From NCBI RefSeq assembly GCF_003751225.1, contig NZ_RJKE01000001.1, positions 2,666,001-2,730,000 of the forward strand: a stretch of 64,000 nucleotides of DNA, given 5' to 3'. This document shows positions 1 through 64,000 of the stretch, one piece after another (positions within the stretch are counted from its first letter, which is position 1; every line of letters starts with the position of its first letter). The notes below the pieces were generated by a model. That model had not been told where the DNA came from and ran no database searches. It saw only the letters and a program-made list of their open reading frames with translations. The translations under genes and the position numbers were made by a program. The stretch comes from Actinocorallia herbida. GTDB taxonomy: Bacteria > Actinomycetota > Actinomycetes > Streptosporangiales > Streptosporangiaceae.

Positions 1-679
1 CGACCGTGGTCGCGGACCGCTCGTACTCGCCGATGACCGGCGCGACCTCGTGCGAGAGCGTCGCGTAGGCCTCGGGCCACTCCTCGGCGATGATCTCGGC
101 GACCTTCTCCTCGTGCGCGCCGTTCACGAACGACCACAGGAACGACACCGCGAGAGCGCGCACGCCCTCGGCGCGGAGCCTGCGGAGCGTCGCCCGCACC
201 TCGGCCTCGTCCAGTGCGACGATCTCGGCCCCCGCGGCGTCGGTCCGCTCGGTGATCTCCACGATCCGCGACCGCGGCACGATCGGGTCGGGGTTGCGGC
301 GGCGGCTGTAGTGGCCGGTCGCCGCGCCCATCCCGACCCACGAGGTCATCGACCGCTGGATGAGCATGGTGTCGCTGAACCCGCGCGTGGTGAGCAGCGC
401 CGTCGGCGCGCCCTTGCGCTCGATCAGCGCGTTCGTCGCGGCGGTCGTGCCGTGGGCGAAGTAGACGACGGCGGCGCAGAAGTCCCCGAGGTCCATCCCG
501 TAGGACTCCGCGGCGAGCCTGAGCGCGTTGACGACGCCCTCGGACCTGTCCTCGGGGGTCGTCGGCGACTTGAACAGCCGCGGTGGCCGCCCGTCGCGAA
601 GGGCGACGAGGTCGGTGAACGTACCCCCCACGTCCGTGCCCACAAAGAACCGCGGACTTGATTCCGAATTACTTTCCAC
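1..679 (-). CDS. Hydantoinase/oxoprolinase subunit A-like protein (partial, N-terminal part)
   Basis: The reverse strand encodes the first ~226 residues of a hydantoinase A/5-oxoprolinase family protein; the rest runs off the left edge. Visible is the actin-fold ATP-binding opening VGTDVGGTFTDLVAL (about residues 13-27), then YFAHGTTAATNALIERKG and the typical RGFSDTMLIQR stretch. The family hydrolyses cyclic amides such as hydantoins or 5-oxoproline with ATP, usually with an HyuB partner, which would lie outside the window. The start is taken at the GTG ending at 679 because GGCGGGAAAG lies just upstream. Acetone-carboxylase-type members share this N-terminal domain, so the substrate is open. 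Confidence 0.85.
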   Translation of the reverse strand, partial: MESNSESSPRFFVGTDVGGTFTDLVALRDGRPPRLFKSPTTPEDRSEGVVNALRLAAESYGMDLGDFCAAVVYFAHGTTAATNALIERKGAPTALLTTRGFSDTMLIQRSMTSWVGMGAATGHYSRRRNPDPIVPRSRIVEITERTDAAGAEIVALDEAEVRATLRRLRAEGVRALAVSFLWSFVNGAHEEKVAEIIAEEWPEAYATLSHEVAPVIGEYERSATTV

Positions 680-1215
680 GCTTTCCCGCCCATTTCCAGA
701 ATGAAAAGGTCAGCGCAGCACCGTTCCCATCGTCGATATGACGAACGTGTTGCGCCTCGCGCCACACTCTGCGCGGTGACCGCCATCACTCACAACGCCC
801 GAGTCCGCACCGCGGACCGACCCGCGCAACCCGCCTTCGCCCCCGATCCCCACAGGTGCCGACCCCGAGCCCCCAGGCCACCCGGCCTGCCGGGCCTCAC
901 GGGGGCGTGGGTTCCGCCAAGGACCTCGCCGTGGCGCGGACGTCGTCGGTGCCTTGGCGCTGGGTTCCCCTGCGCCGACCGTTGCGCGGAAAAGGTGCCG
1001 ATGGACCGTCACGTCAACGCACGATGCGAGACGGCGGCCGGTGCGGGCCTTTCGGAATCAGGAAGGCGACGGTCGAAGGCGGCGAAGCGGCGACGTGGGC
1101 GCTGATCGGGACGTTCGAACCCGCGGCGCGACCGGGCGATTGCGGACGAGGCGGCGCTGTGCCGTTCCGTCGGAGGTCCCGAGGTGCTCCACGAGCAGGT
1201 CGAGGTGGCGCCGGG
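680..1215. other. Intergenic region without a recognisable gene
   Basis: About 535 bases between the divergent hydantoinase-like gene and the stop of the anchored hypothetical protein. Open frames exist on both strands but are Arg/Pro/Ala-rich with no ribosome binding site or family resemblance, as expected for chance frames in GC-rich DNA. The reverse strand at 1160-1215 reads TRRHLDLLVEHLGTSDG, which could be the tail of a decayed gene, but this is too short to assign. Confidence 0.4.
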
Positions 1216-1971
1216 TCAGGGGGCGGTGGGGTGCCAGAGGGTCACCCGGAATTCGATCTTGGTGGGGGCGTTGCCGGGGCGGCGGGCGGCGTGGGCGGGG
1301 GTGTAGCGGGTGATCTCGGCCATGGCGGTGTTGCCCTGGTCGGTGGTGAGGCAGAAGACCGTGCCGAGCGGGGGGCGGACGGACATTTTGGTGGTCTTGA
1401 AGGTGGACGTCTTGGCGCGGTGGGCGCAGGCGGCGGCGTCGAGAGGGGATGCGGCGGGCTTGAGCTGGGCGGCCGTGCGGCCGGGGAGCAGGGTCAGGCC
1501 ACCGCGGGCGGGGTTCCGGTAGGTGAACTCGGCGGCCAAGCGGGTGCCGGACTCCTTGGCCGCCGCCGCCAGGGACGTCCAGGCCTTTTCGGTGTGGCGG
1601 GCGGTGGCGGGGGCGTCGAAGTCGATCGCGGTGACGGCGCGGCCGGGGGGGAGGGCGAGGGTCAGGGACCTGTTCTCGAAGACGAGTTCATACTCGGCGG
1701 GGCCCGGGGACGTGGGCGCCGGGGTGGGGGCGCCGCCCGCGCCGGACGGGGCCGACAGCTGCGGTGGGTTCGAGGCCGGGACGGTCGGTCGCGGCTCGGG
1801 TTCGTCGTCGAAGGGGAAACGGCCGCTGACCAGGGCGAGGAGCGTGATGATGACGGCGCCGACGAGCGAGGTCGCGGCGGCCGACAGGAGGAAGGGCTTG
1901 AGGCCCTTTCCCGGCGGCTGTCCGCGGTCCGGGGGCGGAGTCGTGGTGTGCGGTGGCTGCGCCGATGCCAA
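1216..1971 (-). CDS. Membrane-anchored hypothetical protein with proline-rich linker
   Basis: A 251-residue protein with a short Pro/Thr-rich cytoplasmic head (residues 1-22), one transmembrane helix (about 26-47, FLLSAAATSLVGAVIITLLA), an acidic stretch, a Pro/Ala/Ser-rich linker (about 55-85) and a globular extracytoplasmic domain with two cysteines late in the chain (AACAHR and VFCLTT). The TTG start at 1971 has GGGAGG seven bases upstream; the longer in-frame ATG start at 2049 would give an unlikely leader. The layout is common for actinobacterial surface proteins of unknown role, and no family is recognised. Expressed away from the following methyltransferase. Confidence 0.7.
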   Translation of the reverse strand: MASAQPPHTTTPPPDRGQPPGKGLKPFLLSAAATSLVGAVIITLLALVSGRFPFDDEPEPRPTVPASNPPQLSAPSGAGGAPTPAPTSPGPAEYELVFENRSLTLALPPGRAVTAIDFDAPATARHTEKAWTSLAAAAKESGTRLAAEFTYRNPARGGLTLLPGRTAAQLKPAASPLDAAACAHRAKTSTFKTTKMSVRPPLGTVFCLTTDQGNTAMAEITRYTPAHAARRPGNAPTKIEFRVTLWHPTAP

Positions 1972-2204
1972 GACGTACCTCCCGGAGCCTTTCCCATGGC
2001 AAGGCTCAAAGAGTAGGGCCCACCGGCGGTAATCGCCGAATTTTCGCATTTAGCGCACGTTGGCCACCCTGCCGACCTGTCGTGCCCCTGACCGGCCAGG
2101 CCGGTACGGGGCCGGGTAGAAATCGCGATGAATCGAGATATTTTCGTTCGTGCGGCGTACGATGCCGGTGGAGATCGTTCGTCCCGTCCTCTGGGGAGTG
2201 CGCC

Positions 2205-3002
2205 GTGTCCGCTCAGCCGCAGATCGACCAGAGCGTGCCGCACCAGGCGCGGGTGTGGAACTACTTCCTGGGCGGCAAGGACTACTACGCCGCGGACCGC
2301 GAGTTCGCCGAGTCGATCATCGCGGCCTACCCGGCCATGCGGGACGTCGCCGTGGGCACCCGCGGCTTCCTCACCCGCGCGGTCCGGCATCTGGCGGCCG
2401 ACCTGGGCGTCCGGCAGTTCCTCGACGTCGGGACCGGGCTGCCGACCGCGGGCAACACGCACGAGATCGCCCAGGCGATCGCGCCCGAGTCCAAGATCGT
2501 CTACGTGGACAACGACCCGCTCGTCCTGATGCACGCCAAGGCCCTGCTCAGGAGCAGCCCCGAGGGCGTCTGCCGGTACCTCGACGCCGACGCCCGCGAC
2601 CCGCAGGGCATCCTCGACGCGGCCGCCGAGACCCTCGACCTCTCCCGGCCGGTCGCCCTCAGCATGCTCGGCGTGCTCGGCACCGTCTGGGACGACGCCC
2701 GGGCCCACGCGATCATCGACACCTTCGTCGCCGCCCTCGCCCCCGGCAGCTACGTCGCCCTGGAGGACGGCACCAACACCGTCAACGCCGAAGCCGCCTC
2801 CGACGCGGAGAAGGTCCGCGACGAAGAGGGGGGCTACGAGTACAGACTCCGCACCCCCGCCCAGATCCGAGGCTTCTTCAAGGACCTGGACCTCCTCCCG
2901 CCCGGCGTCGTCTCCGTCACCCGCTGGCGCCCCGCCCCCACCCCCACCGGCGCCCTCCCAGCCGAGGTCGACGCCTACTGCGGACTCGCCCGCAAACCCT
3001 GA
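2205..3002 (+). CDS. SAM-dependent methyltransferase, DUF574 family
   Basis: A 265-residue member of the actinomycete S-adenosyl methyltransferase family DUF574 (PF04672). It shows the family opening VPHQARVWNYFLGGKD (residues 11-26), a SAM-binding glycine loop FLDVGTGLPTAGNTH (72-86) and the acidic strand end VYVDNDPLV (99-107). The length is the usual one. The GTG at 2205 follows GGGGAG, so the upstream in-frame extension to 1953 is not used. These enzymes occur in many copies per Streptomyces or Actinomadura genome, often beside XRE/DUF397 regulators; substrates are unknown. It is monocistronic here. Confidence 0.93.
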   Translation: MSAQPQIDQSVPHQARVWNYFLGGKDYYAADREFAESIIAAYPAMRDVAVGTRGFLTRAVRHLAADLGVRQFLDVGTGLPTAGNTHEIAQAIAPESKIVYVDNDPLVLMHAKALLRSSPEGVCRYLDADARDPQGILDAAAETLDLSRPVALSMLGVLGTVWDDARAHAIIDTFVAALAPGSYVALEDGTNTVNAEAASDAEKVRDEEGGYEYRLRTPAQIRGFFKDLDLLPPGVVSVTRWRPAPTPTGALPAEVDAYCGLARKP

Positions 3003-3054
3003 CCCGCCCCGGATCAGAAGGGGAAGCCGCGGGGGTGTCGCGGAGGGCGGCCCA

Positions 3055-3393
3055 TTGGAGTTCGGTGAAGTCCTCTTCGGCGAAGCCGAGGCCGAAGCCC
3101 GTTTCCGCATCCCCGGCGAGGCGGTGCGCCTCGCCGTCACCAGCGAGTACGGCCTCTCCCTCGGCATCGTCACCCGCGACGCGATGCGCGGCTGGGAGTT
3201 CGCCCAGCGCGTCCCCACCGGCGTCGTGCACATCAACGACCGGACCGTGAACGACGAGGCCAACGCCCCCTTCGGCGGTGTCGCCGCGTCCGGCACCGGC
3301 TCCCGCTTCGGCGGCCCCGCCGCGAACGTCGAGGCCTTCACCGAGACCCGCTGGATCACGATGCGCGCCCAGGCGCCCACGTGCCCCTTCTGA
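3055..3393 (+). pseudogene. Aldehyde dehydrogenase C-terminal remnant
   Basis: The 112 residues encoded here match only the C-terminal portion of benzaldehyde/vanillin-type aldehyde dehydrogenases: SEYGLSLGIVTRDAMRGWEF, then VPTGVVHINDRTVNDEAN, PFGGVAASGTGSRFGGPAA and the terminal TRWITMRAQ. The roughly 370 N-terminal residues with the NAD fold and catalytic Cys and Glu are missing, and the first ~25 residues are already diverged. With no start site of quality (TTG at 3055) and no upstream part in any frame, it is a deletion remnant. Confidence 0.85.
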
Positions 3394-3541
3394 CCCGAGG
3401 CTCCGCCGCGCCCGCGCCGCCCATGGGCGGCGCGGGCGGAAACGGAATGCCGACGCGACGCTCAAGTCAGGGCGGATGACAGGGAAACTGTTATGTTTAC
3501 TTTTGTCATCTGCGTTGTTTGAACGACTCTGGGCGGTCGGC

Positions 3542-3982
3542 ATGGGTGAAGGAACGGCATATCCGGCGAAGCTGGATGAAGAACTGCGAAGACTCCGGGA
3601 AATGGGACTCAGTGTCTCCCCGGAACTGCTGATCAGGGGCACGCGGCCGACGGAGAGCTCCGCCTCGCTGGCGGAACCGCACGGTAAGGCGGATTCTCTG
3701 CCGTCGGCCAAGGGGTACTGGATCGGATCGCCCGGCCTGCTCGGCGCGGCGACCGAGGCGGAGTCCGTGATCCTCGAACTGCGGCAGTGGGCCGCCACCT
3801 CGCCGGACAACGCGGACGCGAAAGCGAAACTCCTGGAATTGTGGATCGCTGCGGAGCCGTTCCTCTCCGAGTCCGAACTCCGGGAACTCCGGCCGGACAT
3901 CCTGGCGCGCGTCTTCGGTGGTGACGAAGGCCGCGTGAGCCTCAGCCGCAACAGCGGCGACGCGCAGGGCGGGGGTCGCTGA
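3542..3982 (+). CDS. Hypothetical protein in a two-gene unit with a crystallin-like protein
   Basis: A 146-residue acidic protein beginning MGEGTAYPAKLDEELRRLRE, with two helical, Glu/Leu-rich segments (about 12-30 and 80-125) and a polar Gly-rich tail. The frame is open further upstream, but the AT-rich, promoter-like stretch at 3480-3525 argues for the ATG at 3542. Its stop is followed after one base by the ATG of the next gene, so the two are co-transcribed and probably act together. No family recognised; possibly a small cytoplasmic regulator or immunity-like partner, which is speculation. Confidence 0.6.
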   Translation: MGEGTAYPAKLDEELRRLREMGLSVSPELLIRGTRPTESSASLAEPHGKADSLPSAKGYWIGSPGLLGAATEAESVILELRQWAATSPDNADAKAKLLELWIAAEPFLSESELRELRPDILARVFGGDEGRVSLSRNSGDAQGGGR

Positions 3983-3983
3983 C

Positions 3984-4787
3984 ATGTCCGTGGTGAGCAC
4001 ACTGTGGGTGGACCGGGACTTCCAGGGCCTGTCGAAGACCTCGGACTCCGGGGGCTACCGGTACTACTGGAACCGATGGGGCGCCACGAACGACGTGTTC
4101 TCGTCGATGCGCGCCTGGGGGCAGGGCGACCGCGGGCACGCGTTCGCGTTCGAGCACATCGACTTCAACGGGAGGTTCGCGGCGCTCAACGTCGAGAGCG
4201 GGGCGAGCTCCTGGTGGTCCTACTTCGGCAGCTCGTTCAACGACGTGGTGTCCAGCTCCCTGCTCGTCGTGCGCGCGCCCAGCGACATCCTGGTGCCGCT
4301 GCGCCAGCAGGTCGCGCCCACCTTCGCGTCCATGTTCGACGCGCAGACCGCCGGAACCCAGCTCTCCCGGGAGGGAGACCCCCGCGTCTACGGGACGTTC
4401 TTCCCCGGCCACGACGCCGACCGCGTCTTCATGACCATCGACCAGGACCTCAACGTGGCGATCGACACCTGGCCCGACTACTCCGCCAACGTCAAGTACG
4501 ACGTCGAGTTCTACCTCTCCGGCGGAAAACTCCACGGCTACGCCAGATGGTCGCATGTATGGGTCGAATCGGGGATCTTCTCCGGCGACGTCCACGACGC
4601 CATCGCCCCCCGCCTCCACGCGGCGAAGGGCGACATCACCTCGGCCATCGAAGCCCAGCTCGCCGTCTTCGCCGACATGAACTTCTCGGACACCTACCTC
4701 CTCCCCGGCCCCCAGCCCGACATGGCCCGGTTCGGGTACTTCGCCGCCCACGACGACGACATCTGCCTCGCCGTGGTCCCCGCCTGA
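3984..4787 (+). CDS. Beta/gamma-crystallin-like protein
   Basis: A 267-residue protein whose first ~105 residues look like two Greek-key motifs of the beta/gamma-crystallin fold: LWVDRDFQGLSKT (7-19), AFEHIDFNGRFAALNV (54-69) and WSYFGSSFNDVVSSSLLVV (78-96), with the typical D/N-F-x-G opening and N-D-x-x-S-S closing pattern that binds calcium in microbial members. The remaining ~160 residues form an unrecognised domain rich in aromatic and acidic residues. There is no signal peptide. Start one base after the preceding stop suggests translational coupling. The family call rests on motif pattern only. Confidence 0.6.
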   Translation: MSVVSTLWVDRDFQGLSKTSDSGGYRYYWNRWGATNDVFSSMRAWGQGDRGHAFAFEHIDFNGRFAALNVESGASSWWSYFGSSFNDVVSSSLLVVRAPSDILVPLRQQVAPTFASMFDAQTAGTQLSREGDPRVYGTFFPGHDADRVFMTIDQDLNVAIDTWPDYSANVKYDVEFYLSGGKLHGYARWSHVWVESGIFSGDVHDAIAPRLHAAKGDITSAIEAQLAVFADMNFSDTYLLPGPQPDMARFGYFAAHDDDICLAVVPA

Positions 4788-4865
4788 TCCCGGCCCCGTG
4801 CCCCGCCCGGCGGCGTCGGTACCGCTCTCCTGGCCCGGTCCGCGGCGCCGAGGAGGTCAGTGGCT

Positions 4866-5935
4866 CTACCGGGCGGGGTCGGCGCTCGAAGCGCGGGACG
4901 TCTCGTGCGCGGCGGAGGCGAGGCGGCGGCGGGTGGCGGGGAGGGACAGGTGCAGGCGTTCGGCGATCTCGTGGTCGCACAGGCCCTCGCGGGAGAGGGC
5001 CGCGGCGGACGCCTCCAGGGGGCTCAGGGCGCGGCTGCGCGGGGGAGGGGCGGCGACGCCCAGCGAAGTGAGGGCGGCCGCCGCAGAAGGCGGCCAGGTC
5101 GAACGCGGCGGGTGAGGCGGGTCGCGGCCTCGTCCGGGCGGTCGGCGGCGACGAGGGCGGCACCGAACGCGTGCAGGGAGTGGGCCCTCTCCGGATGGGA
5201 GTGGGTGTCCTCGAGGAGGCGCACGGAGGAGCCGAGCATCTCCAGGCGGTCCGGGCCCGGCTCCACCGAGGCCGCGTAGCGCAGGGCCCGGTCCATCGCG
5301 CGCGGAGTGCCCCACTCCTCGGAGACGGCGAGGAGACCGGCGGCGGCCTCCCGTGACTCCTCGTGCCTGCCGAGCAGAGCGAGGCAGCGGACCGGAGGGC
5401 CGCGCCAGCCCATGATGAGCGGGTTGGCGATCCCCACCGACGCGCAGTCGTCGCACAGCGTCAGGGTCCGCTCGTAGGCGCCGAGCGCGATCAGCACGGC
5501 GATCTAGCCGGTCGCGTAGATGGACGGGGTCACGCCGGGCACATGCGTCGCCCGCACCTGCCCGAGGAGTTCGGCGGCCTCGCCGTACTCGCCGCGCGCG
5601 GTGAGCGCCTTGAGCAGGACGTTCGCCAGGAAGGTCCGGGAGATCCCGGTCTCGGCGTGCTGGCCGATCTCCCAGGCCTGCCGCCCGTCGTCGACGGAGT
5701 CGGCGAGGTGCCCGCCGGAGCAGGAGTGCTCGGAGCGGTAGACGAGTGAGGGCGTCATCCCGCGTGAGGAGCCGGCGCGGGCGCTGTGCGCCAGCATCGC
5801 CTCCACCGACGGGAGCAGCGCCGACGGGTCGCAGGGCACGTCGGCCGCCTCGACGAGCAGCTCGGCGATGATCTGAAGGGTGTTGCCCACCCGCGTGTAG
5901 TCCCCCGGAGAGCACCCCTGGCACGACACTGACAC
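4866..5935 (-). pseudogene. Broken LuxR-family (large ATPase type) transcriptional regulator
   Basis: Reading the reverse strand from 5935, a helical TPR-like segment runs to an in-frame TAG at 5504-5506 and then continues in the same frame (LIALGAYERTL...) to about 5110. There the frame must change at least once to join AFDLAAFCGG and then SRALSPLEASAAALSREG and the helix-turn-helix HEIAERLHLSLPATRRRL at the C-terminus. This is the C-terminal half of a large LuxR/AAA-type regulator, lacking the N-terminal Walker ATPase domain. One nonsense codon plus frameshifts plus truncation make it a pseudogene; single sequencing errors would not explain all three. Confidence 0.75.
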
Positions 5936-6073
5936 GCCGCTGAAACCGTTCCTGAGCGGGCCGCGACCGGTTCCCGCCCGGGAGAGGGAGTCCGGGCGGG
6001 CAGGGACGATGGGATCAGGGGGTCAGGGCGGGTTCGACCGGGGGGAGGCCGGCGGATCCGTGCCCCGGGCGGG

Positions 6074-6394
6074 TCAGTCGAGGAGTTCGTAGACGGCGAC
6101 GGTCGGGGGCGGGTCGAGCTGGAGGGCGTCGCTCATGGGGAGGCGGCCGTCTCCGGCACGGACGCTGAGTTCGGCGACGGTCGCGTCGAGGTCGTCGGAT
6201 TCGATCTCGTAGACGGCGAGGTAGGCGTGTCCGGACGGGTTCGCCGCGTCGCGGACCTTGTAGCGGCGGGCGCGGACGAAGCCCGGCACCGCGCAGACGT
6301 CGGCGAGGTGGGTGCCGCTGTACCAGGCGTTGTACTCGTCCTCGCGGGCGGGATCGCTCGGCCGGGACTGGACGACCATGATGCCCTTCGGCAA
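6074..6394 (-). CDS. Small dimeric alpha/beta-barrel (EthD-like) protein
   Basis: A 106-residue protein beginning MPKGIMVVQSRPSDPAREDE with the pattern EYNAWYSGTHLADVCAVPGF that typifies ferredoxin-like dimeric alpha/beta barrels of the EthD/DUF4286 kind. Such proteins sit in catabolic clusters of actinobacteria and may bind or rearrange aromatic or acyl intermediates; no catalytic role can be assigned here. The gene lies 82 bases downstream of the patatin-like gene on the same strand, with an AT-rich patch (6427-6450) between them that may hold its own promoter. Confidence 0.8.
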   Translation of the reverse strand: MPKGIMVVQSRPSDPAREDEYNAWYSGTHLADVCAVPGFVRARRYKVRDAANPSGHAYLAVYEIESDDLDATVAELSVRAGDGRLPMSDALQLDPPPTVAVYELLD

Positions 6395-6476
6395 TTCAAC
6401 GCCTCCATCGACAGGGGTGAGAATGGCATATCCAGTATAGAAGAATCATGCGTTCGACTCTGGGCGGCGTGACGGA

Positions 6477-7271
6477 TCAGCGGGCGAGGAGCGGGGCCAG
6501 GATCGGGGCGACGGCTTCGGCCTGGGCCAGTCCGGCGCGGTGCGCGCGGGTCCAGGCCGTCACGTCCAGCGGGTCGGCGAGGGCGGCGGCGGAGGCGTCG
6601 TCGGGCACGACGCGGACGGCTCCCGGCGCCGGCGGCGCGCCGGGGAACATCCGGGCCATCGGCTCGACCAGCACGACCGTGCCGCCGGGAGGCGCGAGGT
6701 CGGCGTTGACGCCGGCGCGAAGGGCGCCGTCGATGTGCGGGGCGCCGTCGAGCACGACGGGCGGGGCGGTGCCGGGGAAGGCGGTGCTCGCGGCGACGAC
6801 GCGGACGAGCGGGATCCCGTCGGCGGACGTCCAGACGCGGGGCTCGCCGGAGTCGGCGGCGACCGTCGGGATCAGCAGGCGGATGTCCGGCCAGGGCGGG
6901 TCGCCGCCGAGCAGCCACGCCATCCCGGCCACATGGACGGCTTCGGCGGCGGGCGCGGTCTCCATGGCGAGCCGTCCGGCGAGACGCCGGGTCTCCGCCG
7001 GATCGCCGCCCGCGCCGAGCAGCCCGAACACCTCGGGCAACCGGGGCGAGGGCCGGAGCGGGACCGAGTCGGCGGGCAGGTCTTCGAGCGCGGCGAGGTC
7101 GCGGCCGCCGCCGAGCACGGCCGCCGCGATCGCCCCGGCGGACGTGCCGACGAGGACGTCGGCCGAGGCGAGGTCGATCGAGCGGGCGCGCAGGCCGCGG
7201 GCGAGCCCGACCAGCCACGAGGTGCCGGCCGGCCCGCCGGGCCCCAGTACAAGTGTCACGGGAGGTTCCAT
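6477..7271 (-). CDS. Patatin-like phospholipase family protein
   Basis: A 264-residue patatin-fold acyl hydrolase. It shows the oxyanion glycine stretch LGPGGPAGTSWLVGLARGL (9-27), the nucleophile elbow VGTSAGA with Ser44, and the second dyad residue in HIDGALRAGVNA with Asp181. These cytoplasmic serine hydrolases cleave acyl esters of lipids; rssA-like members are common in actinobacteria. Its ATG lies only six bases downstream of the -10 element of a MerR-type promoter (7278-7308), so the message is predicted to be leaderless. The small EthD-like gene follows on the same strand. Confidence 0.9.
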   Translation of the reverse strand: MEPPVTLVLGPGGPAGTSWLVGLARGLRARSIDLASADVLVGTSAGAIAAAVLGGGRDLAALEDLPADSVPLRPSPRLPEVFGLLGAGGDPAETRRLAGRLAMETAPAAEAVHVAGMAWLLGGDPPWPDIRLLIPTVAADSGEPRVWTSADGIPLVRVVAASTAFPGTAPPVVLDGAPHIDGALRAGVNADLAPPGGTVVLVEPMARMFPGAPPAPGAVRVVPDDASAAALADPLDVTAWTRAHRAGLAQAEAVAPILAPLLAR

Positions 7272-7277
7272 GACCCC

Positions 7278-7308
7278 AGCCTGCGACCTCGACCAAGGTC
7301 GAGGTCAA
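7278..7308 (-). promoter_or_regulatory. MerR-type promoter with operator dyad, leaderless transcript
   Basis: On the reverse strand TTGACC (7308-7303) and CAGGCT (7283-7278) are separated by 19 bases, the over-long spacer characteristic of promoters twisted into register by MerR-family activators. The spacer holds a perfect dyad, GACCTCGACC and GGTCGAGGTC, with two bases between the arms (7285-7306). The start codon of the patatin-like gene begins six bases after the -10 element. No MerR gene lies in the window, so the activator must be encoded elsewhere. Confidence 0.75.
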
Positions 7309-7335
7309 GCGGGGGAGCGACGCCGCGGCGTCGAT

Positions 7336-7983
7336 TCAGGAAAGGCGTGCCATCAGGTGGGTGTCGAGGAAGCCCCGCTCGGAGGCCGGGTCGTGGAGGA
7401 GCCGGGCGAACGTGCTGAAACCGGCCCCGGCCAGCAGGTCGGCGAACCGGTCCGCCGGCCAGCTGTAGGCGGGCGCCACCTTGTGGTCGAAGCGGATCGG
7501 CGCCGGTCCGTCGGTGCCGAAGAACGAGACGAGGAGCAGGCCCCCGGGCGCCAGGACGCGCGCCTGCTCGGCGAGCAGCGCGGGCAGCTCCTCCGGCGGG
7601 GTGTGGATCATCGAGTAGTGGGCCAGCACGCCGCCTAGCGCGCGGTCCTCGATCGGCAGGGCCTCCATCCGCGCCTCCGCGAACCGCAGCGCCGGGTGGG
7701 CCCGCCGGGCGTGGTCGACCATGGCCGGGGAGAGGTCGAGCCCGAAGGCGTCCAGCCCCAGGTCGTGCAGCATGGCCGTCAGATGTCCCGGCCCGCACCC
7801 GACGTCGGCCGCCCGCGGGTTCCCCGTCCCGCGCACCAGCTCGGCGAAGGTGCCGAGCATGGCCCGCGCGAACGGCTGCGTCTCCAGCCGGTCGGCGAAC
7901 AGCGACGCGTACAGCTCGACGACCCCGTCATAGGCCGCCCTGGTCTCTTCCTGGTGCCTCGTCACGGGCAGCGAAACTAACAC
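7336..7983 (-). CDS. Class I SAM-dependent methyltransferase
   Basis: A 215-residue methyltransferase with motif I AADVGCGPGHLTAML (about 58-72), motif II FGLDLSPAMVDHAR and the post-II region RFAEARMEALPIEDRALGGV, then a Met11/Met25-type C-terminal half. It probably methylates a small molecule; the substrate is not predictable. The ORF opens with GTG at 7983; a second GTG at 7965 (giving MTRHQEETR) is also possible and neither has a strong ribosome binding site. It is transcribed away from the acyl-CoA ligase at 8244 across a 260-base gap. Confidence 0.9.
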   Translation of the reverse strand: MLVSLPVTRHQEETRAAYDGVVELYASLFADRLETQPFARAMLGTFAELVRGTGNPRAADVGCGPGHLTAMLHDLGLDAFGLDLSPAMVDHARRAHPALRFAEARMEALPIEDRALGGVLAHYSMIHTPPEELPALLAEQARVLAPGGLLLVSFFGTDGPAPIRFDHKVAPAYSWPADRFADLLAGAGFSTFARLLHDPASERGFLDTHLMARLS

Positions 7984-8243
7984 CCGCGGCGCGGTCGCGG
8001 GGCGCGAAGGGGGTGAGGAGGAGGTCGGGGACGGATTCCCACGCAGGGCGTCTCCGCCCTGTGTGTCGTCTCCTGACTCGGGATGGGGGCCGGCGGCGGT
8101 GCGCGCGGGCTGGGAGGGCGCGTGCGGGGATACTTCCTGCGGGCGATCCCGGGTTCGCGGCGCGGGGTGCGAGGGGCGTGTGGGCGCTGCGGGGCGGGGA
8201 ATGGTCGGTGTTCGTTGGGTTGTGTCGGAATCCGGGAGGATTT

Positions 8244-9797
<1,554 letters not shown>

Positions 9798-9802
9798 CCC
9801 GC

Positions 9803-9834
9803 CCGCCCGCCCGCTCCGACGGCCGGGCGGGCGG
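9803..9834. terminator. Bidirectional terminator candidate
   Basis: Perfect 11-bp stem CCGCCCGCCCG / CGGGCGGGCGG with a 10-base loop, placed between the convergent acyl-CoA ligase and LLM oxidoreductase genes. Confidence 0.6.
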
Positions 9835-9844
9835 CCTCAGCCCG

Positions 9845-10741
9845 CTATCCGACGGTCGGGGCGGCCGGCCGCGACGGGGTGATGAGCTCGTCGGCGACCC
9901 AGTGGGCCACGTCGGCGGGGTAGGGGTCGGGCAGGCCGAGGACGATGTGGTGGAAGCCCGCGCCGATCGCCTCGGCGATGGCGTCCCGGGTCGGGCCGGG
10001 GCGGTCGTAGGAGACGGGCAGGTGGATCGAGCGGGTGAGGGAGGCGGGGTCGCGGCCCAGTTCCGTGCAGTAGCGGTCCAGGAGGGCGCTGCGGGCGACG
10101 ACGTCGGCGAGGTCGCCGCCGGGGATGTTCCACAGGTCGGCGTGCCGGGCGGCCAGGCGGAGCACGGGGGCCGAGCGGCCGCCGACGAGGATCGGCGGGT
10201 GGGGCCGCTGCACGGGCTTGGGGTTGCCGAACGCGCCGGTGAGGCGGTGGTGGGCGCCGTCGAAGTCGAACGGCTCGGTCTCGGTCCACAGCCGCCGGAT
10301 GACGGTGAGGGATTCCGCGAGGCCCTCCACGGCGTGGGCGGCGTCGTGGAAGGGCAGGCCGTGCGCGTCGTACTCGCGCCGGGCGAGCGGGTGGGAGGGG
10401 CGGGAGCCCGCGCCGATGCCGAAGTCGAGCCGGCCGCCGGAGACGAGGTCGACGGTCGCGGCGATCTTGGCGAGGTGGGCGGGCGGCCGGAAGCGGTTGC
10501 TGGTCACGAGCACGCCGAGGCGCAGCCGACGGGTCTGCGCGGCGAGGGCCGAGAGCAGGGTCCAGCCTTCGAGGACGGGGCCTGCGGGGTCGCCGCCGAT
10601 CGGCATGAGGTGGTCGAACAGCCAGGCGTGCTCGATCTGCGGGATCCGGTCGGCCTCGCGCCAGACCCGCAGGACGTCTGCGTACTCGACCTGCATGGGC
10701 GCGGTCATGATCCCGAAGCTCGGGTGGGAGGAACGCGGCAT
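9845..10741 (-). CDS. LLM-class F420-dependent oxidoreductase
   Basis: A 298-residue TIM-barrel luciferase-like monooxygenase family protein: an N-terminal strand FGIMTAPMQ, AWLFDHLMPIGGD, LGVLVTSNRFRPPAHLAKIAATVD, GRLDFGIGAGSRPSHPLARREYD, PILVGGRSAPVLRLAARHADLWN. In actinobacteria most use coenzyme F420 rather than FMN. The ATG at 10741 is chosen because GGAGAG sits four bases upstream; an ATG at 10753 abuts its own purine stretch. Divergent from the TetR gene at 10846 with two operator-like repeats between, so repression by that regulator is likely. Confidence 0.9.
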   Translation of the reverse strand: MPRSSHPSFGIMTAPMQVEYADVLRVWREADRIPQIEHAWLFDHLMPIGGDPAGPVLEGWTLLSALAAQTRRLRLGVLVTSNRFRPPAHLAKIAATVDLVSGGRLDFGIGAGSRPSHPLARREYDAHGLPFHDAAHAVEGLAESLTVIRRLWTETEPFDFDGAHHRLTGAFGNPKPVQRPHPPILVGGRSAPVLRLAARHADLWNIPGGDLADVVARSALLDRYCTELGRDPASLTRSIHLPVSYDRPGPTRDAIAEAIGAGFHHIVLGLPDPYPADVAHWVADELITPSRPAAPTVG

Positions 10742-10776
10742 GGGACTCTCCATCCTGATCTGGCATGATGAGAACA

Positions 10777-10815
10777 GGAACGTTGTTCCGATTCAATGAT
10801 ACGGAACGCTGTTCC
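10777..10815. promoter_or_regulatory. Paired TetR-type operators GGAAC-N3-GTTCC
   Basis: Two perfect 13-base inverted repeats, GGAACgttGTTCC at 10777-10789 and GGAACgctGTTCC at 10803-10815, centres 26 bases apart, lie between the divergent LLM oxidoreductase and TetR starts. The same motif recurs at 12569-12581. This is the expected target for the adjacent TetR protein, controlling itself and the oxidoreductase. Confidence 0.75.
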
Positions 10816-10845
10816 GCTTGTCTGGTCCGAGGTGGGGGAAACGGT

Positions 10846-11439
10846 TTGGCGCACGAGGGCGACGGCGACCCGGGGCGGGCGGCCCCGCGCAGACGGGCCG
10901 ACGCGCGGCGCAACGAGCGGACGCTGCTCGACGCCGCGGCGGCGATCTTCGTGATCTCGGGGGTGGAGGCGCCGATCCGCGACATAGCGGCCCGCGCCGG
11001 GGTAGGAGTGGGCACGATCTACCGCCATTTCCCGACCAGGGCGGATCTGATCATCGCCGTCTACCGGCACCAGGTGGAGTCCTGCGCCGAGGCGGGTCCC
11101 GCCCTGCTGGCGAGCAGCGCCTCACCGCATGCCGCGCTCGCCCGGTGGGTCCACCTGTTCGTCGACTTCCTGGTCACCAAGCACGGACTCGCCGCGGTGC
11201 TCCAGTCCGACGAGGCCGGGTTCGAGGCGCTGCACGCCTACTTCATCGACCGCCTCGTCCCGGTCTGCTCCGACCTGCTCCGGGCCGCGGCCGACGCCGC
11301 CGAGATCCGCTCGGACGTCGACGCCTACACCCTCATGCGCGGTATCGGGAACCTCTGCATCGGCGCGGAGACCGACCTGCGCTACGACCCCCGTCGCCTG
11401 GTCGACCTCCTCATCGAGGGCCTTCGCCGCCCCCGCTGA
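10846..11439 (+). CDS. TetR family transcriptional regulator
   Basis: A 197-residue one-component repressor. The N-terminal helix-turn-helix domain reads TLLDAAAAIFVISGVEAPIR, DIAARAGVGVGTIYRHFPTR (about residues 26-65); the C-terminal ligand domain is helical (TetR_C SbtR-like). The TTG at 10846 has GGTGGGGGAAAC upstream; longer starts would place the operators inside the coding region. It is divergent from the LLM oxidoreductase and probably recognises GGAAC-N3-GTTCC in its own promoter and again near 12.57 kb. Confidence 0.9.
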   Translation: MAHEGDGDPGRAAPRRRADARRNERTLLDAAAAIFVISGVEAPIRDIAARAGVGVGTIYRHFPTRADLIIAVYRHQVESCAEAGPALLASSASPHAALARWVHLFVDFLVTKHGLAAVLQSDEAGFEALHAYFIDRLVPVCSDLLRAAADAAEIRSDVDAYTLMRGIGNLCIGAETDLRYDPRRLVDLLIEGLRRPR

Positions 11440-11454
11440 CGCCGCGCCGGGCCG

Positions 11455-12480
11455 TCAGGCGGCGGAGCGGTCCCCGACGGGGCGGCGGCGCAGGTCGGCG
11501 TGCAGGAGGGCCGGGGGGAGGTAGGCCATGTCGAGCGTGCCGACGTCGGTGCCGGGCGGGACGATGGCGTCGATCCGGTCCAGGACGTCGTCGGTGAGGG
11601 CGACGTCGACGCCGGCGAGCAGGTCCTCGAGGTGCGCCATCGTGCGCGGCCCGATGATCGCGCTGGTCACGCCGGGGTGCGCGATCGCGAACGCCATCAC
11701 CAGGTGCGTCATCGGCAGGCCGGCCTCCGCGGCGAGCGGGATGAGCCGTTCGACGGCGTCCAGGCGGCGCTCGTCGCTGAGGTGCCGGTAGCGGGCGGCG
11801 CGCAGCAGGTCGGTCCGCTGCCCCTTGCGGACGCGCCCGGTGAGCAGCCCCTGCGCGAGCGGGCTCCACACCAGCGTGCCCATGCCGTGGCGCTGGGCGA
11901 CGGGCAGCACCTCGGCCTCGATGCCGCGGCTGAGGATCGAGTAGGTCGGCTGCTCGGTGCGGAACCGCTCCAGGCCGCGCCGCTCGGCGACCCACTGGGC
12001 CTCGACGATGTCGGAGGCGGGCATCGTCGACGAGCCGATCGCGCGGACCTTGCCGGCGCGCACCAGGTCGGAGAGCGCGGAGAGCGTCTCCTCGATGTCG
12101 GTGTCGGGGTCCGGCCGGTGGATCTGGTAGAGGTCGATGCGGTCGGTCCGCAGGCGGCGCAGCGAGTCCTCGACCGCGGTCATGATCCAGCGCCGGGAGT
12201 TGCCGCGGCGGTTGGGGTCGTCGCCCATCGGCAGATGCAGCTTGGTCGCGAGCACGACGTCGTCGCGCCGCCCCTCGAGCGCCTTGCCCACGATCTCCTC
12301 GGACTCGCCGCGGGAGTACGCGTCGGCGGTGTCGACGAAGTTGATCCCCGCGTCCAGTGCGCGGTGGACGATCCGGATCGCGTCGTCGTGGTCGGGGTTG
12401 CCGGCCGCGCCGAACATCATCGCGCCGAGCGCGTAGGGGCTGACCTTGATGCCGGTCCGGCCGAGTGTGCGGTACTGCAT
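11455..12480 (-). CDS. Aldo/keto reductase
   Basis: A 341-residue AKR-superfamily NADPH oxidoreductase close to the YajO/general stress protein 69 type. It begins MQYRTLGRTGIKVSPYALG and has the catalytic tetrad Asp50, Tyr55 (FVDTADAYSRGESE), Lys80 (VLATKLHL) and His121 (LYQIHRPDPDTD), followed by the cofactor region near the C-terminus (SAIIGPRTMAHLEDLL). ATG at 12480 is preceded by GGGAGGA. It converges on the TetR gene with only 15 bases between stops and is divergent from the DUF418 gene, sharing operator motifs with that TetR promoter. Confidence 0.93.
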   Translation of the reverse strand: MQYRTLGRTGIKVSPYALGAMMFGAAGNPDHDDAIRIVHRALDAGINFVDTADAYSRGESEEIVGKALEGRRDDVVLATKLHLPMGDDPNRRGNSRRWIMTAVEDSLRRLRTDRIDLYQIHRPDPDTDIEETLSALSDLVRAGKVRAIGSSTMPASDIVEAQWVAERRGLERFRTEQPTYSILSRGIEAEVLPVAQRHGMGTLVWSPLAQGLLTGRVRKGQRTDLLRAARYRHLSDERRLDAVERLIPLAAEAGLPMTHLVMAFAIAHPGVTSAIIGPRTMAHLEDLLAGVDVALTDDVLDRIDAIVPPGTDVGTLDMAYLPPALLHADLRRRPVGDRSAA

Positions 12481-12546
12481 GGGGTTCCTCCCGAGAGGGC
12501 CGTCCAAGGGTCGGCGCGGCAGTCGACGCCGTAGCTTGGGACTAGC

Positions 12547-12581
12547 GGAATGCTCTTCCGAACTATACGGAACCATGTTCC
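12547..12581. promoter_or_regulatory. Second GGAAC-N3-GTTCC operator region
   Basis: A perfect copy, GGAACcatGTTCC, lies at 12569-12581 and an imperfect one, GGAATgctCTTCC, at 12547-12559, centres 22 bases apart, between the divergent aldo/keto reductase and DUF418 genes. The match to the two sites at 10777-10815 suggests co-regulation by the TetR protein encoded at 10846. Confidence 0.7.
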
Positions 12582-12607
12582 GGTTATGCAAACGAAGGGG
12601 AGTCGCC

Positions 12608-13621
12608 GTGCGGGACCGGCCGCGGGTTCTCGCGCTGGACGTGCTGCGCGGATTCGCGCTGTGCGGGATCCTCCCGGCGAACCTCGGGCCGATCGCCGAG
12701 GAGGCCGGGTTCGGGACGGCCGGATTCGGGACGGACCGGGGTGGGACCTGGCTGCCGCTGCTGGTCGAGCAGCGGTTCTTCCCGATCTTCTCGGTCCTGT
12801 TCGGCATCGGTTTCACGCTGCTGCTGGAGTCCGCGGGCCGTCGGGTACGGCGGCCCCGGGTCGTCCTGCTGCGCCGGCTGCTGGTGCTCCTCGCCCTCGG
12901 ACTGGCCCATCTGTCCCTGCTGTGGCAGGGCGACGTGCTGTCCCTCTACGCCGTCGTCGGCCTGTGCGTGCTGCTGCCCTCGACCTGGCTGCCGCGCTGG
13001 AGCGTCGCGGTGCTCGCCGGGGTGCTTCTCGTGGCGCCGCTCGCCCTCGGCGGCGGCGGGGCGCCGCTGGTGCCCGGCCTGCTGCTGCTCGGTGCGGCGC
13101 TGACCCGGTACGGCGTGCTCGATGGGTTCGAGCGCTCCGTCCGCGTCCCGGCGGTCCTGGGCGCGGTGTGCGCGGCGGCCGCGGCACCCGCCCTCCGGCT
13201 CCAGTTGGAGGCTCCACCCGGGGACGAACGCTGGTCCGCGTTCGCGGGCCTGCTCATGGCGGGCGGCTACGTGTCCGTCCTACTGCTCCTGCTCCGGACA
13301 CCGCTCCGTCCGGCGCTGGCCGCGATCTTCGCCCCCCTGGGCCGGATGTCCCTCACCCACTACCTGTCCGCTACGGTCCTGGTCCTAGCCGCCGCGCCTT
13401 TCCTCGCGGACCCGTCCGGCGCCCCGCGACCGGGCATGATCTTGATCACCCTGGTGGCCGTCCTTCTCCTCCAGTGGACGGCGAGCGTGCTCTGGCTCCG
13501 CCGCCACCGCCGGGGCCCGGTGGAGTGGGTGTGGCACCTCCTCACGTGGGCCCGCCTCCCCGCACCGCTCCGCCGTGAGACGGTCGCGCCATCACCCACC
13601 GTGCGCGGGGCCGACGGTTAA
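12608..13621 (+). CDS. DUF418-type integral membrane protein
   Basis: A 337-residue polytopic membrane protein. The start MRDRPRVLALDVLRGFALCGIL carries the D-x-x-R-G-x-A signature of the YeiB/DUF418 and heparan-acetyltransferase-like families, and the C-terminal DUF418 block contains FAPLGRMSLTHYLSA and a final helix before WVWHLLTWARLP. About eight to ten helices are visible. Function is unknown; related proteins may transfer acyl groups across the membrane. GTG at 12608 has GAAGGGGAG upstream. Divergent from the aldo/keto reductase with a shared operator region. Confidence 0.88.
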   Translation: MRDRPRVLALDVLRGFALCGILPANLGPIAEEAGFGTAGFGTDRGGTWLPLLVEQRFFPIFSVLFGIGFTLLLESAGRRVRRPRVVLLRRLLVLLALGLAHLSLLWQGDVLSLYAVVGLCVLLPSTWLPRWSVAVLAGVLLVAPLALGGGGAPLVPGLLLLGAALTRYGVLDGFERSVRVPAVLGAVCAAAAAPALRLQLEAPPGDERWSAFAGLLMAGGYVSVLLLLLRTPLRPALAAIFAPLGRMSLTHYLSATVLVLAAAPFLADPSGAPRPGMILITLVAVLLLQWTASVLWLRRHRRGPVEWVWHLLTWARLPAPLRRETVAPSPTVRGADG

Positions 13622-13661
13622 TCGTTCGAAGGGCGTCGGGGTCGGGTGGCATGCTTGAGGG

Positions 13662-16430
13662 GTGGATTCTCCTCCCCTCGTAGGTCGTGTCCGGGACTTG
13701 AAGCGGCTCAGGAAGGCGCTGGCCGAGGTGCCCTCGATCGTGCTCGTGGGCGGCGAGGCGGGGATCGGGAAGACGCGGCTGGTGCGGGAGTTCGCGGAGC
13801 ACGCCGGGGCCACGGTGCTCAGCGGCGGGTGTGTGGAGCTCGGCTCGGACGGGCTGCCGTTCGCGCCGTTCAGCGCGGCGCTGCGCGGGCTGGTGCGCGA
13901 GGTGGGGGTCGAGCGGGTCAGGGAGCTGCTGCCGGGGGCGAGCGGGCTGGCCCGGCTGCTGCCGGAGTTCGGTGAGGCCGGCGAGGCGGGCGGCGAGTCG
14001 CGCGCCCGGATGTTCGAGCTGGTCCTCACCCTGCTGGAACGGCTCGGCCCGGTGGTGCTGGTCATCGAGGACGCGCACTGGGCCGACCGGTCCTCACGCG
14101 ACCTCCTGGAGTTCCTCATCCGCAACCTCGGCGGCCGCGTGATGATCGTCGTCACCTACCGGAGCGACGCCCTGGACCGGGCCCATCCGCTGCGCGGGCT
14201 CCTGGCCGAGCTGGCGCGGGTCCAGTTCGTCGAGCGGATCGAGCTGCGGCGGTTCACCCGCGCCGAGACCCGGCGGCTGCTCCACCAGACGCTCGGCCGC
14301 GAACCGGACGAGGCGCTCGTCGAGCAGGTCTTCCAGCGCAGCGAGGGCAATCCGCTGTTCGCCGAGGCGCTGGCCGGGATCGACGGCAGGCTGCTGCCGG
14401 ACTCACTGCGCGACCTTCTGCTCATCGGCTTCCAGCGCCTGCCGGAGGAGACCAGGGAGCTGCTGCGGGTCGCCGCGGCGGGCGGCACCCGGTTCGCGCA
14501 CGGCCTGCTCACCGCGGTCGCGGGCCTCGACGACATGGCCCTGAACCGGGCGCTGCGCCCGGCCGTCGCGGCCAACGTCCTCGTCGCGGACGGCGACGGC
14601 TACTCCTTCCGGCACTCGCTGATCCGCGAGGCCGTCTATGACGATCTGCTCCCCGGTGAGCTGAACGGCCTGCACGTCCGCTACGCCGAGGCGCTGACCG
14701 CGCAGCCGTCGCTGGTCGCGCCGGGCCGGGCCGCGGGCGAGCGCGCCTACCACTGGTACGCCGCGCACGAGCAGGCCAAGGCGCTGGAGAGCGCCTGGGA
14801 GGCGGCCGAGGACGCGGCCCGCCAGTTCGCGCACGCCGAGGCGCTCCGGATGCTCGAACGCGTCCTCGAACTGTGGGACAGGGTCCCCGACGGGCGGCGC
14901 GCGCCCGTCCGGCGGCTCGAGGTGCTGAGCCGCGCCGCCGATTTCGCCGCGATGGCCGGCGAGGAGGAGCGGGGCATCCAGTTCGCGACCGAGGCGCTCA
15001 AGGAGGCGGAGACCCCGGAGGAACGGGCGAAGCTGCTGGGCGTGCGCGGCCACCTGGCGCTCGGGCAGAACCGGCTCGAGGGGCTGGACGACATGCGCGG
15101 CGCCATCGCCGCGCTGCCCGAGGGCAAGGTCAAGGCGCGGGCGCTGGCGCAGCTCGCCGTCCGCCTGAACAAGCTGCCGCACGGCATGCCGGAGACCACC
15201 GCGTCGGTCGAGGAGGCCCTGCGGATCGGCTGGAAGGTCGACGACATGACCGCCGTGGCCAGCGCGCTGATCACCCGTGCGCTCCGCCATCCCGTCCCCG
15301 ACGCCGAGCGCCTGGCGATGCTCGACGAGGTCGAGCCGCTCCTCTCCCGGAGCGACGACTACGACGACGTCCTGCGCCTCGAACTCGCCCGCTCGCACGT
15401 CCTGGAGGGCATGGGCCGGCACGAGGACGCGATCCGGGTGGCCCGGCTCGGCATCGCCAAGGCCGAGGCGTACGGGCTGATCCGGACCACCGGCACGGTC
15501 CTGGGCATCAACGTGGCCGAGCCGATGATCGCGCTCGGCCGATGGGACGAGGCGCTGGCGGTCATCGAGCGGGCGATCGAACGGAGGCCGCTGCGGCGGC
15601 ACCGGGCGGGGCTGCGGTTCATGGCGGGCGCCGTGCACATCGCGCGCGGCGAGCTCGACGTCGCGGACGTCATGCTGGCGTCCGCGTGGGCGACGACGAC
15701 CGACGGGCCGCTGCGGCGGGCCGAGGACTACCTGCCGATCGTCCACATGGAGATCACGCTGCGGCTGGCCGAGGGCCGGCCGGATCTCGCGCTGGCCGCG
15801 GCCGCGCGGCTCATCGAGCCCGCCGACATGAGCGACGAGACGCGGTACACCTGGCCCGCGCTGGTCGCCGCGGTGTCGGCCTGCGCGACGCCCGGGGACC
15901 TCGCCCCGTTCGAGGCGCGGGCGGCCGCCATGGAGGCCAGGGGCGAGCTGCAACGGGCGCACCGCCTGACGTTCGAGGCGCACGCCGCCCGGATCCGCCG
16001 CGAGCCGCAGGACTGGGCGCCCGTCCGGCAGGCGTGGACGGACCTGTCCCGCCCCTACGACCTGGCCAAGGCCCTGCACCACTCGGCCGAGCACGCCGCG
16101 GCCTCCGGCGACCGCGCCGCCGCCCTGGCCTTCCTCGCCGAGGCCGCCCCCCTCGCCGAATCCCTGCGCGCCAAGCCCCTGTCCGCCCAGATCACCGCCC
16201 TCCGCTCCCGCCTGCGCACCACGAGCCCCGCGCACGGTCTCACCCCCCGCGAACTCGAAGTCCTGCGCGCCCTCGCCACCGGCCGCTCCAACCGCGAGAT
16301 CGCCGAGGCCCTCTTCATCTCCGCCAAGACCGTCAGCGTCCACGTCAGCAACATCCTCGCCAAGCTGCACGCCGCCACCCGCACCGAAGCCGTCGCCACC
16401 GCCCACCAGGAGGGATTCCTCTCCGCCTGA
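13662..16430 (+). CDS. LuxR-family regulator with AAA ATPase domain (LAL type)
   Basis: A 922-residue LuxR-type activator. The N-terminal AAA16-like ATPase has Walker [12 protein letters not shown] (30-40) and Walker [13 protein letters not shown] (131-142); the middle is a long helical TPR-like sensor region (about 350-840); the C-terminus is a GerE helix-turn-helix from about 860 ([32 protein letters not shown]). Size is normal for large ATP-binding LuxR proteins, which integrate an unknown ligand with ATP binding. The GTG at 13662 has only a weak purine run upstream. The gene is isolated, so its targets are not evident. Compare the decayed relative at 4866-5935. Confidence 0.93.
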
Positions 16431-16448
16431 CCGCCGGGCGAAGCCGCG

Positions 16449-16466
16449 GCCGGCGACGTCGCCGGC
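16449..16466. terminator. Perfect 18-bp palindrome between convergent genes
   Basis: GCCGGCGAC followed directly by GTCGCCGGC, located between the LuxR stop (16430) and the DinB stop (16474). The position suggests a bidirectional terminator, though no loop bases or U-tract are present. Confidence 0.4.
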
Positions 16467-16473
16467 GGGCCGG

Positions 16474-17013
16474 TCACTCCCCGGTTCGGCCGTCGACGGA
16501 CTCGCGGAGGAGGTCGGCGTGGCCGTTGTGGCGGGCGTACTCCTCGATCAGGTGGCAGAGGATCCAGCGGGCGCTGGGGTGGGTGCCCTCACGGGTCGGG
16601 TTGACGGCGCGGACGGCGAGGCCGGCGGTGGTGAGGACGGCGGCCAGGGCGGCGCGGGAGCGGTCGACCGAGGCGTGCCAGAGGGCGAACAGGTGCTCCG
16701 GGGTGTCGGCGGCGGCCGAGTGCCAGTCCCAGTCCGGGTCCGCGTGCCAGTCGACGGCGTTCCAGGGGGCCGGGTGGGGGGCGCCGTGGAGGCGCAGGGT
16801 GAACCAGGTGTCCTCGACGTAGGCGAGATGCTTGAGCAGACCGCCCAGGGTCATCGACGAGGGTCCGACGGTGGCGCGCAGGCCCGCGGCGTCGAGGTCG
16901 CGGCACTTCCAGGCGAAGGTGGCGCGCTGGAAGTCGAGGAAGCCGGTCAGGGTGGCCGCCTCGTCGCCGTCCAGGGGCGGGACCGGCCTGCCGTACTCGT
17001 CGACGTCGCTCAT
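16474..17013 (-). CDS. DinB family protein (DUF664)
   Basis: A 179-residue four-helix-bundle protein of the DinB/DUF664 superfamily, which includes mycothiol-dependent transferases. Visible are [20 protein letters not shown] (26-45), [17 protein letters not shown] with the first metal-ligand His, and the C-terminal [20 protein letters not shown] with the His pair, so the three-His metal site looks intact. ATG at 17013 gives the usual length. Many actinobacterial members are mycothiol S-transferases for detoxification; that role is inferred. It is divergent from the TetR gene at 17069 with a 55-base gap. Confidence 0.9.
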
Positions 17014-17068
17014 GGGGGTCAGCCTACGGGCGGCCCGGGGAGCGCGAGGGGGCGAATAAACTCGGGGC

Positions 17069-17686
17069 GTGGTGAGACTGAGGGCCGAGGACCGGCGGCG
17101 GATGATTCTGCGCGCGGCCGGGGACCTGTTCATCGCCCGCGGCTTCGCCGGGGTGACGATGGAGGACGTCATCGCGGCGGCCGGCGGCTCGAAGTCCACG
17201 ATCTACCAGCAGTTCTCGGACAAGACCGACCTGTTCCGGGCCGCGGTGGAGAGCCTGCTGGACGAGCGGTCCGAGCCGCTGCGGACCTTCGTGCCGAGCA
17301 GCGCCGACCTCGCGCGGACCCTCGTCGAGCTGGGCCGGGACTTCGCGACGGTGGCGCTGTCGCCCGAGTCGATCGCGCTGCACCGGCTCGTCAGCGCGGA
17401 GGCCGAGCGGGTTCCGGGGCTGGGCGAGGCGTTCTTCGACCACGGTCCGCGGGCCGGTCAGCGGGTGCTCGGCGGGGTGCTCCAGGCCGCCGCCGACGCC
17501 GGGCTCGTCGCGATCGAGGATCCGATCCTGGCGGCGGCGCAGCTGTACCAGGCGATGCTCGGCGACGTGCAGATGCGGCTGCTCACCGACTCGCCGCAGG
17601 TCCCGACGGACGAGGAGATCGAGCGGAGCATCGCGTACGCCGTGCGGGTCTTCCTGCACGGGGTCGCGCTCCGTCCGCGGGAGTGA
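17069..17686 (+). CDS. TetR family transcriptional regulator
   Basis: A 205-residue repressor with the helix-turn-helix domain at residues 8-55 (RRMILRAAGDLFIARGFAGV, MEDVIAAAGGSKSTIYQQF) and a C-terminal TetR_C (AcrR/AefR-like) domain containing VHRLVSAEAERVPGLGEAFF-type features. The GTG at 17069 starts MVRLRAEDRR. It converges on the Rieske oxygenase gene and is divergent from DinB. Because it neighbours the Rieske unit it is one of two candidates (with 19960-20526) for binding the 27-bp palindrome at 18829-18855. Confidence 0.9.
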   Translation: MVRLRAEDRRRMILRAAGDLFIARGFAGVTMEDVIAAAGGSKSTIYQQFSDKTDLFRAAVESLLDERSEPLRTFVPSSADLARTLVELGRDFATVALSPESIALHRLVSAEAERVPGLGEAFFDHGPRAGQRVLGGVLQAAADAGLVAIEDPILAAAQLYQAMLGDVQMRLLTDSPQVPTDEEIERSIAYAVRVFLHGVALRPRE

Positions 17687-17703
17687 CGCCGCGCGGACGG
17701 AGC
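17668..17703. terminator. Bidirectional terminator candidate
   Basis: An 11-bp perfect stem GCTCCGTCCGC / GCGGACGGAGC with a 14-base loop spans the TetR stop codon and lies just before the convergent Rieske oxygenase stop. Confidence 0.5.
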
Positions 17704-17714
17704 CCCCGAAGGCG

Positions 17715-18776
17715 TCAGCCGACGGGCTGCGGGGCGGGCGCGGCCTCTTCCGCGGCCATCAGCGCCACATGGCGGCGCAGGAGCAGGCCGGGCCGGTCCG
17801 CGGCGACGCTGAGCTCCTCGGGGGTGCCGCCCTCCTGGCCGCAGAGGTCCTCGACCCACCGCATGCCCTCGACGTCCTGGTGGAAGACGTACCGCTGAGT
17901 CGCGCGGCACTCCTCGTCGACCGCCGCGTCGCCGACGGCGGCGTCCCGGGAGACCGCCCAGAAGTAGTGCGTGCTCGTCTTGGTCGCCGGGGTGAACGCG
18001 TGCAGGAAGTTGACGAGGAAGTCGACCCTGCCGTCCGCCTCGGGCTCGGCGAGGCTGTACCTGGCGAGCGCGTAGTGCAGGGCGGGGCCGTCGAACCAGG
18101 CGTCGGTGTGCCGGACGGAGGCGGGCGCGCCCGAGCCGACGAGCTTGGCGAGGTAGGGCGGCATGGAGCCCGACGGCATCGTCAGCGATGAGCGCACCTT
18201 CATCCCGACCGCCTCGACCTCCGGCCGGGCCCGCGCGAACTCCAGGCTTCGGAACACCGTCCCGTGCAGGAACGGCAGGTGGGTGAGGTCCATGACGTTC
18301 TCGTGCATGCGCAGGTAGGCGGACTCCACGAAGAAGTAGTCGGCCACGGTGGCGAAGTCCGCGCTGGTCAGCCAGGGCGTGGCGGGCAGGTCGGCCGTGC
18401 GCGCGGCCGCCGGATCGCCGGTCCAGATCCAGACGAACGGCCCGGCCTCGACGACCGGGTAGGCGTGCAGCCTCAGGGCCGAGGGGACGGAGTCCTGGGA
18501 AGGCACCTCGGCGCACGAGCCGTCCGTGCGGAACCGGATCCCGTGGTACCCGCAGGTGATGACGTCGTTCTCGACCCTGCCGCGCGACAGCGGGAACGAG
18601 CGGTGCGGGCAGCGGTTCGACAGCGCGACGGGCGCGCCGTCGGACGCGCGCATGAGCAGCACGCTGCGCTCCAGGATCTGCCGCTCGAGGGGTTCCGCGG
18701 TCAGCTCGCTCGCGAGCGCGGCGACGTACCAGTGGTCGCGCAGCAGGGGGGTGGTGTTGTCGGCGAAACGTTGCAT
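17715..18776 (-). CDS. Rieske 2Fe-2S aromatic/terpenoid ring-hydroxylating oxygenase
   Basis: A 353-residue oxygenase component of the vanillate O-demethylase/phthalate-dioxygenase-like (type IA) group. The Rieske cluster ligands are Cys56-x-His58 and Cys75-x2-His78 (RCPHRS, TCGYHGI), sixteen residues apart. The mononuclear iron site appears at HENVMDLTHLPFLH with Asp163, His166 and His171. Electrons would come from the divergently encoded ferredoxin reductase at 18903. Likely chemistry is monooxygenation or O-demethylation; the substrate is unknown. The shared promoter region holds a perfect 27-bp palindrome, so substrate-responsive repression is likely. Confidence 0.93.
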   Translation of the reverse strand: MQRFADNTTPLLRDHWYVAALASELTAEPLERQILERSVLLMRASDGAPVALSNRCPHRSFPLSRGRVENDVITCGYHGIRFRTDGSCAEVPSQDSVPSALRLHAYPVVEAGPFVWIWTGDPAAARTADLPATPWLTSADFATVADYFFVESAYLRMHENVMDLTHLPFLHGTVFRSLEFARARPEVEAVGMKVRSSLTMPSGSMPPYLAKLVGSGAPASVRHTDAWFDGPALHYALARYSLAEPEADGRVDFLVNFLHAFTPATKTSTHYFWAVSRDAAVGDAAVDEECRATQRYVFHQDVEGMRWVEDLCGQEGGTPEELSVAADRPGLLLRRHVALMAAEEAAPAPQPVG

Positions 18777-18828
18777 GGCGTCTCTGTCTCCCTGTCGGAG
18801 GCTCCGGGCGGGGGGGTTCTTGCCCGAT

Positions 18829-18855
18829 TTGTGTACTGTACATTACAGTACACAA
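18829..18855. promoter_or_regulatory. Perfect 27-bp palindrome, operator of the Rieske oxygenase/reductase pair
   Basis: Arms TTGTGTACTGTA and TACAGTACACAA are exact inverted repeats of 12 bp around CAT, centred between the divergent starts at 18776 and 18903. The AT-rich core TGTAC-N-TACA is unlike the surrounding DNA. TetR proteins are encoded on both sides of the unit (17069 and 19960), and either could bind here. Confidence 0.85.
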
Positions 18856-18902
18856 GCGTGACCCAAGCCACAATCGCCCCCCGTACCGTTGGAGCCGCCG
18901 CC

Positions 18903-19859
18903 GTGGAACGCGAACCCTCCGAGCGCCTGTCCGTCGTCGTGCACTCCCGCCGTCTCGACGGTCCCGACGTGGTCGTCCTCGACCTCCGCCGGCCGGACGG
19001 CGGCGCGCTGCCGCCGGCCGCGCCCGGCGCCCATCTCGACGTGCACCTGCCCGGCGGCCTGATCCGGCAGTACTCGCTCGCGGGGGACTCCGCCGACCGG
19101 AACCGGTACGTCCTGGGCGTCCTGCGCGCGCCGGACTCGCGCGGCGGATCGGCGGCGGTCCACGCGCACCTGCACGAGGGCGCGGGGCTCGAGGTCTCGC
19201 CCCCGCGCGACGCGTTCCCACTGGTCGATCGCGGCGGCCGGGCGCTGCTCCTCGCGGGCGGCATCGGCATCACCCCGCTGCTGGCCATGGCCCGCCTCCT
19301 CGCCGCCGAGGGCCGACCGTTCGAGCTGCACTACAGCGTCCGCGAGCGGGCCAGGCTCGCGTTCCTCCCGGACCTCGACGCGCTGGGCGCCTCGGTCCAC
19401 CTGCACGTCGACGGCGAGGGCGCGCCCCTGGACCTCGCCGGACTCGCGCACGGCAGGGGGGCGCGCGACGACGTCTACGTCTGCGGGCCTCCTGGGTTCA
19501 TCGACGGGACGACGGAGACGCTGATCCGGCTCGGCTGGCCCGCCGGGGCCGTGCACACCGAGCGCTTCACCCGGGAACAGCCAGGCCGGGAGGGGTCGTT
19601 CACCGTCGAGGCGAAGCGCTCCGGCGTCCGCTGCGCGGTCCGGGAAGGGCAGAGCATCGCCCAGGCGCTCGCCGAGGCGGGCGTGCCCGTGTCGCTGTCC
19701 TGCGAGAGCGGCGTGTGCGGAACCTGCCTGACCCCGGTCGTCGCCGGGGTCCCCGAGCACCGGGACGACTACCAGACCGACGCCGAGAAGGCCGCGAACT
19801 CGATGGTCACCATCTGCTGCTCCGGCTCGCGCACCGACCTCCTGGTCCTCGACCTCTGA
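18903..19859 (+). CDS. Ferredoxin-NAD(P) reductase of a Rieske oxygenase (VanB type)
   Basis: A 318-residue phthalate-dioxygenase-reductase-type protein: FMN/FAD domain with RQYSL (55-59), nucleotide-binding domain with LAGGIGITPLLAMARLL and YVCGPPGFI, and a C-terminal plant-type 2Fe-2S domain with Cys267, Cys272 and Cys275 (CESGVCGTC) and a final Cys near 305 (VTICCS). It passes electrons from NAD(P)H to the Rieske protein encoded divergently. GTG at 18903 has TTGGAG eight bases upstream; the longer open frame would run through the operator. Length is normal for the family. Confidence 0.94.
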   Translation: MEREPSERLSVVVHSRRLDGPDVVVLDLRRPDGGALPPAAPGAHLDVHLPGGLIRQYSLAGDSADRNRYVLGVLRAPDSRGGSAAVHAHLHEGAGLEVSPPRDAFPLVDRGGRALLLAGGIGITPLLAMARLLAAEGRPFELHYSVRERARLAFLPDLDALGASVHLHVDGEGAPLDLAGLAHGRGARDDVYVCGPPGFIDGTTETLIRLGWPAGAVHTERFTREQPGREGSFTVEAKRSGVRCAVREGQSIAQALAEAGVPVSLSCESGVCGTCLTPVVAGVPEHRDDYQTDAEKAANSMVTICCSGSRTDLLVLDL

Positions 19860-19959
19860 CCCGCGACGGGCCCGGCGGCCGGGCGGCGAGGGGGAAAGCG
19901 GACGGGGAGCGGGCGCGCCCGTGACCCGGTGGGGGAAGGAGCCGGAGAGGGGGCGGAGC

Positions 19960-20526
19960 ATGGATGACGCGGAGCGGGACCGGGTCGTGGAGGCCGCGAC
20001 GCGGCTGTTCGCCGAGCTCGGATACGACCAGACCGACAGCACGCTGATCGCGGAGACCGCGGGGGTGAGCGCGGCCGATGTGCGGCGGGAGTTCGGCGGC
20101 AGGCGCGAGCTGTACATCGAGGTGTTCCGCCGGCTCCAGGCCGCCGAGTGGCTGCTGCTGCGCGCCTACACCGAAGGCGGCGTGGACCGGGAGGGCGCCC
20201 ACCGCTTCATCGACGCCTACATCGACTTCTCCCTCGAGCACCGCGAGCACGCCGCGCTGTGGACCCAGCGCCGGATGAACGACGCGGCCGACCTGCGCGA
20301 GGTGGAGACCGAGTTCGTCGTCCCGCAGACCGCCGCGTCCCTCGAGGCGTTCGCCGCGCTCTTCGACGACGGCGTCGATCCCGAGCTGATGATCTGGAGC
20401 GTCACCTGGATCGTCCAGGCGTTCACCCTCGCCGGCCTCCCCGGCACCGCCGAGCGGGTGGGCCCCAGGTCCGTCGCCCGCTTCCGCGCCCACCTGCACT
20501 CCCTGGTCGACCGCGCACTGAGATGA
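19960..20526 (+). CDS. TetR family transcriptional regulator
   Basis: A 188-residue regulator with an N-terminal helix-turn-helix (DRVVEAATRLFAELGYDQTD, LIAETAGVSAADVRREFGGR, about residues 6-50) and a helical ligand domain. The ATG at 19960 is preceded by GGAGAGGGGGCGGAGC; an in-frame GTG at 19921 has no such signal. It lies about 100 bases downstream of the reductase gene on the same strand and may be co-transcribed, making it a strong candidate regulator for the 27-bp palindrome upstream. Confidence 0.88.
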   Translation: MDDAERDRVVEAATRLFAELGYDQTDSTLIAETAGVSAADVRREFGGRRELYIEVFRRLQAAEWLLLRAYTEGGVDREGAHRFIDAYIDFSLEHREHAALWTQRRMNDAADLREVETEFVVPQTAASLEAFAALFDDGVDPELMIWSVTWIVQAFTLAGLPGTAERVGPRSVARFRAHLHSLVDRALR

Positions 20527-20897
20527 CGACCCGGCCTGGCAGAGGTCTCAGCCGGCCGGTCGCCGCAGGCGTTCGCGGACCGTCGCGCGGTCGACGCCGA
20601 GCCGTGTCAGGAGTTCGGCCGCGGGGTCCGGCGGCACCTCGCCGACGGCCGGACCGGCCGTGCACCGTCGAGATCAGGGCGCGGTACCCGGCCCGGTGCC
20701 CGCGCGCCCGCTGACGTATCGGAGTGCTCCGTGACGGTGCCTCGCGCCCGTCACGGAGCGCTGTTCCCCGACGGACGAGGAAAGGCTGGTGAGGCGGAGA
20801 TCATGTCGAGTTGGGATACGGGGCGTGACCTGGATATCTTATTCTCTATAGAAGAGACGGCGCGTGGCCGTCCAGGGGTCGTAGGGGGATGAGGGCG
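20527..20897. other. Intergenic stretch with a possible Clp-N-type gene tail
   Basis: The reverse strand from about 20665 down to a TGA at 20548 reads PPDPAAELLTRLGVDRATVR and then ERLRRPAG, which resembles the last helices of a ClpA/ClpC N-terminal-type repeat domain (LLxxLGVDxxxVR). No intact gene precedes it, so it may be a decayed fragment. Further right, 20832-20853 is an AT-rich patch with the palindromic core TCTATAGA (20845-20852) just upstream of the GntR gene, a candidate autoregulatory site. Confidence 0.35.
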
Positions 20898-21644
20898 ATG
20901 GCGCGCCGGCGGGAAGCTGTGGTGGCGTTGCCTCCGGAGGAGGAGAAGGTCGCGCTGCCGGGGGAGAATCTGGCGCGGCTCAGCAGTGGTGAGCAGGTGC
21001 GGCTGTACGTGCGGCGGCTCATCTTCGACGGGGTGCTGCGGCCCGGCGCGCGGATCCCGCAGGGGGCCATCGCCGAGACGCTGGGCGTTTCGCGGATCCC
21101 GGTGCGCGAGGCGCTGATCGCGCTGGAGCGCGAGGGCTGGACCACGATCATCCCGCACCGGGGCGCCTTCGTGAACGCCCTCGACGAGCCCTCGGTCCGC
21201 GACCACTACGAGCTGTACGGGATGTTCTACGGGTTCGGCGTCCGCCGCGCCGTCGAGCGCCGCGGCCCGTCGCTGGGCGAGGCCCTGAAGCCGATCCAGG
21301 ACAGGATCATGGCGGCCGGGGACCCCGGCACGCTGCACCGCCTGACGATGGACTTCCACCGCACCGTCATCGACGCCGCCAACTCGCCCCGCCTCCGCAC
21401 GATGCTCCGGCAGATGACCGACATCGTGCCCGGCAACTTCTTCGAGCTGGTCCCCGGCTCCGACGTCGTCGAGCGCGAGGGCACCGCCGCCATCCTCAAC
21501 GCGATCGAGCGCAACTACCCGGAGATCGCCGAGCGCGAATACGCCACGATGCTCCGCCGCCAGGGCGACCTCGTCGTCACCCTCCTTCAGGACCGCGGCA
21601 TCTTCGACCCCACCGAAGCCCCGCACGACGAGGACGACGACTAG
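20898..21644 (+). CDS. GntR family regulator (FadR/FCD subfamily)
   Basis: A 248-residue GntR regulator: winged helix at about 32-90 (EQVRLYVRRLIFDGVLRPGA, ETLGVSRIPVREALIALERE, TIIPHRGAFVNAL) and a C-terminal all-helical FCD ligand domain (DFHRTVIDAANSPRLRTMLR) with a probable metal-binding His/Asp set. FCD members usually sense acidic metabolites and repress catabolic genes. The second ATG (20898) is chosen for its spacing from AGGGGG; an ATG at 20889 is also in frame. It converges on the amidohydrolase gene; GTATAC-type sites elsewhere (36112, 50900) are possible targets. Confidence 0.9.
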   Translation: MARRREAVVALPPEEEKVALPGENLARLSSGEQVRLYVRRLIFDGVLRPGARIPQGAIAETLGVSRIPVREALIALEREGWTTIIPHRGAFVNALDEPSVRDHYELYGMFYGFGVRRAVERRGPSLGEALKPIQDRIMAAGDPGTLHRLTMDFHRTVIDAANSPRLRTMLRQMTDIVPGNFFELVPGSDVVEREGTAAILNAIERNYPEIAEREYATMLRRQGDLVVTLLQDRGIFDPTEAPHDEDDD

Positions 21645-21663
21645 TCCGCCAAGTGATGCCGTC

Positions 21664-21696
21664 GAACGGCGGTCGGGGACTCCCCGGCCGCCGTTC
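21664..21696. terminator. Strong bidirectional hairpin terminator
   Basis: A 15-bp stem (21664-21678 with 21682-21696, one G-T type mismatch) closed by a 3-base loop sits between the convergent GntR and amidohydrolase genes. Confidence 0.7.
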
Positions 21697-21702
21697 CGCG
21701 GT

Positions 21703-22986
21703 TCAGGCCGTGGCGTTCTTGGCCAGGGTGCCCATGTCGATGCCGACGGCCTTCTCGAAGCGGCCGGTGTCGGTGGCGCGGATGGTGACGTCGTGGTCGC
21801 CGGCCTCGGCGCGGAGGGCGCCGACGGTGGCGTCGGCCTTGGTGCGGCCCGCGACGAAGGGATCGAAGGAGTACCAGCGCATGGCGTTCTGGTAGGTGAT
21901 CTTGTTGAGGTCCTCGGCGGAGACGCCTTCGGAGACGGCCATGAGCTCTTCGGGGGCGTTGGGCCAGGAGCTGTCGGAGTGGGGGTAGTCGCACTCCCAG
22001 GCGATGTTGTCGATGCCGATCATGTGGCGGAGCTGGACGCCGACGGGGTCGGAGATGAAGCACGTGAGGAAGTGCTCGCGGAAGACCTCGCTGGGGAGCT
22101 TGTCGCCGAAGTCCTGGCCGGTCCACAGGTGGTGCATGTCGTAGGTGCGGTCGAGCCGGTCCAGGAAGTAGGGGATCCAGCCCGTGCCGCCCTCGGACAG
22201 GGCGAAGCGGATGTCGGGGAAGTTCTTGAGGACGCGGGACCACAGGAGGTCGGCGGCGGCCTGGCAGACGTTCATGGGCTGGAGGGTGATCATGACGTCG
22301 ATGGGGGCGTCCGGCGCGGTCACCGACAGCTGGCCCGAGGAGCCCAGGTGGATCGACAGGACGACGCCCTCGTCCGAGGCGGCCTTCCACAGCGGGTCCC
22401 AGTAGGCGTTGTGGAAGCTGGGGTAGCCGAGGGTGGCGGGGTTCTCGGTGAAGGTCATGGAGCGGCAGCCCTTGGCGGCGACGCGGCGGACCTCGCGGGC
22501 GCACTCCTCGGCGTCCCAGAGGATGGGGAGCGCCATGGGGATGATGCGGCCGGGGTAGGTGCCGGCCCATTCGTCGATGTGCCAGTCGTTGTAGGCGCGC
22601 AGGACGGCCAGGGCCAGGTCCTTGTCCTCGGCCGCGGCGAAGAGGCGGCCCGCGAAGCCGGGGAAGGACGGGAAGTTCATGGAGGCGAGGATGCCGCCGG
22701 CGTTCATGTCCTTGATGCGCTCGTGGATGTCGTAGGTGCCGGGGCGGATCTCGGAGAAGGCGGTCGGCTCGATGCCGTACTCCTCCTTGGGGCGGCCCGC
22801 GACGGCGTTGAGGCCGATGTTGGGGATGATCGAGCCGTTGAAGGTCCAGACGTCGGAGCCGTCCTTCTTGGTGATGACCTTCGGCGCGGCGTCCCGGTAC
22901 TTCGCCGGGATGTGTTCGTCGAACAGCGTCGGGGGCTCGACCACGTGGTCGTCCACGCTGATCATGATCAGGTCTTCGGCCTTCAC
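21703..22986 (-). CDS. Amidohydrolase family 2 (metal-dependent hydrolase/decarboxylase)
   Basis: A 427-residue TIM-barrel amidohydrolase_2 protein. Features are an N-terminal ISVDDHVVEPPTLFDEHIP, PALPILWDAEE-type strands, the metal ligand region LSIHLGSSGQ and the conserved acidic strand WECDYPHSDSSWPNAPEEL with the late Asp. The family includes nonoxidative decarboxylases and C-C hydrolases, and actinobacterial members often occur with acyl-CoA ligases in catabolic loci. GTG at 22986 has GAGGAG four bases upstream. Divergent from the ligase/hydratase operon; GTGAAC and GTTCAC repeats at 23045-23065 lie in the shared promoter region. Confidence 0.9.
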   Translation of the reverse strand: MKAEDLIMISVDDHVVEPPTLFDEHIPAKYRDAAPKVITKKDGSDVWTFNGSIIPNIGLNAVAGRPKEEYGIEPTAFSEIRPGTYDIHERIKDMNAGGILASMNFPSFPGFAGRLFAAAEDKDLALAVLRAYNDWHIDEWAGTYPGRIIPMALPILWDAEECAREVRRVAAKGCRSMTFTENPATLGYPSFHNAYWDPLWKAASDEGVVLSIHLGSSGQLSVTAPDAPIDVMITLQPMNVCQAAADLLWSRVLKNFPDIRFALSEGGTGWIPYFLDRLDRTYDMHHLWTGQDFGDKLPSEVFREHFLTCFISDPVGVQLRHMIGIDNIAWECDYPHSDSSWPNAPEELMAVSEGVSAEDLNKITYQNAMRWYSFDPFVAGRTKADATVGALRAEAGDHDVTIRATDTGRFEKAVGIDMGTLAKNATA

Positions 22987-23044
22987 GGTGCTCCTCAGGG
23001 TGGGGGATCGCGGGGGCTGGGCGCTGAACCAGGGTCTCACTAGA

Positions 23045-23065
23045 GTGAACCGCAGTTCAGTTCAC
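23045..23065. promoter_or_regulatory. Inverted repeat in a divergent promoter
   Basis: GTGAAC (23045-23050) and GTTCAC (23060-23065) form an inverted repeat, with an internal GAACCGCAGTTC at 23047-23058. It lies between the divergent amidohydrolase and acyl-CoA ligase genes; an AT-rich promoter-like patch follows at 23095-23122. A TetR protein (25636-26247) closes the same locus and is a candidate binder. Confidence 0.5.
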
Positions 23066-23153
23066 CGCACAAGCGCCCGTTTCGTCTTGCTGATGAAAAA
23101 GTAGATTAGATAATATATTCAAGTTGCGGCCCCGCCCCCGAGGAGACCGGAAA

Positions 23154-24788
23154 ATGCCAGACTGGGTGAACGGCGAGCAGCTGACCCTGCTCGAACTGCT
23201 GGACCAACGCCTCACACGGGACCCGGACGGTCCGTTCCTCGACCTCTGCGGCATCCCCTACACGGCCGCGAGCCTCGACGCCGAAGCCGATCGCGTCGCC
23301 GGGGCCCTGCACGCCCTCGGCGTCGGGCACGGCTCGACCGTCGCGACGATCCTGGAGAACGGTCCCGAGGCCGTCGTCTCCTGGTTCGCGATCCACCGGC
23401 TCGGCGCGATCGCCGTCCCGGTCAACACCGCGCTCAAGGGACCGCTGCTCCGGCACGTGCTCGCCGACTCCCAGGCCGCCGTCGTCATCGTGCACGACGA
23501 CCTCGCCGACCGGCCGATCGAGGTGCTGGAACAGGTCGAGACACTCCGCCACCTCGTCGTGGTGGGGGAGGGGCGGCCCGTCGTCTCGTGCTCGCGCGGC
23601 ACCCGCGTCCACGGCTGGGACGAGCTCCTCGCCGGCACCGACGTGGCCCCGCACGTCCTGGTCCGCCCGACGGACCTCGGCACGATCGTCTACACGGGCG
23701 GCACGACCGGCCCGTCGAAGGGCTGCGCGCTGAGCCACAACTACCATCTGTCGATCGCGCGGCAGATCATCTCCTCGTGGGGCCGCACCCCCGAGGACGT
23801 GGTGTGGAGCCCGCTCCCGCTGTTCCACTTCAACGCGATCTCGTGCATGCTCACCGGCACCCTCATCAGCGGCGGCCGCGCCGCCCTGTCGCGGCGGTTC
23901 TCCGTGTCGGGGTTCTGGCCGGAGATCAACCGGACCGAGGCGACCATCGCGTCGCTGCTCGGTTCCCTGGCCGTCATGGTCGCGCGGGCCGACGACCACC
24001 CGCTGGCCAAGAACTCCGGGACGGCCGAGGCCAACAAGAGCCTCCGCCTGCTCACCGGCGCCCCGATCCCGCCGGAGATCGACGCCCTGTACCGGGACCG
24101 GTTCGACATCACCACCTTCAGCAACGCCTATGGCGCGACGGAGGCGTCCCTCATCTCCTGGCTCCCGCCCGGCAGGCCCGGAAAGACGGGATCGGCGGGC
24201 ATCGTCAACGCGGAGGCCTTCGACGTCCGCATCTTCGACGACGAGGACCACGAGGTCCCCGTCGGGGAGCCCGGCGAGATCGTGTGCAGGCCGAAGATGC
24301 CGCACGTGATGTTCGAGGGCTACTGGCAGCGCCCGCAGGCGACGGTCGAGGCGTGGCGGAATCTGTGGTTCCACACCGGCGACATCGGCAAGGTCGACGA
24401 CGAGGGCTACCTGTACTTCGTCGACCGCAAGGCCGACTACATGCGCCGCCGCGGGGAGAACATCTCCAGCTGGGAGCTGGAGAAGGTGTTCCACGAGCAC
24501 CCGGCCGTCAAGGACGTGTGCGTGCACGCGGTCCCCAGCGAGGTCAGCGAGGACGACGTGAAGGCGACCCTCGTCCTGCGGGACGGCTCGGCCGTCACCG
24601 AGGAGGAGGTGTGCCGCTGGTCGATCGACCACCTCCCGTACTACGCGGTGCCGCGCTACTTCGAGTTCCGCGCGGAGCTGCCCATGAGCCGGACGGGCCG
24701 GACGACCAAGAACCTGCTGCGCGACGAGGGCGTCACGGCGTCCACCTGGGACCGCGAGGCGGCCGGCGTGAAGTTCGAGCGCCGCTGA
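23154..24788 (+). CDS. Acyl-CoA ligase (CaiC/crotonobetaine-CoA ligase-like)
   Basis: A 544-residue ANL ligase with the P-loop VYTGGTTGPSKGC (179-191), NAYGATEAS, FHTGDIGKVDDEGYLYFVDRKADYMRRRGENISS and the C-terminal domain. At the A10 motif, LPMSRTGRTTKNLLR, the usual catalytic lysine is replaced by Arg516, with a Lys at 519. Such Arg variants occur in this subgroup, but the adenylation step may be altered. ATG at 23154 has GAGGAG upstream. Its stop overlaps the start of the crotonase gene (TGATG), so activation and hydration are translationally coupled. The substrate is unknown. Confidence 0.9.
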   Translation: MPDWVNGEQLTLLELLDQRLTRDPDGPFLDLCGIPYTAASLDAEADRVAGALHALGVGHGSTVATILENGPEAVVSWFAIHRLGAIAVPVNTALKGPLLRHVLADSQAAVVIVHDDLADRPIEVLEQVETLRHLVVVGEGRPVVSCSRGTRVHGWDELLAGTDVAPHVLVRPTDLGTIVYTGGTTGPSKGCALSHNYHLSIARQIISSWGRTPEDVVWSPLPLFHFNAISCMLTGTLISGGRAALSRRFSVSGFWPEINRTEATIASLLGSLAVMVARADDHPLAKNSGTAEANKSLRLLTGAPIPPEIDALYRDRFDITTFSNAYGATEASLISWLPPGRPGKTGSAGIVNAEAFDVRIFDDEDHEVPVGEPGEIVCRPKMPHVMFEGYWQRPQATVEAWRNLWFHTGDIGKVDDEGYLYFVDRKADYMRRRGENISSWELEKVFHEHPAVKDVCVHAVPSEVSEDDVKATLVLRDGSAVTEEEVCRWSIDHLPYYAVPRYFEFRAELPMSRTGRTTKNLLRDEGVTASTWDREAAGVKFERR

Positions 24789-25618
24789 TGGGCGCCGCAG
24801 AGGGTTCCCCGACCCCCAAGGGCCTCAAGGGCGACGACCTCGGCACCCCGTACCTCCGCCTCGAACGCGAGGGCCCGCTGGCCTGGTGCGTCGTGGACCG
24901 GCCGGACTCCCGCAACGCCCTGACGAGCGCGATGTACTTCGGCATCCGGCGCGCGGTCGACCTCGTCAACCGCGACGCGGACCTCGCCGCGCTCATCATC
25001 ACCGGCACCGGCGACGTGTTCATGCCGGGCGGTGAACTGCGCGGCAGGGAACCGGATCGCTGGCTGGACTTCCCCGATCTCCTCGGCCTGGACTCGACCC
25101 CGTTCGAGGCGATCCGGCGCTCCCCGAAGCCCGTCGTCTCGGCCGTCAACGGGATCGCGCAGGGCGGCGGCCTCCTCATCGCGATGCTCTCCGACGTCGC
25201 CGTGGCCGGGCGCAGCGTGACCGTCCGGGCACCCGAGCTGTTCCGGGGCATCGCCGACACCGGATACGCCTGCTACCTGCCCGCCCAGATCGGCATCGCG
25301 CGGGCCCGCGACATGCTGCTGACGGGCCGGACCGTCACCGCCGAGGAAGCGGTCGAATGGGGCATGTTCTCCCGGGTCGTCGATGACGCCGACGTCCGGA
25401 AGACGGCAGAGGAGGTCGCGATCCAGATCTGCCGGACCGCCCCGCAGGCCCGGCTCCAGGTGAAGCGGCTGGTGAACGAGCGGTACGGGGCCGTCGACCG
25501 GATGACGTTCGACGCGCTCCTGTACAACGACGAGATGGTCGAGGGCGGCCGGGCGTTCGCCGAGAAGCGCGAACCGTCCTGGGTGCCCGAGGAGTTCCGT
25601 GGCGGAAATCGCCTGTGA
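24788..25618 (+). CDS. Enoyl-CoA hydratase/isomerase (crotonase) family protein
   Basis: A 276-residue crotonase. The family core is visible: WCVVDRPDSRNALTSAMY (33-50), ALIITGTGDVFMPGGELRG with the first oxyanion loop, and SAVNGIAQGGGLLIAMLSDV with the second, then APELFRGIADTGYACYLPAQIG and the C-terminal helices (QVKRLVNERYG). The exact acid/base Glu pair is not certain, so hydratase, isomerase or hydrolase remain possible. The start ATG overlaps the ligase stop by one base. Followed by the convergent TetR gene 17 bases later. Confidence 0.92.
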   Translation: MGAAEGSPTPKGLKGDDLGTPYLRLEREGPLAWCVVDRPDSRNALTSAMYFGIRRAVDLVNRDADLAALIITGTGDVFMPGGELRGREPDRWLDFPDLLGLDSTPFEAIRRSPKPVVSAVNGIAQGGGLLIAMLSDVAVAGRSVTVRAPELFRGIADTGYACYLPAQIGIARARDMLLTGRTVTAEEAVEWGMFSRVVDDADVRKTAEEVAIQICRTAPQARLQVKRLVNERYGAVDRMTFDALLYNDEMVEGGRAFAEKREPSWVPEEFRGGNRL

Positions 25619-25635
25619 CGGGCCCGGCCCGGTCC

Positions 25636-26247
25636 TCAGGCGCGGAAGGCCCGCTCGACCGTCTCGGTCAGGGTCTCGATCGGCAGGGGGGCGCCGCCGG
25701 ACAGCTCGCTCGTCTGGAAGGCGCTCACCAGACCGGAGAACATCCGCGCCATGAGGACCGGGTCTCCCGCCCGGAGCAGGCCCGCGCGCTGGCCGTCGCG
25801 GAACAGCTCGGCCTGCATGTCGATCGAGCGGCGGAAGTTGGCGAGGGTCTCGGTGTCCTCGGGCGGGTCGGCGACGGGCGACGCGATCGCCCCGCCCCGC
25901 AGGACGAGACGCCCGAACTCCGGATACCTCCGGAAGAACCCGACCTGCCAGGCGGCGAGCTCGACGAGACGCCGGTCGGCGGGCAGTTCCGACGAGAGCA
26001 CTTCGGCCATCTCCGGCATGAACGCCGAAGTCCGGCGGTGGAAGATCTCCCGGTACAGCTCGTCCTTGCCGGAGAAGAACCCGTAGACCGCGCCGACCGA
26101 ATAGTCCGCCTGTTCGGCGATCTCCCGCAGCGACGCGTCATGGAAGCCCTTGGCCGCGAACACCTGCTCGGCGACGTCGAGGATCTGGTCCCGGCTGAGC
26201 GCGCGGCGCTGCTCCCTGCGCTCATCCCGCAGACTTCGTCCGCTCAT
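25636..26247 (-). CDS. TetR family transcriptional regulator
   Basis: A 203-residue repressor with helix-turn-helix at about 17-62 (DQILDVAEQVFAAKGFHDAS, LREIAEQADYSVGAVYGFFS) and a TetR_C-type ligand domain. ATG at 26247 gives MSGRSLRDERREQRR; an upstream in-frame ATG at 26280 would add eleven residues. It is divergent from the thioesterase gene and convergent with the ligase/crotonase operon, so it likely controls one or both, perhaps in response to an acyl-CoA. Confidence 0.9.
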   Translation of the reverse strand: MSGRSLRDERREQRRALSRDQILDVAEQVFAAKGFHDASLREIAEQADYSVGAVYGFFSGKDELYREIFHRRTSAFMPEMAEVLSSELPADRRLVELAAWQVGFFRRYPEFGRLVLRGGAIASPVADPPEDTETLANFRRSIDMQAELFRDGQRAGLLRAGDPVLMARMFSGLVSAFQTSELSGGAPLPIETLTETVERAFRA

Positions 26248-26338
26248 CGCCGCCCGAACCCCCTTCGCGTTGTGAATCATGGTATCGCCGCGGTCCGCGC
26301 CCGGACGTGGACGGCATCCCCGAACGAAGGAAGCACCC

Positions 26339-27001
26339 GTGACCGAAGCCGACCACCCCGTCCTGCTCGGACGGCTGGAGGAATCCCGCGCGCTCGCCGC
26401 CTCGGTGCGCCGCCTCATCGAGGTGGCCACCGCGACGACCGCGCCCCCGGGGGCCACCCTGGCCGCGGCCCGCGGCCTCGACGCCATCACCGACGCGCTG
26501 GCCCGCTACGTCCCGGACCCCATGCCGCCGATGACGCAGCTCAACTTCCCGGAAGAGGGCGAGTCCGACCTTTCCGCCCGGATGCCGTTCGACGTGATGA
26601 TCGGCCGACACAGCCCGCTCGCACCCCCGCTGACCCTCTCCTCCGAAGGCACCACCGCGATCCTCTCCGGCACCCTCACCCGCCCCTACGAGGGCCCTCC
26701 CGGCTGCGTCCACGGCGGCGTCCTCGCCACCGCCTTCGACATCGTCTGCGCCGCCGCGAACTTCATCGCCAAGGTCCCCGGCCCCACCCGCAGCCTCCAG
26801 ATCTCCTACCGCCGCCCGACCGCCCTCCACACCCCCTGCCGCTTCGAAGCCCGGGTCGACAGCGTCGACGGCAAGAACGTCCGCACCCTCGGCCGGCTCC
26901 TCCAGAACGGCGTCGTCACCTGCGAGGCCGTGGGCGAGTTCGTCTTCTTCGACCGCGAGGCCATCGGCCGCATGGCCGCCAGAGCCCGCGGCGAATCCTG
27001 A
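26339..27001 (+). CDS. Hotdog-fold thioesterase (PaaI-like)
   Basis: A 220-residue protein whose C-terminal ~130 residues form a hotdog domain: SEGTTAILSGTLTRPYEGPP, GCVHGGVLATAFDIVCAAAN (the HGG-x-D catalytic helix, about 142-156) and RSLQISYRRPTALHTPCRFE. It would hydrolyse acyl-CoA thioesters, relieving CoA stalling or releasing products. The N-terminal ~80 residues are a helical extension of unknown role seen in actinobacterial members. GTG at 26339 has GAAGGAA upstream. Divergent from the TetR gene, a typical regulator-target pair. Confidence 0.88.
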   Translation: MTEADHPVLLGRLEESRALAASVRRLIEVATATTAPPGATLAAARGLDAITDALARYVPDPMPPMTQLNFPEEGESDLSARMPFDVMIGRHSPLAPPLTLSSEGTTAILSGTLTRPYEGPPGCVHGGVLATAFDIVCAAANFIAKVPGPTRSLQISYRRPTALHTPCRFEARVDSVDGKNVRTLGRLLQNGVVTCEAVGEFVFFDREAIGRMAARARGES

Positions 27002-27100
27002 CCGACGCGCTCCCGTGGCGAGTCGTCGTGGTCCAGCGTGCGGATGGAGTGCGAAGCGGAAAGACCGGCGGCGCGCGTGCGGCCGACCTAGCATGAGGCG

Positions 27101-27616
27101 ATGTCACATGACCCCAAAGCAGACCATGACGGATATGAGACGCTCAGTGCGGGGCCGCAGGGGCCGGGGGCGCGCAAGAAGAGCGTGCTGACGCTCGTGT
27201 CCGTCGCCGTCGTGGTGGTCGGGCTCGGTCTCGTCGTCCGGGCCGTCACCGCGCCGGAGGACGGGATCCCGTCCGGCGTGCTGAAGCCCGGCGCCTGCCT
27301 CGACCTGTCCCTCGCCGCCGACGGGATCGGCATCCTGCGTCACCCGAAGCGCTGCACGGAGCCGCACCTGTTCCAGATCCTGTCCGTGGAGGTCATGCCC
27401 GAAGGCCCGTACCCGGGCCCGGAGGAACTGGAGGACCGGGCCGACGGGATGTGCGGCGCGAAGTGGGACGCCAAGGTGGCGAAGAGCCCGTACGCGTCGT
27501 CCCACCGGCGCACCTCCCTCGCCCCGGCCGAGAAGGACTGGCCCGTCGACCGGACCGCCATCTGCACCCTCTGGTCCCCCGAAGGCCCGACCTCCGCCCA
27601 GGCCCGCCTCCCGTAG
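27101..27616 (+). CDS. Membrane-anchored septum-formation-domain-like protein
   Basis: A 171-residue protein with a short cytoplasmic N-terminus, one transmembrane helix (about 28-48, VLTLVSVAVVVVGLGLVV) and an extracytoplasmic domain with four cysteines (PGACLDL, PKRCTEP, GMCGAKW, AICTLW). The core resembles the first septum-formation repeat of the protein at 30270-31349, sharing CtEPHlfQiLSVE, EGPYPG and SPYAssHR. Function is not established; actinobacterial members are surface proteins linked by name to septation. Stand-alone gene. Confidence 0.75.
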   Translation: MSHDPKADHDGYETLSAGPQGPGARKKSVLTLVSVAVVVVGLGLVVRAVTAPEDGIPSGVLKPGACLDLSLAADGIGILRHPKRCTEPHLFQILSVEVMPEGPYPGPEELEDRADGMCGAKWDAKVAKSPYASSHRRTSLAPAEKDWPVDRTAICTLWSPEGPTSAQARLP

Positions 27617-27898
27617 CCCCGATGAGGCCGTCCCAGCCCCCGAGCGCCCGCTACCGCCCCGCCTAGCGGCGGGCCGCCGCGATGATCGCGTCGAACAGAC
27701 CGGGGAAGGCGTGACCTTCGAGCGCTCGGTCGGCTTCCTGCGCGCAGCGGAATTCGTCCGTCGGCCTCCGGGCCGTGCGGAGAACCGGAATCCCGAGGTG
27801 TGGCGCTGCCGTTCCCGCCGCGAGGTGAGCGATCCCAGGCAGGATCGGCTGCAGGACGGCGCCCACGCCGAGATGGGTCATCCGGTTGGATGAAGTGT

Positions 27899-28570
27899 GT
27901 GACTGCTCATGAGGTGGCGAGGCTGTTGCCCGAGGTCGCCCGGCTCCGGGATCTCTGCCGTGCCATGGCGATGCTGGAGGCGATCCTGAGCCCGGAGTGG
28001 GAGAGCCGGTACCACTCCTTCAACAGGAACTGGTCTCCCGGGGAGGAGATGGCCTCCATGAGGAACGGCTCCGGGGACGAGTACTCGATCGTCTTCATGT
28101 CCGGCGGGGCCTATGTCCGGGGCTTCGATCATGAATCGGCGATGAGCCCGTACGCCCACGAGGACCACGAACCGTGGCCGGGGCTGCTCGACTCGGTCCC
28201 CGACGTCTTCGGGCACTGCGTGACCGAGCCGGCCTTCTGCGACGAGAACGGCGTCCCGACGGTCACGGTCTGCCTGTGGCGCGAACCTCTCGACGACGGC
28301 TGGCGGGTGGGCGAGATCGACTATCCGACGAACCGCGAGGATCCCGACGGATCGACGCACCTGTTCGGCCTGCTCATCGACCCGGCCCCTGAAGCGTTCA
28401 AGCGGTTCGCCGAGGACTACTACGGGGTGCCCGTCGACGTCGAGGCGGTACGTGCGCTCTACGAGCTCCGCCCGCTGACACAGGAAACGGTCTCGCTGCT
28501 GAACGCCGGGGTCCTCGTGGAGTCCCTGGCCGAGGACCTCGCGGAGATCGGGTATCCCATCGCGACCTGA
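27899..28570 (+). CDS. Hypothetical protein, conserved in actinomycetes
   Basis: A 223-residue acidic soluble protein beginning MTAHEVARLLPEVARLRDLC with SPEWESRYHSFN, NGSGDEYSIVFM, AYVRGFDHESAMSPY and AEDYYGVPVDVEAV. I recall similar actinomycete hypotheticals with the same opening, which supports the GTG at 27899 over the ATG at 27890, but no function is known. It contains no signal peptide, membrane segment or catalytic motif that I recognise; the overall pattern is reminiscent of immunity or SMI1/KNR4-like proteins, which is a guess. Confidence 0.75.
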   Translation: MTAHEVARLLPEVARLRDLCRAMAMLEAILSPEWESRYHSFNRNWSPGEEMASMRNGSGDEYSIVFMSGGAYVRGFDHESAMSPYAHEDHEPWPGLLDSVPDVFGHCVTEPAFCDENGVPTVTVCLWREPLDDGWRVGEIDYPTNREDPDGSTHLFGLLIDPAPEAFKRFAEDYYGVPVDVEAVRALYELRPLTQETVSLLNAGVLVESLAEDLAEIGYPIAT

Positions 28571-28615
28571 CAGGGCCCGACGTACGCCGGAGCGGAGCGG
28601 GTGGGGGCGAGCGGG

Positions 28616-29053
28616 TCAGGGGCGGTGGTGGGTGAGGGTGGCCCAGGTCCATTTGCCGCCGGTGGTGCGGTCGGGGTGGTGGCCGTGGGCGGTGGAGAGG
28701 GCGGCGATGAGCGGCAGGCCCCAGCCGCCGCCGTGGTCGTAGGTGTTGGGGGAGGCGTCCAGGGATTCGAGGGTGAGGGGGGTGGGTCGGCGGGGGGTGG
28801 GGAGGTGGGGGCTGGAGTCCCAGACCGCGATGAGGACGCCGGTCCGGTCGTGGGCCACGCGGAGGCGGATGCGGGCGCCGGGGGTGGCCTCGAAGGCGTT
28901 GGTGAGGAGCTCGGTGGCGATGAGGAGGGCGTCGTCGGCGAGGTGCGGGCAGCCCCAGCGGGTGAGGCGCTGTGCGATGAGGGTGCGGGCCAGGCCCGCG
29001 CTGGGGCGGGCGGCGAGCATGGTCAGGCTCAGGTCGTCGGTCGTCACGGTCAC
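28616..29053 (-). CDS. ATP-binding protein, RsbW/anti-sigma-factor-like GHKL ATPase
   Basis: A 145-residue single-domain HATPase_c protein. It has the N-box DDALLIATELLTNAFEATPG (about 40-59), a G1-like VAVWDSSPHLP and GWGLPLIAAL. This is the stand-alone type found in dozens of copies in Streptomyces and relatives, usually next to XRE/DUF397 or SpoIIE-type proteins, and thought to act as serine kinases/anti-sigma factors. It is divergent from the XRE regulator at 29158, matching the common neighbourhood. Confidence 0.9.
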   Translation of the reverse strand: MTVTTDDLSLTMLAARPSAGLARTLIAQRLTRWGCPHLADDALLIATELLTNAFEATPGARIRLRVAHDRTGVLIAVWDSSPHLPTPRRPTPLTLESLDASPNTYDHGGGWGLPLIAALSTAHGHHPDRTTGGKWTWATLTHHRP

Positions 29054-29157
29054 CGAGTCCTCCCGGTTCTGGTGGGCTTTCCGGTTTCGGTGACGAGATT
29101 CGCATCGCCTCGCTACGCTCGGTTGTGTTCATGACGAGGTGGAAACAGGAGTGTCGG

Positions 29158-29979
29158 ATGCCTGTCATCGTGCGTGACCCCCTGGACCCCCGCATCTCAC
29201 ATTGGCACTGGCTCGCCCAGCAGATGAGGTGGTGGCGGGAGCGGCACAACCTGTCCCTCGCCCAGGTGGGGCAGCTCCTCGGCATCGCCCGCTCGACTGT
29301 TTCCAACCTGGAGGCGGGCCGCCGCAGGCTCGACCTGGACTACGCCAAGATCCTCGACGACCGCTACGGCACCGGCAGCCTCCTCCAGACCCTCACCTTC
29401 TACGCCCGCATGGGCCACGACCCCGACTGGCACAGGACGTTCCTCGAATACGAGCGTGTGGCGACGATGTACCGGATCTACAACGGCCAGCGCGTTCCGA
29501 TTCCACTCCAGACCGAGAGCACCATGCGTGCCCTGATGGCGGCTGCCCGGACCGTGCAGGACCCCGAGGCCGTCATCGAGGCCAGGATCGCGAGGCAGCA
29601 GGCCATACTCGACCGACCGGACCCTCCGTATGTATGGGTGCTGCTCGACGAGCCGGTGCTCGACTCGCCGACCGGGGGCCGCGCGGTCCTGCGGGACCAG
29701 CTTGCCCACCTGGTGGAGCTGGGCTCGCGACCGAACATAGTCATCCGGGTGATCTCTTCGCGGACAGGGGCGCACAACGGGTCGGACGGCCCCATCCAGC
29801 TTGTCAGCCTGTCTGAGCGCGAGATCGCCTACGTCGGTGCACAACGCGGAGGGCGGCTGATCGAGTCGCCTGGTGAGGTACGCGAAGTCGGCCTAGATTG
29901 GGACTTCATCGGACATAAAGCGATGTCGATGGAGGAATCGCGGTCGTTGATACTTGCGAAGATGGAGGCTCTCTCATGA
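29158..29979 (+). CDS. XRE-family regulator with DUF5753 domain
   Basis: A 273-residue protein: helix-turn-helix at about 14-60 (LAQQMRWWRERHNLSLAQVG, QLLGIARSTVSNLEAGRRRL) and a C-terminal DUF5753 domain (about 95-265) with the characteristic ARIARQQAILDRPDPPYVWV and VLLDEPVL. Such proteins form regulator pairs with DUF397 partners that influence development and antibiotic production in Streptomyces. ATG at 29158 follows CAGGAG. The stop overlaps the ATG of the DUF397 gene by four bases. Confidence 0.95.
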   Translation: MPVIVRDPLDPRISHWHWLAQQMRWWRERHNLSLAQVGQLLGIARSTVSNLEAGRRRLDLDYAKILDDRYGTGSLLQTLTFYARMGHDPDWHRTFLEYERVATMYRIYNGQRVPIPLQTESTMRALMAAARTVQDPEAVIEARIARQQAILDRPDPPYVWVLLDEPVLDSPTGGRAVLRDQLAHLVELGSRPNIVIRVISSRTGAHNGSDGPIQLVSLSEREIAYVGAQRGGRLIESPGEVREVGLDWDFIGHKAMSMEESRSLILAKMEALS

Positions 29980-30158
29980 ACGTCGAGTGGCGCAAGAGTT
30001 CGCACAGCGGAGGAGTCCACGACGAGACATGCGTCGAAGTCGCAGCGTTGGCCTCGTGGGTCGGAGTACGAGATTCCAAGAACGTCGGGGTGGGGTACCT
30101 GTCGTTGACGCCCGGGCAGTTCGCTTCGTTGCGAGCGCGGATCGTGCGGGCTTGTTGA
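29976..30158 (+). CDS. DUF397 domain protein
   Basis: A 60-residue small protein with the standard DUF397 sequence: WRKSSHSGG (5-13), a Cys-Val-Glu motif (TCVEVAAL), VGVRDSKN and the terminal LSLTPGQFASLRARI. Overlaps the XRE/DUF5753 gene (ATGA), so the two are co-translated; DUF397 proteins are thought to be partners or antagonists of the adjacent XRE regulator. Complete and of normal length. Confidence 0.95.
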   Translation: MNVEWRKSSHSGGVHDETCVEVAALASWVGVRDSKNVGVGYLSLTPGQFASLRARIVRAC

Positions 30159-30269
30159 AGGCGGAAGACCCGGGGTTCCGGTGCGGGTGTCGAGGGTGGC
30201 GTTCGTTGGGCGAGAAGTGACGGGGTGGAAAGGGCAAAACGGAGAATCGGGATGATCTAGCATTCGGTC

Positions 30270-31349
30270 ATGACGCATGATCCGTTCGGCGGACGCGGTG
30301 TTCCCGGTTCGGTACCCCCGCCGGGGCAGGGGTCTGCGTACGGGCAGGTGCCGGGGTCTCAGGGGCCCTACCCGCAGGGGCCGTACCTTCCGGGGGCGCC
30401 GGTGCCGGGCGGGCGGGACCGTCCGCGCAATGGGCTGGCCATCGGGGCGCTGGTCTTCGGGGTCATCGGTGGTGTCTGCGTCTCCGTGCCGCTGGCGATC
30501 GCCGCGCTGGTCCGCGTGCGCAGGACCGGCGGGCCGGGCACGGGGATGGCGATCGCGGGCATCGTCCTGTCGGCGGTGTGGCTCGCGGCCGGGAGCCTGG
30601 TCGCGGCTCTGGTGTTCGCGGTGGCCGACGAGATGGAGGAGGTGAAGCTGACGCAGGGCGCCTGCTTCAACGCCCCGGTCGAGGACGAGTCACTGGTCGA
30701 GCGCACGATGACGAACTGCGCGAAGCCGCACATGTACCAGGTGCTCTCGGTGGAAGCCCTCGGGGAGGGCCCGTATCCGGGCGACGGGGAGGTCGTGCGG
30801 CGGGGTGAGGAGAAGTGCCTCGGCCGCTGGGACGGCGCGCTGCTCCAGAGCCCGTACGCGGAGACGCACAGGCTGACCTATGCGCTGCCGACCCGCGTTG
30901 CGTGGCCGTTCGACAAGACCGTCGCGTGCCTTCTGGAGTCCATCGGAGGGAAGAAGAGGCCCTTCGCCGACCTGTCCGCGGTGCCGGTGGACCAGGCCAG
31001 GAAGACGTGGTCCGCCCTCGTCGTCGCGGACTGCTTCGACCTGCCGGAGGAGGAGGCCGCCACCGTGGTCACCGTCGCCTGCGATGAGCCCCACGACGCG
31101 CAGGTCGTGCGGACGTTCTCCTTCGCCGAAGGCCGCTGGCCCGGCCGGAAGCGCGTCGACGAGCGGTCCGGCGCCCGCTGCGACCGCATGGTCGGGACCT
31201 TCTTCGACGCGCACCCGCCGGGCATCCTCACCGACTACACCTACGTGGGCCCCACCCGCGCCGAATGGGCCGCGGGCGACAGGCGCGTGCTCTGCCTCGT
31301 CGAGTCCGGCTACGACGACGAGTCCCTCACCACTTCCCTGGTGCCCTGA
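30270..31349 (+). CDS. DUF4190/septum-formation domain membrane protein
   Basis: A 359-residue protein: Pro/Gly/Gln-rich cytoplasmic N-terminus (1-50), a DUF4190 membrane block with two helices (about 54-76 and 90-116, with GxGMAIAGIVLSAVW), then two septum-formation-like repeats (about 125-230 and 235-350), each with paired cysteines in NCAKPHMYQVLSVEAL and VACDEPHDAQVV. Likely a cell-envelope protein; function unproven. The first repeat is clearly paralogous to the protein at 27101-27616. It converges on the CoA-transferase gene with nine bases between. Confidence 0.85.
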   Translation: MTHDPFGGRGVPGSVPPPGQGSAYGQVPGSQGPYPQGPYLPGAPVPGGRDRPRNGLAIGALVFGVIGGVCVSVPLAIAALVRVRRTGGPGTGMAIAGIVLSAVWLAAGSLVAALVFAVADEMEEVKLTQGACFNAPVEDESLVERTMTNCAKPHMYQVLSVEALGEGPYPGDGEVVRRGEEKCLGRWDGALLQSPYAETHRLTYALPTRVAWPFDKTVACLLESIGGKKRPFADLSAVPVDQARKTWSALVVADCFDLPEEEAATVVTVACDEPHDAQVVRTFSFAEGRWPGRKRVDERSGARCDRMVGTFFDAHPPGILTDYTYVGPTRAEWAAGDRRVLCLVESGYDDESLTTSLVP

Positions 31350-31358
31350 CGGGCACGG

Positions 31359-32585
31359 TCAGGAGATGACGCCGCCGGCGCGGAGATCGGCCAGGGCGGT
31401 GGGGGAGAGGCCCAGTTCGGCGGCGAGGACGGTCTCGGTGTGCTCGCCGAGCCACGGGGGGCGGGTCTCGGGCGGCGGGGTGTGGGCGCTGAGGCGGACG
31501 GGGTTGCCCGGGGTGAGCACGGGCTGGGCCACGCCGTCGGTGCGGGGGAGGGCCACCAGCATGTCGCGGGCCCGGATGTGGGGGTCCGTCACCAGTTCCT
31601 CGTCCGAGAGGCAGGGGCCCGCGGCGATGCCGGCCCGGCCCAGCAGCTGGCAGGCCTCGATCTTGGTGTGCGGGGCGGACCACGACTCGATGGCGGGGCG
31701 CAGCACCGGCTCCAGGTGGTCGACCCAGCCTTGGCGGGTGGACAGGCGGGGGTCGGTCTTCCACTCGGGGTGGCCGATGAGGTCGGCGAGCTTCGCGAAG
31801 TGCTGTTCGCGGCCGACCTGGAGGATGAACCAGCCGTCCTTGGCGCGGAAGCCGTGCATGATCAGGGGGCCGGTGTCGCCGCCCCGCAGGCCCATGGACC
31901 AGAAGTTGCTGACGATGTCGGTCATCGCGATGACCGAGTCGAGCATGGCGATGTCGACGTACTGGCCGCGGCCCGTCGTCTCGCGGTGGCGCAGGGCGGC
32001 GAGGACGCCGATGGTGGCGAAGAGGGCGGCGCCGATGTCGCCGAGCGCGCCGACCGGGGCCACGCGGGGCGGGTCGTCGCCTTCGCGCTTCATCTCGTAG
32101 ATGCCGGACATCGCCTCGACGATCGGGGCGAAGGCGGGCCACGAACCGTAGGGCGTGGGGACGGTGTTCCCGAAACCGGACACCGAGACATAGATGCCCG
32201 CGGGGTGGACGCGGGCGATGTCGTCGTAGCCGAGGCCGAGGCGGGACATGGCGCCGGCCTTGGAGTTCTCGGCGATGACGTCGAAGCGCGGGGCGAGGGC
32301 GAGGACGAGATCGCGGCCGCGCGGGTCCTTCAGATCGACGCACAGGCTGCGCTTCCCGAAGTTGTTGCGCAGGAAGGTCGCGCCGACGGGACGCCCCTCC
32401 GGGTCGGCCATCGCGGGCCGGGAGCCGCGGCCGGAGTCGCCGGACGGCGGTTCGATCTTGACGACGTCGGCGCCGAGCCGGGCCAGGAGCTGGGTCGCGT
32501 AGGGGAGCGCCTGCATCTGCTCCAGCGCGAGGACGCGGACCCCGGCGAGGGGGCGCGCGTGGGAGTCGGGCGCACCGAGTGTCAT
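31359..32585 (-). CDS. CaiB/BaiF family III CoA-transferase
   Basis: A 408-residue class III CoA-transferase that moves CoA from one acyl-CoA to another acid. It has the N-terminal LAGVRVLALEQMQALPYATQ, GADVVKIEPPSGDSGRG, RNNFGKRSLCVDLK and the catalytic Asp183 in PVGALGDIGAALFATIGVL. Substrate is open; alpha-methylacyl-CoA racemases share the fold, but the aspartate context is that of transferases. Divergent from the HMGS-like/thiolase pair, with an inverted repeat (32592-32623) in the shared AT-rich promoter region. It could supply CoA thioesters for that pathway. Confidence 0.92.
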   Translation of the reverse strand: MTLGAPDSHARPLAGVRVLALEQMQALPYATQLLARLGADVVKIEPPSGDSGRGSRPAMADPEGRPVGATFLRNNFGKRSLCVDLKDPRGRDLVLALAPRFDVIAENSKAGAMSRLGLGYDDIARVHPAGIYVSVSGFGNTVPTPYGSWPAFAPIVEAMSGIYEMKREGDDPPRVAPVGALGDIGAALFATIGVLAALRHRETTGRGQYVDIAMLDSVIAMTDIVSNFWSMGLRGGDTGPLIMHGFRAKDGWFILQVGREQHFAKLADLIGHPEWKTDPRLSTRQGWVDHLEPVLRPAIESWSAPHTKIEACQLLGRAGIAAGPCLSDEELVTDPHIRARDMLVALPRTDGVAQPVLTPGNPVRLSAHTPPPETRPPWLGEHTETVLAAELGLSPTALADLRAGGVIS

Positions 32586-32591
32586 GCTGGC

Positions 32592-32623
32592 AGTATTGCA
32601 GATTGAATCTTTTATGCAATATT
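32592..32623. promoter_or_regulatory. Inverted repeat in the CoA-transferase/HMGS-like divergent promoter
   Basis: AGTATTGCA (32592-32600) and TGCAATATT (32615-32623) are inverted repeats with one mismatch around a 14-base AT-rich spacer, in a 51-base divergent promoter region. A dimeric regulator site is likely; the regulator is not identified. Confidence 0.5.
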
Positions 32624-32636
32624 CGCAGACGGAGCT

Positions 32637-34043
32637 ATGATGCCACCCATGCGCGGAATCCTGTCCTGGGGCGGGTACCTGCCCCACCGGCGGCTCGACC
32701 GCCGCACCATCACCGGGATCGCCGGAAAGGGCGGAGGCAAGGGCACCCGTACGGTCGCCTCCTACGACGAGGACGCCGTCACCCTCGGTGTCGCCGCCGC
32801 CAGGCTCGCCCTCCGGCACGCCCCCGCCTCCCCGGCCTCCCTGTGGTTCGCCACCACCGACCCGCCCTACCTCGACAAGACGAACGCGACGACCGTGCAC
32901 GCTGCGCTGCGCCTCGATAGGGAGGCGCCCGCCTATGACGCGGTCGGCTCCGTCCGGTCGGCGGCGGGAGCCCTCAGGGCGGCCCTCGCCTCGGACGGGC
33001 CCGCCCTGGTCGTCGCGGGGGATCTGCGCGGCGGACTGCCCGGCGGCGCGGACGAGTCGGCGGGCGGCGACGGCGGCGCGGCGCTGCTGGTCGGCGGCGA
33101 GGAGGCCGGGCCGGTCCTCGCCGAACTCCTCGGAGCGGCCTCGGTCACCGAGGAGTTCACCGACCGCTGGCGGGTGCCCGGCGAGGCCGCCTCCCGTCTG
33201 TGGGAGGAGCGCTTCGGCGAGACCCGGTACACCGCGCTCGGCGCGGAGGCCCTGAAACTCGCGCTCGCCCGCGCGGGCGTCGGCGCCGACGCGGTCGGGG
33301 CGCTGGCCGTCGCGGGGCTGCACGCCCGGGCGGCGACGGCCGTGGCCGCCCGGTCCGGAGTGCCCGCGGAACGCGTCGTGGACCGCCTCGACGCCTCGGT
33401 CGGCAGCACCGGCGCGGCCCAGCCGGGGCTGCTGCTCGCCGGCGCGCTCGAGGACGCCGTAACGGGACCCGCAGGGCGCGTCATCGTCCTGCTCGTGCTC
33501 GCCGACGGCGCCGACGCGTTCGTCTTCCGCACGACCGAGGCCCTCGCCGCGCACCCCGTGCCGCGTCCGGTCGCCGCGCAGGTCGCCGAAGGGGCCCCCG
33601 TCGCCTACGGGACGTTCCTGGCCTGGCGCGGGATGCTGCCGGTCGAGCCGCCGCGCCGCCCCGAGCCCGCCCGGCCCTCGTCGTCGGCCGCGGCCCGCAA
33701 CGCGGCCTGGAAGTACGGCTTCACGGGCTCCCGCGGCGACGACGGCATGGTCCGCATGCCCCCGTCCCCCCTGGATGACGCCCCCGCGCTGATGGCCGAC
33801 GCGACGGGCACGGTCGTCACCTTCACCGTCGACAAGCTGGCGTACTCGCCGAGCCCGCCGGTGGTGTTCGCGGTGGTGGACTTCGACGGCGGGGGCCGCC
33901 TGCCGATCGAGCTGACGGACGTCGCGGCCGACGAGGTCGCGATCGGCGGCCGGGTCGAGCCGGTGTTCCGCCGGCTGTTCACCGCCGACGGCATCCACAA
34001 CTACTTCTGGAAGGCCCGGCCGGTCCGGGGCGGGGAGGCCTAG
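32637..34043 (+). CDS. HMG-CoA-synthase-like protein fused to a DUF35 OB-fold domain
   Basis: A 468-residue fusion. Residues 6-330 follow the HMG-CoA synthase/ketoacyl-synthase-III fold (GILSWGGYLPHRRLDR, ASYDEDAVTLGVAAARLAL, WFATTDPPYLDKTNATTVHA); residues ~345-465 are a DUF35 OB domain (TFTVDKLAYSPSPPVVFAVVDF). At the nucleophile position YDAVGSVRSAAGAL has Val106 instead of Cys, and the DUF35 zinc ribbon has KYGFTGSRGDDGMV with Gly in place of both Cys. So it is unlikely to be a classical synthase; an acyl-CoA-binding partner or aldolase role with the next-door thiolase is inferred. Stop and thiolase start are two bases apart. Confidence 0.85.
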   Translation: MMPPMRGILSWGGYLPHRRLDRRTITGIAGKGGGKGTRTVASYDEDAVTLGVAAARLALRHAPASPASLWFATTDPPYLDKTNATTVHAALRLDREAPAYDAVGSVRSAAGALRAALASDGPALVVAGDLRGGLPGGADESAGGDGGAALLVGGEEAGPVLAELLGAASVTEEFTDRWRVPGEAASRLWEERFGETRYTALGAEALKLALARAGVGADAVGALAVAGLHARAATAVAARSGVPAERVVDRLDASVGSTGAAQPGLLLAGALEDAVTGPAGRVIVLLVLADGADAFVFRTTEALAAHPVPRPVAAQVAEGAPVAYGTFLAWRGMLPVEPPRRPEPARPSSSAAARNAAWKYGFTGSRGDDGMVRMPPSPLDDAPALMADATGTVVTFTVDKLAYSPSPPVVFAVVDFDGGGRLPIELTDVAADEVAIGGRVEPVFRRLFTADGIHNYFWKARPVRGGEA

Positions 34044-34045
34044 AG

Positions 34046-35236
34046 ATGGGTTCGCACGGGATCAGGGACCGGGTCGCCATCGTGGGGATGGGCTGCACCC
34101 GGTTCACCGAGCATTGGGACAAGGGCGTCGACGAGCTCCTTCTGGCCTCGACGGACGAGGCGTTCGCTTCGGCGGGGGTCACGAAGGAGGAGGTCGACGC
34201 CTACTGGCTGGGCACGGCCCAGTCGGGGATGAGCGGTCTCACCCTGTCCAAGCCGCTGCGCCTGAAGGACAAGCCCGTCACCCGGGTGGAGAACTACTGC
34301 GCGACAGGGTCCGAGGCCCTGCGCCAGGCCGCTTACGCCGTCGCCAGCGGCGCATACGACGTCGCGATGGCGGTCGGCGTGGAGAAGGTGAAGGACTCCG
34401 GCTACCAGGGCCTGAACGCCTTCCCGATTCCGAACGACGGCACTCAGCGCACCCTGACGGCCGCCGCGATGTTCTCGATGGTCGCGCCCGCGTACGGCCG
34501 CAAGTACGGGGTCTCCGACGACGAGATGCGCACGGTCCTGGCGAGGATCGCCTCCAAGAACCACGCCAACGGGGCCCGCAACCCGCGCGCCCAGTTCCGC
34601 AAGGAGATGTCGGTGGAGCGGTTGTGCTCGATGCCGGCGGTCGCGGGCGGTCTGTCGGTGTTCGACTGCGCGGGCGTCGCCGACGGCTCGGCCGCCGCGA
34701 TCGTGGTGCGGGCCGAGGACGCGTACCGGTACACCGACAAGCCGCTGTTCATCAAGGCCCTGTCGTTCGTCGCGGGCGACGGCTCCGGCCTGACCGACCC
34801 CGCCTACGACTACACGACGTTCCCCGAGGTCGCCGCCTCGGCCCGGGACGCCTATGCGCAGGCGGGGATCAGCGACCCGGCGGCTGAGCTGGCGATGGCG
34901 GAGGTGCATGACTGCTTCACGCCGACCGAGCTCGTCCTGCTGGAGGACCTGGGCCTGGCCGAGCGCGGGTCGGCGTGGAAGAAGGTCCTGGACGGAGCCT
35001 ACGACCTGGACGGTGCGCTTCCGGTGAATCCGGACGGCGGCCTGAAGTCGTTCGGGCACCCGGTGGGCGCGTCCGGGCTGCGGATGATGTTCGAGGCGTG
35101 GCTCCAGTTGCGCGGCGAGGCCCCCGACGGGCGGCGGATCTCCACGTTCGGCGACCGGTCGCTCGCGCTCACCCACAACCTCGGCGGCTACCCCGGGGAG
35201 ATGGTCAGCTTCGTGTCGATCCTCGGCACGCGGTGA
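34046..35236 (+). CDS. Thiolase family protein (SCP-x/lipid-transfer type)
   Basis: A 396-residue thiolase-fold enzyme with all three catalytic elements: Cys85 in RVENYCATGSEAL, the HDCF motif AEVHDCFTPTELVL and the C-terminal GGLKSFGHPVGASGL. It fits the acetyl-CoA acetyltransferase/SCP-x-like group that cleaves branched or steroid-type beta-ketoacyl-CoAs. GGGGAGG precedes ATG 34046, immediately after the HMGS-like/DUF35 gene, so both proteins are made together and may form a complex, as is known for thiolase-DUF35 pairs. A perfect 12-bp hairpin follows. Confidence 0.92.
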   Translation: MGSHGIRDRVAIVGMGCTRFTEHWDKGVDELLLASTDEAFASAGVTKEEVDAYWLGTAQSGMSGLTLSKPLRLKDKPVTRVENYCATGSEALRQAAYAVASGAYDVAMAVGVEKVKDSGYQGLNAFPIPNDGTQRTLTAAAMFSMVAPAYGRKYGVSDDEMRTVLARIASKNHANGARNPRAQFRKEMSVERLCSMPAVAGGLSVFDCAGVADGSAAAIVVRAEDAYRYTDKPLFIKALSFVAGDGSGLTDPAYDYTTFPEVAASARDAYAQAGISDPAAELAMAEVHDCFTPTELVLLEDLGLAERGSAWKKVLDGAYDLDGALPVNPDGGLKSFGHPVGASGLRMMFEAWLQLRGEAPDGRRISTFGDRSLALTHNLGGYPGEMVSFVSILGTR

Positions 35237-35286
35237 GCCGGACCATGCCCGGTACGAGGGCGCCGGGCGCATGAACAGGGACAGGC

Positions 35287-35323
35287 GCGGCGGCGGCCGG
35301 GACACGGGATCGGCCGCCGCCGC
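35287..35323. terminator. Bidirectional terminator candidate
   Basis: A perfect 12-bp stem GCGGCGGCGGCC / GGCCGCCGCCGC with a 13-base loop lies between the convergent thiolase (stop 35236) and hypothetical gene (stop 35334). Confidence 0.65.
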
Positions 35324-35333
35324 GGCCACGCGT

Positions 35334-36062
35334 TCAGTCCGTCCAGTCGGTCCGGTCGTCCCGGTGCGGCTGGCGGCCGATGCGCATCGGGCAGAGCGGG
35401 GCGTCGACGAGCAGGACCCGGTCGCGCGTGAGCAGGCCGGTGCCTTCGGGGAGCAGCCCTTCCCGGCCCCGGACGGCCTCCTTCTCGGCGGCGGCCCATG
35501 CCTCCCAGTCGGGGATCGCCCACAGGAGGATCACCTCGTCCAACGCGTGCATCGCCGTGACGAACGCGCCGATCAGCCGCCAGCCCGTGCGCGCGCTCGC
35601 GGCGTCGGCATGCGCGGCGGCCAGGTCGGCGGCCTTCCACGCGGTCCCCTGAGGGACGGTGAGGATCTCGTGCGCGTACAGCTCGGCGCCCACGGGCCCG
35701 TCCGCGCACAGCTCCTCGATCGTCGCGCTGGACGCGTGCGGGACCACGATCCGGTCGAAGCCGCCCGAGCGCAGGTCGGCCGCGGCGGCCCACCATTTCT
35801 CCAGGGCGGGGTCCTGGAGGATCTTGTTGCCGAACTCCAGCCGGAAGGACGCGGCGAGACCGTCGAAGCCGTCCTCCTCCCACATGTTCACCGTCTGCGG
35901 CCACGGCCCGGTGCTGCCCACGACGCCCCACACCCCGTAGCAGAGCTGGTGCCGCTGCTCCTGCGCGATGGGGCTCCAGTTCGCCGTCATGTGGTGCATG
36001 TACCGGGCGCGGTTCTGCTTGGTGATGTGGATGAACTCGTGGATGTAGACCTTCTGGTTCAC
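35334..36062 (-). CDS. Hypothetical protein, possible NIPSNAP-like alpha/beta barrel
   Basis: A 242-residue soluble protein starting MNQKVYIHEFIHITKQNRAR with NWSPIAQEQRHQLCYGVWGV, WPQTVNMWEEDGFDGLAASF and WRLIGAFVTAMHALDEVILL. The two halves each look like a ferredoxin-like strand-helix unit, as in NIPSNAP/EthD dimeric barrels: strand, YMHHM..W, MWE/WAIPDW. Proteins of this look occur inside actinobacterial acyl-CoA and steroid catabolic loci, but no reaction is known. It is divergent from the crotonase at 36173; the AT-rich promoter island 36108-36135 lies between. Confidence 0.7.
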   Translation of the reverse strand: MNQKVYIHEFIHITKQNRARYMHHMTANWSPIAQEQRHQLCYGVWGVVGSTGPWPQTVNMWEEDGFDGLAASFRLEFGNKILQDPALEKWWAAAADLRSGGFDRIVVPHASSATIEELCADGPVGAELYAHEILTVPQGTAWKAADLAAAHADAASARTGWRLIGAFVTAMHALDEVILLWAIPDWEAWAAAEKEAVRGREGLLPEGTGLLTRDRVLLVDAPLCPMRIGRQPHRDDRTDWTD

Positions 36063-36111
36063 GGCGTCGTCCTCCTCGGGCCGGGGCCGGGTTCCCCGGA
36101 CGCGTGTGATT

Positions 36112-36126
36112 GTATACTTTATAAAG
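36112..36126. promoter_or_regulatory. AT-rich promoter island with GTATAC and CTTTATAAAG
   Basis: GTATAC (36112-36117) overlaps the palindrome CTTTATAAAG (36117-36126) between the divergent hypothetical gene and crotonase gene. The composition contrasts sharply with the surroundings. GTATAC cores are typical of some GntR/FCD operators; a second GTATAC is at 50900-50905. Confidence 0.4.
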
Positions 36127-36172
36127 CATTGGATTCATGGCGCGGTGCGCGCCGGAGAAAGGCGGTGGCCAC

Positions 36173-37006
36173 GTGGCCGACTCGGCGGCAGAGCCTGAGC
36201 TGCTCTGGGAACTCGGCGCGGACGGCGTCGCCTGGCTGACCCTCAACCGGCCCAAGGCGGGCAACTCCATCAGCGGGGCGCAGCGCGAGGAGATCATCGC
36301 CCGGCTCAGCGCGGCGAGCGGTGACGCCCGGGTGCGCGCGATCGTGCTCACCGGCGCGGGCACCAGGCACTTCTGCACCGGCGCGGACCTCTCCGGCGCC
36401 GCGGCCCCCGCCGCGGACCGCCCCGAGGGCCTGCCGGACCAGCCCGCGGGCTCGATCACCCGGACGATCGCGGGTGGCGCCCAGCGGCTGATCTCGGCCG
36501 TGCTCGACTGCGACAAGCCCGTCATCGCCGCGGTCAACGGCACCGCGGCCGGGATCGGCTGCCACCTCGCCTACGCCTGCGACCTCGTCCTGGCGGCCGA
36601 CAACGCCAAGTTCATCGAGCTGTTCGTGCGGCGCGGCCTCGTCGTGGACGGCGGCGGCGCCTACCTGTTGACGCGCCTCGTCGGCCCGCAGCGCGCCAAG
36701 GAGCTGATCTTCTTCGGCGACGATCTGCCCGCCGCCGACGCGCACCGGCTCGGCCTCGTCAACCGGATCACGCCCGCCGGTGAACTGGCCGAGACCGCCG
36801 CCGAATGGGCCGCCCGCCTCGCGGCCGGGCCCACCGTCGCGCTCGGCCTCGGCAAGCGCCTCGTCAACCGGGCGCTCGACGCGGACAGGGCGACCGCGTT
36901 CGGCGAGGAGGCCATGTCCGTCGAGGTCAACATGAGCAGTGAGGACGGACAGGAGGGCCTGCGCGCCTTCCTGGAGCGCCGGCAGCCGCACTTCCGCGGC
37001 TGGTAG
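36173..37006 (+). CDS. Enoyl-CoA hydratase/isomerase family protein
   Basis: A 277-residue crotonase: VAWLTLNRPKAGNSISGAQR, AIVLTGAGTRHFCTGADLSG (first oxyanion loop), AAVNGTAAGIGCHLAYACDL (second), then KFIELFVRRGLVVDGGGAYL with an Asp in the second catalytic position and the C-terminal helix LGLGKRLVNRALD. The start is taken at GTG 36173 with GAAAGGCGG upstream; the ATG at 36137 lies close to the promoter island. It begins a co-directional run with the acyl-CoA dehydrogenases that follow 42 bases later. Confidence 0.92.
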   Translation: MADSAAEPELLWELGADGVAWLTLNRPKAGNSISGAQREEIIARLSAASGDARVRAIVLTGAGTRHFCTGADLSGAAAPAADRPEGLPDQPAGSITRTIAGGAQRLISAVLDCDKPVIAAVNGTAAGIGCHLAYACDLVLAADNAKFIELFVRRGLVVDGGGAYLLTRLVGPQRAKELIFFGDDLPAADAHRLGLVNRITPAGELAETAAEWAARLAAGPTVALGLGKRLVNRALDADRATAFGEEAMSVEVNMSSEDGQEGLRAFLERRQPHFRGW

Positions 37007-37048
37007 GCACGTTCTAGAGTCGGCACCCCCCACCCCCAGGAGCCTCGC

Positions 37049-38236
37049 GTGGACCTGCGCCTCACCCCTGCGGAAGCGGCCTTCCGGGATCGTTTGCGGT
37101 CCTGGCTGGACGCGACCCTTCCGACCCTGCCCCCCAAGCCCGACCGTGATGACTGGCCCGCGCGACGTGCCTACGACACCGCGTGGCAGCGGCTGCTGTT
37201 CGACGCGGGTTACGCGGGCGTGGACTGGCCCTCCGGACACGGCGGCCTCGGGGCGTCGCCCACCGAGCAGCTGATCTTCCTGGAGGAGACGGCGAAGGCA
37301 CGCGCCCCGTATGTGGGTGCGAACTTCGTGGGGCTGCTGCACGCCGGGCCGACCCTGATCGTGGAGGGGACGGAGGAGCAGCGGGCGGCGCATCTGAAGG
37401 GCATCCTGCGTGGTGACGAGGTGTGGTGCCAGGGCTTCTCCGAGCCGGATGCGGGCTCGGACCTGGCCTCGCTGCGCACGGTCGCGGTCCGCGAGGGTGA
37501 GGAGTACGTGATCAACGGCCGCAAGGTGTGGACCTCGCACGCCGAGGTCGCCGACTACTGCGAACTGCTCGTGCGGACCGATCCGGACGCGCCCCGGCAC
37601 AAGGGCATCACCTGGCTGATCCTGCCGATGGACGCCCCCGGCGTCACCGTCCGGCCGCTGCGCACCGCGGTCGGCAGCAGCGAGTTCAGCGAGCTGATCC
37701 TGGACGACGTGCGGGTCCCCGTCGCCAACCGGGTCGGCGCGGAGAACGACGGCTGGCGGGTCGCCATGGTGACGTTCTCGTTCGAGCGCGGCACCGCCTT
37801 CATCTCCGACGTGGTCGAGTCGCGCAACCTGCTGGCCGAGACCGTCGCGACGGCCCGCGCCACGCCCGCGCCGGGCGGTGGCACCCTGTGGGACGACGGG
37901 GCGCTGCGCCGTGACGTCGGCGTGCTGGCCGCCGAGGTGTCCGGCCTGTGGTCGCTCATCCGCAAGAACGTCTCCGAGGCGTCGGCCGGGATGATCCCGG
38001 TGCAGGGCGCGTCGGTCTTCAAGCTGAAGTTCACCGAGAACCGCCAGCGCATCGGCGATCTGGCCGCGCATGTGCTCGGCCGGGCGTCGCTGGCGATGAG
38101 CGGGCCGGGCGGCCACGTCGTGGAGGACCGGGTGAACACGCTCGCGTTCACGATCGCCGCGGGCACGTCGCAGATCCAGAAGAACATCCTCGCCGAGCGC
38201 GTCCTCGGCCTGCCCAAGGAGCCCCGATGGACCTGA
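37049..38236 (+). CDS. Acyl-CoA dehydrogenase, larger subunit of a heteromeric pair
   Basis: A 395-residue FAD-dependent acyl-CoA dehydrogenase. It shows DAGYAGVDWPSGHGGLG, the FAD/substrate signature CQGFSEPDAGSDLASL, INGRKVWTSHAEVADYC and the C-terminal GTSQIQKNILAERVLGLPKE. The usual catalytic Glu before GTSQ (YEGTSQ) is Ala here, as in alpha2-beta2 FadE/ChsE-type enzymes of steroid degradation in which two different subunits build one active site. The next gene overlaps by ten bases and supplies the probable partner. Expected reaction: alpha,beta-dehydrogenation of a steroid-type or branched acyl-CoA. Confidence 0.92.
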   Translation: MDLRLTPAEAAFRDRLRSWLDATLPTLPPKPDRDDWPARRAYDTAWQRLLFDAGYAGVDWPSGHGGLGASPTEQLIFLEETAKARAPYVGANFVGLLHAGPTLIVEGTEEQRAAHLKGILRGDEVWCQGFSEPDAGSDLASLRTVAVREGEEYVINGRKVWTSHAEVADYCELLVRTDPDAPRHKGITWLILPMDAPGVTVRPLRTAVGSSEFSELILDDVRVPVANRVGAENDGWRVAMVTFSFERGTAFISDVVESRNLLAETVATARATPAPGGGTLWDDGALRRDVGVLAAEVSGLWSLIRKNVSEASAGMIPVQGASVFKLKFTENRQRIGDLAAHVLGRASLAMSGPGGHVVEDRVNTLAFTIAAGTSQIQKNILAERVLGLPKEPRWT

Positions 38237-39201
38237 TGCCCTCGGCCGACCAGAAGGACCTGCGCGCCGGGCTGCGCGCATGGCTCGGCGACGCCTGGGA
38301 CGCCGAGCGCCTGCGCGCCGCCGCCGCCGTGCCCGCGCCGCCCTTCGACCGGAAGGCGTGGAAGGCGCTCGCCGACCTCGGCGTCCTCGGCCTGACCCTT
38401 CCGGAGGACGAGGGGGGCATGGGCCTGGGGCTCGCCGAAGCCGTCCTGGTCTTCGAGGAACTCGGCCGCGCGCTCGTGCCGGGCCCTCTTGTCGGGACCC
38501 TCCTCGCCGGGGGCCTCGTCCCCGGCGCGGCCGACGGCGACGCGATCGTCTCCGTCCTCGACACCGCGGAGCCCGCCCGGGTCCTGGAGCACCCCGAGGC
38601 GGCCACCGACGTCCTGATCCTGGACGACGCGGGGGTCTTCCTCCTCGCGCCCGCGGACGTCGCAGGGCGGCCCGCGGCCCACCCGCTCGACCCGCTGACG
38701 CCCGTCGCCCCCGCGAAGGTCGTCCTCGAAGGAGCCCGCCCGATCGGTGACGCCGCCGACGCCGCCCGGCTGCGCAGGACCGGCCGGATCCTCACCGCGG
38801 CCCTCCAGGTCGGCGTGGCCCAGGGCGCGCTGGACCTGGCCGTCCGGTATGCGGGGGAGCGGATCCAGTTCGACCGGGTGATCGGCTCGTTCCAGTCGGT
38901 CAAGCACCTGCTCGCCGAGGCGCTCGTGCGGGTCGACCTGGCCCGTCCGGCCGTGCTGGTCGCCGCCCTGACCGTCGACGATCCGGGCTCCGGCGACCCG
39001 GCGGAGGCCGCCGCGACCGCGAAACTGCTGGCCGACGCCGCCGCATCGGGAAACGGGCGTACCGGCGTCCAGGTCCACGGGGGCATGGGGTTCACTTGGG
39101 AGGTCCTGGCGCACCTGTACGTCAAGCGCGCTTGGGTGCAGGAGACCGCGTTCGGGACGGCCGCCGCGCTCGCCGAAGAACTGGCGGCCGGGATCGCGTG
39201 A
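38227..39201 (+). CDS. Acyl-CoA dehydrogenase, smaller subunit of a heteromeric pair
   Basis: A 324-residue, shortened acyl-CoA dehydrogenase-like protein: LMPSADQKDLRAGLRAWLGD, KALADLGVLGLTLPEDEGGM, then a reduced middle beta domain, AVRYAGERIQFDRVIGSFQS and GVQVHGGMGFTWEVLAHLYV. The middle domain lacks the standard FAD-binding SEP-x-AGSD signature, consistent with a partner subunit. Starts ten bases inside the preceding gene, behind AAGGAG, so stoichiometric synthesis is likely. Together they resemble ChsE-type or FadE pairs. Confidence 0.9.
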   Translation: MDLMPSADQKDLRAGLRAWLGDAWDAERLRAAAAVPAPPFDRKAWKALADLGVLGLTLPEDEGGMGLGLAEAVLVFEELGRALVPGPLVGTLLAGGLVPGAADGDAIVSVLDTAEPARVLEHPEAATDVLILDDAGVFLLAPADVAGRPAAHPLDPLTPVAPAKVVLEGARPIGDAADAARLRRTGRILTAALQVGVAQGALDLAVRYAGERIQFDRVIGSFQSVKHLLAEALVRVDLARPAVLVAALTVDDPGSGDPAEAAATAKLLADAAASGNGRTGVQVHGGMGFTWEVLAHLYVKRAWVQETAFGTAAALAEELAAGIA

Positions 39202-39209
39202 GGAGCGAG

Positions 39210-40403
39210 ATGAGCAGCAGACTGGCCCGGACCGAGGGGCTGACGGAGCAGCAGCGGGAGATTCTGGCCGCGGTGCGGGAGTTCACCGAGCGCGAGATCA
39301 TGCCGGTGGCGACGGAGCTGGAGCACGCGGACGAGTATCCGGAGAAGATCGTCGCGGGGATGCGGGAGCTGGGGATCTTCGGGTTGATGATCCCGGAGGA
39401 GTACGGCGGCCTCGGCGAGTCGCTGCTGACGTATGCGCTGGCGGTGGAGGAGATCGCGCGCGGGTGGATGAGCGTGTCGGGCATCATCAACACGCACTTC
39501 ATCGTGTCGCACCTGGTGTTGAAGCACGGGACCGAGGAGCAGAAGCGGAACTATCTGCCGCGTCTGGCCGCGGGTGAGTTGCGGGGTGCGTTCTCGATGT
39601 CGGAGCCGCACTGCGGGTCGGACGTGTCGGCGATCAAGACCAGGGCCGTGCGCGACGGCGACGAGTACGTGATCACGGGCCAGAAGTACTGGCTGACCAA
39701 CGGCGGCACCTCCAGCCTCGTCGCCGTTCTCGTCGTGACCGACGAGGGTGCGGACTCGGTCTACCGGAACATGACGACCTTCCTCGTCGAGAAGACCCCC
39801 GGTTTCGGTGAGGTCGCGCCCGGTATGACGATCCCGGGCAAGATCGACAAGATGGGCTACAAGGGCGTCGACACGACAGAGCTGGTCTTCGACGGCTTCC
39901 GGATCGGCGCCGACCAGGTCCTCGGTGGGAAGAACGGGCGCGGTTTCCACCAGATGATGGACGGTGTCGAGGTCGGCCGCGTGAACGTTGCGGCGCGTGC
40001 GTGCGGGATGGGCAGGCGGGCGTTCGAGCTGGCGATCGATTACGCGCAGCAGCGTGAGACGTTCGGCAAGCCGATCGCGGAGCACCAGGCGATCCAGTTC
40101 AAGCTGGCGGAGATGGCGGTGAAGGTCGAGGCGGCGCACCAGATGATGGTGATGGCCGCGCGCCGCAAGGACGGCGGTGAGCGCAACGACCTGGAGGCGG
40201 GGATGGCCAAGTACCTCGCGGGTGAGTACTGCAAGGAGGTCGTGGAGGACTCCTTCCGCATCCACGGCGGTTTCGCGTATTCGAAGGAGACCGAGATCGA
40301 GCGGCTGTACCGGGAGGCGCCGATGCTGCTGATCGGTGAGGGCACCGCCGAGGTCCAGAAGATGATCATCGGCCGCCGCCTCCTGGAGGAGTACCGCCGA
40401 TGA
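39210..40403 (+). CDS. Acyl-CoA dehydrogenase (classical)
   Basis: A 397-residue canonical acyl-CoA dehydrogenase: ELGIFGLMIPEEYGGLGESL, FSMSEPHCGSDVSAIKTRAV, YKGVDTTELVFDGFRI, AVKVEAAHQMMVMAARRKDG, and the catalytic Glu in MLLIGEGTAEVQKMIIGRRL. It probably works as a homotetramer on short, branched or cyclic acyl-CoAs. ATG at 39210 follows GAGGAGCGAG. It is nine bases after the heteromeric pair, so one operon (36173-40403) can carry hydration and two dehydrogenation activities. Its last 38 bases overlap the end of the convergent ligase gene. Confidence 0.94.
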   Translation: MSSRLARTEGLTEQQREILAAVREFTEREIMPVATELEHADEYPEKIVAGMRELGIFGLMIPEEYGGLGESLLTYALAVEEIARGWMSVSGIINTHFIVSHLVLKHGTEEQKRNYLPRLAAGELRGAFSMSEPHCGSDVSAIKTRAVRDGDEYVITGQKYWLTNGGTSSLVAVLVVTDEGADSVYRNMTTFLVEKTPGFGEVAPGMTIPGKIDKMGYKGVDTTELVFDGFRIGADQVLGGKNGRGFHQMMDGVEVGRVNVAARACGMGRRAFELAIDYAQQRETFGKPIAEHQAIQFKLAEMAVKVEAAHQMMVMAARRKDGGERNDLEAGMAKYLAGEYCKEVVEDSFRIHGGFAYSKETEIERLYREAPMLLIGEGTAEVQKMIIGRRLLEEYRR

Positions 40404-41886
40404 GGCCGGCCGCGCGCCGCCGCAGCTCGGTGACGTCCACCTTGAAGGTGGCGTTCACCGGGAGGTCCGGGACGAACACCACGGCGTCCGGGCACTTGTA
40501 GTCGGCGATCCGCGCGCGGCACCACTCCTTCAGCGCGCCCTCGCTCAGCGCGGGGTCCGCGGCGACGACGAAGGCGACGCCGACCTCGCCGATGACGGGT
40601 GCGGGCGCTCCGACGACCGCCACGCGGTCCACCCCAGGGTGGGCCGCGAGCGCCGCCTCCACCTCCGAGGGGTAGACGTTGTAGCCGCCCCGGATGTACG
40701 CGTCGTCCGCGCGGCCGACGATCGCGAGGTTGCCTTCGCCGTCGAGCGTGCCGAGGTCGCTGGAGGCCAGCCAGCCGTCCTGGCCGATGGCCTCCGCGGT
40801 CTTGGCGGCGTCCCGCCAGTAGCCGCGCATCGCGGCCCGGGAGCGCAGATGGACCCTGCCGACCTCCCCGGTCGGCAGCGCCTCCCCGTCCGCGCCGCGC
40901 ACCTGCACCTCCGCGCCGCCCAGCGCCCGTCCGACGCTCCTGGCGACGAGTTCGGCCGGGTCGTCCGGCGAGGTGCCGAACGCCAGGGGGACCTCCGTGC
41001 TCGCGTACCGGATGACGACCGGGCAGGGCAGCCGCTCCCGCAGGCGCCGCACCAGCTCGGGGGAGACCCGGCTCGCGCCCGTCGCGACAAGACGCAGCGC
41101 CGAGAGGTCGGCGGATTCGAGCTCCGGAAGGGCGACCAGCTTCTCCCATTGCGTCGGCACGCCCTGCCCGAGCGTCACCCGCTCGCGTTGCAGCGTCTCC
41201 AGCATGTCCGCGGCCTGCCAGACGGGCTCGGTGAGGATCAGCGCGGAGCGGTGCGCGAGCTGGTCGTACAGGCGGGTCACATAGCCGGAATGGGCGAACG
41301 GGATCGGGAACAGCTTCCGGTCATAGGGGACGCTGAGCGGGCCGAGGTGGCCGCCGATGAACCGGAGCGTCCGGTGGTCGAACCAGGCGCCCTTGGGCAG
41401 GCCGGTCGTGCCCGTCGTCCAGACGATGACGGCGGGATCGGTGCCGCCCGCGGTGTGCACGGGGCCTTCACCCGAGCCGTCGAGGGGGGTGCGGGCGGTG
41501 TCGAGCACGGGGCCTTCCGGGACGCGGGCCGGCTCGTCGGTGACGGTGAGGACCGGCCGGGAGGCGGCGAGGATGTGCGCGGTCTCGGTCGGCCCGAGCC
41601 GTGGGTTCACCGCCGAGACGACCGCGCCGAGCCGCAGCGCCGCGAGGTACCAGACGGCGAACGCCCGCCCGGACGGCAGCAGCAGCGCCACGATGTCGCC
41701 GGCCCGGACCCGGCGTGCTGCCAGGTGCCCGGCCGCCGCGCCCGCCTCGGCCCACCAGGCCCGGTACGTCAGCGTGTCCGCGCCCTGGACGAGCGCGGCG
41801 AGGTCGGGTTCCGCGGACAGGACCGCGGTGAACAGGTCGCCGATCCCGGCGGCCGCGGCGTGGGGACCTGCGGAGGGTGCGCTCAA
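40366..41886 (-). CDS. Acyl-CoA ligase (AMP-forming)
   Basis: A 506-residue ANL ligase: P-loop VWTTGTTGLPKGAW (155-168), RYASTEVPLAFG, SSDLGTLDGEGNLAIVGRADDAY, IRGGYNVYPSEVE, and the A10 motif LPVNATFKVDVTELRR with catalytic Lys retained. The TTG start at 41886 has GGAG five bases upstream, and the longer frame to 41973 is unsupported. The Gly-rich C-terminal tail extends 38 bases into the end of the convergent acyl-CoA dehydrogenase gene. It lies 115 bases downstream of the Ltp-like operon on the same strand and could supply its CoA substrates. Confidence 0.9.
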   Translation of the reverse strand: MSAPSAGPHAAAAGIGDLFTAVLSAEPDLAALVQGADTLTYRAWWAEAGAAAGHLAARRVRAGDIVALLLPSGRAFAVWYLAALRLGAVVSAVNPRLGPTETAHILAASRPVLTVTDEPARVPEGPVLDTARTPLDGSGEGPVHTAGGTDPAVIVWTTGTTGLPKGAWFDHRTLRFIGGHLGPLSVPYDRKLFPIPFAHSGYVTRLYDQLAHRSALILTEPVWQAADMLETLQRERVTLGQGVPTQWEKLVALPELESADLSALRLVATGASRVSPELVRRLRERLPCPVVIRYASTEVPLAFGTSPDDPAELVARSVGRALGGAEVQVRGADGEALPTGEVGRVHLRSRAAMRGYWRDAAKTAEAIGQDGWLASSDLGTLDGEGNLAIVGRADDAYIRGGYNVYPSEVEAALAAHPGVDRVAVVGAPAPVIGEVGVAFVVAADPALSEGALKEWCRARIADYKCPDAVVFVPDLPVNATFKVDVTELRRRAAGLIGGTPPGGGGR

Positions 41887-42001
41887 GTCAACTCCAGACG
41901 GCGCCGCGCGCCGCCGCTCGTCCGTGGGGTGGGTGGGGTGGTGAGAACGGACGGAACCGGTCGAACATCGCACCGCGCGGCGCCCGGGGTCAAGGGGCGC
42001 G

Positions 42002-43156
42002 TCAGGTGAAGTCCGGGTCGGGGTCCGCGCTGACGATCCACATGGCGAAGTACTGGGCGGCCCCTCCGTAGGCGTGCCCGAGCGCGACCTTCGCGCCGTC
42101 GACCTGGTGCTCCCCGGCCGTCCCGCGGACCTGCCGCGCCGCCTCCAGGCAGCGGACGAGCCCGGACGCGCCGATCGGGTTGGACGACAGCACGCCGCCC
42201 GACGGGTTCACCGGGAAGGAGCCGCCGAGCTCCGTCGCGCCGCTGTCGGTGAGCTTCCAGCCCTCGCCGGGGGAGGCCAGCAGATGGCCTTCCAGCCACA
42301 TCGGCTCGTACCAGGAGAACGGCACGTACAGCTCGGCGCAGTCGATCTGCCGCAGCGGATCGGTGATCCCGGCCTTGCGGTACAGGGCTTCCGCGCAGTC
42401 CACCCCGGCCTGCGGCCGCACCGGGTCACGGCCGGGGAAGGAGGCGAACTCGCTGCGCTTGGCGTGCGCGACGACCCAGGCGGGACGGGAAGGCCCCTTG
42501 CGCGCGGCGTCCTCGGAGGCCAGGACGACGGCGGCGGCCCCGTCGGACGACGGGCAGGACTCCAGGAAGTGCAGCGGTTCCCACAGCATGGGCGACTCGC
42601 GCACCTTGTCCTCGGAGATGTCCGGGATGCGGAGGTGGGCGTGCGGGTTGCGCAGCGCGTTCCGCCGGTCCTTCACCGCGACCTTCCAGCCGATGTGCTC
42701 GGGTGCGCCGGACCGTCGGATGTAGCTGCGGATCCAGGGCGCGAACGTGCCTCCCGCGCCCTGCCCGCCGGACTTGCCGCCCGACAGCGCCCAGGTCGCG
42801 TTCCCCTCGGACTGCTTCTCGTAGGCGACGACCAGCACCCGCTCGTACCGGCCGGACTCGATCAGCGTCGCGCCGCTGATCGCGGTGGCCGCCCCGACGG
42901 ACCCCGCGGTGTGCACCCGGTGGATCGGCTTGCCGACGGCCCCGAGCGCGTCGGCGAGCGTCAGCTCCGGCATCATGACGCCTTCGAGGAGGTCGGGCGC
43001 CTTGCCGAGGACGACGGCGTCGATGTCGGCGAAGGTGAGCCCGGCGTCTTCCAACGCCTCCAGGGCCGCCCAACGTACGAGGCCCTCCAAACTGACCTCA
43101 AGGCGGCGGCGGTAATCGGTCTGCCCGATCCCGACGACGGCGCAGCGGCGGCCCAT
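42002..43156 (-). CDS. ltp3: Thiolase-fold protein without catalytic Cys (Ltp3-like)
   Basis: A 384-residue thiolase-superfamily protein: RCAVVGIGQTDYRRRLEVSL, ALEALEDAGLTFADIDAVVL, then RVHTAGSVGAATAISG with Gly85 where thiolases have Cys, DCAELYVPFSWYEPMW with Tyr in place of the HDCF histidine, and NPSGGVLSSNPIGASGL with Asn instead of the GHP histidine. All three thiolase catalytic residues are therefore replaced. Gene order and length match Ltp3 of the mycobacterial/rhodococcal DUF35-Ltp4-Ltp3 module, implicated as aldol lyases in C24-branched sterol side-chain cleavage; orthology is inferred. Start ATG overlaps the previous stop by one base. Confidence 0.85.
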   Translation of the reverse strand: MGRRCAVVGIGQTDYRRRLEVSLEGLVRWAALEALEDAGLTFADIDAVVLGKAPDLLEGVMMPELTLADALGAVGKPIHRVHTAGSVGAATAISGATLIESGRYERVLVVAYEKQSEGNATWALSGGKSGGQGAGGTFAPWIRSYIRRSGAPEHIGWKVAVKDRRNALRNPHAHLRIPDISEDKVRESPMLWEPLHFLESCPSSDGAAAVVLASEDAARKGPSRPAWVVAHAKRSEFASFPGRDPVRPQAGVDCAEALYRKAGITDPLRQIDCAELYVPFSWYEPMWLEGHLLASPGEGWKLTDSGATELGGSFPVNPSGGVLSSNPIGASGLVRCLEAARQVRGTAGEHQVDGAKVALGHAYGGAAQYFAMWIVSADPDPDFT

Positions 43157-44181
43157 CAGCGGTCTCCTTCCAGGACGGCGACGAGGTTCTGCTGAAGGCA
43201 CGGTCCGCTGGACGCGTGCGCGAGGCCGCGCCCGGCCTCTCCGGCCGCGATCCGCCGGGCCACCTCGACGACCCGGGCCAGGCCCGTCGCCATGACGGGA
43301 TGGCCCGCGAGCGGCCCGCCCGAGGGGTTCACGGCGGTCTCCGCCTTCAGCCCGAGCGCGTTGCGCAGGATCGTCTCCTCGGGGGTGTGCACGACCATCA
43401 GCTCCGCGAGGTCGAGCGGCCCGGAGTCCGCGCCCGCGCCCGCCGCGGCGGCCCGGGTGGACGGCGAGTCGGTGAGGTCGCGCAGGCCCGGCAGCCGGGA
43501 CTCGATCCGGTGGTCCATGCCGGTGATCCACACGGGGGTGTCGGTCAGTTCCCTGACCCGGTCGCCCGCGACGAGCACGAGCGCGGCGGCCCCGTCGCCG
43601 GGCACGGCGACGTCGTGGGCGCGCAGAGGGTCGCTGACGTACGGGGCGGCCAGGAGGGCGTCCAGGGATCCCGCGCCGGAGCGCGCGGCGGTGGCCGCGA
43701 AGTCCGCCTCGGTCGCAAGGCCCGCGTCCAGGAGCGCGCGCGCTTGGATCCCGGCGAGAGAGACGGGGTCCAGGCCGAGCGGGGCCATCGTGTAAGGGTC
43801 GGTCTGGAGGGCGAAGACCCTGCGCTGGTCCCCGGACGAGGACTTGCCCGAGCCGATGACGAGCGCGGTGTCGACGTCGCCGACCTGGAGCCTGAGCCAT
43901 GCCTCGAACAGCGCCCAGGCGCCGTCCATCTCGACGTGGCTCTCGTAGACGGGCGGCCAGGCGCCGACCCCGTCGAGGTTCATGACGAACGAGAAGGGCG
44001 TGCCGCCGAGGTAGTCGCAGCTTCCCGCGATGGTGAACGCCAGCTCCTCGCGGGTCAGGCCCGTCGCGGCGAGCAGGTCGTTGACGCAGGACATGACGAG
44101 CCCGGCTTCGGGCCCGGCGTAGGCGGAGTGGACGGGGGTGGCTGCGGTCGCGACGATCGCGACCGGGCGCTGGCTGGTCAA
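43156..44181 (-). CDS. ltp4: Thiolase-fold protein without catalytic Cys (Ltp4-like)
   Basis: A 341-residue thiolase-superfamily protein with PVAIVATAATPVHSAYAGPE, VYESHVEMDGAWALFEAWLR, LVIGSGKSSSGDQRRVFALQ and NPSGGPLAGHPVMATGLARV. The Cys loop reads VEMDGAW, with Gly87 at the nucleophile position, but His is kept in VVHTPEET and in AGHP. It therefore cannot do classical thiolysis and likely forms a pair with the Ltp3-like protein. The TTG start overlaps the stop of the DUF35 gene (TTGA), indicating coupled translation. Confidence 0.85.
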   Translation of the reverse strand: MTSQRPVAIVATAATPVHSAYAGPEAGLVMSCVNDLLAATGLTREELAFTIAGSCDYLGGTPFSFVMNLDGVGAWPPVYESHVEMDGAWALFEAWLRLQVGDVDTALVIGSGKSSSGDQRRVFALQTDPYTMAPLGLDPVSLAGIQARALLDAGLATEADFAATAARSGAGSLDALLAAPYVSDPLRAHDVAVPGDGAAALVLVAGDRVRELTDTPVWITGMDHRIESRLPGLRDLTDSPSTRAAAAGAGADSGPLDLAELMVVHTPEETILRNALGLKAETAVNPSGGPLAGHPVMATGLARVVEVARRIAAGEAGRGLAHASSGPCLQQNLVAVLEGDR

Positions 44182-45191
44182 AACGCGTGCTCCTCGAGTG
44201 CGCGGGCGTCGGCGTCGGGCTCGCCGGTGGGCTCCCAGCGGGCGAAGACGCCCTCCCAGCCGCCGGTGGACCGGTTGTCGAACCCGGAGAGGTCCCTTTC
44301 GTCCACGGGCCGCCAGACCGCGCGCAGGCGCAGCCCGACGCGGAACTCCGCGAGCGGGATGGTCCGGATGTCGACGCCGGTGATGGGCGAGTCGCTGCCG
44401 TCGAGCAGGACCGAGGCGCGGATGTACGGCTCGGTCTCCTTCTGCCCGTGGTAGGCGACCGGCGTGATCTCGGTGAAGGAGCTGACCGCCCCCGCCGCCG
44501 CGACGACCACGTCCTCGGGCTCGCCCATCGGGACCCGCTCCAGCTGGTCGTAGCCGCGGCCCGGCACGTACACCTTGCCGCTGACCGGGGAGCGCTGCCC
44601 GACGACCTCGCCGCGCAGCAGCCCGGCCAGGAACCGCTCCCGGTGCGGGTACAGCGGCTCGGCGTACTCCAGCGAGATGAGGTGGGTCGTCATCGTGACG
44701 GGCTCGGCGCCCTCCGCCGGCGTGACGGGCTCGCCGGGTCCATCCGCCTCGGGGACGAAGTGGAAGTCGGTCACCGCCCCGACGCGCTCGGGGGCGAAGC
44801 GCGCGATCACCCGCATGCCCGTGGTCATCCGCTCGGGGCTCCCGGCGTCGACGGCGTGCGCGAACGGGGTGTCCGCGCCGTCGAGGAGGATGAGCGCGAA
44901 GCCGAAGGGACGGTCGAACGGGTGGCTCGCCGTCGGCTGCCGGACCCAGGTCCACGCGGTGACGGTCCCGCCGGGTCCGACCTCGACGAGCTCTGCGTCG
45001 GCGGGCGCCCCGGTGGCCGGATCGTATTCGGGGGGCGGCACGACGGTCCGTCCGCCCACCCGTCCGGCCAGCAGGCGGCCGTCGCGGGCCCCGGTGAGGA
45101 ACGCGCCGATCGCACCTCCCGTCGTGCGCGTGTAGGGGAACTCCAGGACCGTCCGTACGGCGCCGGGCATCGACGCGGGTTGTCGCAGCAC
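44178..45191 (-). CDS. Tandem DUF35 OB-fold acyl-CoA-binding protein
   Basis: A 337-residue protein with two DUF35-type units: residues ~12-155 (GAIGAFLTGARDGRLLAGRV, VPPPEYDPATG, VTAWTWVRQPTASHPFDRPF) and ~170-330 (AGLLRGEVVGQRSPVSGKVY, VPGRGYDQLERVP, VSSFTEITPVAYHGQ). The zinc-ribbon cysteines are absent in both. DUF35 proteins bind acyl-CoA and activate thiolase-like aldolases such as Ltp2-ChsH2. GTG at 45191 is chosen because AAGGAG sits five bases upstream; ATG 45206 has none. First gene of the Ltp4/Ltp3 operon; GAGAC and GTCTC repeats lie at 45208-45221. Confidence 0.85.
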   Translation of the reverse strand: MLRQPASMPGAVRTVLEFPYTRTTGGAIGAFLTGARDGRLLAGRVGGRTVVPPPEYDPATGAPADAELVEVGPGGTVTAWTWVRQPTASHPFDRPFGFALILLDGADTPFAHAVDAGSPERMTTGMRVIARFAPERVGAVTDFHFVPEADGPGEPVTPAEGAEPVTMTTHLISLEYAEPLYPHRERFLAGLLRGEVVGQRSPVSGKVYVPGRGYDQLERVPMGEPEDVVVAAAGAVSSFTEITPVAYHGQKETEPYIRASVLLDGSDSPITGVDIRTIPLAEFRVGLRLRAVWRPVDERDLSGFDNRSTGGWEGVFARWEPTGEPDADARALEEHAF

Positions 45192-45207
45192 GCTCGCTCC
45201 TTCCATG

Positions 45208-45245
45208 GAGACCGCAGTCTCATCTATTAAAATATATTGAATACG
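45208..45245. promoter_or_regulatory. Operator-like repeat and AT-rich island upstream of the Ltp operon
   Basis: GAGAC (45208-45212) and GTCTC (45217-45221) flank CGCA, followed by an AT-rich patch at 45222-45245. The centre ACCGCAGT is also the centre of the repeat at 23047-23058, so the two regions might share a regulator; this is suggestive only. Confidence 0.35.
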
Positions 45246-45317
45246 AGATGTGGCACCAGGGGAGCGCGCGGAAAGTCCGCCCCGGTTCGGGTCGGCCCGG
45301 GTAGAGTCGCGGTCTCT

Positions 45318-46415
45318 ATGGACGTGCTGACGACGCGGGCGCTGAACCGGGCCCTCCTCGACCGCCAGCTCCTGCTGCGCCGGGCCGAGCTGCCCGCCGA
45401 GGCCGCGCTCGCCCATCTGCTGGGGCTCCAGTCCCAGGCGGTCGATCCGCCCTACCTCGGACTGTGGACGCGGCTCGAGGGCTTCGCCGCCGACGACCTC
45501 TCCGCGCTGCTCGTCGCGCGCAAGGCGGTCCGGATCGCGCTCATGCGCTCCACCCTGCACCTGGTGACCGCGGCGGACTGCCTCGAACTGCGGGCGCTCC
45601 TCGCCGAGTCGCTCGCGCGCACCGTCAAGGGGCAGTTCGGAGGGCGGCTGCCCGGCGTCGACCTCGCCGAGCTGGCCGCGGAGGGCGCCCGGCTGGCGGG
45701 GGAGACCGCGCTGACCTTCGCCGAACTCGGCAAGCTGCTGGGCCGGCGCTGGCCCGACCACGACCCGAACGCGCTGGCCCAGACCGTCCGGAACCTCGTC
45801 CCGCTCGTGCAGGTCCCGCCGCGCGGGCTGTGGGGGCGCAGCGGGCCCGCCGCGCACCTGACCGCGGAGGCGTGGCTCGGCCGCGGCCTCGACCCGGCGC
45901 CCTCGCCGGACGGCCACGTGCTGCGCTACCTCGCCGCGTTCGGCCCGGCGAGCGTCAAGGACATGCAGAAGTGGTCCGGCCTGACCCGGCTCAAGGCCGC
46001 CTTCACCCGCCTCGGCCCCCGGCTGCGCCGCTACCGCGCGGAGAGCGGCGAGGAGCTGTACGACCTCGCCGACCTGGCGCCGCCCGACGCCGAAGCCCCG
46101 GCCCCCGTGCGCTTCCTGCCCGAGTTCGACAACATCCTGCTCTCCCATGCCGACCGCACCCGGATCATGCCCGACCACCACCGCGCCCGCGTCTTCACCG
46201 TCAACGGGATCATCCGCGCGTCGATCCTCGTCGACGGGTTCGTCGCGGGCCTGTGGCGGGTCGAGCGCTCCGGCGCCACGGCGACCCTCGCGATCGAGCC
46301 CTTCGGCGCGCTCGACGCCGAGGCCCGCACCGCGCTGTTGGAGGAGGGCGCACGGCTGCTCGCCTTCCTCGCCCCCGAGGCGGCCCACGACCTGCGGATC
46401 CTCCCCGCCGGCTGA
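45318..46415 (+). CDS. Winged-helix DNA-binding/AlkZ-like DNA glycosylase family protein
   Basis: A 365-residue HTH_42 (PF06224) protein. It begins DVLTTRALNRALLDRQLLLR and carries the Q-x-Q signature Gln38-Ser-Gln40 (LLGLQSQAVDPPYLGLW), the catalytic feature of AlkZ-type glycosylases that excise bulky or crosslinked alkyl bases, then MRSTLHLVTAADCLELRALL and a C-terminal FLPEFDNILLSHADRTRI. In actinomycetes some members give self-resistance to DNA-alkylating natural products, but most are housekeeping and uncharacterised. Divergent from the Ltp operon; ATG 45318. Confidence 0.85.
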   Translation: MDVLTTRALNRALLDRQLLLRRAELPAEAALAHLLGLQSQAVDPPYLGLWTRLEGFAADDLSALLVARKAVRIALMRSTLHLVTAADCLELRALLAESLARTVKGQFGGRLPGVDLAELAAEGARLAGETALTFAELGKLLGRRWPDHDPNALAQTVRNLVPLVQVPPRGLWGRSGPAAHLTAEAWLGRGLDPAPSPDGHVLRYLAAFGPASVKDMQKWSGLTRLKAAFTRLGPRLRRYRAESGEELYDLADLAPPDAEAPAPVRFLPEFDNILLSHADRTRIMPDHHRARVFTVNGIIRASILVDGFVAGLWRVERSGATATLAIEPFGALDAEARTALLEEGARLLAFLAPEAAHDLRILPAG

Positions 46416-46463
46416 CGCGTCGCGCGAGCAGGCCGGGAACCCCGAGGCCGTGGGGTGCCCGGG

Positions 46464-47624
46464 TCAGCGCAGGGACCGGAAGAACTCCCGCAGATCGGCG
46501 ACGAGCGGGCCCGGCGTCTCCAGGGCCGCGAAGTGCCCGCCGCGCGGGAACTCCGTCCAGCGGACGACCCGGTGGACGGCCTCGGCGAACGGGCGGATCG
46601 AGAGGTCCGTCGGGAAGACCGCGACCGCCGTCGGGGTGGTGCCCGGGGCCTTGAGCGCCCACATCGCCGGGTCATGGAACCGCTCGAAGTAGGTGTGCGC
46701 GGCCGGGCCCGCCGTGCCGGTGAGCCAGTAGACGGCGGCGTTGGCGAGGATCCGGTCGCGCGGGACCGCGTCCTCGGGAAGTTCGGCGGCCGGGTCCGTC
46801 CACTCCTTGAAGCGCTCGACGATCCATGCGAGCCACCCGGCGGGGCTGTCGTGCAGCAGCGCCGCGAGCGTCTGCGGGCGGGTGCCCTGGAGCTGCATGT
46901 AGGCGCCCTGGTCCTCCTGCCAGGTCTTCATCCGGGCGAGCCTCCCGCGCTCGTCCTCGGTGAGCGCGGCCATGACCGCGGGGTCTCCGGTGGGGAAGGT
47001 GACGAGCGCGTTCACGTGCACCCCGCGCACCGCGCCGGGCGCGGCGCGGGCGACGAGCGGGGCGAGGAACGCGCCGACGTCGCCTCCCTGCACCCCGTAG
47101 GAGTCGTAGCCGAGCCGGGCCATCAGCTCGGCGAGCGCGGCGGCGGCCCTGCCGTCGGTCCAGCCGGGGCCGGGCGGCGGGCCGGAGAACCCGTAGCCGG
47201 GCAGCGAGGGGATGACGAGGTGGAACGCGTCCCCGGCCGCGCCGCCGTGCGCGACGGGGTCGGTGAGCGGGCCGACGAGGTCGAGGAAGTCCACGACCGA
47301 GCAGGGCCAGCCGTGCAGCAGGAGCAGCGGCGTCGCGTCCGGCTCGGCGGAGCGGACGTGCAGGAAGTGCAGGCGGGTGCCGTCGACCGACGCGGTGAAC
47401 TGCGGCAGCGCGTTCAGCTCGGCCTCCTGCTCGCGCCAGTCGAAGCCGTCGGCCCAGTACTCCGCGAGGCCGCGCAGGTAGGAGGTCGGCACGCCACGTT
47501 CCCAGCCGGTGCCCGGCACGTCGGGAGCCCAGCGGGTGCGGCGCAGCCGCTCGGCGAGATCGTCGAGGTCGCGCTGCGGGACGTCGAGGTGGAAAGGGGT
47601 GAAGAACCCGTCTTCGTGTGGCAT
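46464..47624 (-). CDS. Epoxide hydrolase (alpha/beta-hydrolase with EHN domain)
   Basis: A 386-residue microsomal-type epoxide hydrolase: an EHN N-terminal domain ([20 protein letters not shown], residues 10-29), oxyanion motif [13 protein letters not shown] (HGWP at 104-107), the nucleophile Asp182 in [14 protein letters not shown], and the late catalytic His in [11 protein letters not shown]. It opens epoxides to diols, typically on terpenoid or aromatic substrates. Start ATG at 47624 has only a weak binding site. Divergent from the WYL regulator gene 64 bases away, so regulation by it is likely. Confidence 0.93.
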
Positions 47625-47687
47625 GCCGGGAAAGCTAGTCGCGATAGGTGCCAGATCCCGGCACTGATTCCACGTCATCATGTGGGC

Positions 47688-48686
47688 ATGGCCGACACCG
47701 CGAGCCGTCTGCTCCGCCTGCTGTCCCTCCTTCAGTCGCGCGCCGACTGGACCGGCACCCGGCTGGCCGAACGGCTCGGCATAGGGCTGCGGACCCTGCG
47801 CCGCGACATCCAGCGGCTGCGCGACCTCGGCTACCCGGTCGAGGCGACCCCGGGCGCCGCGGGCGGCTACCGGCTCGGCTCGGGCGCCTCCCTCCCGCCG
47901 CTCCTGCTCGACGACGAAGAGGCGGTCGCCGCCGCGATCAGCCTCCGCACGGCCGCCACGGGCTCGGTCTCGGGCGTCGAGGAGGCGGCCTTGCGCGCCC
48001 TCACGAAGCTGCGCCAGGTCCTCCCCGCCCGCCTGCGCCACCGGGTGACGGCCTTCGAGGCGGCCGCCCTCCCCCTCGGCGCGGTCCCGGCCGACGCCGT
48101 CTCCGCCGACCTCCTGGCCGAACTCGCGGCGGCCTGCCGGGATCGCGTAAGGATCCGGTTCACCTATCGAATGGGCAGGGCGGCGACGGTACGCGCGGGC
48201 GAAGAGGCGACGGAACGGGACGTGGAGCCGTACCGGCTCGCGCACACCGCGCGGCGCTGGTACCTCGTCGCGTGGGACACCGGACGGGCCGACTGGCGGA
48301 CCTTTCGGGCGGATCGGATCGAGCCCGGCCCGCCGCGGCGCGGCCCCCGCTTCACCGCCCGCCCTCTGCCGCGCGAGGACCCGGCGGCCTACGTCACCGA
48401 CGCGATCAGCGCCGCGCCCTACCCCTTCCGGGCGAGCGTCCTCTTCCACGCCCCCCTCGTCGAGATGGCCCGGCTCACCTCCCCCTCGGCGGGCCGCCTG
48501 GAAGCCCTGGACGACGCCACCTGCGTCTTCCACGCCGGCTCGACCTCCCTCACCGAGTTCGCCGTCCACGTCGCGGCCAAGGGCGTCGACTTCGAGGTCC
48601 TCGACCCTCCCGATCTGGTCCCCGTCCTCCGCGCCCTCGCCGCCCGCCTCACCCGCGCCGCCGACGCGGCCCCCGGCGCGTCTTGA
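47688..48686 (+). CDS. YafY/WYL-domain transcriptional regulator
   Basis: A 332-residue DeoR-like regulator: winged helix at 5-60 ([52 protein letters not shown]) and a WYL domain (about 135-225) with [20 protein letters not shown], followed by the WCX C-terminal extension. WYL proteins sense ligands or nucleic acids and frequently control adjacent stress or catabolic genes. ATG 47688. Likely regulates the divergent epoxide hydrolase. Confidence 0.92.
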
Positions 48687-48779
48687 CAGTGCGCGCGTGG
48701 GCGAAGGAAGCTACGGGCGGGATAAATGGAAACGGCTTTTCCCGTAGCGGAACAAGTCGGCGGGTGGGGAGGATGCGGC

Positions 48780-50111
48780 ATGGGTGTGGAGCTGAAGGGG
48801 GCGGGGGGCGGCGGGACGGCTTCCGGCGGCGGAGCGGGCCGGGTGCGGGACGCGGTCGCGGAGGTCGTCGCGGACGTCCGGGAGAACGGGGACGCGGCGG
48901 TGCGGCGGTACTCGGAGAAGTTCGACGGGTGGTCGCCGGAGGCGTTCCGGCTGTCGGCCGAGCGGATCGCGGAGATCGTCGCGACGGTGGAGCCGCAGGT
49001 CATCGAGGACATCACCTTCGTGCAGGCGCAGGTGCGGAGGTTCGCCGAGGCGCAGCGGGCGGCGCTGCACGACGTCGAGATCGAGACGCTGCCCGGGGTG
49101 GTCCTCGGCCACAAGAACGTGCCCATCTCGGCGGCGGGCGCCTACGTGCCCGGCGGGCGGTACCCGCTGGTCGCCTCCGCGCACATGACGGTCGTGACGG
49201 CGAAGGTCGCGGGGGTCGAGCGGGTCGCGGCCTGCACCCCGCCGATCCGCGGCGAGATCCCCAAGGAGACCGTCGCGGCGATGCACCTCGCCGGGGCCGA
49301 CGAGATCTACCTGCTCGGCGGAATCCAGGCCGTCGCGGCGCTCGCGCTCGGCACCGAGACCATCGGCCGGGTCGACCTCATCGCCGGGCCGGGCAACGCC
49401 TACGTCGCGGAAGCCAAGCGGCAGCTCTTCGGCGAGGTCGGCATCGACCTCATCGCGGGCCCCACCGAGATCCTCATCGTCGCCGACGAGACCGCCGACC
49501 CCGTCACGGTCGCGGTGGACCTGCTCAGCCAGGCCGAGCACGGGCCCGACTCGCCGGCCGTGCTCGTCACCACCTCCGAGCGGCTCGGCCGCGAGGTCAT
49601 CGGTCTCGTCGAGCGGATCCTGCCGGGCATGCCGACCAAGGACTACGCGCTGCCCGCGTGGCGGGACCACGGGCAGGTGATCGTCGCCGCCGACCTCGCC
49701 GAGGCGTGGAAGATCGCCGACTCCTTCGCCTCCGAGCACGTCCAGGTGCTGACCGCCGAGCCGCGCCGCGCGCTCACCGAGATGCGGAACTACGGCGCGC
49801 TCTTCCTCGGTGAAGGCACCTGCGTGTCCTACGGCGACAAGGTCATCGGCACCAATCACGTCCTGCCGACGCGGCACGCGGCCCGCTACACCGGCGGCCT
49901 CTGGGTCGGGAAGTACCTCAAGACCGTGACGTACCAGGAGGTGCGCGACCCCGAGACCAGCGCGGAACTCGGGCGGGTGTGCGGCCGGGCCTCCCGCGTC
50001 GAGCTGTTCGAGGGCCACGCCCGCTCCGGCGACATCCGGGCCGCCCGCTACGACGGCACCCCTGCGTGGCTGCGCGAGATCGGGATCGAGCTCCCCGGGA
50101 CGCGGGCGTGA
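48780..50111 (+). CDS. Histidinol-dehydrogenase-family oxidoreductase (HpsN-like)
   Basis: A 443-residue HisD-superfamily NAD-dependent alcohol dehydrogenase. Motifs include YVPGGRYPLVASAHM, LIAGPGNAYVAEAKRQLFG, GPTEILIVAD, the zinc ligands in SQAEHGPDSPAV, the catalytic ASEHVQVLT and a final His in FEGHARSGD. No histidine-biosynthesis neighbours are present; the next genes are an SDR and a D-aminoacylase-type amidohydrolase, so it is probably a paralogue oxidising another primary alcohol in two steps, as sulfopropanediol dehydrogenase HpsN does. ATG 48780 follows GGGGAGG. Its stop overlaps the SDR start (GTGA). Confidence 0.9.
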   Translation: MGVELKGAGGGGTASGGGAGRVRDAVAEVVADVRENGDAAVRRYSEKFDGWSPEAFRLSAERIAEIVATVEPQVIEDITFVQAQVRRFAEAQRAALHDVEIETLPGVVLGHKNVPISAAGAYVPGGRYPLVASAHMTVVTAKVAGVERVAACTPPIRGEIPKETVAAMHLAGADEIYLLGGIQAVAALALGTETIGRVDLIAGPGNAYVAEAKRQLFGEVGIDLIAGPTEILIVADETADPVTVAVDLLSQAEHGPDSPAVLVTTSERLGREVIGLVERILPGMPTKDYALPAWRDHGQVIVAADLAEAWKIADSFASEHVQVLTAEPRRALTEMRNYGALFLGEGTCVSYGDKVIGTNHVLPTRHAARYTGGLWVGKYLKTVTYQEVRDPETSAELGRVCGRASRVELFEGHARSGDIRAARYDGTPAWLREIGIELPGTRA

Positions 50112-50881
50112 TCCCGGCTCTCACGGGCCGTACGGCGCTCGTGACGGGCGGCGGTAGCGGCCTCGGCCGGGTCATGGCAAGGCATCTCGCGCAGGCGGGC
50201 TGCCGGGTCGTCGCGGTAGGCCGGGATCCGGGCAAACTCGCGGCCGTCGAGGCGGAGTTCACCGTGCTGGGCCTCGGGCTCCGCACGGCCTCCTGCGACG
50301 TGTCCGACTTCGCGGCCGTCGAGGCGCTGCGCGCGGAACTCGCCGACGAGGACGTCTCGATCCTCGTCAACAACGCCGGGATCGGCGGGCCCGTCGCGCC
50401 GATCACCGAGATCCTGCCCGCGGAGTGGGACGAGGTGTTCGGCGCGAACGTCCGCAGCATCTACCTGATGTGCCGGGCGTTCCTTCCCCCGATGTACGCG
50501 CGCGGCGACGGCGACGTGGTGAACATCGCGTCCGTCACCGGCAAGCGCCCGCTCATCCGCCGCACGCCTTACGCGGCGAGCAAGATGGCGGTGCTCGGTC
50601 TGACCCGGACCCTGGCGTTCGAGGCGGGGCCGCAGGGCGTCCGTGTCAACGCGCTGTCGCCCGGTCCGGTGCGCGGCGAGCGGATGGCCCGGAACTTCCG
50701 GTTCGAGGCCGCCGCGACGGGCGGGACGATCGAGGAGGCCGAGCGCGCGTTCGTCTCCCGGGCCGCCCTGGACCGGCTGGTGGAGGAGGACGAGGTCGGC
50801 GCGGGCCTCGTCGCGATGCTCCAGATCCCCGGCATGTGCGGGGCCGACATCGACCTGTCGGCGGGCATGATCGCGCCCTGA
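50108..50881 (+). CDS. Short-chain dehydrogenase/reductase
   Basis: A 257-residue classical SDR: cofactor loop TALVTGGGSGLGRVMARHLA (TGxxxGxG at about 14-21), NNAGIGGPV, the catalytic Ser in NIASVTGKRP, YAASK (Tyr, Lys) and SPGPVRGERMA. Arg after the second strand (AVGRDPGKL) suggests NADP(H). The GTG start overlaps the stop of the HisD-like gene, so the two are coupled and may oxidise/reduce successive intermediates. Substrate unknown. Confidence 0.94.
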   Translation: MIPALTGRTALVTGGGSGLGRVMARHLAQAGCRVVAVGRDPGKLAAVEAEFTVLGLGLRTASCDVSDFAAVEALRAELADEDVSILVNNAGIGGPVAPITEILPAEWDEVFGANVRSIYLMCRAFLPPMYARGDGDVVNIASVTGKRPLIRRTPYAASKMAVLGLTRTLAFEAGPQGVRVNALSPGPVRGERMARNFRFEAAATGGTIEEAERAFVSRAALDRLVEEDEVGAGLVAMLQIPGMCGADIDLSAGMIAP

Positions 50882-50899
50882 ACCGGATAACCGAATATC

Positions 50900-50905
50900 G
50901 TATAC
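50900..50905. promoter_or_regulatory. GTATAC core in an AT-rich island
   Basis: The stretch 50884-50910 between the SDR stop and the D-aminoacylase-like start is AT-rich and centres on GTATAC followed by AACTT. It may be an internal promoter or GntR-type operator, comparable to the site at 36112. Confidence 0.3.
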
Positions 50906-50983
50906 AACTTGCCCGTGATGTCCGAGGATGGGGGTGCCGGATGCGTCCGGCCTCCCCACTCCCACCCCTCGGAGGACAGCTTC

Positions 50984-52726
50984 ATGTACGACCTCGCCAT
51001 CGTCGGCGGACTCGTCGTGGACGGCACCGGGACCCCGCCGCGCCGCGCCGACATCGGTGTCATCGACGGCCGCATCGTCAAGGTCGCCGACGCCCTCGAC
51101 GGCCCCGCGGCCGAGACCATCGACGCCACCGGCCTGCTGGTGACGCCCGGGTTCGTGGACATCCACACCCACTACGACGGCCAGGTCACCTGGGACACCG
51201 CGCTCGACCCGTCGGCCTCGCACGGCGTCACGACGGTCGTGGCGGGCAACTGCGGCGTCGGGTTCGCCCCGGTGCGGCCCGGCAAGGAGGACTGGCTCAT
51301 CGGCCTCATGGAGGGCGTCGAGGACATTCCCGGCGCGGCCCTCGGCGAGGGCGTCCAGTGGGACTGGGAGAGCTTCCCCGACTACCTCGACGCGGTCGAG
51401 CGGCGGGAGCTGGCCGTCGACTTCGGCGTCCAGATCGCGCACGGCCCGCTGCGCGCGTACGTGATGGGGGACCGCGGCGCGCGCAACGAGCCGGCCACGC
51501 CCGAGGACCTCGCGCAGATGGCCGAACTCGTCACCGAGGCGGTCCGGGCCGGGGCGCTCGGCTTCTCCACCTCCCGCACGGTCACCCACCGCGCGATCGA
51601 CGGCGAGCCCGTGCCCGGCACGTTCGCCACCGAGGAGGAGCTGTTCGCGCTCGGCCGGGCCGCGGCCGCGGGCGGCCGGGTCGTGTTCGAGCTGGCCCCG
51701 ATGGGCACCGCCGGCGAGGACATCATCGCGGCGCGCAAGGAGATGGTCTGGATGCGGCGGCTGGCCGCCGAGACCGGCCTGCCCGTCACGTTCGCGCTGC
51801 TCCAGGTGGACGCCGCGCCCGAGCTGTGGCGCGAGCTGCTGGAAGAGTCCCTGGCGGCGTGCGACGACGGCGCGGAGGTCTACCCGCAGGTCGCGGGCCG
51901 CCCCTTCGGGATGGTCGTCGGCTTCACCGGAAGGCACGCCTTCACCCTACGCCCCACCTTCAGGGACCTCGCCGCGCGCTATTCGGGCCGTGAGCTGCTG
52001 GACCGCCTCGCCGACCCGGAGATCCGCGCCGCCATCCTCGCCGACGCCGACGTCGAGCCGCGCGCCAACAGCATGGACGACATGATCGCGCTCGGCCAGG
52101 CGTTCCTGCTCGACCGGATCTATCCGCTCGGCGAAGTGCCCGACTACGAGCCGGCCCCCGAGACGTCCGTCGCGGCCCTCGCCGCCGCCGAAGGCGTCGA
52201 CCCCATGGGCAAGCTCTACGACCTCATGCTGGAGCAGGACGGCGAGGCCATGCTCATGGTCCCCATCTTCGGCTTCACCGACGGCGACCACGAGGCGCTG
52301 CGGGAGATGCTGCTCCACCCGGCCGCCGTCTACGGCCTGGCCGACGGCGGCGCCCACGTCGCGATGGTCTGCGACGCGTCCATGCCGACCTACCTCCTGA
52401 CGCACTGGGCGCGCGACCGCACGCGCGGCGAGAGGCTTCCGCTGGAGTACGTCGTCCGCAAGCAGACCAGCGACACCGCCCGCCTGTTCGGCCTGAACGA
52501 CCGGGGCGCCATCACCGAGGGCCTGCGCGCCGACCTCAACGTCATCGACTTCGACAACCTCGCCCTCGACGCCCCGCGGATGGCGCACGACCTGCCCGCG
52601 GGAGGCGGTCGGCTCCTCCAGGACGCCCGGGGCTACGTCGCCACGATCGTCGGAGGAGTCGTCACCCGGCAGCACGACAAGGACACCGGGGCCCGGCCGG
52701 GCCGCCTCCTGCGCGGCACCCGCTGA
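50984..52726 (+). CDS. N-acyl-D-amino-acid deacylase-type amidohydrolase
   Basis: A 580-residue amidohydrolase_3/D-aminoacylase family enzyme. It begins YDLAIVGGLVVDGTGTPPRR, has the metal pair His61-x-His63 in GFVDIHTHYDGQVTWD, the loop TTVVAGNCGVGFAPVRPG, a long insertion of ~300 residues, the late metal-site stretch YGLADGGAHVAMVCDASMPT and the C-terminal cap GAITEGLRADLNVIDFDNL. Members deacylate N-acyl-D-amino acids, but many actinobacterial ones lie in lipid-catabolic loci with unknown substrates. ATG 50984 follows GGAGGA. Co-directional with the HisD-like/SDR pair, 100 bases downstream. Confidence 0.9.
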   Translation: MYDLAIVGGLVVDGTGTPPRRADIGVIDGRIVKVADALDGPAAETIDATGLLVTPGFVDIHTHYDGQVTWDTALDPSASHGVTTVVAGNCGVGFAPVRPGKEDWLIGLMEGVEDIPGAALGEGVQWDWESFPDYLDAVERRELAVDFGVQIAHGPLRAYVMGDRGARNEPATPEDLAQMAELVTEAVRAGALGFSTSRTVTHRAIDGEPVPGTFATEEELFALGRAAAAGGRVVFELAPMGTAGEDIIAARKEMVWMRRLAAETGLPVTFALLQVDAAPELWRELLEESLAACDDGAEVYPQVAGRPFGMVVGFTGRHAFTLRPTFRDLAARYSGRELLDRLADPEIRAAILADADVEPRANSMDDMIALGQAFLLDRIYPLGEVPDYEPAPETSVAALAAAEGVDPMGKLYDLMLEQDGEAMLMVPIFGFTDGDHEALREMLLHPAAVYGLADGGAHVAMVCDASMPTYLLTHWARDRTRGERLPLEYVVRKQTSDTARLFGLNDRGAITEGLRADLNVIDFDNLALDAPRMAHDLPAGGGRLLQDARGYVATIVGGVVTRQHDKDTGARPGRLLRGTR

Positions 52727-52733
52727 GCCGCCG

Positions 52734-53120
52734 CTACTGCCGCGGGGCCGCCACGAGGTGGCCCCGCACCCGCTTGATGAGCATCGCGGTCTCGTAGGCG
52801 ACCATGCGGGTGTTGCGGCCCGCGTCGGCGAGGACGGCGAGGCAGCTCCCGGCGCCCGCGGGCAGCACGAAGAACAGCTTGTCGTCGATCTCGATGACGG
52901 CCTGGCGGACCGCCTGGGCCTCGAAGTGCTCCCTGGCCCCGTTGGCGAGGCTGAAATATCCCGAGGACAGGGCGGCGAGGAACCTGGCGTCGGGGTCGGT
53001 CAGCCCCTTCGACGCGCTCATCACCAGGCCGTCGCGCGACAGCAGGACCACCTGGTGGATCTCGGGGACCTTGGTGACCAGTTCGTCGAGCAGCCAGTTC
53101 AGGTCAGTGCCCTCGGTCAA
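52734..53120 (-). CDS. Roadblock/LC7 domain protein (CvnB-type)
   Basis: A 128-residue roadblock/LC7 protein: LNWLLDELVTKVPEIHQVVL, LSRDGLVMSASKGLTDPDAR, FLAALSSGYFSLANGAREHF, FVLPAGAGSCLAVLADAGRN. In conservons (Cvn) of actinomycetes it follows a sensor kinase and precedes a DUF742 protein and a G protein, acting as a GTPase-regulating scaffold. Here it overlaps the kinase gene by four bases (ATGA) but no cvnC or cvnD follows; the next gene is convergent after seven bases. Complete. Confidence 0.93.
   Translation of the reverse strand: MTEGTDLNWLLDELVTKVPEIHQVVLLSRDGLVMSASKGLTDPDARFLAALSSGYFSLANGAREHFEAQAVRQAVIEIDDKLFFVLPAGAGSCLAVLADAGRNTRMVAYETAMLIKRVRGHLVAAPRQ
52743..52766. terminator. 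Hairpin inside the roadblock 3' end
   Basis: A 10-bp stem with one wobble (52743-52752 with 52757-52766, four-base loop) lies just past the D-aminoacylase-like stop and within the last codons of the convergent roadblock gene; it could terminate the forward transcript. Confidence 0.45.
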
Positions 53121-55366
53121 CGGTCTCCCCGTTCGTCTCGGCGGTCGGTGTACGGGTCGGCGGGGAGCTCGGGCTCGTCGTCGCGGGCCATCGACCAGCC
53201 CGAGTGCAGCGACGACATCAGGTCGCGGCTGCTCTCGGGGTCGGGCTCGATGAAGTCGTCGACGAAATCGTCCTCGCGGGCGTGCCGAGGGCCGCCGCGC
53301 AGCTCGGGCGCGAGGTTCTGCTGGCGGTTGCGGCGCGGCAGCCGTCCGGGCCCCGCGGGTGCGTCGACCCGGCCAGGGATCCGGGGCGGGGGCACCGTCG
53401 ACGGGACGGGCGCGGGCGCGGACACGGCCTGGAACGGCTGGGTGCGGGTGGTGTCGACGGCCGCGCGCTCACGGGGCCGCTCGGGGCCCCGGTCGGCGAG
53501 CACCAGACCGGTCGGCACGAGCACGACGGCGGTCGTGCCGCCGTAAGGCGACGGCTGGAGGCGGACCCGGATGCCGTGCCGGGCCGCGAGCCGCGCGACG
53601 ACGAACAGGCCGAGCCGGTCGCTGTCGGTGAGGGTGAAGTCGGGGGCCTCGGTGAGCCGCCGGTTGATGTCCACCAGCTCGTCCGGGGTGATGCCGATGC
53701 CCCGGTCGATGATCTCCACCACCAGGCCGTTGGCGACCACGTCGAGCCGGACCGCGACCTCGCTGGTCGGCGGCGAGAACACCGCGGCGTTCTCGATCAG
53801 CTCGGCGAGCAGGTGGATGACGTCGGCGACGGCGTGCGCGGAGACCGACACCGGCGCGATCGTGACGACCTCGACCCTGCGGTAGTCCTCGATCTCCTGG
53901 AGCGCGGCGCGGACCACGTCCTCGGACGTCACCGGGTGGTCCCAGGCCCGGACGGTCTGCGCCCCGGCGAGGATGACCAGGCCCTCGGCGTGGCGGCGCA
54001 TGCGCGTCGTCAGGTGGTCGAGCCGGAACAGATCGTCGAGCTCCTCGGAGCTCTTGGCCCGGTGCTCCATCGCCTCGAGCAGCCGCAGCTGCCGCTGGAG
54101 GAGGCTCTGGCTGCGCCAGGACAGGTTCACGAAGATCTGGTTGATGCCGCCGCGCAGCGCCGCCTCGGAGACGGCGAGGTCCACCGCGGTGCGCTGCACG
54201 TTGCCGAACGCCTCGGCGACGAGCCGCACCTCGCGGGTGCCGCCGCCCTCGATGCCGGGCGCCTCGGTCGCGACGTCCACCTGCTCGCCGCGGCGCAGCC
54301 TGCCGACGACGCGCGGCAGCCGGACCCTGGCGAGGTCCTGCGCGGCGCCCTGGAGGCGGCGCAGGTCGGCGGAGATGCTGCGGATGAACCGGAAGAACAG
54401 CAGGCCGGACAGCATGACGGCGAGGAAGCCGACGCCCGCGACGAGGTACAGCCGCAGCATGATCTGGTCGCCGAGCTCGCGGACGCCCACGTCGGCGATG
54501 CCGCCGGCCTCGGTCGCGGTCTGCATCCACATCTGGCCCAGCGCCTGGGTGGTGCTCTGCCACTCGCCCATCATCGCCGGGCTCGTGATGCCCGACCGCG
54601 CGATGTCGGTCTCCAGCGAGATGTACTTGAGGTATCCGGCGGACGTGGTCAGCCGGTCGCCGATCGCCTGGAGGTCGCCGGCCATCCGCTCCTCACCGAG
54701 CGCGGAGAGCTTGGCGCGGGCGCCGGCGAGCCTGGCGAACTCGGTGCGCGCGCCGGTGCCGAGGTCGCCGCGGAACGCGATGAGCACCGCGTCCTGGCGC
54801 ATCATGATGTCGCGTGCCCACAGCGTGTTCAGCAGCGCCTTCATGTGCGCGTCGACGTCGACGTCCTGGACGTGCGTCACCTGGGTGAGCACCTGGATGA
54901 GGCTGTCCGACAGAGCGTTGTACTCCCCGAGGACGGGCAGCGCGTCGTCGCCCTTGAGCACCTCGGTGCGCACCTGGCTCAGCGCGGAGAACTTCTGCGC
55001 GAAGGCGGGGAGCTTGGCCAGCTCCGTGCTCGCGCTCGTGACCTCCTTCGTGTTCGCGCCCTTCGCGAACAGCTGCACCGCGCCGTCGGTCCGCGCCGTC
55101 TGCTCCTGGAACTGCTGGCGCACCTGCTCGGTCGGCGTGCTCAGCAGCGCCGCCGCGAGGGTCCGCTCGACCTGGAGCATGACCGTGAGCGTGTTCACGG
55201 GGACACCGAGGTTCTCGTACACATCGGTGAACTTCTGCTTCTCCAGTGCCGCGTCGATGCTGGACGCCGCGGCGAATCCCCACAGCCCCACCAGGGACGT
55301 CACCGGGATCACCAGCAGCAGCGCGATCCTCCGCGCGATCGGCGTGTCGCCGGTCCGCAGCGCCAT
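53117..55366 (-). CDS. NIT-domain sensor histidine-kinase-like protein (CvnA-type)
   Basis: A 749-residue membrane sensor: TM1 (about 14-35), an extracellular nitrate/nitrite-sensing (NIT) helical domain (about 45-300), TM2 (about 308-330, VAGVGFLAVMLSGLLFF), a HAMP-like linker, and a GHKL ATPase (about 440-610) with ELIENAAVFSPPTSEV, IIDRGIGITPDELVDINRRL and LGLFVVARLAARHGIRVRLQ. There is no standard HisKA box, as usual in conservon kinases. The Pro/Arg-rich, acidic tail (620-749) is probably disordered. GGAGGTG lies six bases before ATG 55366, preferred to 55381. Operon with the roadblock gene. Confidence 0.93.
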   Translation of the reverse strand: MALRTGDTPIARRIALLLVIPVTSLVGLWGFAAASSIDAALEKQKFTDVYENLGVPVNTLTVMLQVERTLAAALLSTPTEQVRQQFQEQTARTDGAVQLFAKGANTKEVTSASTELAKLPAFAQKFSALSQVRTEVLKGDDALPVLGEYNALSDSLIQVLTQVTHVQDVDVDAHMKALLNTLWARDIMMRQDAVLIAFRGDLGTGARTEFARLAGARAKLSALGEERMAGDLQAIGDRLTTSAGYLKYISLETDIARSGITSPAMMGEWQSTTQALGQMWMQTATEAGGIADVGVRELGDQIMLRLYLVAGVGFLAVMLSGLLFFRFIRSISADLRRLQGAAQDLARVRLPRVVGRLRRGEQVDVATEAPGIEGGGTREVRLVAEAFGNVQRTAVDLAVSEAALRGGINQIFVNLSWRSQSLLQRQLRLLEAMEHRAKSSEELDDLFRLDHLTTRMRRHAEGLVILAGAQTVRAWDHPVTSEDVVRAALQEIEDYRRVEVVTIAPVSVSAHAVADVIHLLAELIENAAVFSPPTSEVAVRLDVVANGLVVEIIDRGIGITPDELVDINRRLTEAPDFTLTDSDRLGLFVVARLAARHGIRVRLQPSPYGGTTAVVLVPTGLVLADRGPERPRERAAVDTTRTQPFQAVSAPAPVPSTVPPPRIPGRVDAPAGPGRLPRRNRQQNLAPELRGGPRHAREDDFVDDFIEPDPESSRDLMSSLHSGWSMARDDEPELPADPYTDRRDERGDR

Positions 55367-55462
55367 GCCGGGCACCTCCATCCGCTCCGCGTCTCAAGAA
55401 CCGCTTACGCTAGTCGTGCGAATGGTGCGGAAAACAGGGCTTCGTATAAATTATTCGTCGCG

Positions 55463-55486
55463 TGACAAAATGGACGTCCTTTGTCA
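55463..55486. promoter_or_regulatory. Inverted repeat upstream of the conservon kinase
   Basis: TGACAAA (55463-55469) and TTTGTCA (55480-55486) flank a spacer that itself contains GGACGTCC, in the 230-base region between the kinase start and the HtaA-protein stop. Candidate operator; binder unknown. Confidence 0.35.
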
Positions 55487-55537
55487 AGCGGGACGGCACT
55501 GGTCATCCGGGCACGAGAATGCGCCGGGAGAACGCCG

Positions 55538-55570
55538 ACGGCGGTGACCGCGTGGTGCGGCCACCGCCGT
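55538..55570 (-). terminator. Terminator candidate after the HtaA-domain gene
   Basis: A 9-bp perfect stem ACGGCGGTG / CACCGCCGT with a 15-base loop lies 30 bases downstream of the HtaA-domain gene stop (reverse strand). Confidence 0.45.
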
Positions 55571-55599
55571 TTCGGGTGGATCGAGGTGCGTCGCCTGGC

Positions 55600-56055
55600 C
55601 TAGCCCGCCCACGGGAAGGTGACGGGGTCCAGTTCGTCGCCCGGCCCGTAGACGTTGCCGAGCAGCCAGACGCCGTGCATGGTGAGGGCCGCCGACGCCT
55701 GTGCGGTGCCGTCGCCCTGCGGCACGATCTCGCCCAGGTCGGCGATCGTGATGCGCTGGGAGCGGTCGGTCTTGAGCTTCGCCGGGTTGACCACGGACAG
55801 GGTCGCCTTGCCGTCCTCGGCGACCTCCACCCACGGGTCGGCGATCGTCACCTTGAGCATGCCGCCGTGCGCGTCGAAGTCGACCTGGCCGGTGAACCTG
55901 CCCTTCTCGTCGCCCGAGGGGAACAGGAACTCGGTCTCGCTCCCGGCGATGTCGGCGCCGTCGGAGACCTTGATCTCGCCCTCGGCCGACGTCACGTACC
56001 TCAGGAAGCTCGCCTTGAGGCCCCAGACCAGGCCCCCGCCCGCGTTCCCGCTCAT
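55600..56055 (-). CDS. HtaA-domain protein without obvious export signal
   Basis: A 151-residue protein consisting of essentially one HtaA-like domain: GLVWGLKASFLRYVTSAEGE (8-27), TGQVDFDAHGGMLKVTIADP and AKLKTDRSQRITIADLGEIV. HtaA domains of corynebacteria bind heme at the cell surface. This one has no signal peptide, transmembrane anchor or IsdE-type neighbour, so it may be cytoplasmic and need not bind heme. ATG 56055 follows GAGGAGAAGG. Single gene with its own terminator-like hairpin. Confidence 0.8.
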   Translation of the reverse strand: MSGNAGGGLVWGLKASFLRYVTSAEGEIKVSDGADIAGSETEFLFPSGDEKGRFTGQVDFDAHGGMLKVTIADPWVEVAEDGKATLSVVNPAKLKTDRSQRITIADLGEIVPQGDGTAQASAALTMHGVWLLGNVYGPGDELDPVTFPWAG

Positions 56056-56166
56056 CGCCTTCTCCTCATGACCTCGGCTTATGATGCGCGGGACGTGTCA
56101 CGTAACCCGCTCGCCGACCCTAGCGCCGCCGAGATCACGAGGTCCACACTTCCCCCGAACCGGACG

Positions 56167-56355
56167 TCAGACGTGGTGCGCCAGACGGGCGTCGGGCCCC
56201 GGGTAGATGAGCGTGCGGCGTCCGGTGTCCTCCCAGCGGACGTAGTAGGGAGGCGCGCCGAGCGGGTCGGGGATCTCGACGATCTCGCCGGCGCGGTCGG
56301 GCGTGTGGTCGTCGGGGCCCAGCAGGATCAGGTGGTCGCCCACTGCTGCTTTCAT
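56167..56355 (-). CDS. DUF1918 domain protein
   Basis: A 62-residue protein made up of the DUF1918 fold: MKAAVGDHLILLGPDDHTPD, RAGEIVEIPDPLGAPPYYVR, WEDTGRRTLIYPGPDARLAH. Small SH3-like barrel proteins of this kind are widespread in actinobacteria with unknown function. GGGGAGGAG lies six bases upstream of ATG 56355. Monocistronic. Confidence 0.93.
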   Translation of the reverse strand: MKAAVGDHLILLGPDDHTPDRAGEIVEIPDPLGAPPYYVRWEDTGRRTLIYPGPDARLAHHV

Positions 56356-56598
56356 GGGATGCTCCTCCCCGGCTCGCGAGGTGAGCCGTTCGGTCGAGCG
56401 CGCTCGGTCAAAGGGCCGGGCTGCTCGCTCCGGGCCCATCTCCAGTGTCCCGCCGCGACCGGTGGGAAGCCATAGACCGCCGGTCATCTGAGGGTTTGCC
56501 CGGTAAAGAAGTGGTCTGCTGGTAAAAGTCCGCTCTGGTGACGGGCCGCGCGGCGGGGCTAGAGTTCGCGGGGTCGCAGGTGGGCGAGTCGAGGGCGG

Positions 56599-58086
56599 GT
56601 GGGCGTGGAGTACGCGGAATACCGGCGACTGGACGCCGTGGGGATCGCGGCGCTGGTGGCCGAGGGCGAGGTCGCCCCCGAGGAGCCGCTGGAGGCGGCC
56701 ATCGCGCGGGCCGAGGACGTCAACGGGCGCCTCAACGCGATCGTGTACCCCATGCACGACCTGGCGCGGGAACGGGCGCGGGCGGGGGTCTCCGGGCCGC
56801 TCGCCGGCGTGCCCTTCCTGATCAAGGACCTCTCCCAGGACTACGCGGGCCTGCCGACGACCGGGGGGTCACGCGCGCTGCGCGGCCACCGGGCGGCGGA
56901 GCACAGCCTGACCGTGCGGAGCTGGCTGGACGCGGGGCTGCTCGTCTTCGGCAAGACCAACACCCCGGAGTTCGGTACGAAGTCGGTCACCGAGCCCGAG
57001 GCGTACGGGCCGACCCGGAACCCCTGGGACCTCGGGCACACGCCCGGTGGGTCGTCGGGCGGGTCGGCGGCGGCGATCGCGGCCGGGATCGTGCCCGCGG
57101 CGGGCGCGAGCGACGGCGGCGGTTCGATCCGGATTCCCGCCGCGTGCTGTGGTCTGTTCGGGTTGAAGCCGGGACGGGGGCTGCTGTCCTCGGGGCCGCT
57201 GCACGCGGAGTACTTCCACGGCGCGGCCACCGAGGGCGTGATCACCAGGACCGTCCGCGACAGCGCCGCCCTGCTCGACGTGATGACGTCCGTCGCGGAC
57301 CCCGGCGGGCCTTACCTGGCGGAGCGGCCCGCGAGCCCCTATGCGGAGCTGGCGCGGCGGGAGCCCGGGACGCTGCGGATCGGGTTCACGACCCGGTCGC
57401 CGCTCGGCACGCCCGTCGACCCGGAGGCCGTCGCGGCGGTCGCGGAGGCGGCCCGGCTGCTCGAAGGGCTCGGGCACACCGTCGAGGAGGCGGAGCCGGA
57501 CATCGACGGCCTCCGGATGGCGCACGACTTCCTCACCATGTGGTCGTGCGAGGCGGCCTCGACCGTGGCCCGGATCCGGCGCGAGACCGGCGCCCGCCCG
57601 CGGGACTTCGAACTCGACACGCGGCTGCTCGCGGGCGCGGCCCGGTCCGTCCGGGCGGCCGACTACCTCACCGCGCACGACCGGTGGAACACCTACGCGC
57701 GCGGCCTCGCGGCGTTCCATGAGACCTACGACCTGCTGCTGACCCCGTCGCTGGCGGGTCCGCCGCTGCCGATCGGGGCCTTGGACACGCCGCTGCCTTT
57801 GCGCATCCTGGGGGAGACCACTCTTCGGCTGCGGCTGGCCGGCCTCGCCGCGAAGACCCCTCTGTGGCGTGACCAGCTCGTCGCCAACCTCGCCCCGGTG
57901 CCTTTCACGCAGCTCGCGAACATCACGGGACGGCCGGCCATGTCCGTCCCCCTGCACCGGACTGCTGCGGGGCTTCCCCTGGGCGTCCAGTTCGTCGCGC
58001 CGCTGGGCGGCGAGGGGCTGCTGCTGGCCCTCGCCGCCCAGCTGGAATCCGCCCGGCCTTGGGCGGACGCCGAACCCGACCTCTAA
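56599..58086 (+). CDS. Amidase (amidase signature family)
   Basis: A 495-residue amidase-signature hydrolase with the Ser-Ser-Lys triad: Lys76 in VPFLIKDLSQ, Ser152 in HTPGGSSGGSAAAI and the nucleophile Ser176 in DGGGSIRIPA. The C-terminal half has FTQLANITGRPAMSVPLH. Related to 6-aminohexanoate-dimer/aryl-acylamidase-type enzymes; the natural amide is unknown. GTG at 56599 (or 56605) is the start. Convergent with the beta-glucosidase, their ends only four bases apart (overlapping stop regions 58083-58086). Confidence 0.92.
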   Translation: MGVEYAEYRRLDAVGIAALVAEGEVAPEEPLEAAIARAEDVNGRLNAIVYPMHDLARERARAGVSGPLAGVPFLIKDLSQDYAGLPTTGGSRALRGHRAAEHSLTVRSWLDAGLLVFGKTNTPEFGTKSVTEPEAYGPTRNPWDLGHTPGGSSGGSAAAIAAGIVPAAGASDGGGSIRIPAACCGLFGLKPGRGLLSSGPLHAEYFHGAATEGVITRTVRDSAALLDVMTSVADPGGPYLAERPASPYAELARREPGTLRIGFTTRSPLGTPVDPEAVAAVAEAARLLEGLGHTVEEAEPDIDGLRMAHDFLTMWSCEAASTVARIRRETGARPRDFELDTRLLAGAARSVRAADYLTAHDRWNTYARGLAAFHETYDLLLTPSLAGPPLPIGALDTPLPLRILGETTLRLRLAGLAAKTPLWRDQLVANLAPVPFTQLANITGRPAMSVPLHRTAAGLPLGVQFVAPLGGEGLLLALAAQLESARPWADAEPDL

Positions 58087-59456
58087 GCGCGCTGGGCGGC
58101 GATCAGCTCGGCGAACCAGTGGTACGAGCGCTTCGGGGTGCGCCGAAGCGTCTCGTAGTCGGTCCAGACGAGGCCGAAGCGCTGGGTGAGGCCCTCGGCC
58201 CATTCGAAGTTGTCGAGGAGGGACCAGGCGTAGTAGGCGCGGACGTCGGCGCCGTCGGCTATCGCCCGGGCCACCTCGCGGAGGTGGGCGTCGTAGTAGG
58301 CGACGCGCGCGCTGTCGTCGACGACGCCGTCCGCGTCGGGCGGGGTGTTGTAGGCGCAGCCCTGCTCGGTGATGTAGAGGGGCGGCATCGAGGGGTAGCG
58401 CTCCCGGAGCTGCATGATCAGCTCGTAGAGGCCCTCGGGGACCACGGGCCAGCCGAAGTCGGTGCGGGGGTGCCCGGTCATGGGCGCGAACTGGAAGGGG
58501 AGGTCGGAAGGCACCTCGACGTGGCCCGCGGCGGTGGCCGTCGCCGGGGCCGACGGCTTGCCCGGGGCCTGGATGGCGGTCGGGTTGTAGTAGTTGGCCC
58601 CGTAGAAGTCCAACGGGCTCGCGATGATCTTCAGATCGTCGGCGACGGGGCCGGGCATCAGCTCGGCGAAGCCGTCCGGATAAGCGCCCAGCAGGATCGG
58701 GTCGGCCACCAGGCGGTTCCACAGCAGGTCGTAGAAGGCCGCTGCCTCGTGGTCGGCCGGGTCGTCGGAGGCGGGCCAGACGGGGGTGTGGTTGGTCGCC
58801 GTGCCGATCGAGGCGGCGCCTGACGCGCGCAGCGACTGGACCGTCAGGCCGTGCCCGAGGAGCTGGTGGTGGACGGCGGGCAGGGCGTCGAAGGACAGGC
58901 CGCGGGCGGGCGCCATGGCGGTGAGGGCGTAGCCGAGCAGGGCCGTCACGTTGGGCTCGTTGACCGGGACCCAGTGCGCGACGCGGTCGCCGAGGCGGGC
59001 CGCGACGTGCCCGGCGTACTCGGCGAAGCGCTCGGCGGTCGCGCGGTCCAGCCAGCCGCCGCGCTCTTCCAGGGCCTGCGGCAGGTCCCAGTGATAGAGG
59101 GTGACCATCGGCTCGATCCCCGCCTCGACCAGGGCGTCCAGAAGCCTGTCGTAGAAGTCCAGGCCTTTGGGGTTGGGGGTGCCCTCGCCCGCCGGCTGGA
59201 CGCGCGGCCAGGCCACCGAGAGCCGGTAGCCGTGCGCGCCCAGGCCCTTGAGCAGGGCGACGTCCTCGGCGTACCGGTGGTAGTGGTCGGCGGCGACCGC
59301 GCCGGACGAGCCGTCGGCGATCGTGCCGGGCCGGGCGCAGAACTCGTCCCAGATGCTCGGGCCGCGGCCGTCCTCGGTGGCCGCGCCCTCGATCTGGTAG
59401 GCGGCGGTGCTGGTGCCGAACCGGAAACCGGGCGGGAGGCTCGGGAAGTCGCTCAA
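58083..59456 (-). CDS. GH1 beta-glucosidase
   Basis: A 457-residue family 1 glycoside hydrolase with PGFRFGTSTAAYQIEGAATE (9-28), YRLSVAWPRVQP, the acid/base Glu167 in WVPVNEPNV, the nucleophile Glu364 in YITEQGCAYN and the C-terminal AYYAWSLLDNFEWAEG. The nucleophile motif usually reads I-T-E-N-G; here Asn is Gln, next to the catalytic Glu. Cytoplasmic; hydrolyses beta-glucosides. TTG at 59456 follows AAAGG; the upstream extension to 59495 is unsupported. No transporter or LacI gene is adjacent. Confidence 0.92.
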   Translation of the reverse strand: MSDFPSLPPGFRFGTSTAAYQIEGAATEDGRGPSIWDEFCARPGTIADGSSGAVAADHYHRYAEDVALLKGLGAHGYRLSVAWPRVQPAGEGTPNPKGLDFYDRLLDALVEAGIEPMVTLYHWDLPQALEERGGWLDRATAERFAEYAGHVAARLGDRVAHWVPVNEPNVTALLGYALTAMAPARGLSFDALPAVHHQLLGHGLTVQSLRASGAASIGTATNHTPVWPASDDPADHEAAAFYDLLWNRLVADPILLGAYPDGFAELMPGPVADDLKIIASPLDFYGANYYNPTAIQAPGKPSAPATATAAGHVEVPSDLPFQFAPMTGHPRTDFGWPVVPEGLYELIMQLRERYPSMPPLYITEQGCAYNTPPDADGVVDDSARVAYYDAHLREVARAIADGADVRAYYAWSLLDNFEWAEGLTQRFGLVWTDYETLRRTPKRSYHWFAELIAAQRA

Positions 59457-59670
59457 GGGCTTGCCTTTCGGGGGGATCACGGCGGAACAGTACAACTTGT
59501 TGGGTGCTTTGTGGCTTTTGGAGGATATTTACCGAGAGGTGGGGTGGGGCAAGGCTCCGCGAGCGGGCCGTCTGAAGTGCCTCAGGACCGGTTAAAACCG
59601 GGACGTTCGGCCCCCAGGGGATGGGGGTCCGGGTGGTCTACTGGGGGTGCGGACACGGCTAGGGGGCGAG

Positions 59671-60705
59671 ATGTCGGCATCCAGCGGCAACAAGGACATC
59701 GGGGACATCGAGGAAGCGGTCAGGGGCGCGATCGAGGGGGCCGTGTGGGCGCCGTCGATCCACAACACCCAGCCGTGGTGGTTCGGCACGAGCGAGGCCG
59801 ACGGCGGCGTACGGCTCAGCCTGCACGCCGATCCCGAGAGGCGCCTCACCGTCGCGGACCCCGAAGGCAGGGAGATGACCCTGAGCTGCGGCGCGGCCCT
59901 GGCCACGCTGCGCCTCGGCCTCCTCGCCGCAGGGTTCGTCCCCGAGGTGGAGATCACCCCGGACCCCGAAAGGCCGCTCCTCCTGGCAGAGGTGACGGTG
60001 AGGGAGCGCGCGGAGCCGCCCGCGGAGGCCGTCCGCCTCATCGGGCAGGTGCGCGAGCGCAGGACCCACCGCGGGGCCTTCGCCGAGAAGGGGCCGCCGG
60101 AGTACCTCATGTCCTCCCTCGTGGAGGAGGCGCTGCTCGAGGACACCGACCTGCGGGTGCTGTCCGACCCGCGCAAGACGCGCGCGCTGGGCGCGCTCAG
60201 CGAGGCCGCGGAACAGCTCCAAAGGCTCGACGAGCGTTACCAGGAGGAGTTCGCCCACTGGGCGCCCGCCTCCGGCAGCCGCCGCCGCGACGGCGTCCCC
60301 GACACCGCCTACCCGATCGAGCACCAGGAGACCCACCCGCACTTCCCGGAACGGGCCTTCTGGCGCGATCGCGCCCAGGGCATGGACGTCGGCACCGAGA
60401 TCCCCGGCGAGACCGGCACCGTCTGCGTCCTGGAGACCGCCACCGACGACCGCGTCGCCTGGCTCGCCGCCGGCCAGGCCCTCCAGCGCGTCCTCCTGCA
60501 CGCCTCCGCCGAGCGCTACACGGCCGCCCTGCACACCCAGGCCCTCGAACTCCCGCCCTTGCGCGCCCTGATCACCGACCGCCTCTGCGCCGGCCGCCAC
60601 CCCCAGATGATCTTCCGCCTGGGCCGCTCCGGACCCGTCTTCACCTCGGTCCGCCGCGAATACTCCGAAGTCGTTTACAAGGCCCCGGAAAGCACCCGGT
60701 CCTAG
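59671..60705 (+). CDS. Acg-family FMN-binding nitroreductase-like protein
   Basis: A 344-residue protein of the Acg (Rv2032-like) family, a double nitroreductase fold: GAVWAPSIHNTQPWWFG (31-47), RRLTVADPEGREMTLSCGAA, VRERRTHRGAFAEKGPPEYL, VCVLETATDDRVAWLAAGQA. In mycobacteria such proteins are dormancy-associated and may sequester flavin. ATG 59671 follows AGGGGGCGAG. Divergent from GH1. A 9-bp hairpin at 60723-60750 follows the stop. Confidence 0.92.
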   Translation: MSASSGNKDIGDIEEAVRGAIEGAVWAPSIHNTQPWWFGTSEADGGVRLSLHADPERRLTVADPEGREMTLSCGAALATLRLGLLAAGFVPEVEITPDPERPLLLAEVTVRERAEPPAEAVRLIGQVRERRTHRGAFAEKGPPEYLMSSLVEEALLEDTDLRVLSDPRKTRALGALSEAAEQLQRLDERYQEEFAHWAPASGSRRRDGVPDTAYPIEHQETHPHFPERAFWRDRAQGMDVGTEIPGETGTVCVLETATDDRVAWLAAGQALQRVLLHASAERYTAALHTQALELPPLRALITDRLCAGRHPQMIFRLGRSGPVFTSVRREYSEVVYKAPESTRS

Positions 60706-60722
60706 GTTTTTCTGACTGAGAT

Positions 60723-60750
60723 ATCCGCTCGTTTCCTTTCGCGAGCGGAT
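60723..60750 (+). terminator. Terminator hairpin after the Acg-like gene
   Basis: Perfect 9-bp stem ATCCGCTCG / CGAGCGGAT with a 10-base loop, followed by CTTT, starting 18 bases after the stop codon at 60705. Confidence 0.7.
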
Positions 60751-60867
60751 CTTTCACCTGCGGTGATATGCGGATTCATATGGATCTGCCTTCCATAGCA
60801 ATATTGGACATGATCGGCGAGGGTCTGGTCTGCTCTGCGGCGAACGACCGAGAGCAAGGAGGCCCTC

Positions 60868-61743
60868 ATGCACGACCTCACCCCCCGGACCCGGCTGCGC
60901 GCGACACTGGGCGCGACGGTCCTCGCCGTCTCGGCACTGCTCGGCGGAGCCGCGTACGCCGGCGGCGCGCCCGCCGCCGGCCCGCCGTCCGCCGACGTCG
61001 TCCGGCACGGCCCTGTCGTCCGGGACGACCTTCAGGACGTCTTCCGCAAGGCGGGCGTGCGCGGCACGTTCGCGCTCCTCGACGTGCGCGCGGGACGGAC
61101 GACCGTCGTCGACCGGGCGCGCGCGGAACAAAGGCTGATCCCGGCCTCGACGTTCAAGATCCCGCACAGCCTGATCGCGCTGGAGACCGGGGTCATCGCG
61201 GACGAGTACGAGGTCATCCCCTACGGTGGGCAGCCCCAGCCGTTCCCCGAATGGGAGCACGACATGAACCTGCGGGACGCGGTCCGCGCGTCCAACGTGC
61301 CGGTGTTCCAGACGCTCGCGCGCCGGATCGGCCTCGCCCGCGAGCGGCAGTGGGTGAACCGGCTGCACTACGGGGACCGCGAGATCGGCGGCGTCGTCGA
61401 CCGCTTCTGGCTCGACGGGCCGCTGGAGATCTCCGCCGTCGAGCAGACCCGCTTCCTGTCCCGGCTGGCCCGCCGGGAACTGCCCGTCGCCAAGGCGCAC
61501 CAGCTGACGGTCCGCGACATCCTCAAGATCGAGGAGAAGGACGGCTACGCGCTGTTCGCCAAGACCGGCTGGGGCATGTCGACCGAGCCCGGCATCGGCT
61601 GGTGGGTCGGCTGGGTCGAGCGCGGTGCCGACCTGTACACGTTCGCCCTGAACATCGACGTCGAGCAGGACGCCGACACCGCCCAGCGCGTCCCCGTCGC
61701 GCGAGAGCTGCTGCGCTCGCTCGGCGTCCTGCCCGCGGCCTGA
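60868..61743 (+). CDS. Class D beta-lactamase
   Basis: A 291-residue serine beta-lactamase of class D (OXA-like). A signal peptide (about 1-32, VLAVSALLGGAAYAGG) precedes the domain. Active-site motifs: Ser94-x-x-Lys97 (PASTFKIPHS), Ser142-x-Val144 (RASNVPVF), Lys232-Thr-Gly (FAKTGWGMS). The YGN motif reads Tyr-Gly-Asp at 168-170, and the W-L-x-G-x-L region (FWLDGPLEIS) is kept. Expected to acylate and hydrolyse beta-lactams outside the membrane. AAGGAGG precedes the ATG. An MFS gene follows nine bases later, probably the same transcript. Confidence 0.92.
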   Translation: MHDLTPRTRLRATLGATVLAVSALLGGAAYAGGAPAAGPPSADVVRHGPVVRDDLQDVFRKAGVRGTFALLDVRAGRTTVVDRARAEQRLIPASTFKIPHSLIALETGVIADEYEVIPYGGQPQPFPEWEHDMNLRDAVRASNVPVFQTLARRIGLARERQWVNRLHYGDREIGGVVDRFWLDGPLEISAVEQTRFLSRLARRELPVAKAHQLTVRDILKIEEKDGYALFAKTGWGMSTEPGIGWWVGWVERGADLYTFALNIDVEQDADTAQRVPVARELLRSLGVLPAA

Positions 61744-61752
61744 ATCCGGCGC

Positions 61753-63282
61753 ATGCGGCATCCGGACACGGCGGTCACGTCCCGCCAGGCCCCCTCCGAC
61801 CGAGCCTCGGCCGGAGGGGGCGCCACGTCGCGCGATCGCCGGACGATCACCGTCGTCGTGGCGATCCAGCTCGCGATCTCACTCGGCTACTTCGCCGTGA
61901 TGGCCCACGTCGTCGGGCATCTGCGGCACGACCTCGGCCTCCTGGCGGGCACCGTCACGCTGGTGCTCACCGTCCGGGTCGCGGTCCAGAACATGCTCTT
62001 CCTCGCCACCGGCGCCCTCACCGACGCCCTCGGCCCGGCCCGCGCGGGCGCCCTCGCCTGCGCCCTCCGCGCCGCGTCGTTCGCCCTCCTGGGCGCCGCG
62101 GAAGGACTCCCCGGCCTGCTCGCCGCCGTCATCCTGATGGCCGTCGGCGGCGCGCTCTTCCATCCCGCCGCCCAAGCCGCCCTCGCAAGCACCCCGCCCG
62201 CCCTCCACCCGCGCGGCTTCGCCTCCTACCTGATCGCCGGCCAACTGGCCGCCATCGCAGGGCCCCCGCTGGGCCTGGCCCTCCTGCCCTCCGGCTTCCC
62301 CCTGCTCACCACGACCACCACGGCCCTCTGGACCGCCTCCGCCCTCCTCTTCCTCCTCCTGCGTCCAGCCCGCTCACACAGGTCGGGGCCCCGCGAGACC
62401 CGCCGCGCGGAACCGCTCGACGCCGATGCGGGAGACCTGCGCGGCGCCCGGCCTCCTGCCGGAGTGAACGCGCCAGATCGGGCAGGCGGGTCGTGCCCGG
62501 ACGAGGTTCGCCGACCGGCTCCCGTCCCCGCGGCCCGCGCGGGAGGCCCGGGACAGGACCAGGACGGTCGAGCGGAGGCGGGAGGCGTTGACGGCGCCCG
62601 GCCTTCCGGCGACGCGGACGCAGGCGGGCCGGGGCGATGCGCGGGCACCGGCGGGGCCTCTTCGGGCCGGATCGGGGGGCGGGGGCCGTTCGCGGGGGTC
62701 TCGGCGGTGCTGCGGGACCGGGGATTCGTCCGGTTCGCGCTGGCCGCGGCGCCGACCACGCTGCTCACCACCCAGGTGACGACACTGGTGCCGCTCAAGG
62801 AGACGGGCGCCGGGCCGACGACCCTGTTCTTCTGCGTCGTGGCGGTTCTCGCCGCGGCGGTCCAGCCGTGGTGCGGCGGCCCGCGGACGCTGCGGACGGG
62901 CCTGCTCTGCGCGGCCGCGGGCTACCTCGTGCTGCTGGCAGGGCCGGCGGACCACCGCGCGCGGCTCGCGGTCCTCGTGATCGCCGCCGCCCTGCACGGC
63001 GCCGCGGTCGGCCTGACCCAGCCCGCGCTGTTCCGCGCCGTCACCTCGGCCGCCGCGCCGCACCGGTTCGGCGTCTACTTCGGTCTGCTCAGCTTCCTCG
63101 CAGGGGCGTTCTCCCTCGCGGGCGGCCTCGTCGTCGGCCCGCTCCTCGACTCAGGGCCGGGCGGCATGACCGTCGCCCTCGTTCTCCTGTCCGTCCTCGC
63201 CGCGCTCACGGCGGCCGCCCAGACCCTCGCCGGCGGGCGCGGCACGGCGGAGCCCGGCGGGCCTCCGCCGGTCTCGCGGTGA
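61753..63282 (+). CDS. MFS transporter with an unusually long central loop
   Basis: A 509-residue major facilitator protein. Six helices (residues ~32-204) and six more (~320-495) are separated by about 115 hydrophilic, Gly/Ala/Arg/Pro/Asp-rich residues (206-320) with no recognisable domain; typical MFS loops here are far shorter. GALTDALGPARAGAL is the A-motif equivalent between helices 2 and 3. The substrate is unknown; the tight link to the beta-lactamase suggests efflux. The N-terminal 30 residues and start (ATG 61753, poor binding site) are uncertain; a 10-bp hairpin (61789-61821) lies in that part. Confidence 0.85.
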   Translation: MRHPDTAVTSRQAPSDRASAGGGATSRDRRTITVVVAIQLAISLGYFAVMAHVVGHLRHDLGLLAGTVTLVLTVRVAVQNMLFLATGALTDALGPARAGALACALRAASFALLGAAEGLPGLLAAVILMAVGGALFHPAAQAALASTPPALHPRGFASYLIAGQLAAIAGPPLGLALLPSGFPLLTTTTTALWTASALLFLLLRPARSHRSGPRETRRAEPLDADAGDLRGARPPAGVNAPDRAGGSCPDEVRRPAPVPAARAGGPGQDQDGRAEAGGVDGARPSGDADAGGPGRCAGTGGASSGRIGGRGPFAGVSAVLRDRGFVRFALAAAPTTLLTTQVTTLVPLKETGAGPTTLFFCVVAVLAAAVQPWCGGPRTLRTGLLCAAAGYLVLLAGPADHRARLAVLVIAAALHGAAVGLTQPALFRAVTSAAAPHRFGVYFGLLSFLAGAFSLAGGLVVGPLLDSGPGGMTVALVLLSVLAALTAAAQTLAGGRGTAEPGGPPPVSR

Positions 63283-63320
63283 TCGGGATTTTGTCGGTGG
63301 GGATCATTAGCGTTCCGGGC

Positions 63321-64000
63321 ATGACGACTCAGGCTTACAGCTACGCCGCGCCGTCGGCGTTCGCGCCGGGGGACCGAGGCGGACATCTCGGGCTCGCCAC
63401 GTCCGGGGGGACCAGCACCGAGGGGGCGGTGGCGCATCCGCGGTTCTTCAGCGGGGTGCTCACGCGCGCCGACGTCGGCGCGGCGGGGCTGCTCGCGCTG
63501 GCCGACGTCGCGCAGACCCGGTACTACCAGCCACGCCCCACGTGGGCGCGCGATCCGGTCGTCACCTGCAACGGCGACAGGCTGCGGATGGAGTCGTTCT
63601 CGGCCTGCGCCGGGGTGTACGCCCGGCTCGACGTGCTGTCGGAGGCGCTCGACGGCGAGGTGACCGCGCGCGGCACCACCAACGTCGACGTCAACGGGCC
63701 GCTGCGCGAAGCACTCGCCCGGGTCGGCGGAGCCGAGCCGATGCACCTCGCCGTCGGGCCGGACGAAATGGTCGTCACCACGCTCGACGGGGCGACCGTG
63801 GAGAAGAAGGTGCCGTTGCCCGAGCGGTGGCTGCGGTCCTTCGCGGAGGTCCAGGCGATCGCGTCCGGCTTCGACCTGCGCGCGGAGCTGCCGGGGCCCG
63901 AGGCCGTCAGGTTCCTGCGCGGGCTGCCGCGCCGCGCGGGCGTGCTGTGGGCGCAGCCCGCGGGGAGGGGCCTGCGCCCGACCTCCCGGCCGGGCCCGGG
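63321..64000 (+). CDS. Probable SWIM zinc-finger family protein (partial, N-terminal part)
   Basis: The first ~226 residues of a larger protein, cut by the right edge. It opens MTTQAYSYAAPSAFAPGDRG and contains GLATSGGTSTEGAVAHPRFF, ADVAQTRYYQPRPTWARDPV, VTCNGDRLRMESFSACAGVY and EKKVPLPERWLRSFAEVQAI. From memory this pattern belongs to actinomycete SWIM zinc-finger proteins encoded next to MoxR-ATPase/VWA genes; the SWIM motif itself would lie beyond the window, so the name is provisional. ATG 63321. Confidence 0.65.
   Translation, partial: MTTQAYSYAAPSAFAPGDRGGHLGLATSGGTSTEGAVAHPRFFSGVLTRADVGAAGLLALADVAQTRYYQPRPTWARDPVVTCNGDRLRMESFSACAGVYARLDVLSEALDGEVTARGTTNVDVNGPLREALARVGGAEPMHLAVGPDEMVVTTLDGATVEKKVPLPERWLRSFAEVQAIASGFDLRAELPGPEAVRFLRGLPRRAGVLWAQPAGRGLRPTSRPGP

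Follow-up and report, generated by a model that had tools for sequence, protein, structure and literature searches.

Acyl transfer and thiolase-type condensation use a nucleophilic cysteine, which raises the question of what is catalyzed by an operon in which two thiolase-fold proteins, both lacking that residue, are encoded together with a tandem DUF35 protein. The operon lies in a 64,000-nucleotide stretch of the Actinocorallia herbida genome (the window). The reading favored here, to which a probability of roughly 0.6 is attached, is that its products form a heteromeric retro-aldolase of the Ltp3-Ltp4-DUF35 kind, with a division of labor among its subunits that is set out below.

The module and its neighborhood

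The original prediction described three genes on the reverse strand at 42002-45191, joined by TTGA and TGATG junctions, and its coordinates, strand, gene order, and junctions were all confirmed (Table 1). The DUF35 and Ltp4-like genes overlap by 4 nt (TTGA) and the Ltp4-like and Ltp3-like genes by 1 nt (TGATG), and all three are open up to their stops. The DUF35 protein contains two PF01796 stretches, the Ltp4-like protein matches NF005924 (PRK07937; 431.8 bits, cut-off 419), and the Ltp3-like protein matches NF006180 (PRK08313; 583.2 bits, cut-off 514). PRK07937 is taken here to be Ltp4 and PRK08313 to be Ltp3, an assignment with which the gene order in Tsukamurella agrees.

Table 1. Positions of the features discussed, in window coordinates
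Feature	Position	Strand	Remarks
Tandem DUF35 (double OB-fold) protein	44178..45191	-	337 aa; GTG start behind GGAAGGAG
Ltp4-like thiolase-fold protein	43156..44181	-	341 aa; TTG start; putative non-catalytic partner
Ltp4-like Met85 codon, probable Cys position	43927..43929	-	Met in 110/110; register inferred from models
Ltp3-like thiolase-fold protein	42002..43156	-	384 aa; ATG start; putative catalytic subunit
Ltp3-like Gly85 codon (thiolase nucleophilic Cys position)	42902..42904	-	SCP2-thiolase alignment; Gly in 113/113
Ltp3-like Tyr277 codon (HDCF to YVPF), putative catalytic base	42326..42328	-	Alignment; Tyr in 113/113
Ltp3-like Asn326 codon, replaces GHP His (GHP to NP)	42179..42181	-	Asn in 113/113
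Acyl-CoA synthetase ORF directly downstream	40366..41973	-	Actual start is probably internal to the ORF
Enoyl-CoA hydratase-like gene and three acyl-CoA dehydrogenase-like genes	36137..40403	+	Also in G144

A match to the mycobacterial DUF35-Ltp4-Ltp3 module in both order and lengths had been proposed; the order holds, with DUF35, Ltp4, and Ltp3 on one strand in the window as in Tsukamurella, and the DUF35 protein of the window exceeds its Tsukamurella counterpart in length (337 versus 309 aa). Rv3521 is presumably the DUF35 protein of the mycobacterial set. The Rv3521-Rv3523 module has the gene order, overlaps, NCBIfam families, and Ltp3 active-site positions of the window module, and the numbering of Rv3521, ltp4 (Rv3522), and ltp3 (Rv3523) in a published table agrees with the window order (PMC6429209).

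Among 113 loci pooled from two search sets, between which species may overlap, all three parts occur in the window order in 108 (94 with one DUF35 gene and 14 with two), and the order is thus not due to chance. Four of the five remaining loci lie at contig ends, and in the fifth (L134) Ltp4 is matched only in part. Of 587 relatives counted, 80 were kept.

The acyl-CoA synthetase is a probable fourth gene of the operon, being linked on the same strand also in the congener G144 (70.6% identity) and in G113 (60.0%), and the hydratase-like and dehydrogenase-like genes could produce a beta-hydroxyacyl-CoA substrate. The cluster as a whole is well preserved in G144 only; in G113, just the synthetase and a NIPSNAP-like gene remain beside the module. 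No operator common to the upstream regions of the three modules (window, G144, and G113) was seen by eye. An epoxide hydrolase gene adjoins the module in the window and in L066, L072, and L075. It was set aside as a weak pathway clue, the genome holding six full-length homologues, among which that of the window is second best.

Active sites of the two thiolase-fold proteins

In the Ltp3-like protein, an SCP2-thiolase alignment bears out the predicted glycine at the cysteine position as well as the loss of both catalytic histidines, with tyrosine at the HDCF position. Gly85, Tyr277, Pro279, Phe280, Asn326, and Tyr363 are invariant in 113/113 loci, and the nucleophilic Cys and both catalytic His are missing from every one of these Ltp3-type sequences. 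By motif, Tyr277 occupies the position of the catalytic Tyr294 of TcLtp2 and Tyr302 of CtSal (PMC12329534), both of which likewise have Gly at the Cys site. The analogy drawn earlier with the tyrosine residues of Ltp2-ChsH2 therefore extends to one of the pair, since Tyr277 corresponds to TcLtp2 Tyr294 but the second, Tyr344, is replaced by Asn326. The known proton donors are replaced throughout the 113 loci, TcLtp2 Tyr344 by Asn326 and CtSal Cys304 by Pro279.

Like the window module, the Ltp2-ChsH2(DUF35) aldolase of Thermomonospora curvata (6ok1) has the thiolase fold, a Gly at the Cys position, a Tyr replacing the HDCF His, and a DUF35 partner, but it has a single kind of thiolase-fold subunit and reads YDHF in place of YVPF. 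The Sal-Shy(DUF35) bile-acid aldolase of Comamonas testosteroni (9myr) has Gly for Cys, an identically placed essential Tyr, and a DUF35 partner in common with it, and differs in having an essential Cys304 at the Pro279 position, Gln352 at the Asn326 position, a single kind of thiolase-fold subunit, and a DUF35 that is part of a hydratase. The predicted structure of the Ltp3-like protein is poor (mean pLDDT 55.8). Loss of the Cys together with a Tyr at the HDCF His position is common in the host genome, where it is also seen in 14 of 20 other SCP2-thiolase-like paralogues.

The Ltp4-like protein was also correctly predicted to lack the nucleophilic Cys, although Gly87, which had been assigned to that position, is probably misplaced by two residues. 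Position 87 holds Gly or Ala, residue 85 is Met in all 110 sequences, and the profile alignment has a gap at the Cys position, so that the register is inferred from models; when strand, loop, and helix are brought into line, Met85 is probably the equivalent residue. The predicted structure of this protein is usable (mean pLDDT 80.8). Met262 replaces the HDCF His and the GHP His is retained as His294, which is the only one of the SCP2-type thiolase residues (Cys, HDCF His, and GHP His) to be found in either protein; thiolase activity was rejected because the nucleophilic Cys is absent.

Ltp4 accompanies Ltp3, yet its catalytic positions drift among the 110 sequences: at the HDCF His position the 18 window-like rows have M, H, C, T, or S, whereas 82 of the 92 others keep His there, and the GHP His is present in only 12/110, the window included. 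The best conserved block, residues 49-95 (mean 0.89 versus 0.71 overall), is one that would be expected at the dimer interface. On balance Ltp4 is rather more probably non-catalytic than catalytic. Conservation near GHP (0.86) and in the C-terminal region (0.85), together with the GHP His of the window copy, runs counter to a non-catalytic Ltp4.

A divergent clade with a probably altered pocket

The host genome carries a second Ltp3-Ltp4-DUF35 module, of the common type, at 8.26 Mb, and the window module is a divergent paralogue of it. An 18-row window-like set was rejected as a clade, the smallest clade containing it comprising 27 loci, and a 15-locus core was used instead. This core, the window and 14 further loci from Actinomycetota and Myxococcota/'Deltaproteobacteria', has support of 1.0 in joint and single-gene trees and retains Ltp3 Gly85, Tyr277, Pro279, and Asn326. 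Zinc-type cysteines are usual in the second DUF35 domain, although a requirement for them is unproven; they are lost from the window protein, and zinc Cys C1 is lost in 13/13 core rows and retained in 88/93 others. In 15/15 core loci, the Ltp3 loop that follows beta4 is shorter by four residues. As the short loop occurs in 29/113 loci (the 15 of the core, 12/12 sister loci, L089, and L103), it is older than the core clade.

In CtSal, both of the changed regions shape the steroid pocket. Because the Ltp3 residues are kept while the zinc cysteines are lost and the loop is shortened, the window copy probably combines the same retro-aldol chemistry with an altered acyl pocket, as far as can be judged from sequence, and it may therefore cleave something other than a C24-branched sterol side chain, for which the chances are put at a little under even. 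The window module further departs from the Rv3521-Rv3523 type in its separate clade and its lack of an adjacent EchA19-type hydratase, the window hydratase scoring 168.3 bits (cut-off 400) against 428.4 for that of Tsukamurella. The 8.26-Mb copy is only partly borne out as a textbook sterol locus, its hydratase belonging to the EchA19 group but under the cut-off (332.3 bits; PRK07799 343.7, cut-off 316). A thiolase at 8254223-8255347 was rejected as an Ltp2, having the Cys (ACASGA) and reading YDLS. None of the synthetases at the window, second-copy, and Tsukamurella loci scored above a cut-off among the families listed, which included no FadD19 model.

Markers of steroid-ring degradation were likewise compared. 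The best KshA match in the host genome (one contig) reaches 103 bits against about 300 for a strong match such as that of G144, with the caveat that a distant KshA may score lower; since the host is without strong KshA, steroid-ring degradation by it is doubtful. For HsaC (TIGR03213), the host's best match is 295.5 bits (cut-off 366.45) and only one of 18 genomes passes, and IpdE2 (NF050027), which none of the 18 passes, is useless as a steroid marker.

The retro-aldolase reading and its rivals

The primary paper on the Ltp3-Ltp4 aldol-lyase is reportedly Wilbrink 2012, and literature searches found neither a structure nor a purified enzyme for Ltp3-Ltp4. The proposal of a retroaldolase is upheld as the best reading of the module match and of a Tyr at the TcLtp2/CtSal catalytic position, but not its description as undescribed, since a 'heteromeric aldol-lyase (Ltp3-Ltp4)' for side chains of C24-branched sterols had previously been named in a review (PMC6678751). 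In M. neoaurum, phytosterols are still converted to 4-HBC after knockout of ltp3 or ltp4 (PMC10398937), which complicates the sterol role even of the common type.

A heteromeric complex is quite likely, and retro-aldol chemistry is likely, if slightly less so. An Ltp3-Ltp4 heterodimer would take the place of the thiolase homodimer, and the two DUF35 domains on one polypeptide would flank it, one per thiolase-fold subunit. In 14 loci the DUF35 tandem is divided between two neighboring genes, the first being most similar to the N half and the second to the C half. This split points to a complex of four parts and agrees with the alpha-beta-beta-alpha arrangement of CtSal-ShyDUF35. Ltp3 would be the catalytic subunit, its Gly85 loop located at the substrate hydroxyl and Tyr277 deprotonating the beta-hydroxyl group of a beta-hydroxyacyl-CoA, and C-C bond cleavage would yield a ketone or aldehyde and a shorter acyl-CoA. 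Ltp4 would be mainly a structural partner, and the neighboring genes would provide acid activation, dehydrogenation, and hydration.

The window module might instead be a second C24-branched sterol side-chain aldolase, with the substrate class of the 8.26-Mb copy. Gene order and Ltp3 active-site residues identical to the common type favor this, as does the presence of the module in 22 of 24 strong-KshA genomes among 150 of the order (Fisher P 1.1e-5, uncorrected for kinship). Set against it are the clade-wide changes in zinc cysteines and loop, an adjacent hydratase that is not EchA19, the weak host KshA, and strong KshA in only one (G144) of 16 genomes with window-type Ltp3; 12 of those 16 carry a second Ltp3, so that copies with the same task would have been retained many times. 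This makes it a serious but unlikely alternative. It is improbable that the complex works in the synthetic direction or as an acyl transferase, rather than as a lyase, in the manner of PhlABC or of the archaeal thiolase/HMG-CoA synthase/DUF35 complex. These too combine different thiolase-superfamily proteins with a DUF35-type protein, and a structure search with the Ltp4 model matches both of them and benzoylsuccinyl-CoA thiolase, with their DUF35 partners, as well as Ltp2 and Sal; but PhlABC and the archaeal complexes use the nucleophilic Cys that is absent here, and the neighboring genes (acyl-CoA synthetase, three acyl-CoA dehydrogenases, and hydratase) appear degradative. Least probable is that the window proteins are non-catalytic acyl-CoA binders or decayed paralogues: both lack the thiolase nucleophile and the Ltp4 catalytic positions drift, but invariant Ltp3 active-site positions and frames open to their stops argue otherwise.

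Beyond the favored heteromeric retro-aldolase, a bolder and distinctly tentative reading is that the phylum-crossing clade may use a third kind of active site among the dead thiolases, with a Tyr base, Pro and Asn at the donor sites, and the acid supplied across the interface by the invariant HVEMD loop of Ltp4; its zinc-free DUF35 and short loop would then serve cleavage of a non-steroid, perhaps beta-branched or isoprenoid, beta-hydroxyacyl-CoA. Steroid aldolases are wanted as biocatalysts, and the split DUF35 genes offer a testable assembly. The altered-pocket clade, mostly without strong KshA, is a route to learning the true substrate of the module, and if the bolder reading were true, sterol side-chain cleavage would be just one of the tasks of a broader lyase module.

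The gene set and its two thiolase folds

The three genes lie on the reverse strand at 42002-45191 in the order originally predicted, and both of the predicted overlaps are present, of 4 nt between the DUF35x2 and Ltp4-like genes and of 1 nt between the Ltp4-like and Ltp3-like genes. On account of these overlaps the genes of the module are probably translationally coupled.

Genes of the module, with coordinates in the window
Gene	Coordinates	Strand	Protein assignment
DUF35x2	45191-44178	-	two PF01796 stretches
Ltp4-like	44181-43156	-	NCBIfam PRK07937 'lipid-transfer protein', 431.8 bits (cut-off 419 passed)
Ltp3-like	43156-42002	-	NCBIfam PRK08313 'thiolase domain-containing protein', 583.2 bits (cut-off 514 passed)

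Alignment to SCP2-thiolase places Gly85 of the Ltp3-like protein at the nucleophilic cysteine, YVPF (Tyr277) at HDCF and NP (Asn326) at GHP, which bears out the claim that this protein has lost the cysteine and both catalytic histidines and carries tyrosine in the HDCF position. Gly85, Tyr277, Pro279, Phe280, Asn326 and Tyr363 show no variation in the 113 loci compared. This set, in which some species are possibly counted twice, comprises 29 order-sample loci, 80 public-contig loci, the window module and, from the host genome, its congener G144 and a further sampled genome, G113, the common-type copies. According to PMC12329534, the catalytic residues of two known aldolases of the dead-thiolase type are Tyr302 and Cys304 (CtSal) and Tyr294 and Tyr344 (TcLtp2), both enzymes having glycine at the Cys site. 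Tyr277 therefore corresponds to the tyrosine that they share, and the glycine is likewise present, whereas the proton donors of CtSal and of TcLtp2, as described there, are both missing from the window Ltp3. Its residues would constitute a third active-site type. Cys201, the sole cysteine among the invariant Ltp3 columns, is located in CPSSDG at a non-catalytic position.

The Ltp4-like protein had been described as a dead thiolase with Gly87 for the cysteine; the cysteine is indeed missing, but its position is most likely Met85 (Met in 110/110 rows). The HDCF histidine is retained in 82 of 92 common-type rows; in the 18 window-like rows its position is variable (M, H, C, T or S; Met262 in the window); Cys328 is replaced by alanine in 10 of those 18 and is cysteine in 88 of the 92 others. 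Judged from these residues, Ltp4 is probably a partner rather than a second active enzyme, although the GHP histidine of the window copy counts somewhat against a partner-only role; this position is His in 12 of 110 rows, the window included, and mostly Asn in common-type rows.

Single 'dead' tyrosine thiolases are common in the host genome, since 14 of its 20 other SCP2-thiolase-like paralogues lack the cysteine and have tyrosine at the HDCF histidine; the cysteine is retained in six, the Cys-loop alignment being rough for some of the 20. What distinguishes the module is the pairing of two dead thiolases with two DUF35 domains. In the 14 paralogues HDCF is replaced by YDHF, YDCF/YDCY, YDGF, YDSF or YENF; a tyrosine aligns with the second Tyr of Ltp2 in both YDHF paralogues (L176, L177) and four YDCF/YDCY ones, and the six of YDGF type are unlike both Ltp2 and Sal.

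A divergent clade with altered DUF35 domains

Ltp4 matches (E <= 1e-30) occur in 78 of 150 sampled genomes of the order, and reach at least 74% identity in three of these only, the host, G144 and G113 (next best 59%). The phylum sample of 396 genomes held 37 with a match (E <= 1e-50), among them one further close relative (G412, 67%). Public genome contigs yielded at least 587 confirmed relatives, of which the best 80 were used; twelve of these public loci (L066-L077) cluster with the window. The resulting 15-locus core clade has support of 1.0 in the joint tree of 110 loci (the 113 minus three that lack a 300-aa Ltp4) and is monophyletic, with support of 1.0, in each single-gene tree. Its public members derive from Acidimicrobiia/Acidimicrobiales or Actinomycetota MAGs (10), a Myxococcota MAG and a Deltaproteobacteria MAG, assignments in which binning may mislead. 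On a Streptomyces clavuligerus plasmid (L169), a module with this gene order lies close to a gene of the terpene synthase family and two genes for acyl-CoA synthetases.

In the second DUF35 domain, the C1 zinc cysteine is serine and the C3 zinc cysteine aspartate in 13/13 core rows, while cysteine is found in 88/93 and 89/93 others, respectively (106 rows, omitting the truncated core loci L067 and L076). Four residues are missing from the Ltp3 loop that follows strand beta4 in 29 of 113 loci, namely 15/15 core loci, 12/12 sister loci, L089 and L103; as it reaches beyond the core, the short loop is older than the loss of the zinc cysteines. According to PMC12329534, the DUF35 zinc site helps to shape the steroid pocket of CtSal, as does the beta4-alpha4 loop, and the strand order of a poor Ltp3 model suggests that the shortened loop may correspond to the latter. 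The simplest reading of the window clade is unchanged chemistry with an altered pocket.

Gene order is kept in all 108 loci having three parts, 94 with one DUF35 gene and 14 in which it is divided into two, the first gene best matching the N half, while the space ahead of Ltp4 holds another ORF (160-198 aa) whose best match is the C half. CtSal is described in PMC12329534 as a dimer with two flanking DUF35 domains; by analogy, the split genes suggest that each thiolase-fold subunit may have one DUF35 domain.

Neighbouring genes and possible substrates

A second module in the host genome (about 8259200-8262329; identity to the window copy 67% for Ltp3, 55% for Ltp4 and about 40% for DUF35) adjoins genes for an acyl-CoA synthetase and a hydratase. 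In Tsukamurella tyrosinosolvens the module similarly lies beside an AMP-binding protein and a crotonase, with a steroid 3-ketoacyl-CoA thiolase further along. PRK07799 is the top family for both hydratases; that of Tsukamurella exceeds the EchA19 cut-off of 400 (428.4 bits), and that of the second copy falls below it (332.3 bits) and passes the PRK07799 cut-off of 316 (343.7 bits). The second copy is assigned to the common type, close to the sterol one, and probably acts on sterols. The window hydratase is not EchA19 (168.3 bits versus 400), and no acyl-CoA synthetase of the window, second copy or Tsukamurella scores above a cut-off among the families listed.

An acyl-CoA synthetase gene lies downstream of the window module in the same orientation; it is retained near the modules of G144 (70.6%) and G113 (60.0%), as is a protein with a weak, below cut-off NIPSNAP match (73.4% and 67.3%). 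Genes resembling those of a hydratase (one) and of acyl-CoA dehydrogenases (three) also lie in the window, together with a thiolase gene and one for an HMG-CoA-synthase-like DUF35 protein. This last, with the DUF35 stretch in frame (32637-35236, +; 102 bits, below the cut-off of 244), by eye lacks the usual cysteine and is followed by the thiolase, which retains ENYCATGSE and HDCF; together they resemble the archaeal thiolase/HMG-CoA synthase/DUF35 set, of which they may be the bacterial equivalent. Beside the module, at 45237-46415 (+) and 46464-48569 (-), are genes for an AlkZ-like DNA glycosylase and an epoxide hydrolase; epoxide hydrolases also occur near the module in L066, L072 and L075. 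HisD-like dehydrogenase, SDR and amidohydrolase genes follow consecutively at 48726-52726 (+), the amidohydrolase being the one that adjoins the module in G144 (81%) and L073 (59%).

The module is associated with steroid degradation, yet its distribution is wider: in the order sample, 22 of the 24 genomes that score strongly for KshA, a steroid-ring degradation marker, carry it (E <= 1e-50; Fisher P 1.1e-5, kinship ignored), but of the 78 module-bearing genomes (Ltp4 match) 56 lack strong KshA. The 'sterol' module thus extends beyond steroid-ring degradation. Strong KshA was not found in the host genome (best 103 bits versus about 300) or in G113 (113.6 bits). Some KshA_C match occurs in 13 of 16 genomes with window-type Ltp3, near 300 bits in G144 only, a bar possibly too high for distant groups. 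A second Ltp3 occurs in twelve of these genomes, and the four with a single one are MAGs, perhaps incomplete.

Relation to described Ltp3-Ltp4 enzymes

The original prediction was correct in its observations except for one residue and right in kind in its interpretation, but the proposed 'undescribed retroaldolase' is not new in kind: a review (PMC6678751) already assigns C24-C25 bond cleavage to 'a heteromeric aldol-lyase (Ltp3-Ltp4)', and Wilbrink 2012 is cited in PMC4761994 and PMC8708139. As reported in PMC10398937, conversion of phytosterol to 4-HBC in M. neoaurum was stopped by knockout of atf1 only, not of ltp3 or ltp4, which speaks against a simple picture of the Ltp3-Ltp4 role. A literature search, with most subscription journals outside its coverage, found neither a structure or purified-enzyme study of Ltp3-Ltp4 nor literature on the window clade. 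What is new is the divergent clade, in which a zinc site has disappeared, together with a putative third type of active site and the division of DUF35 into two genes at some loci.
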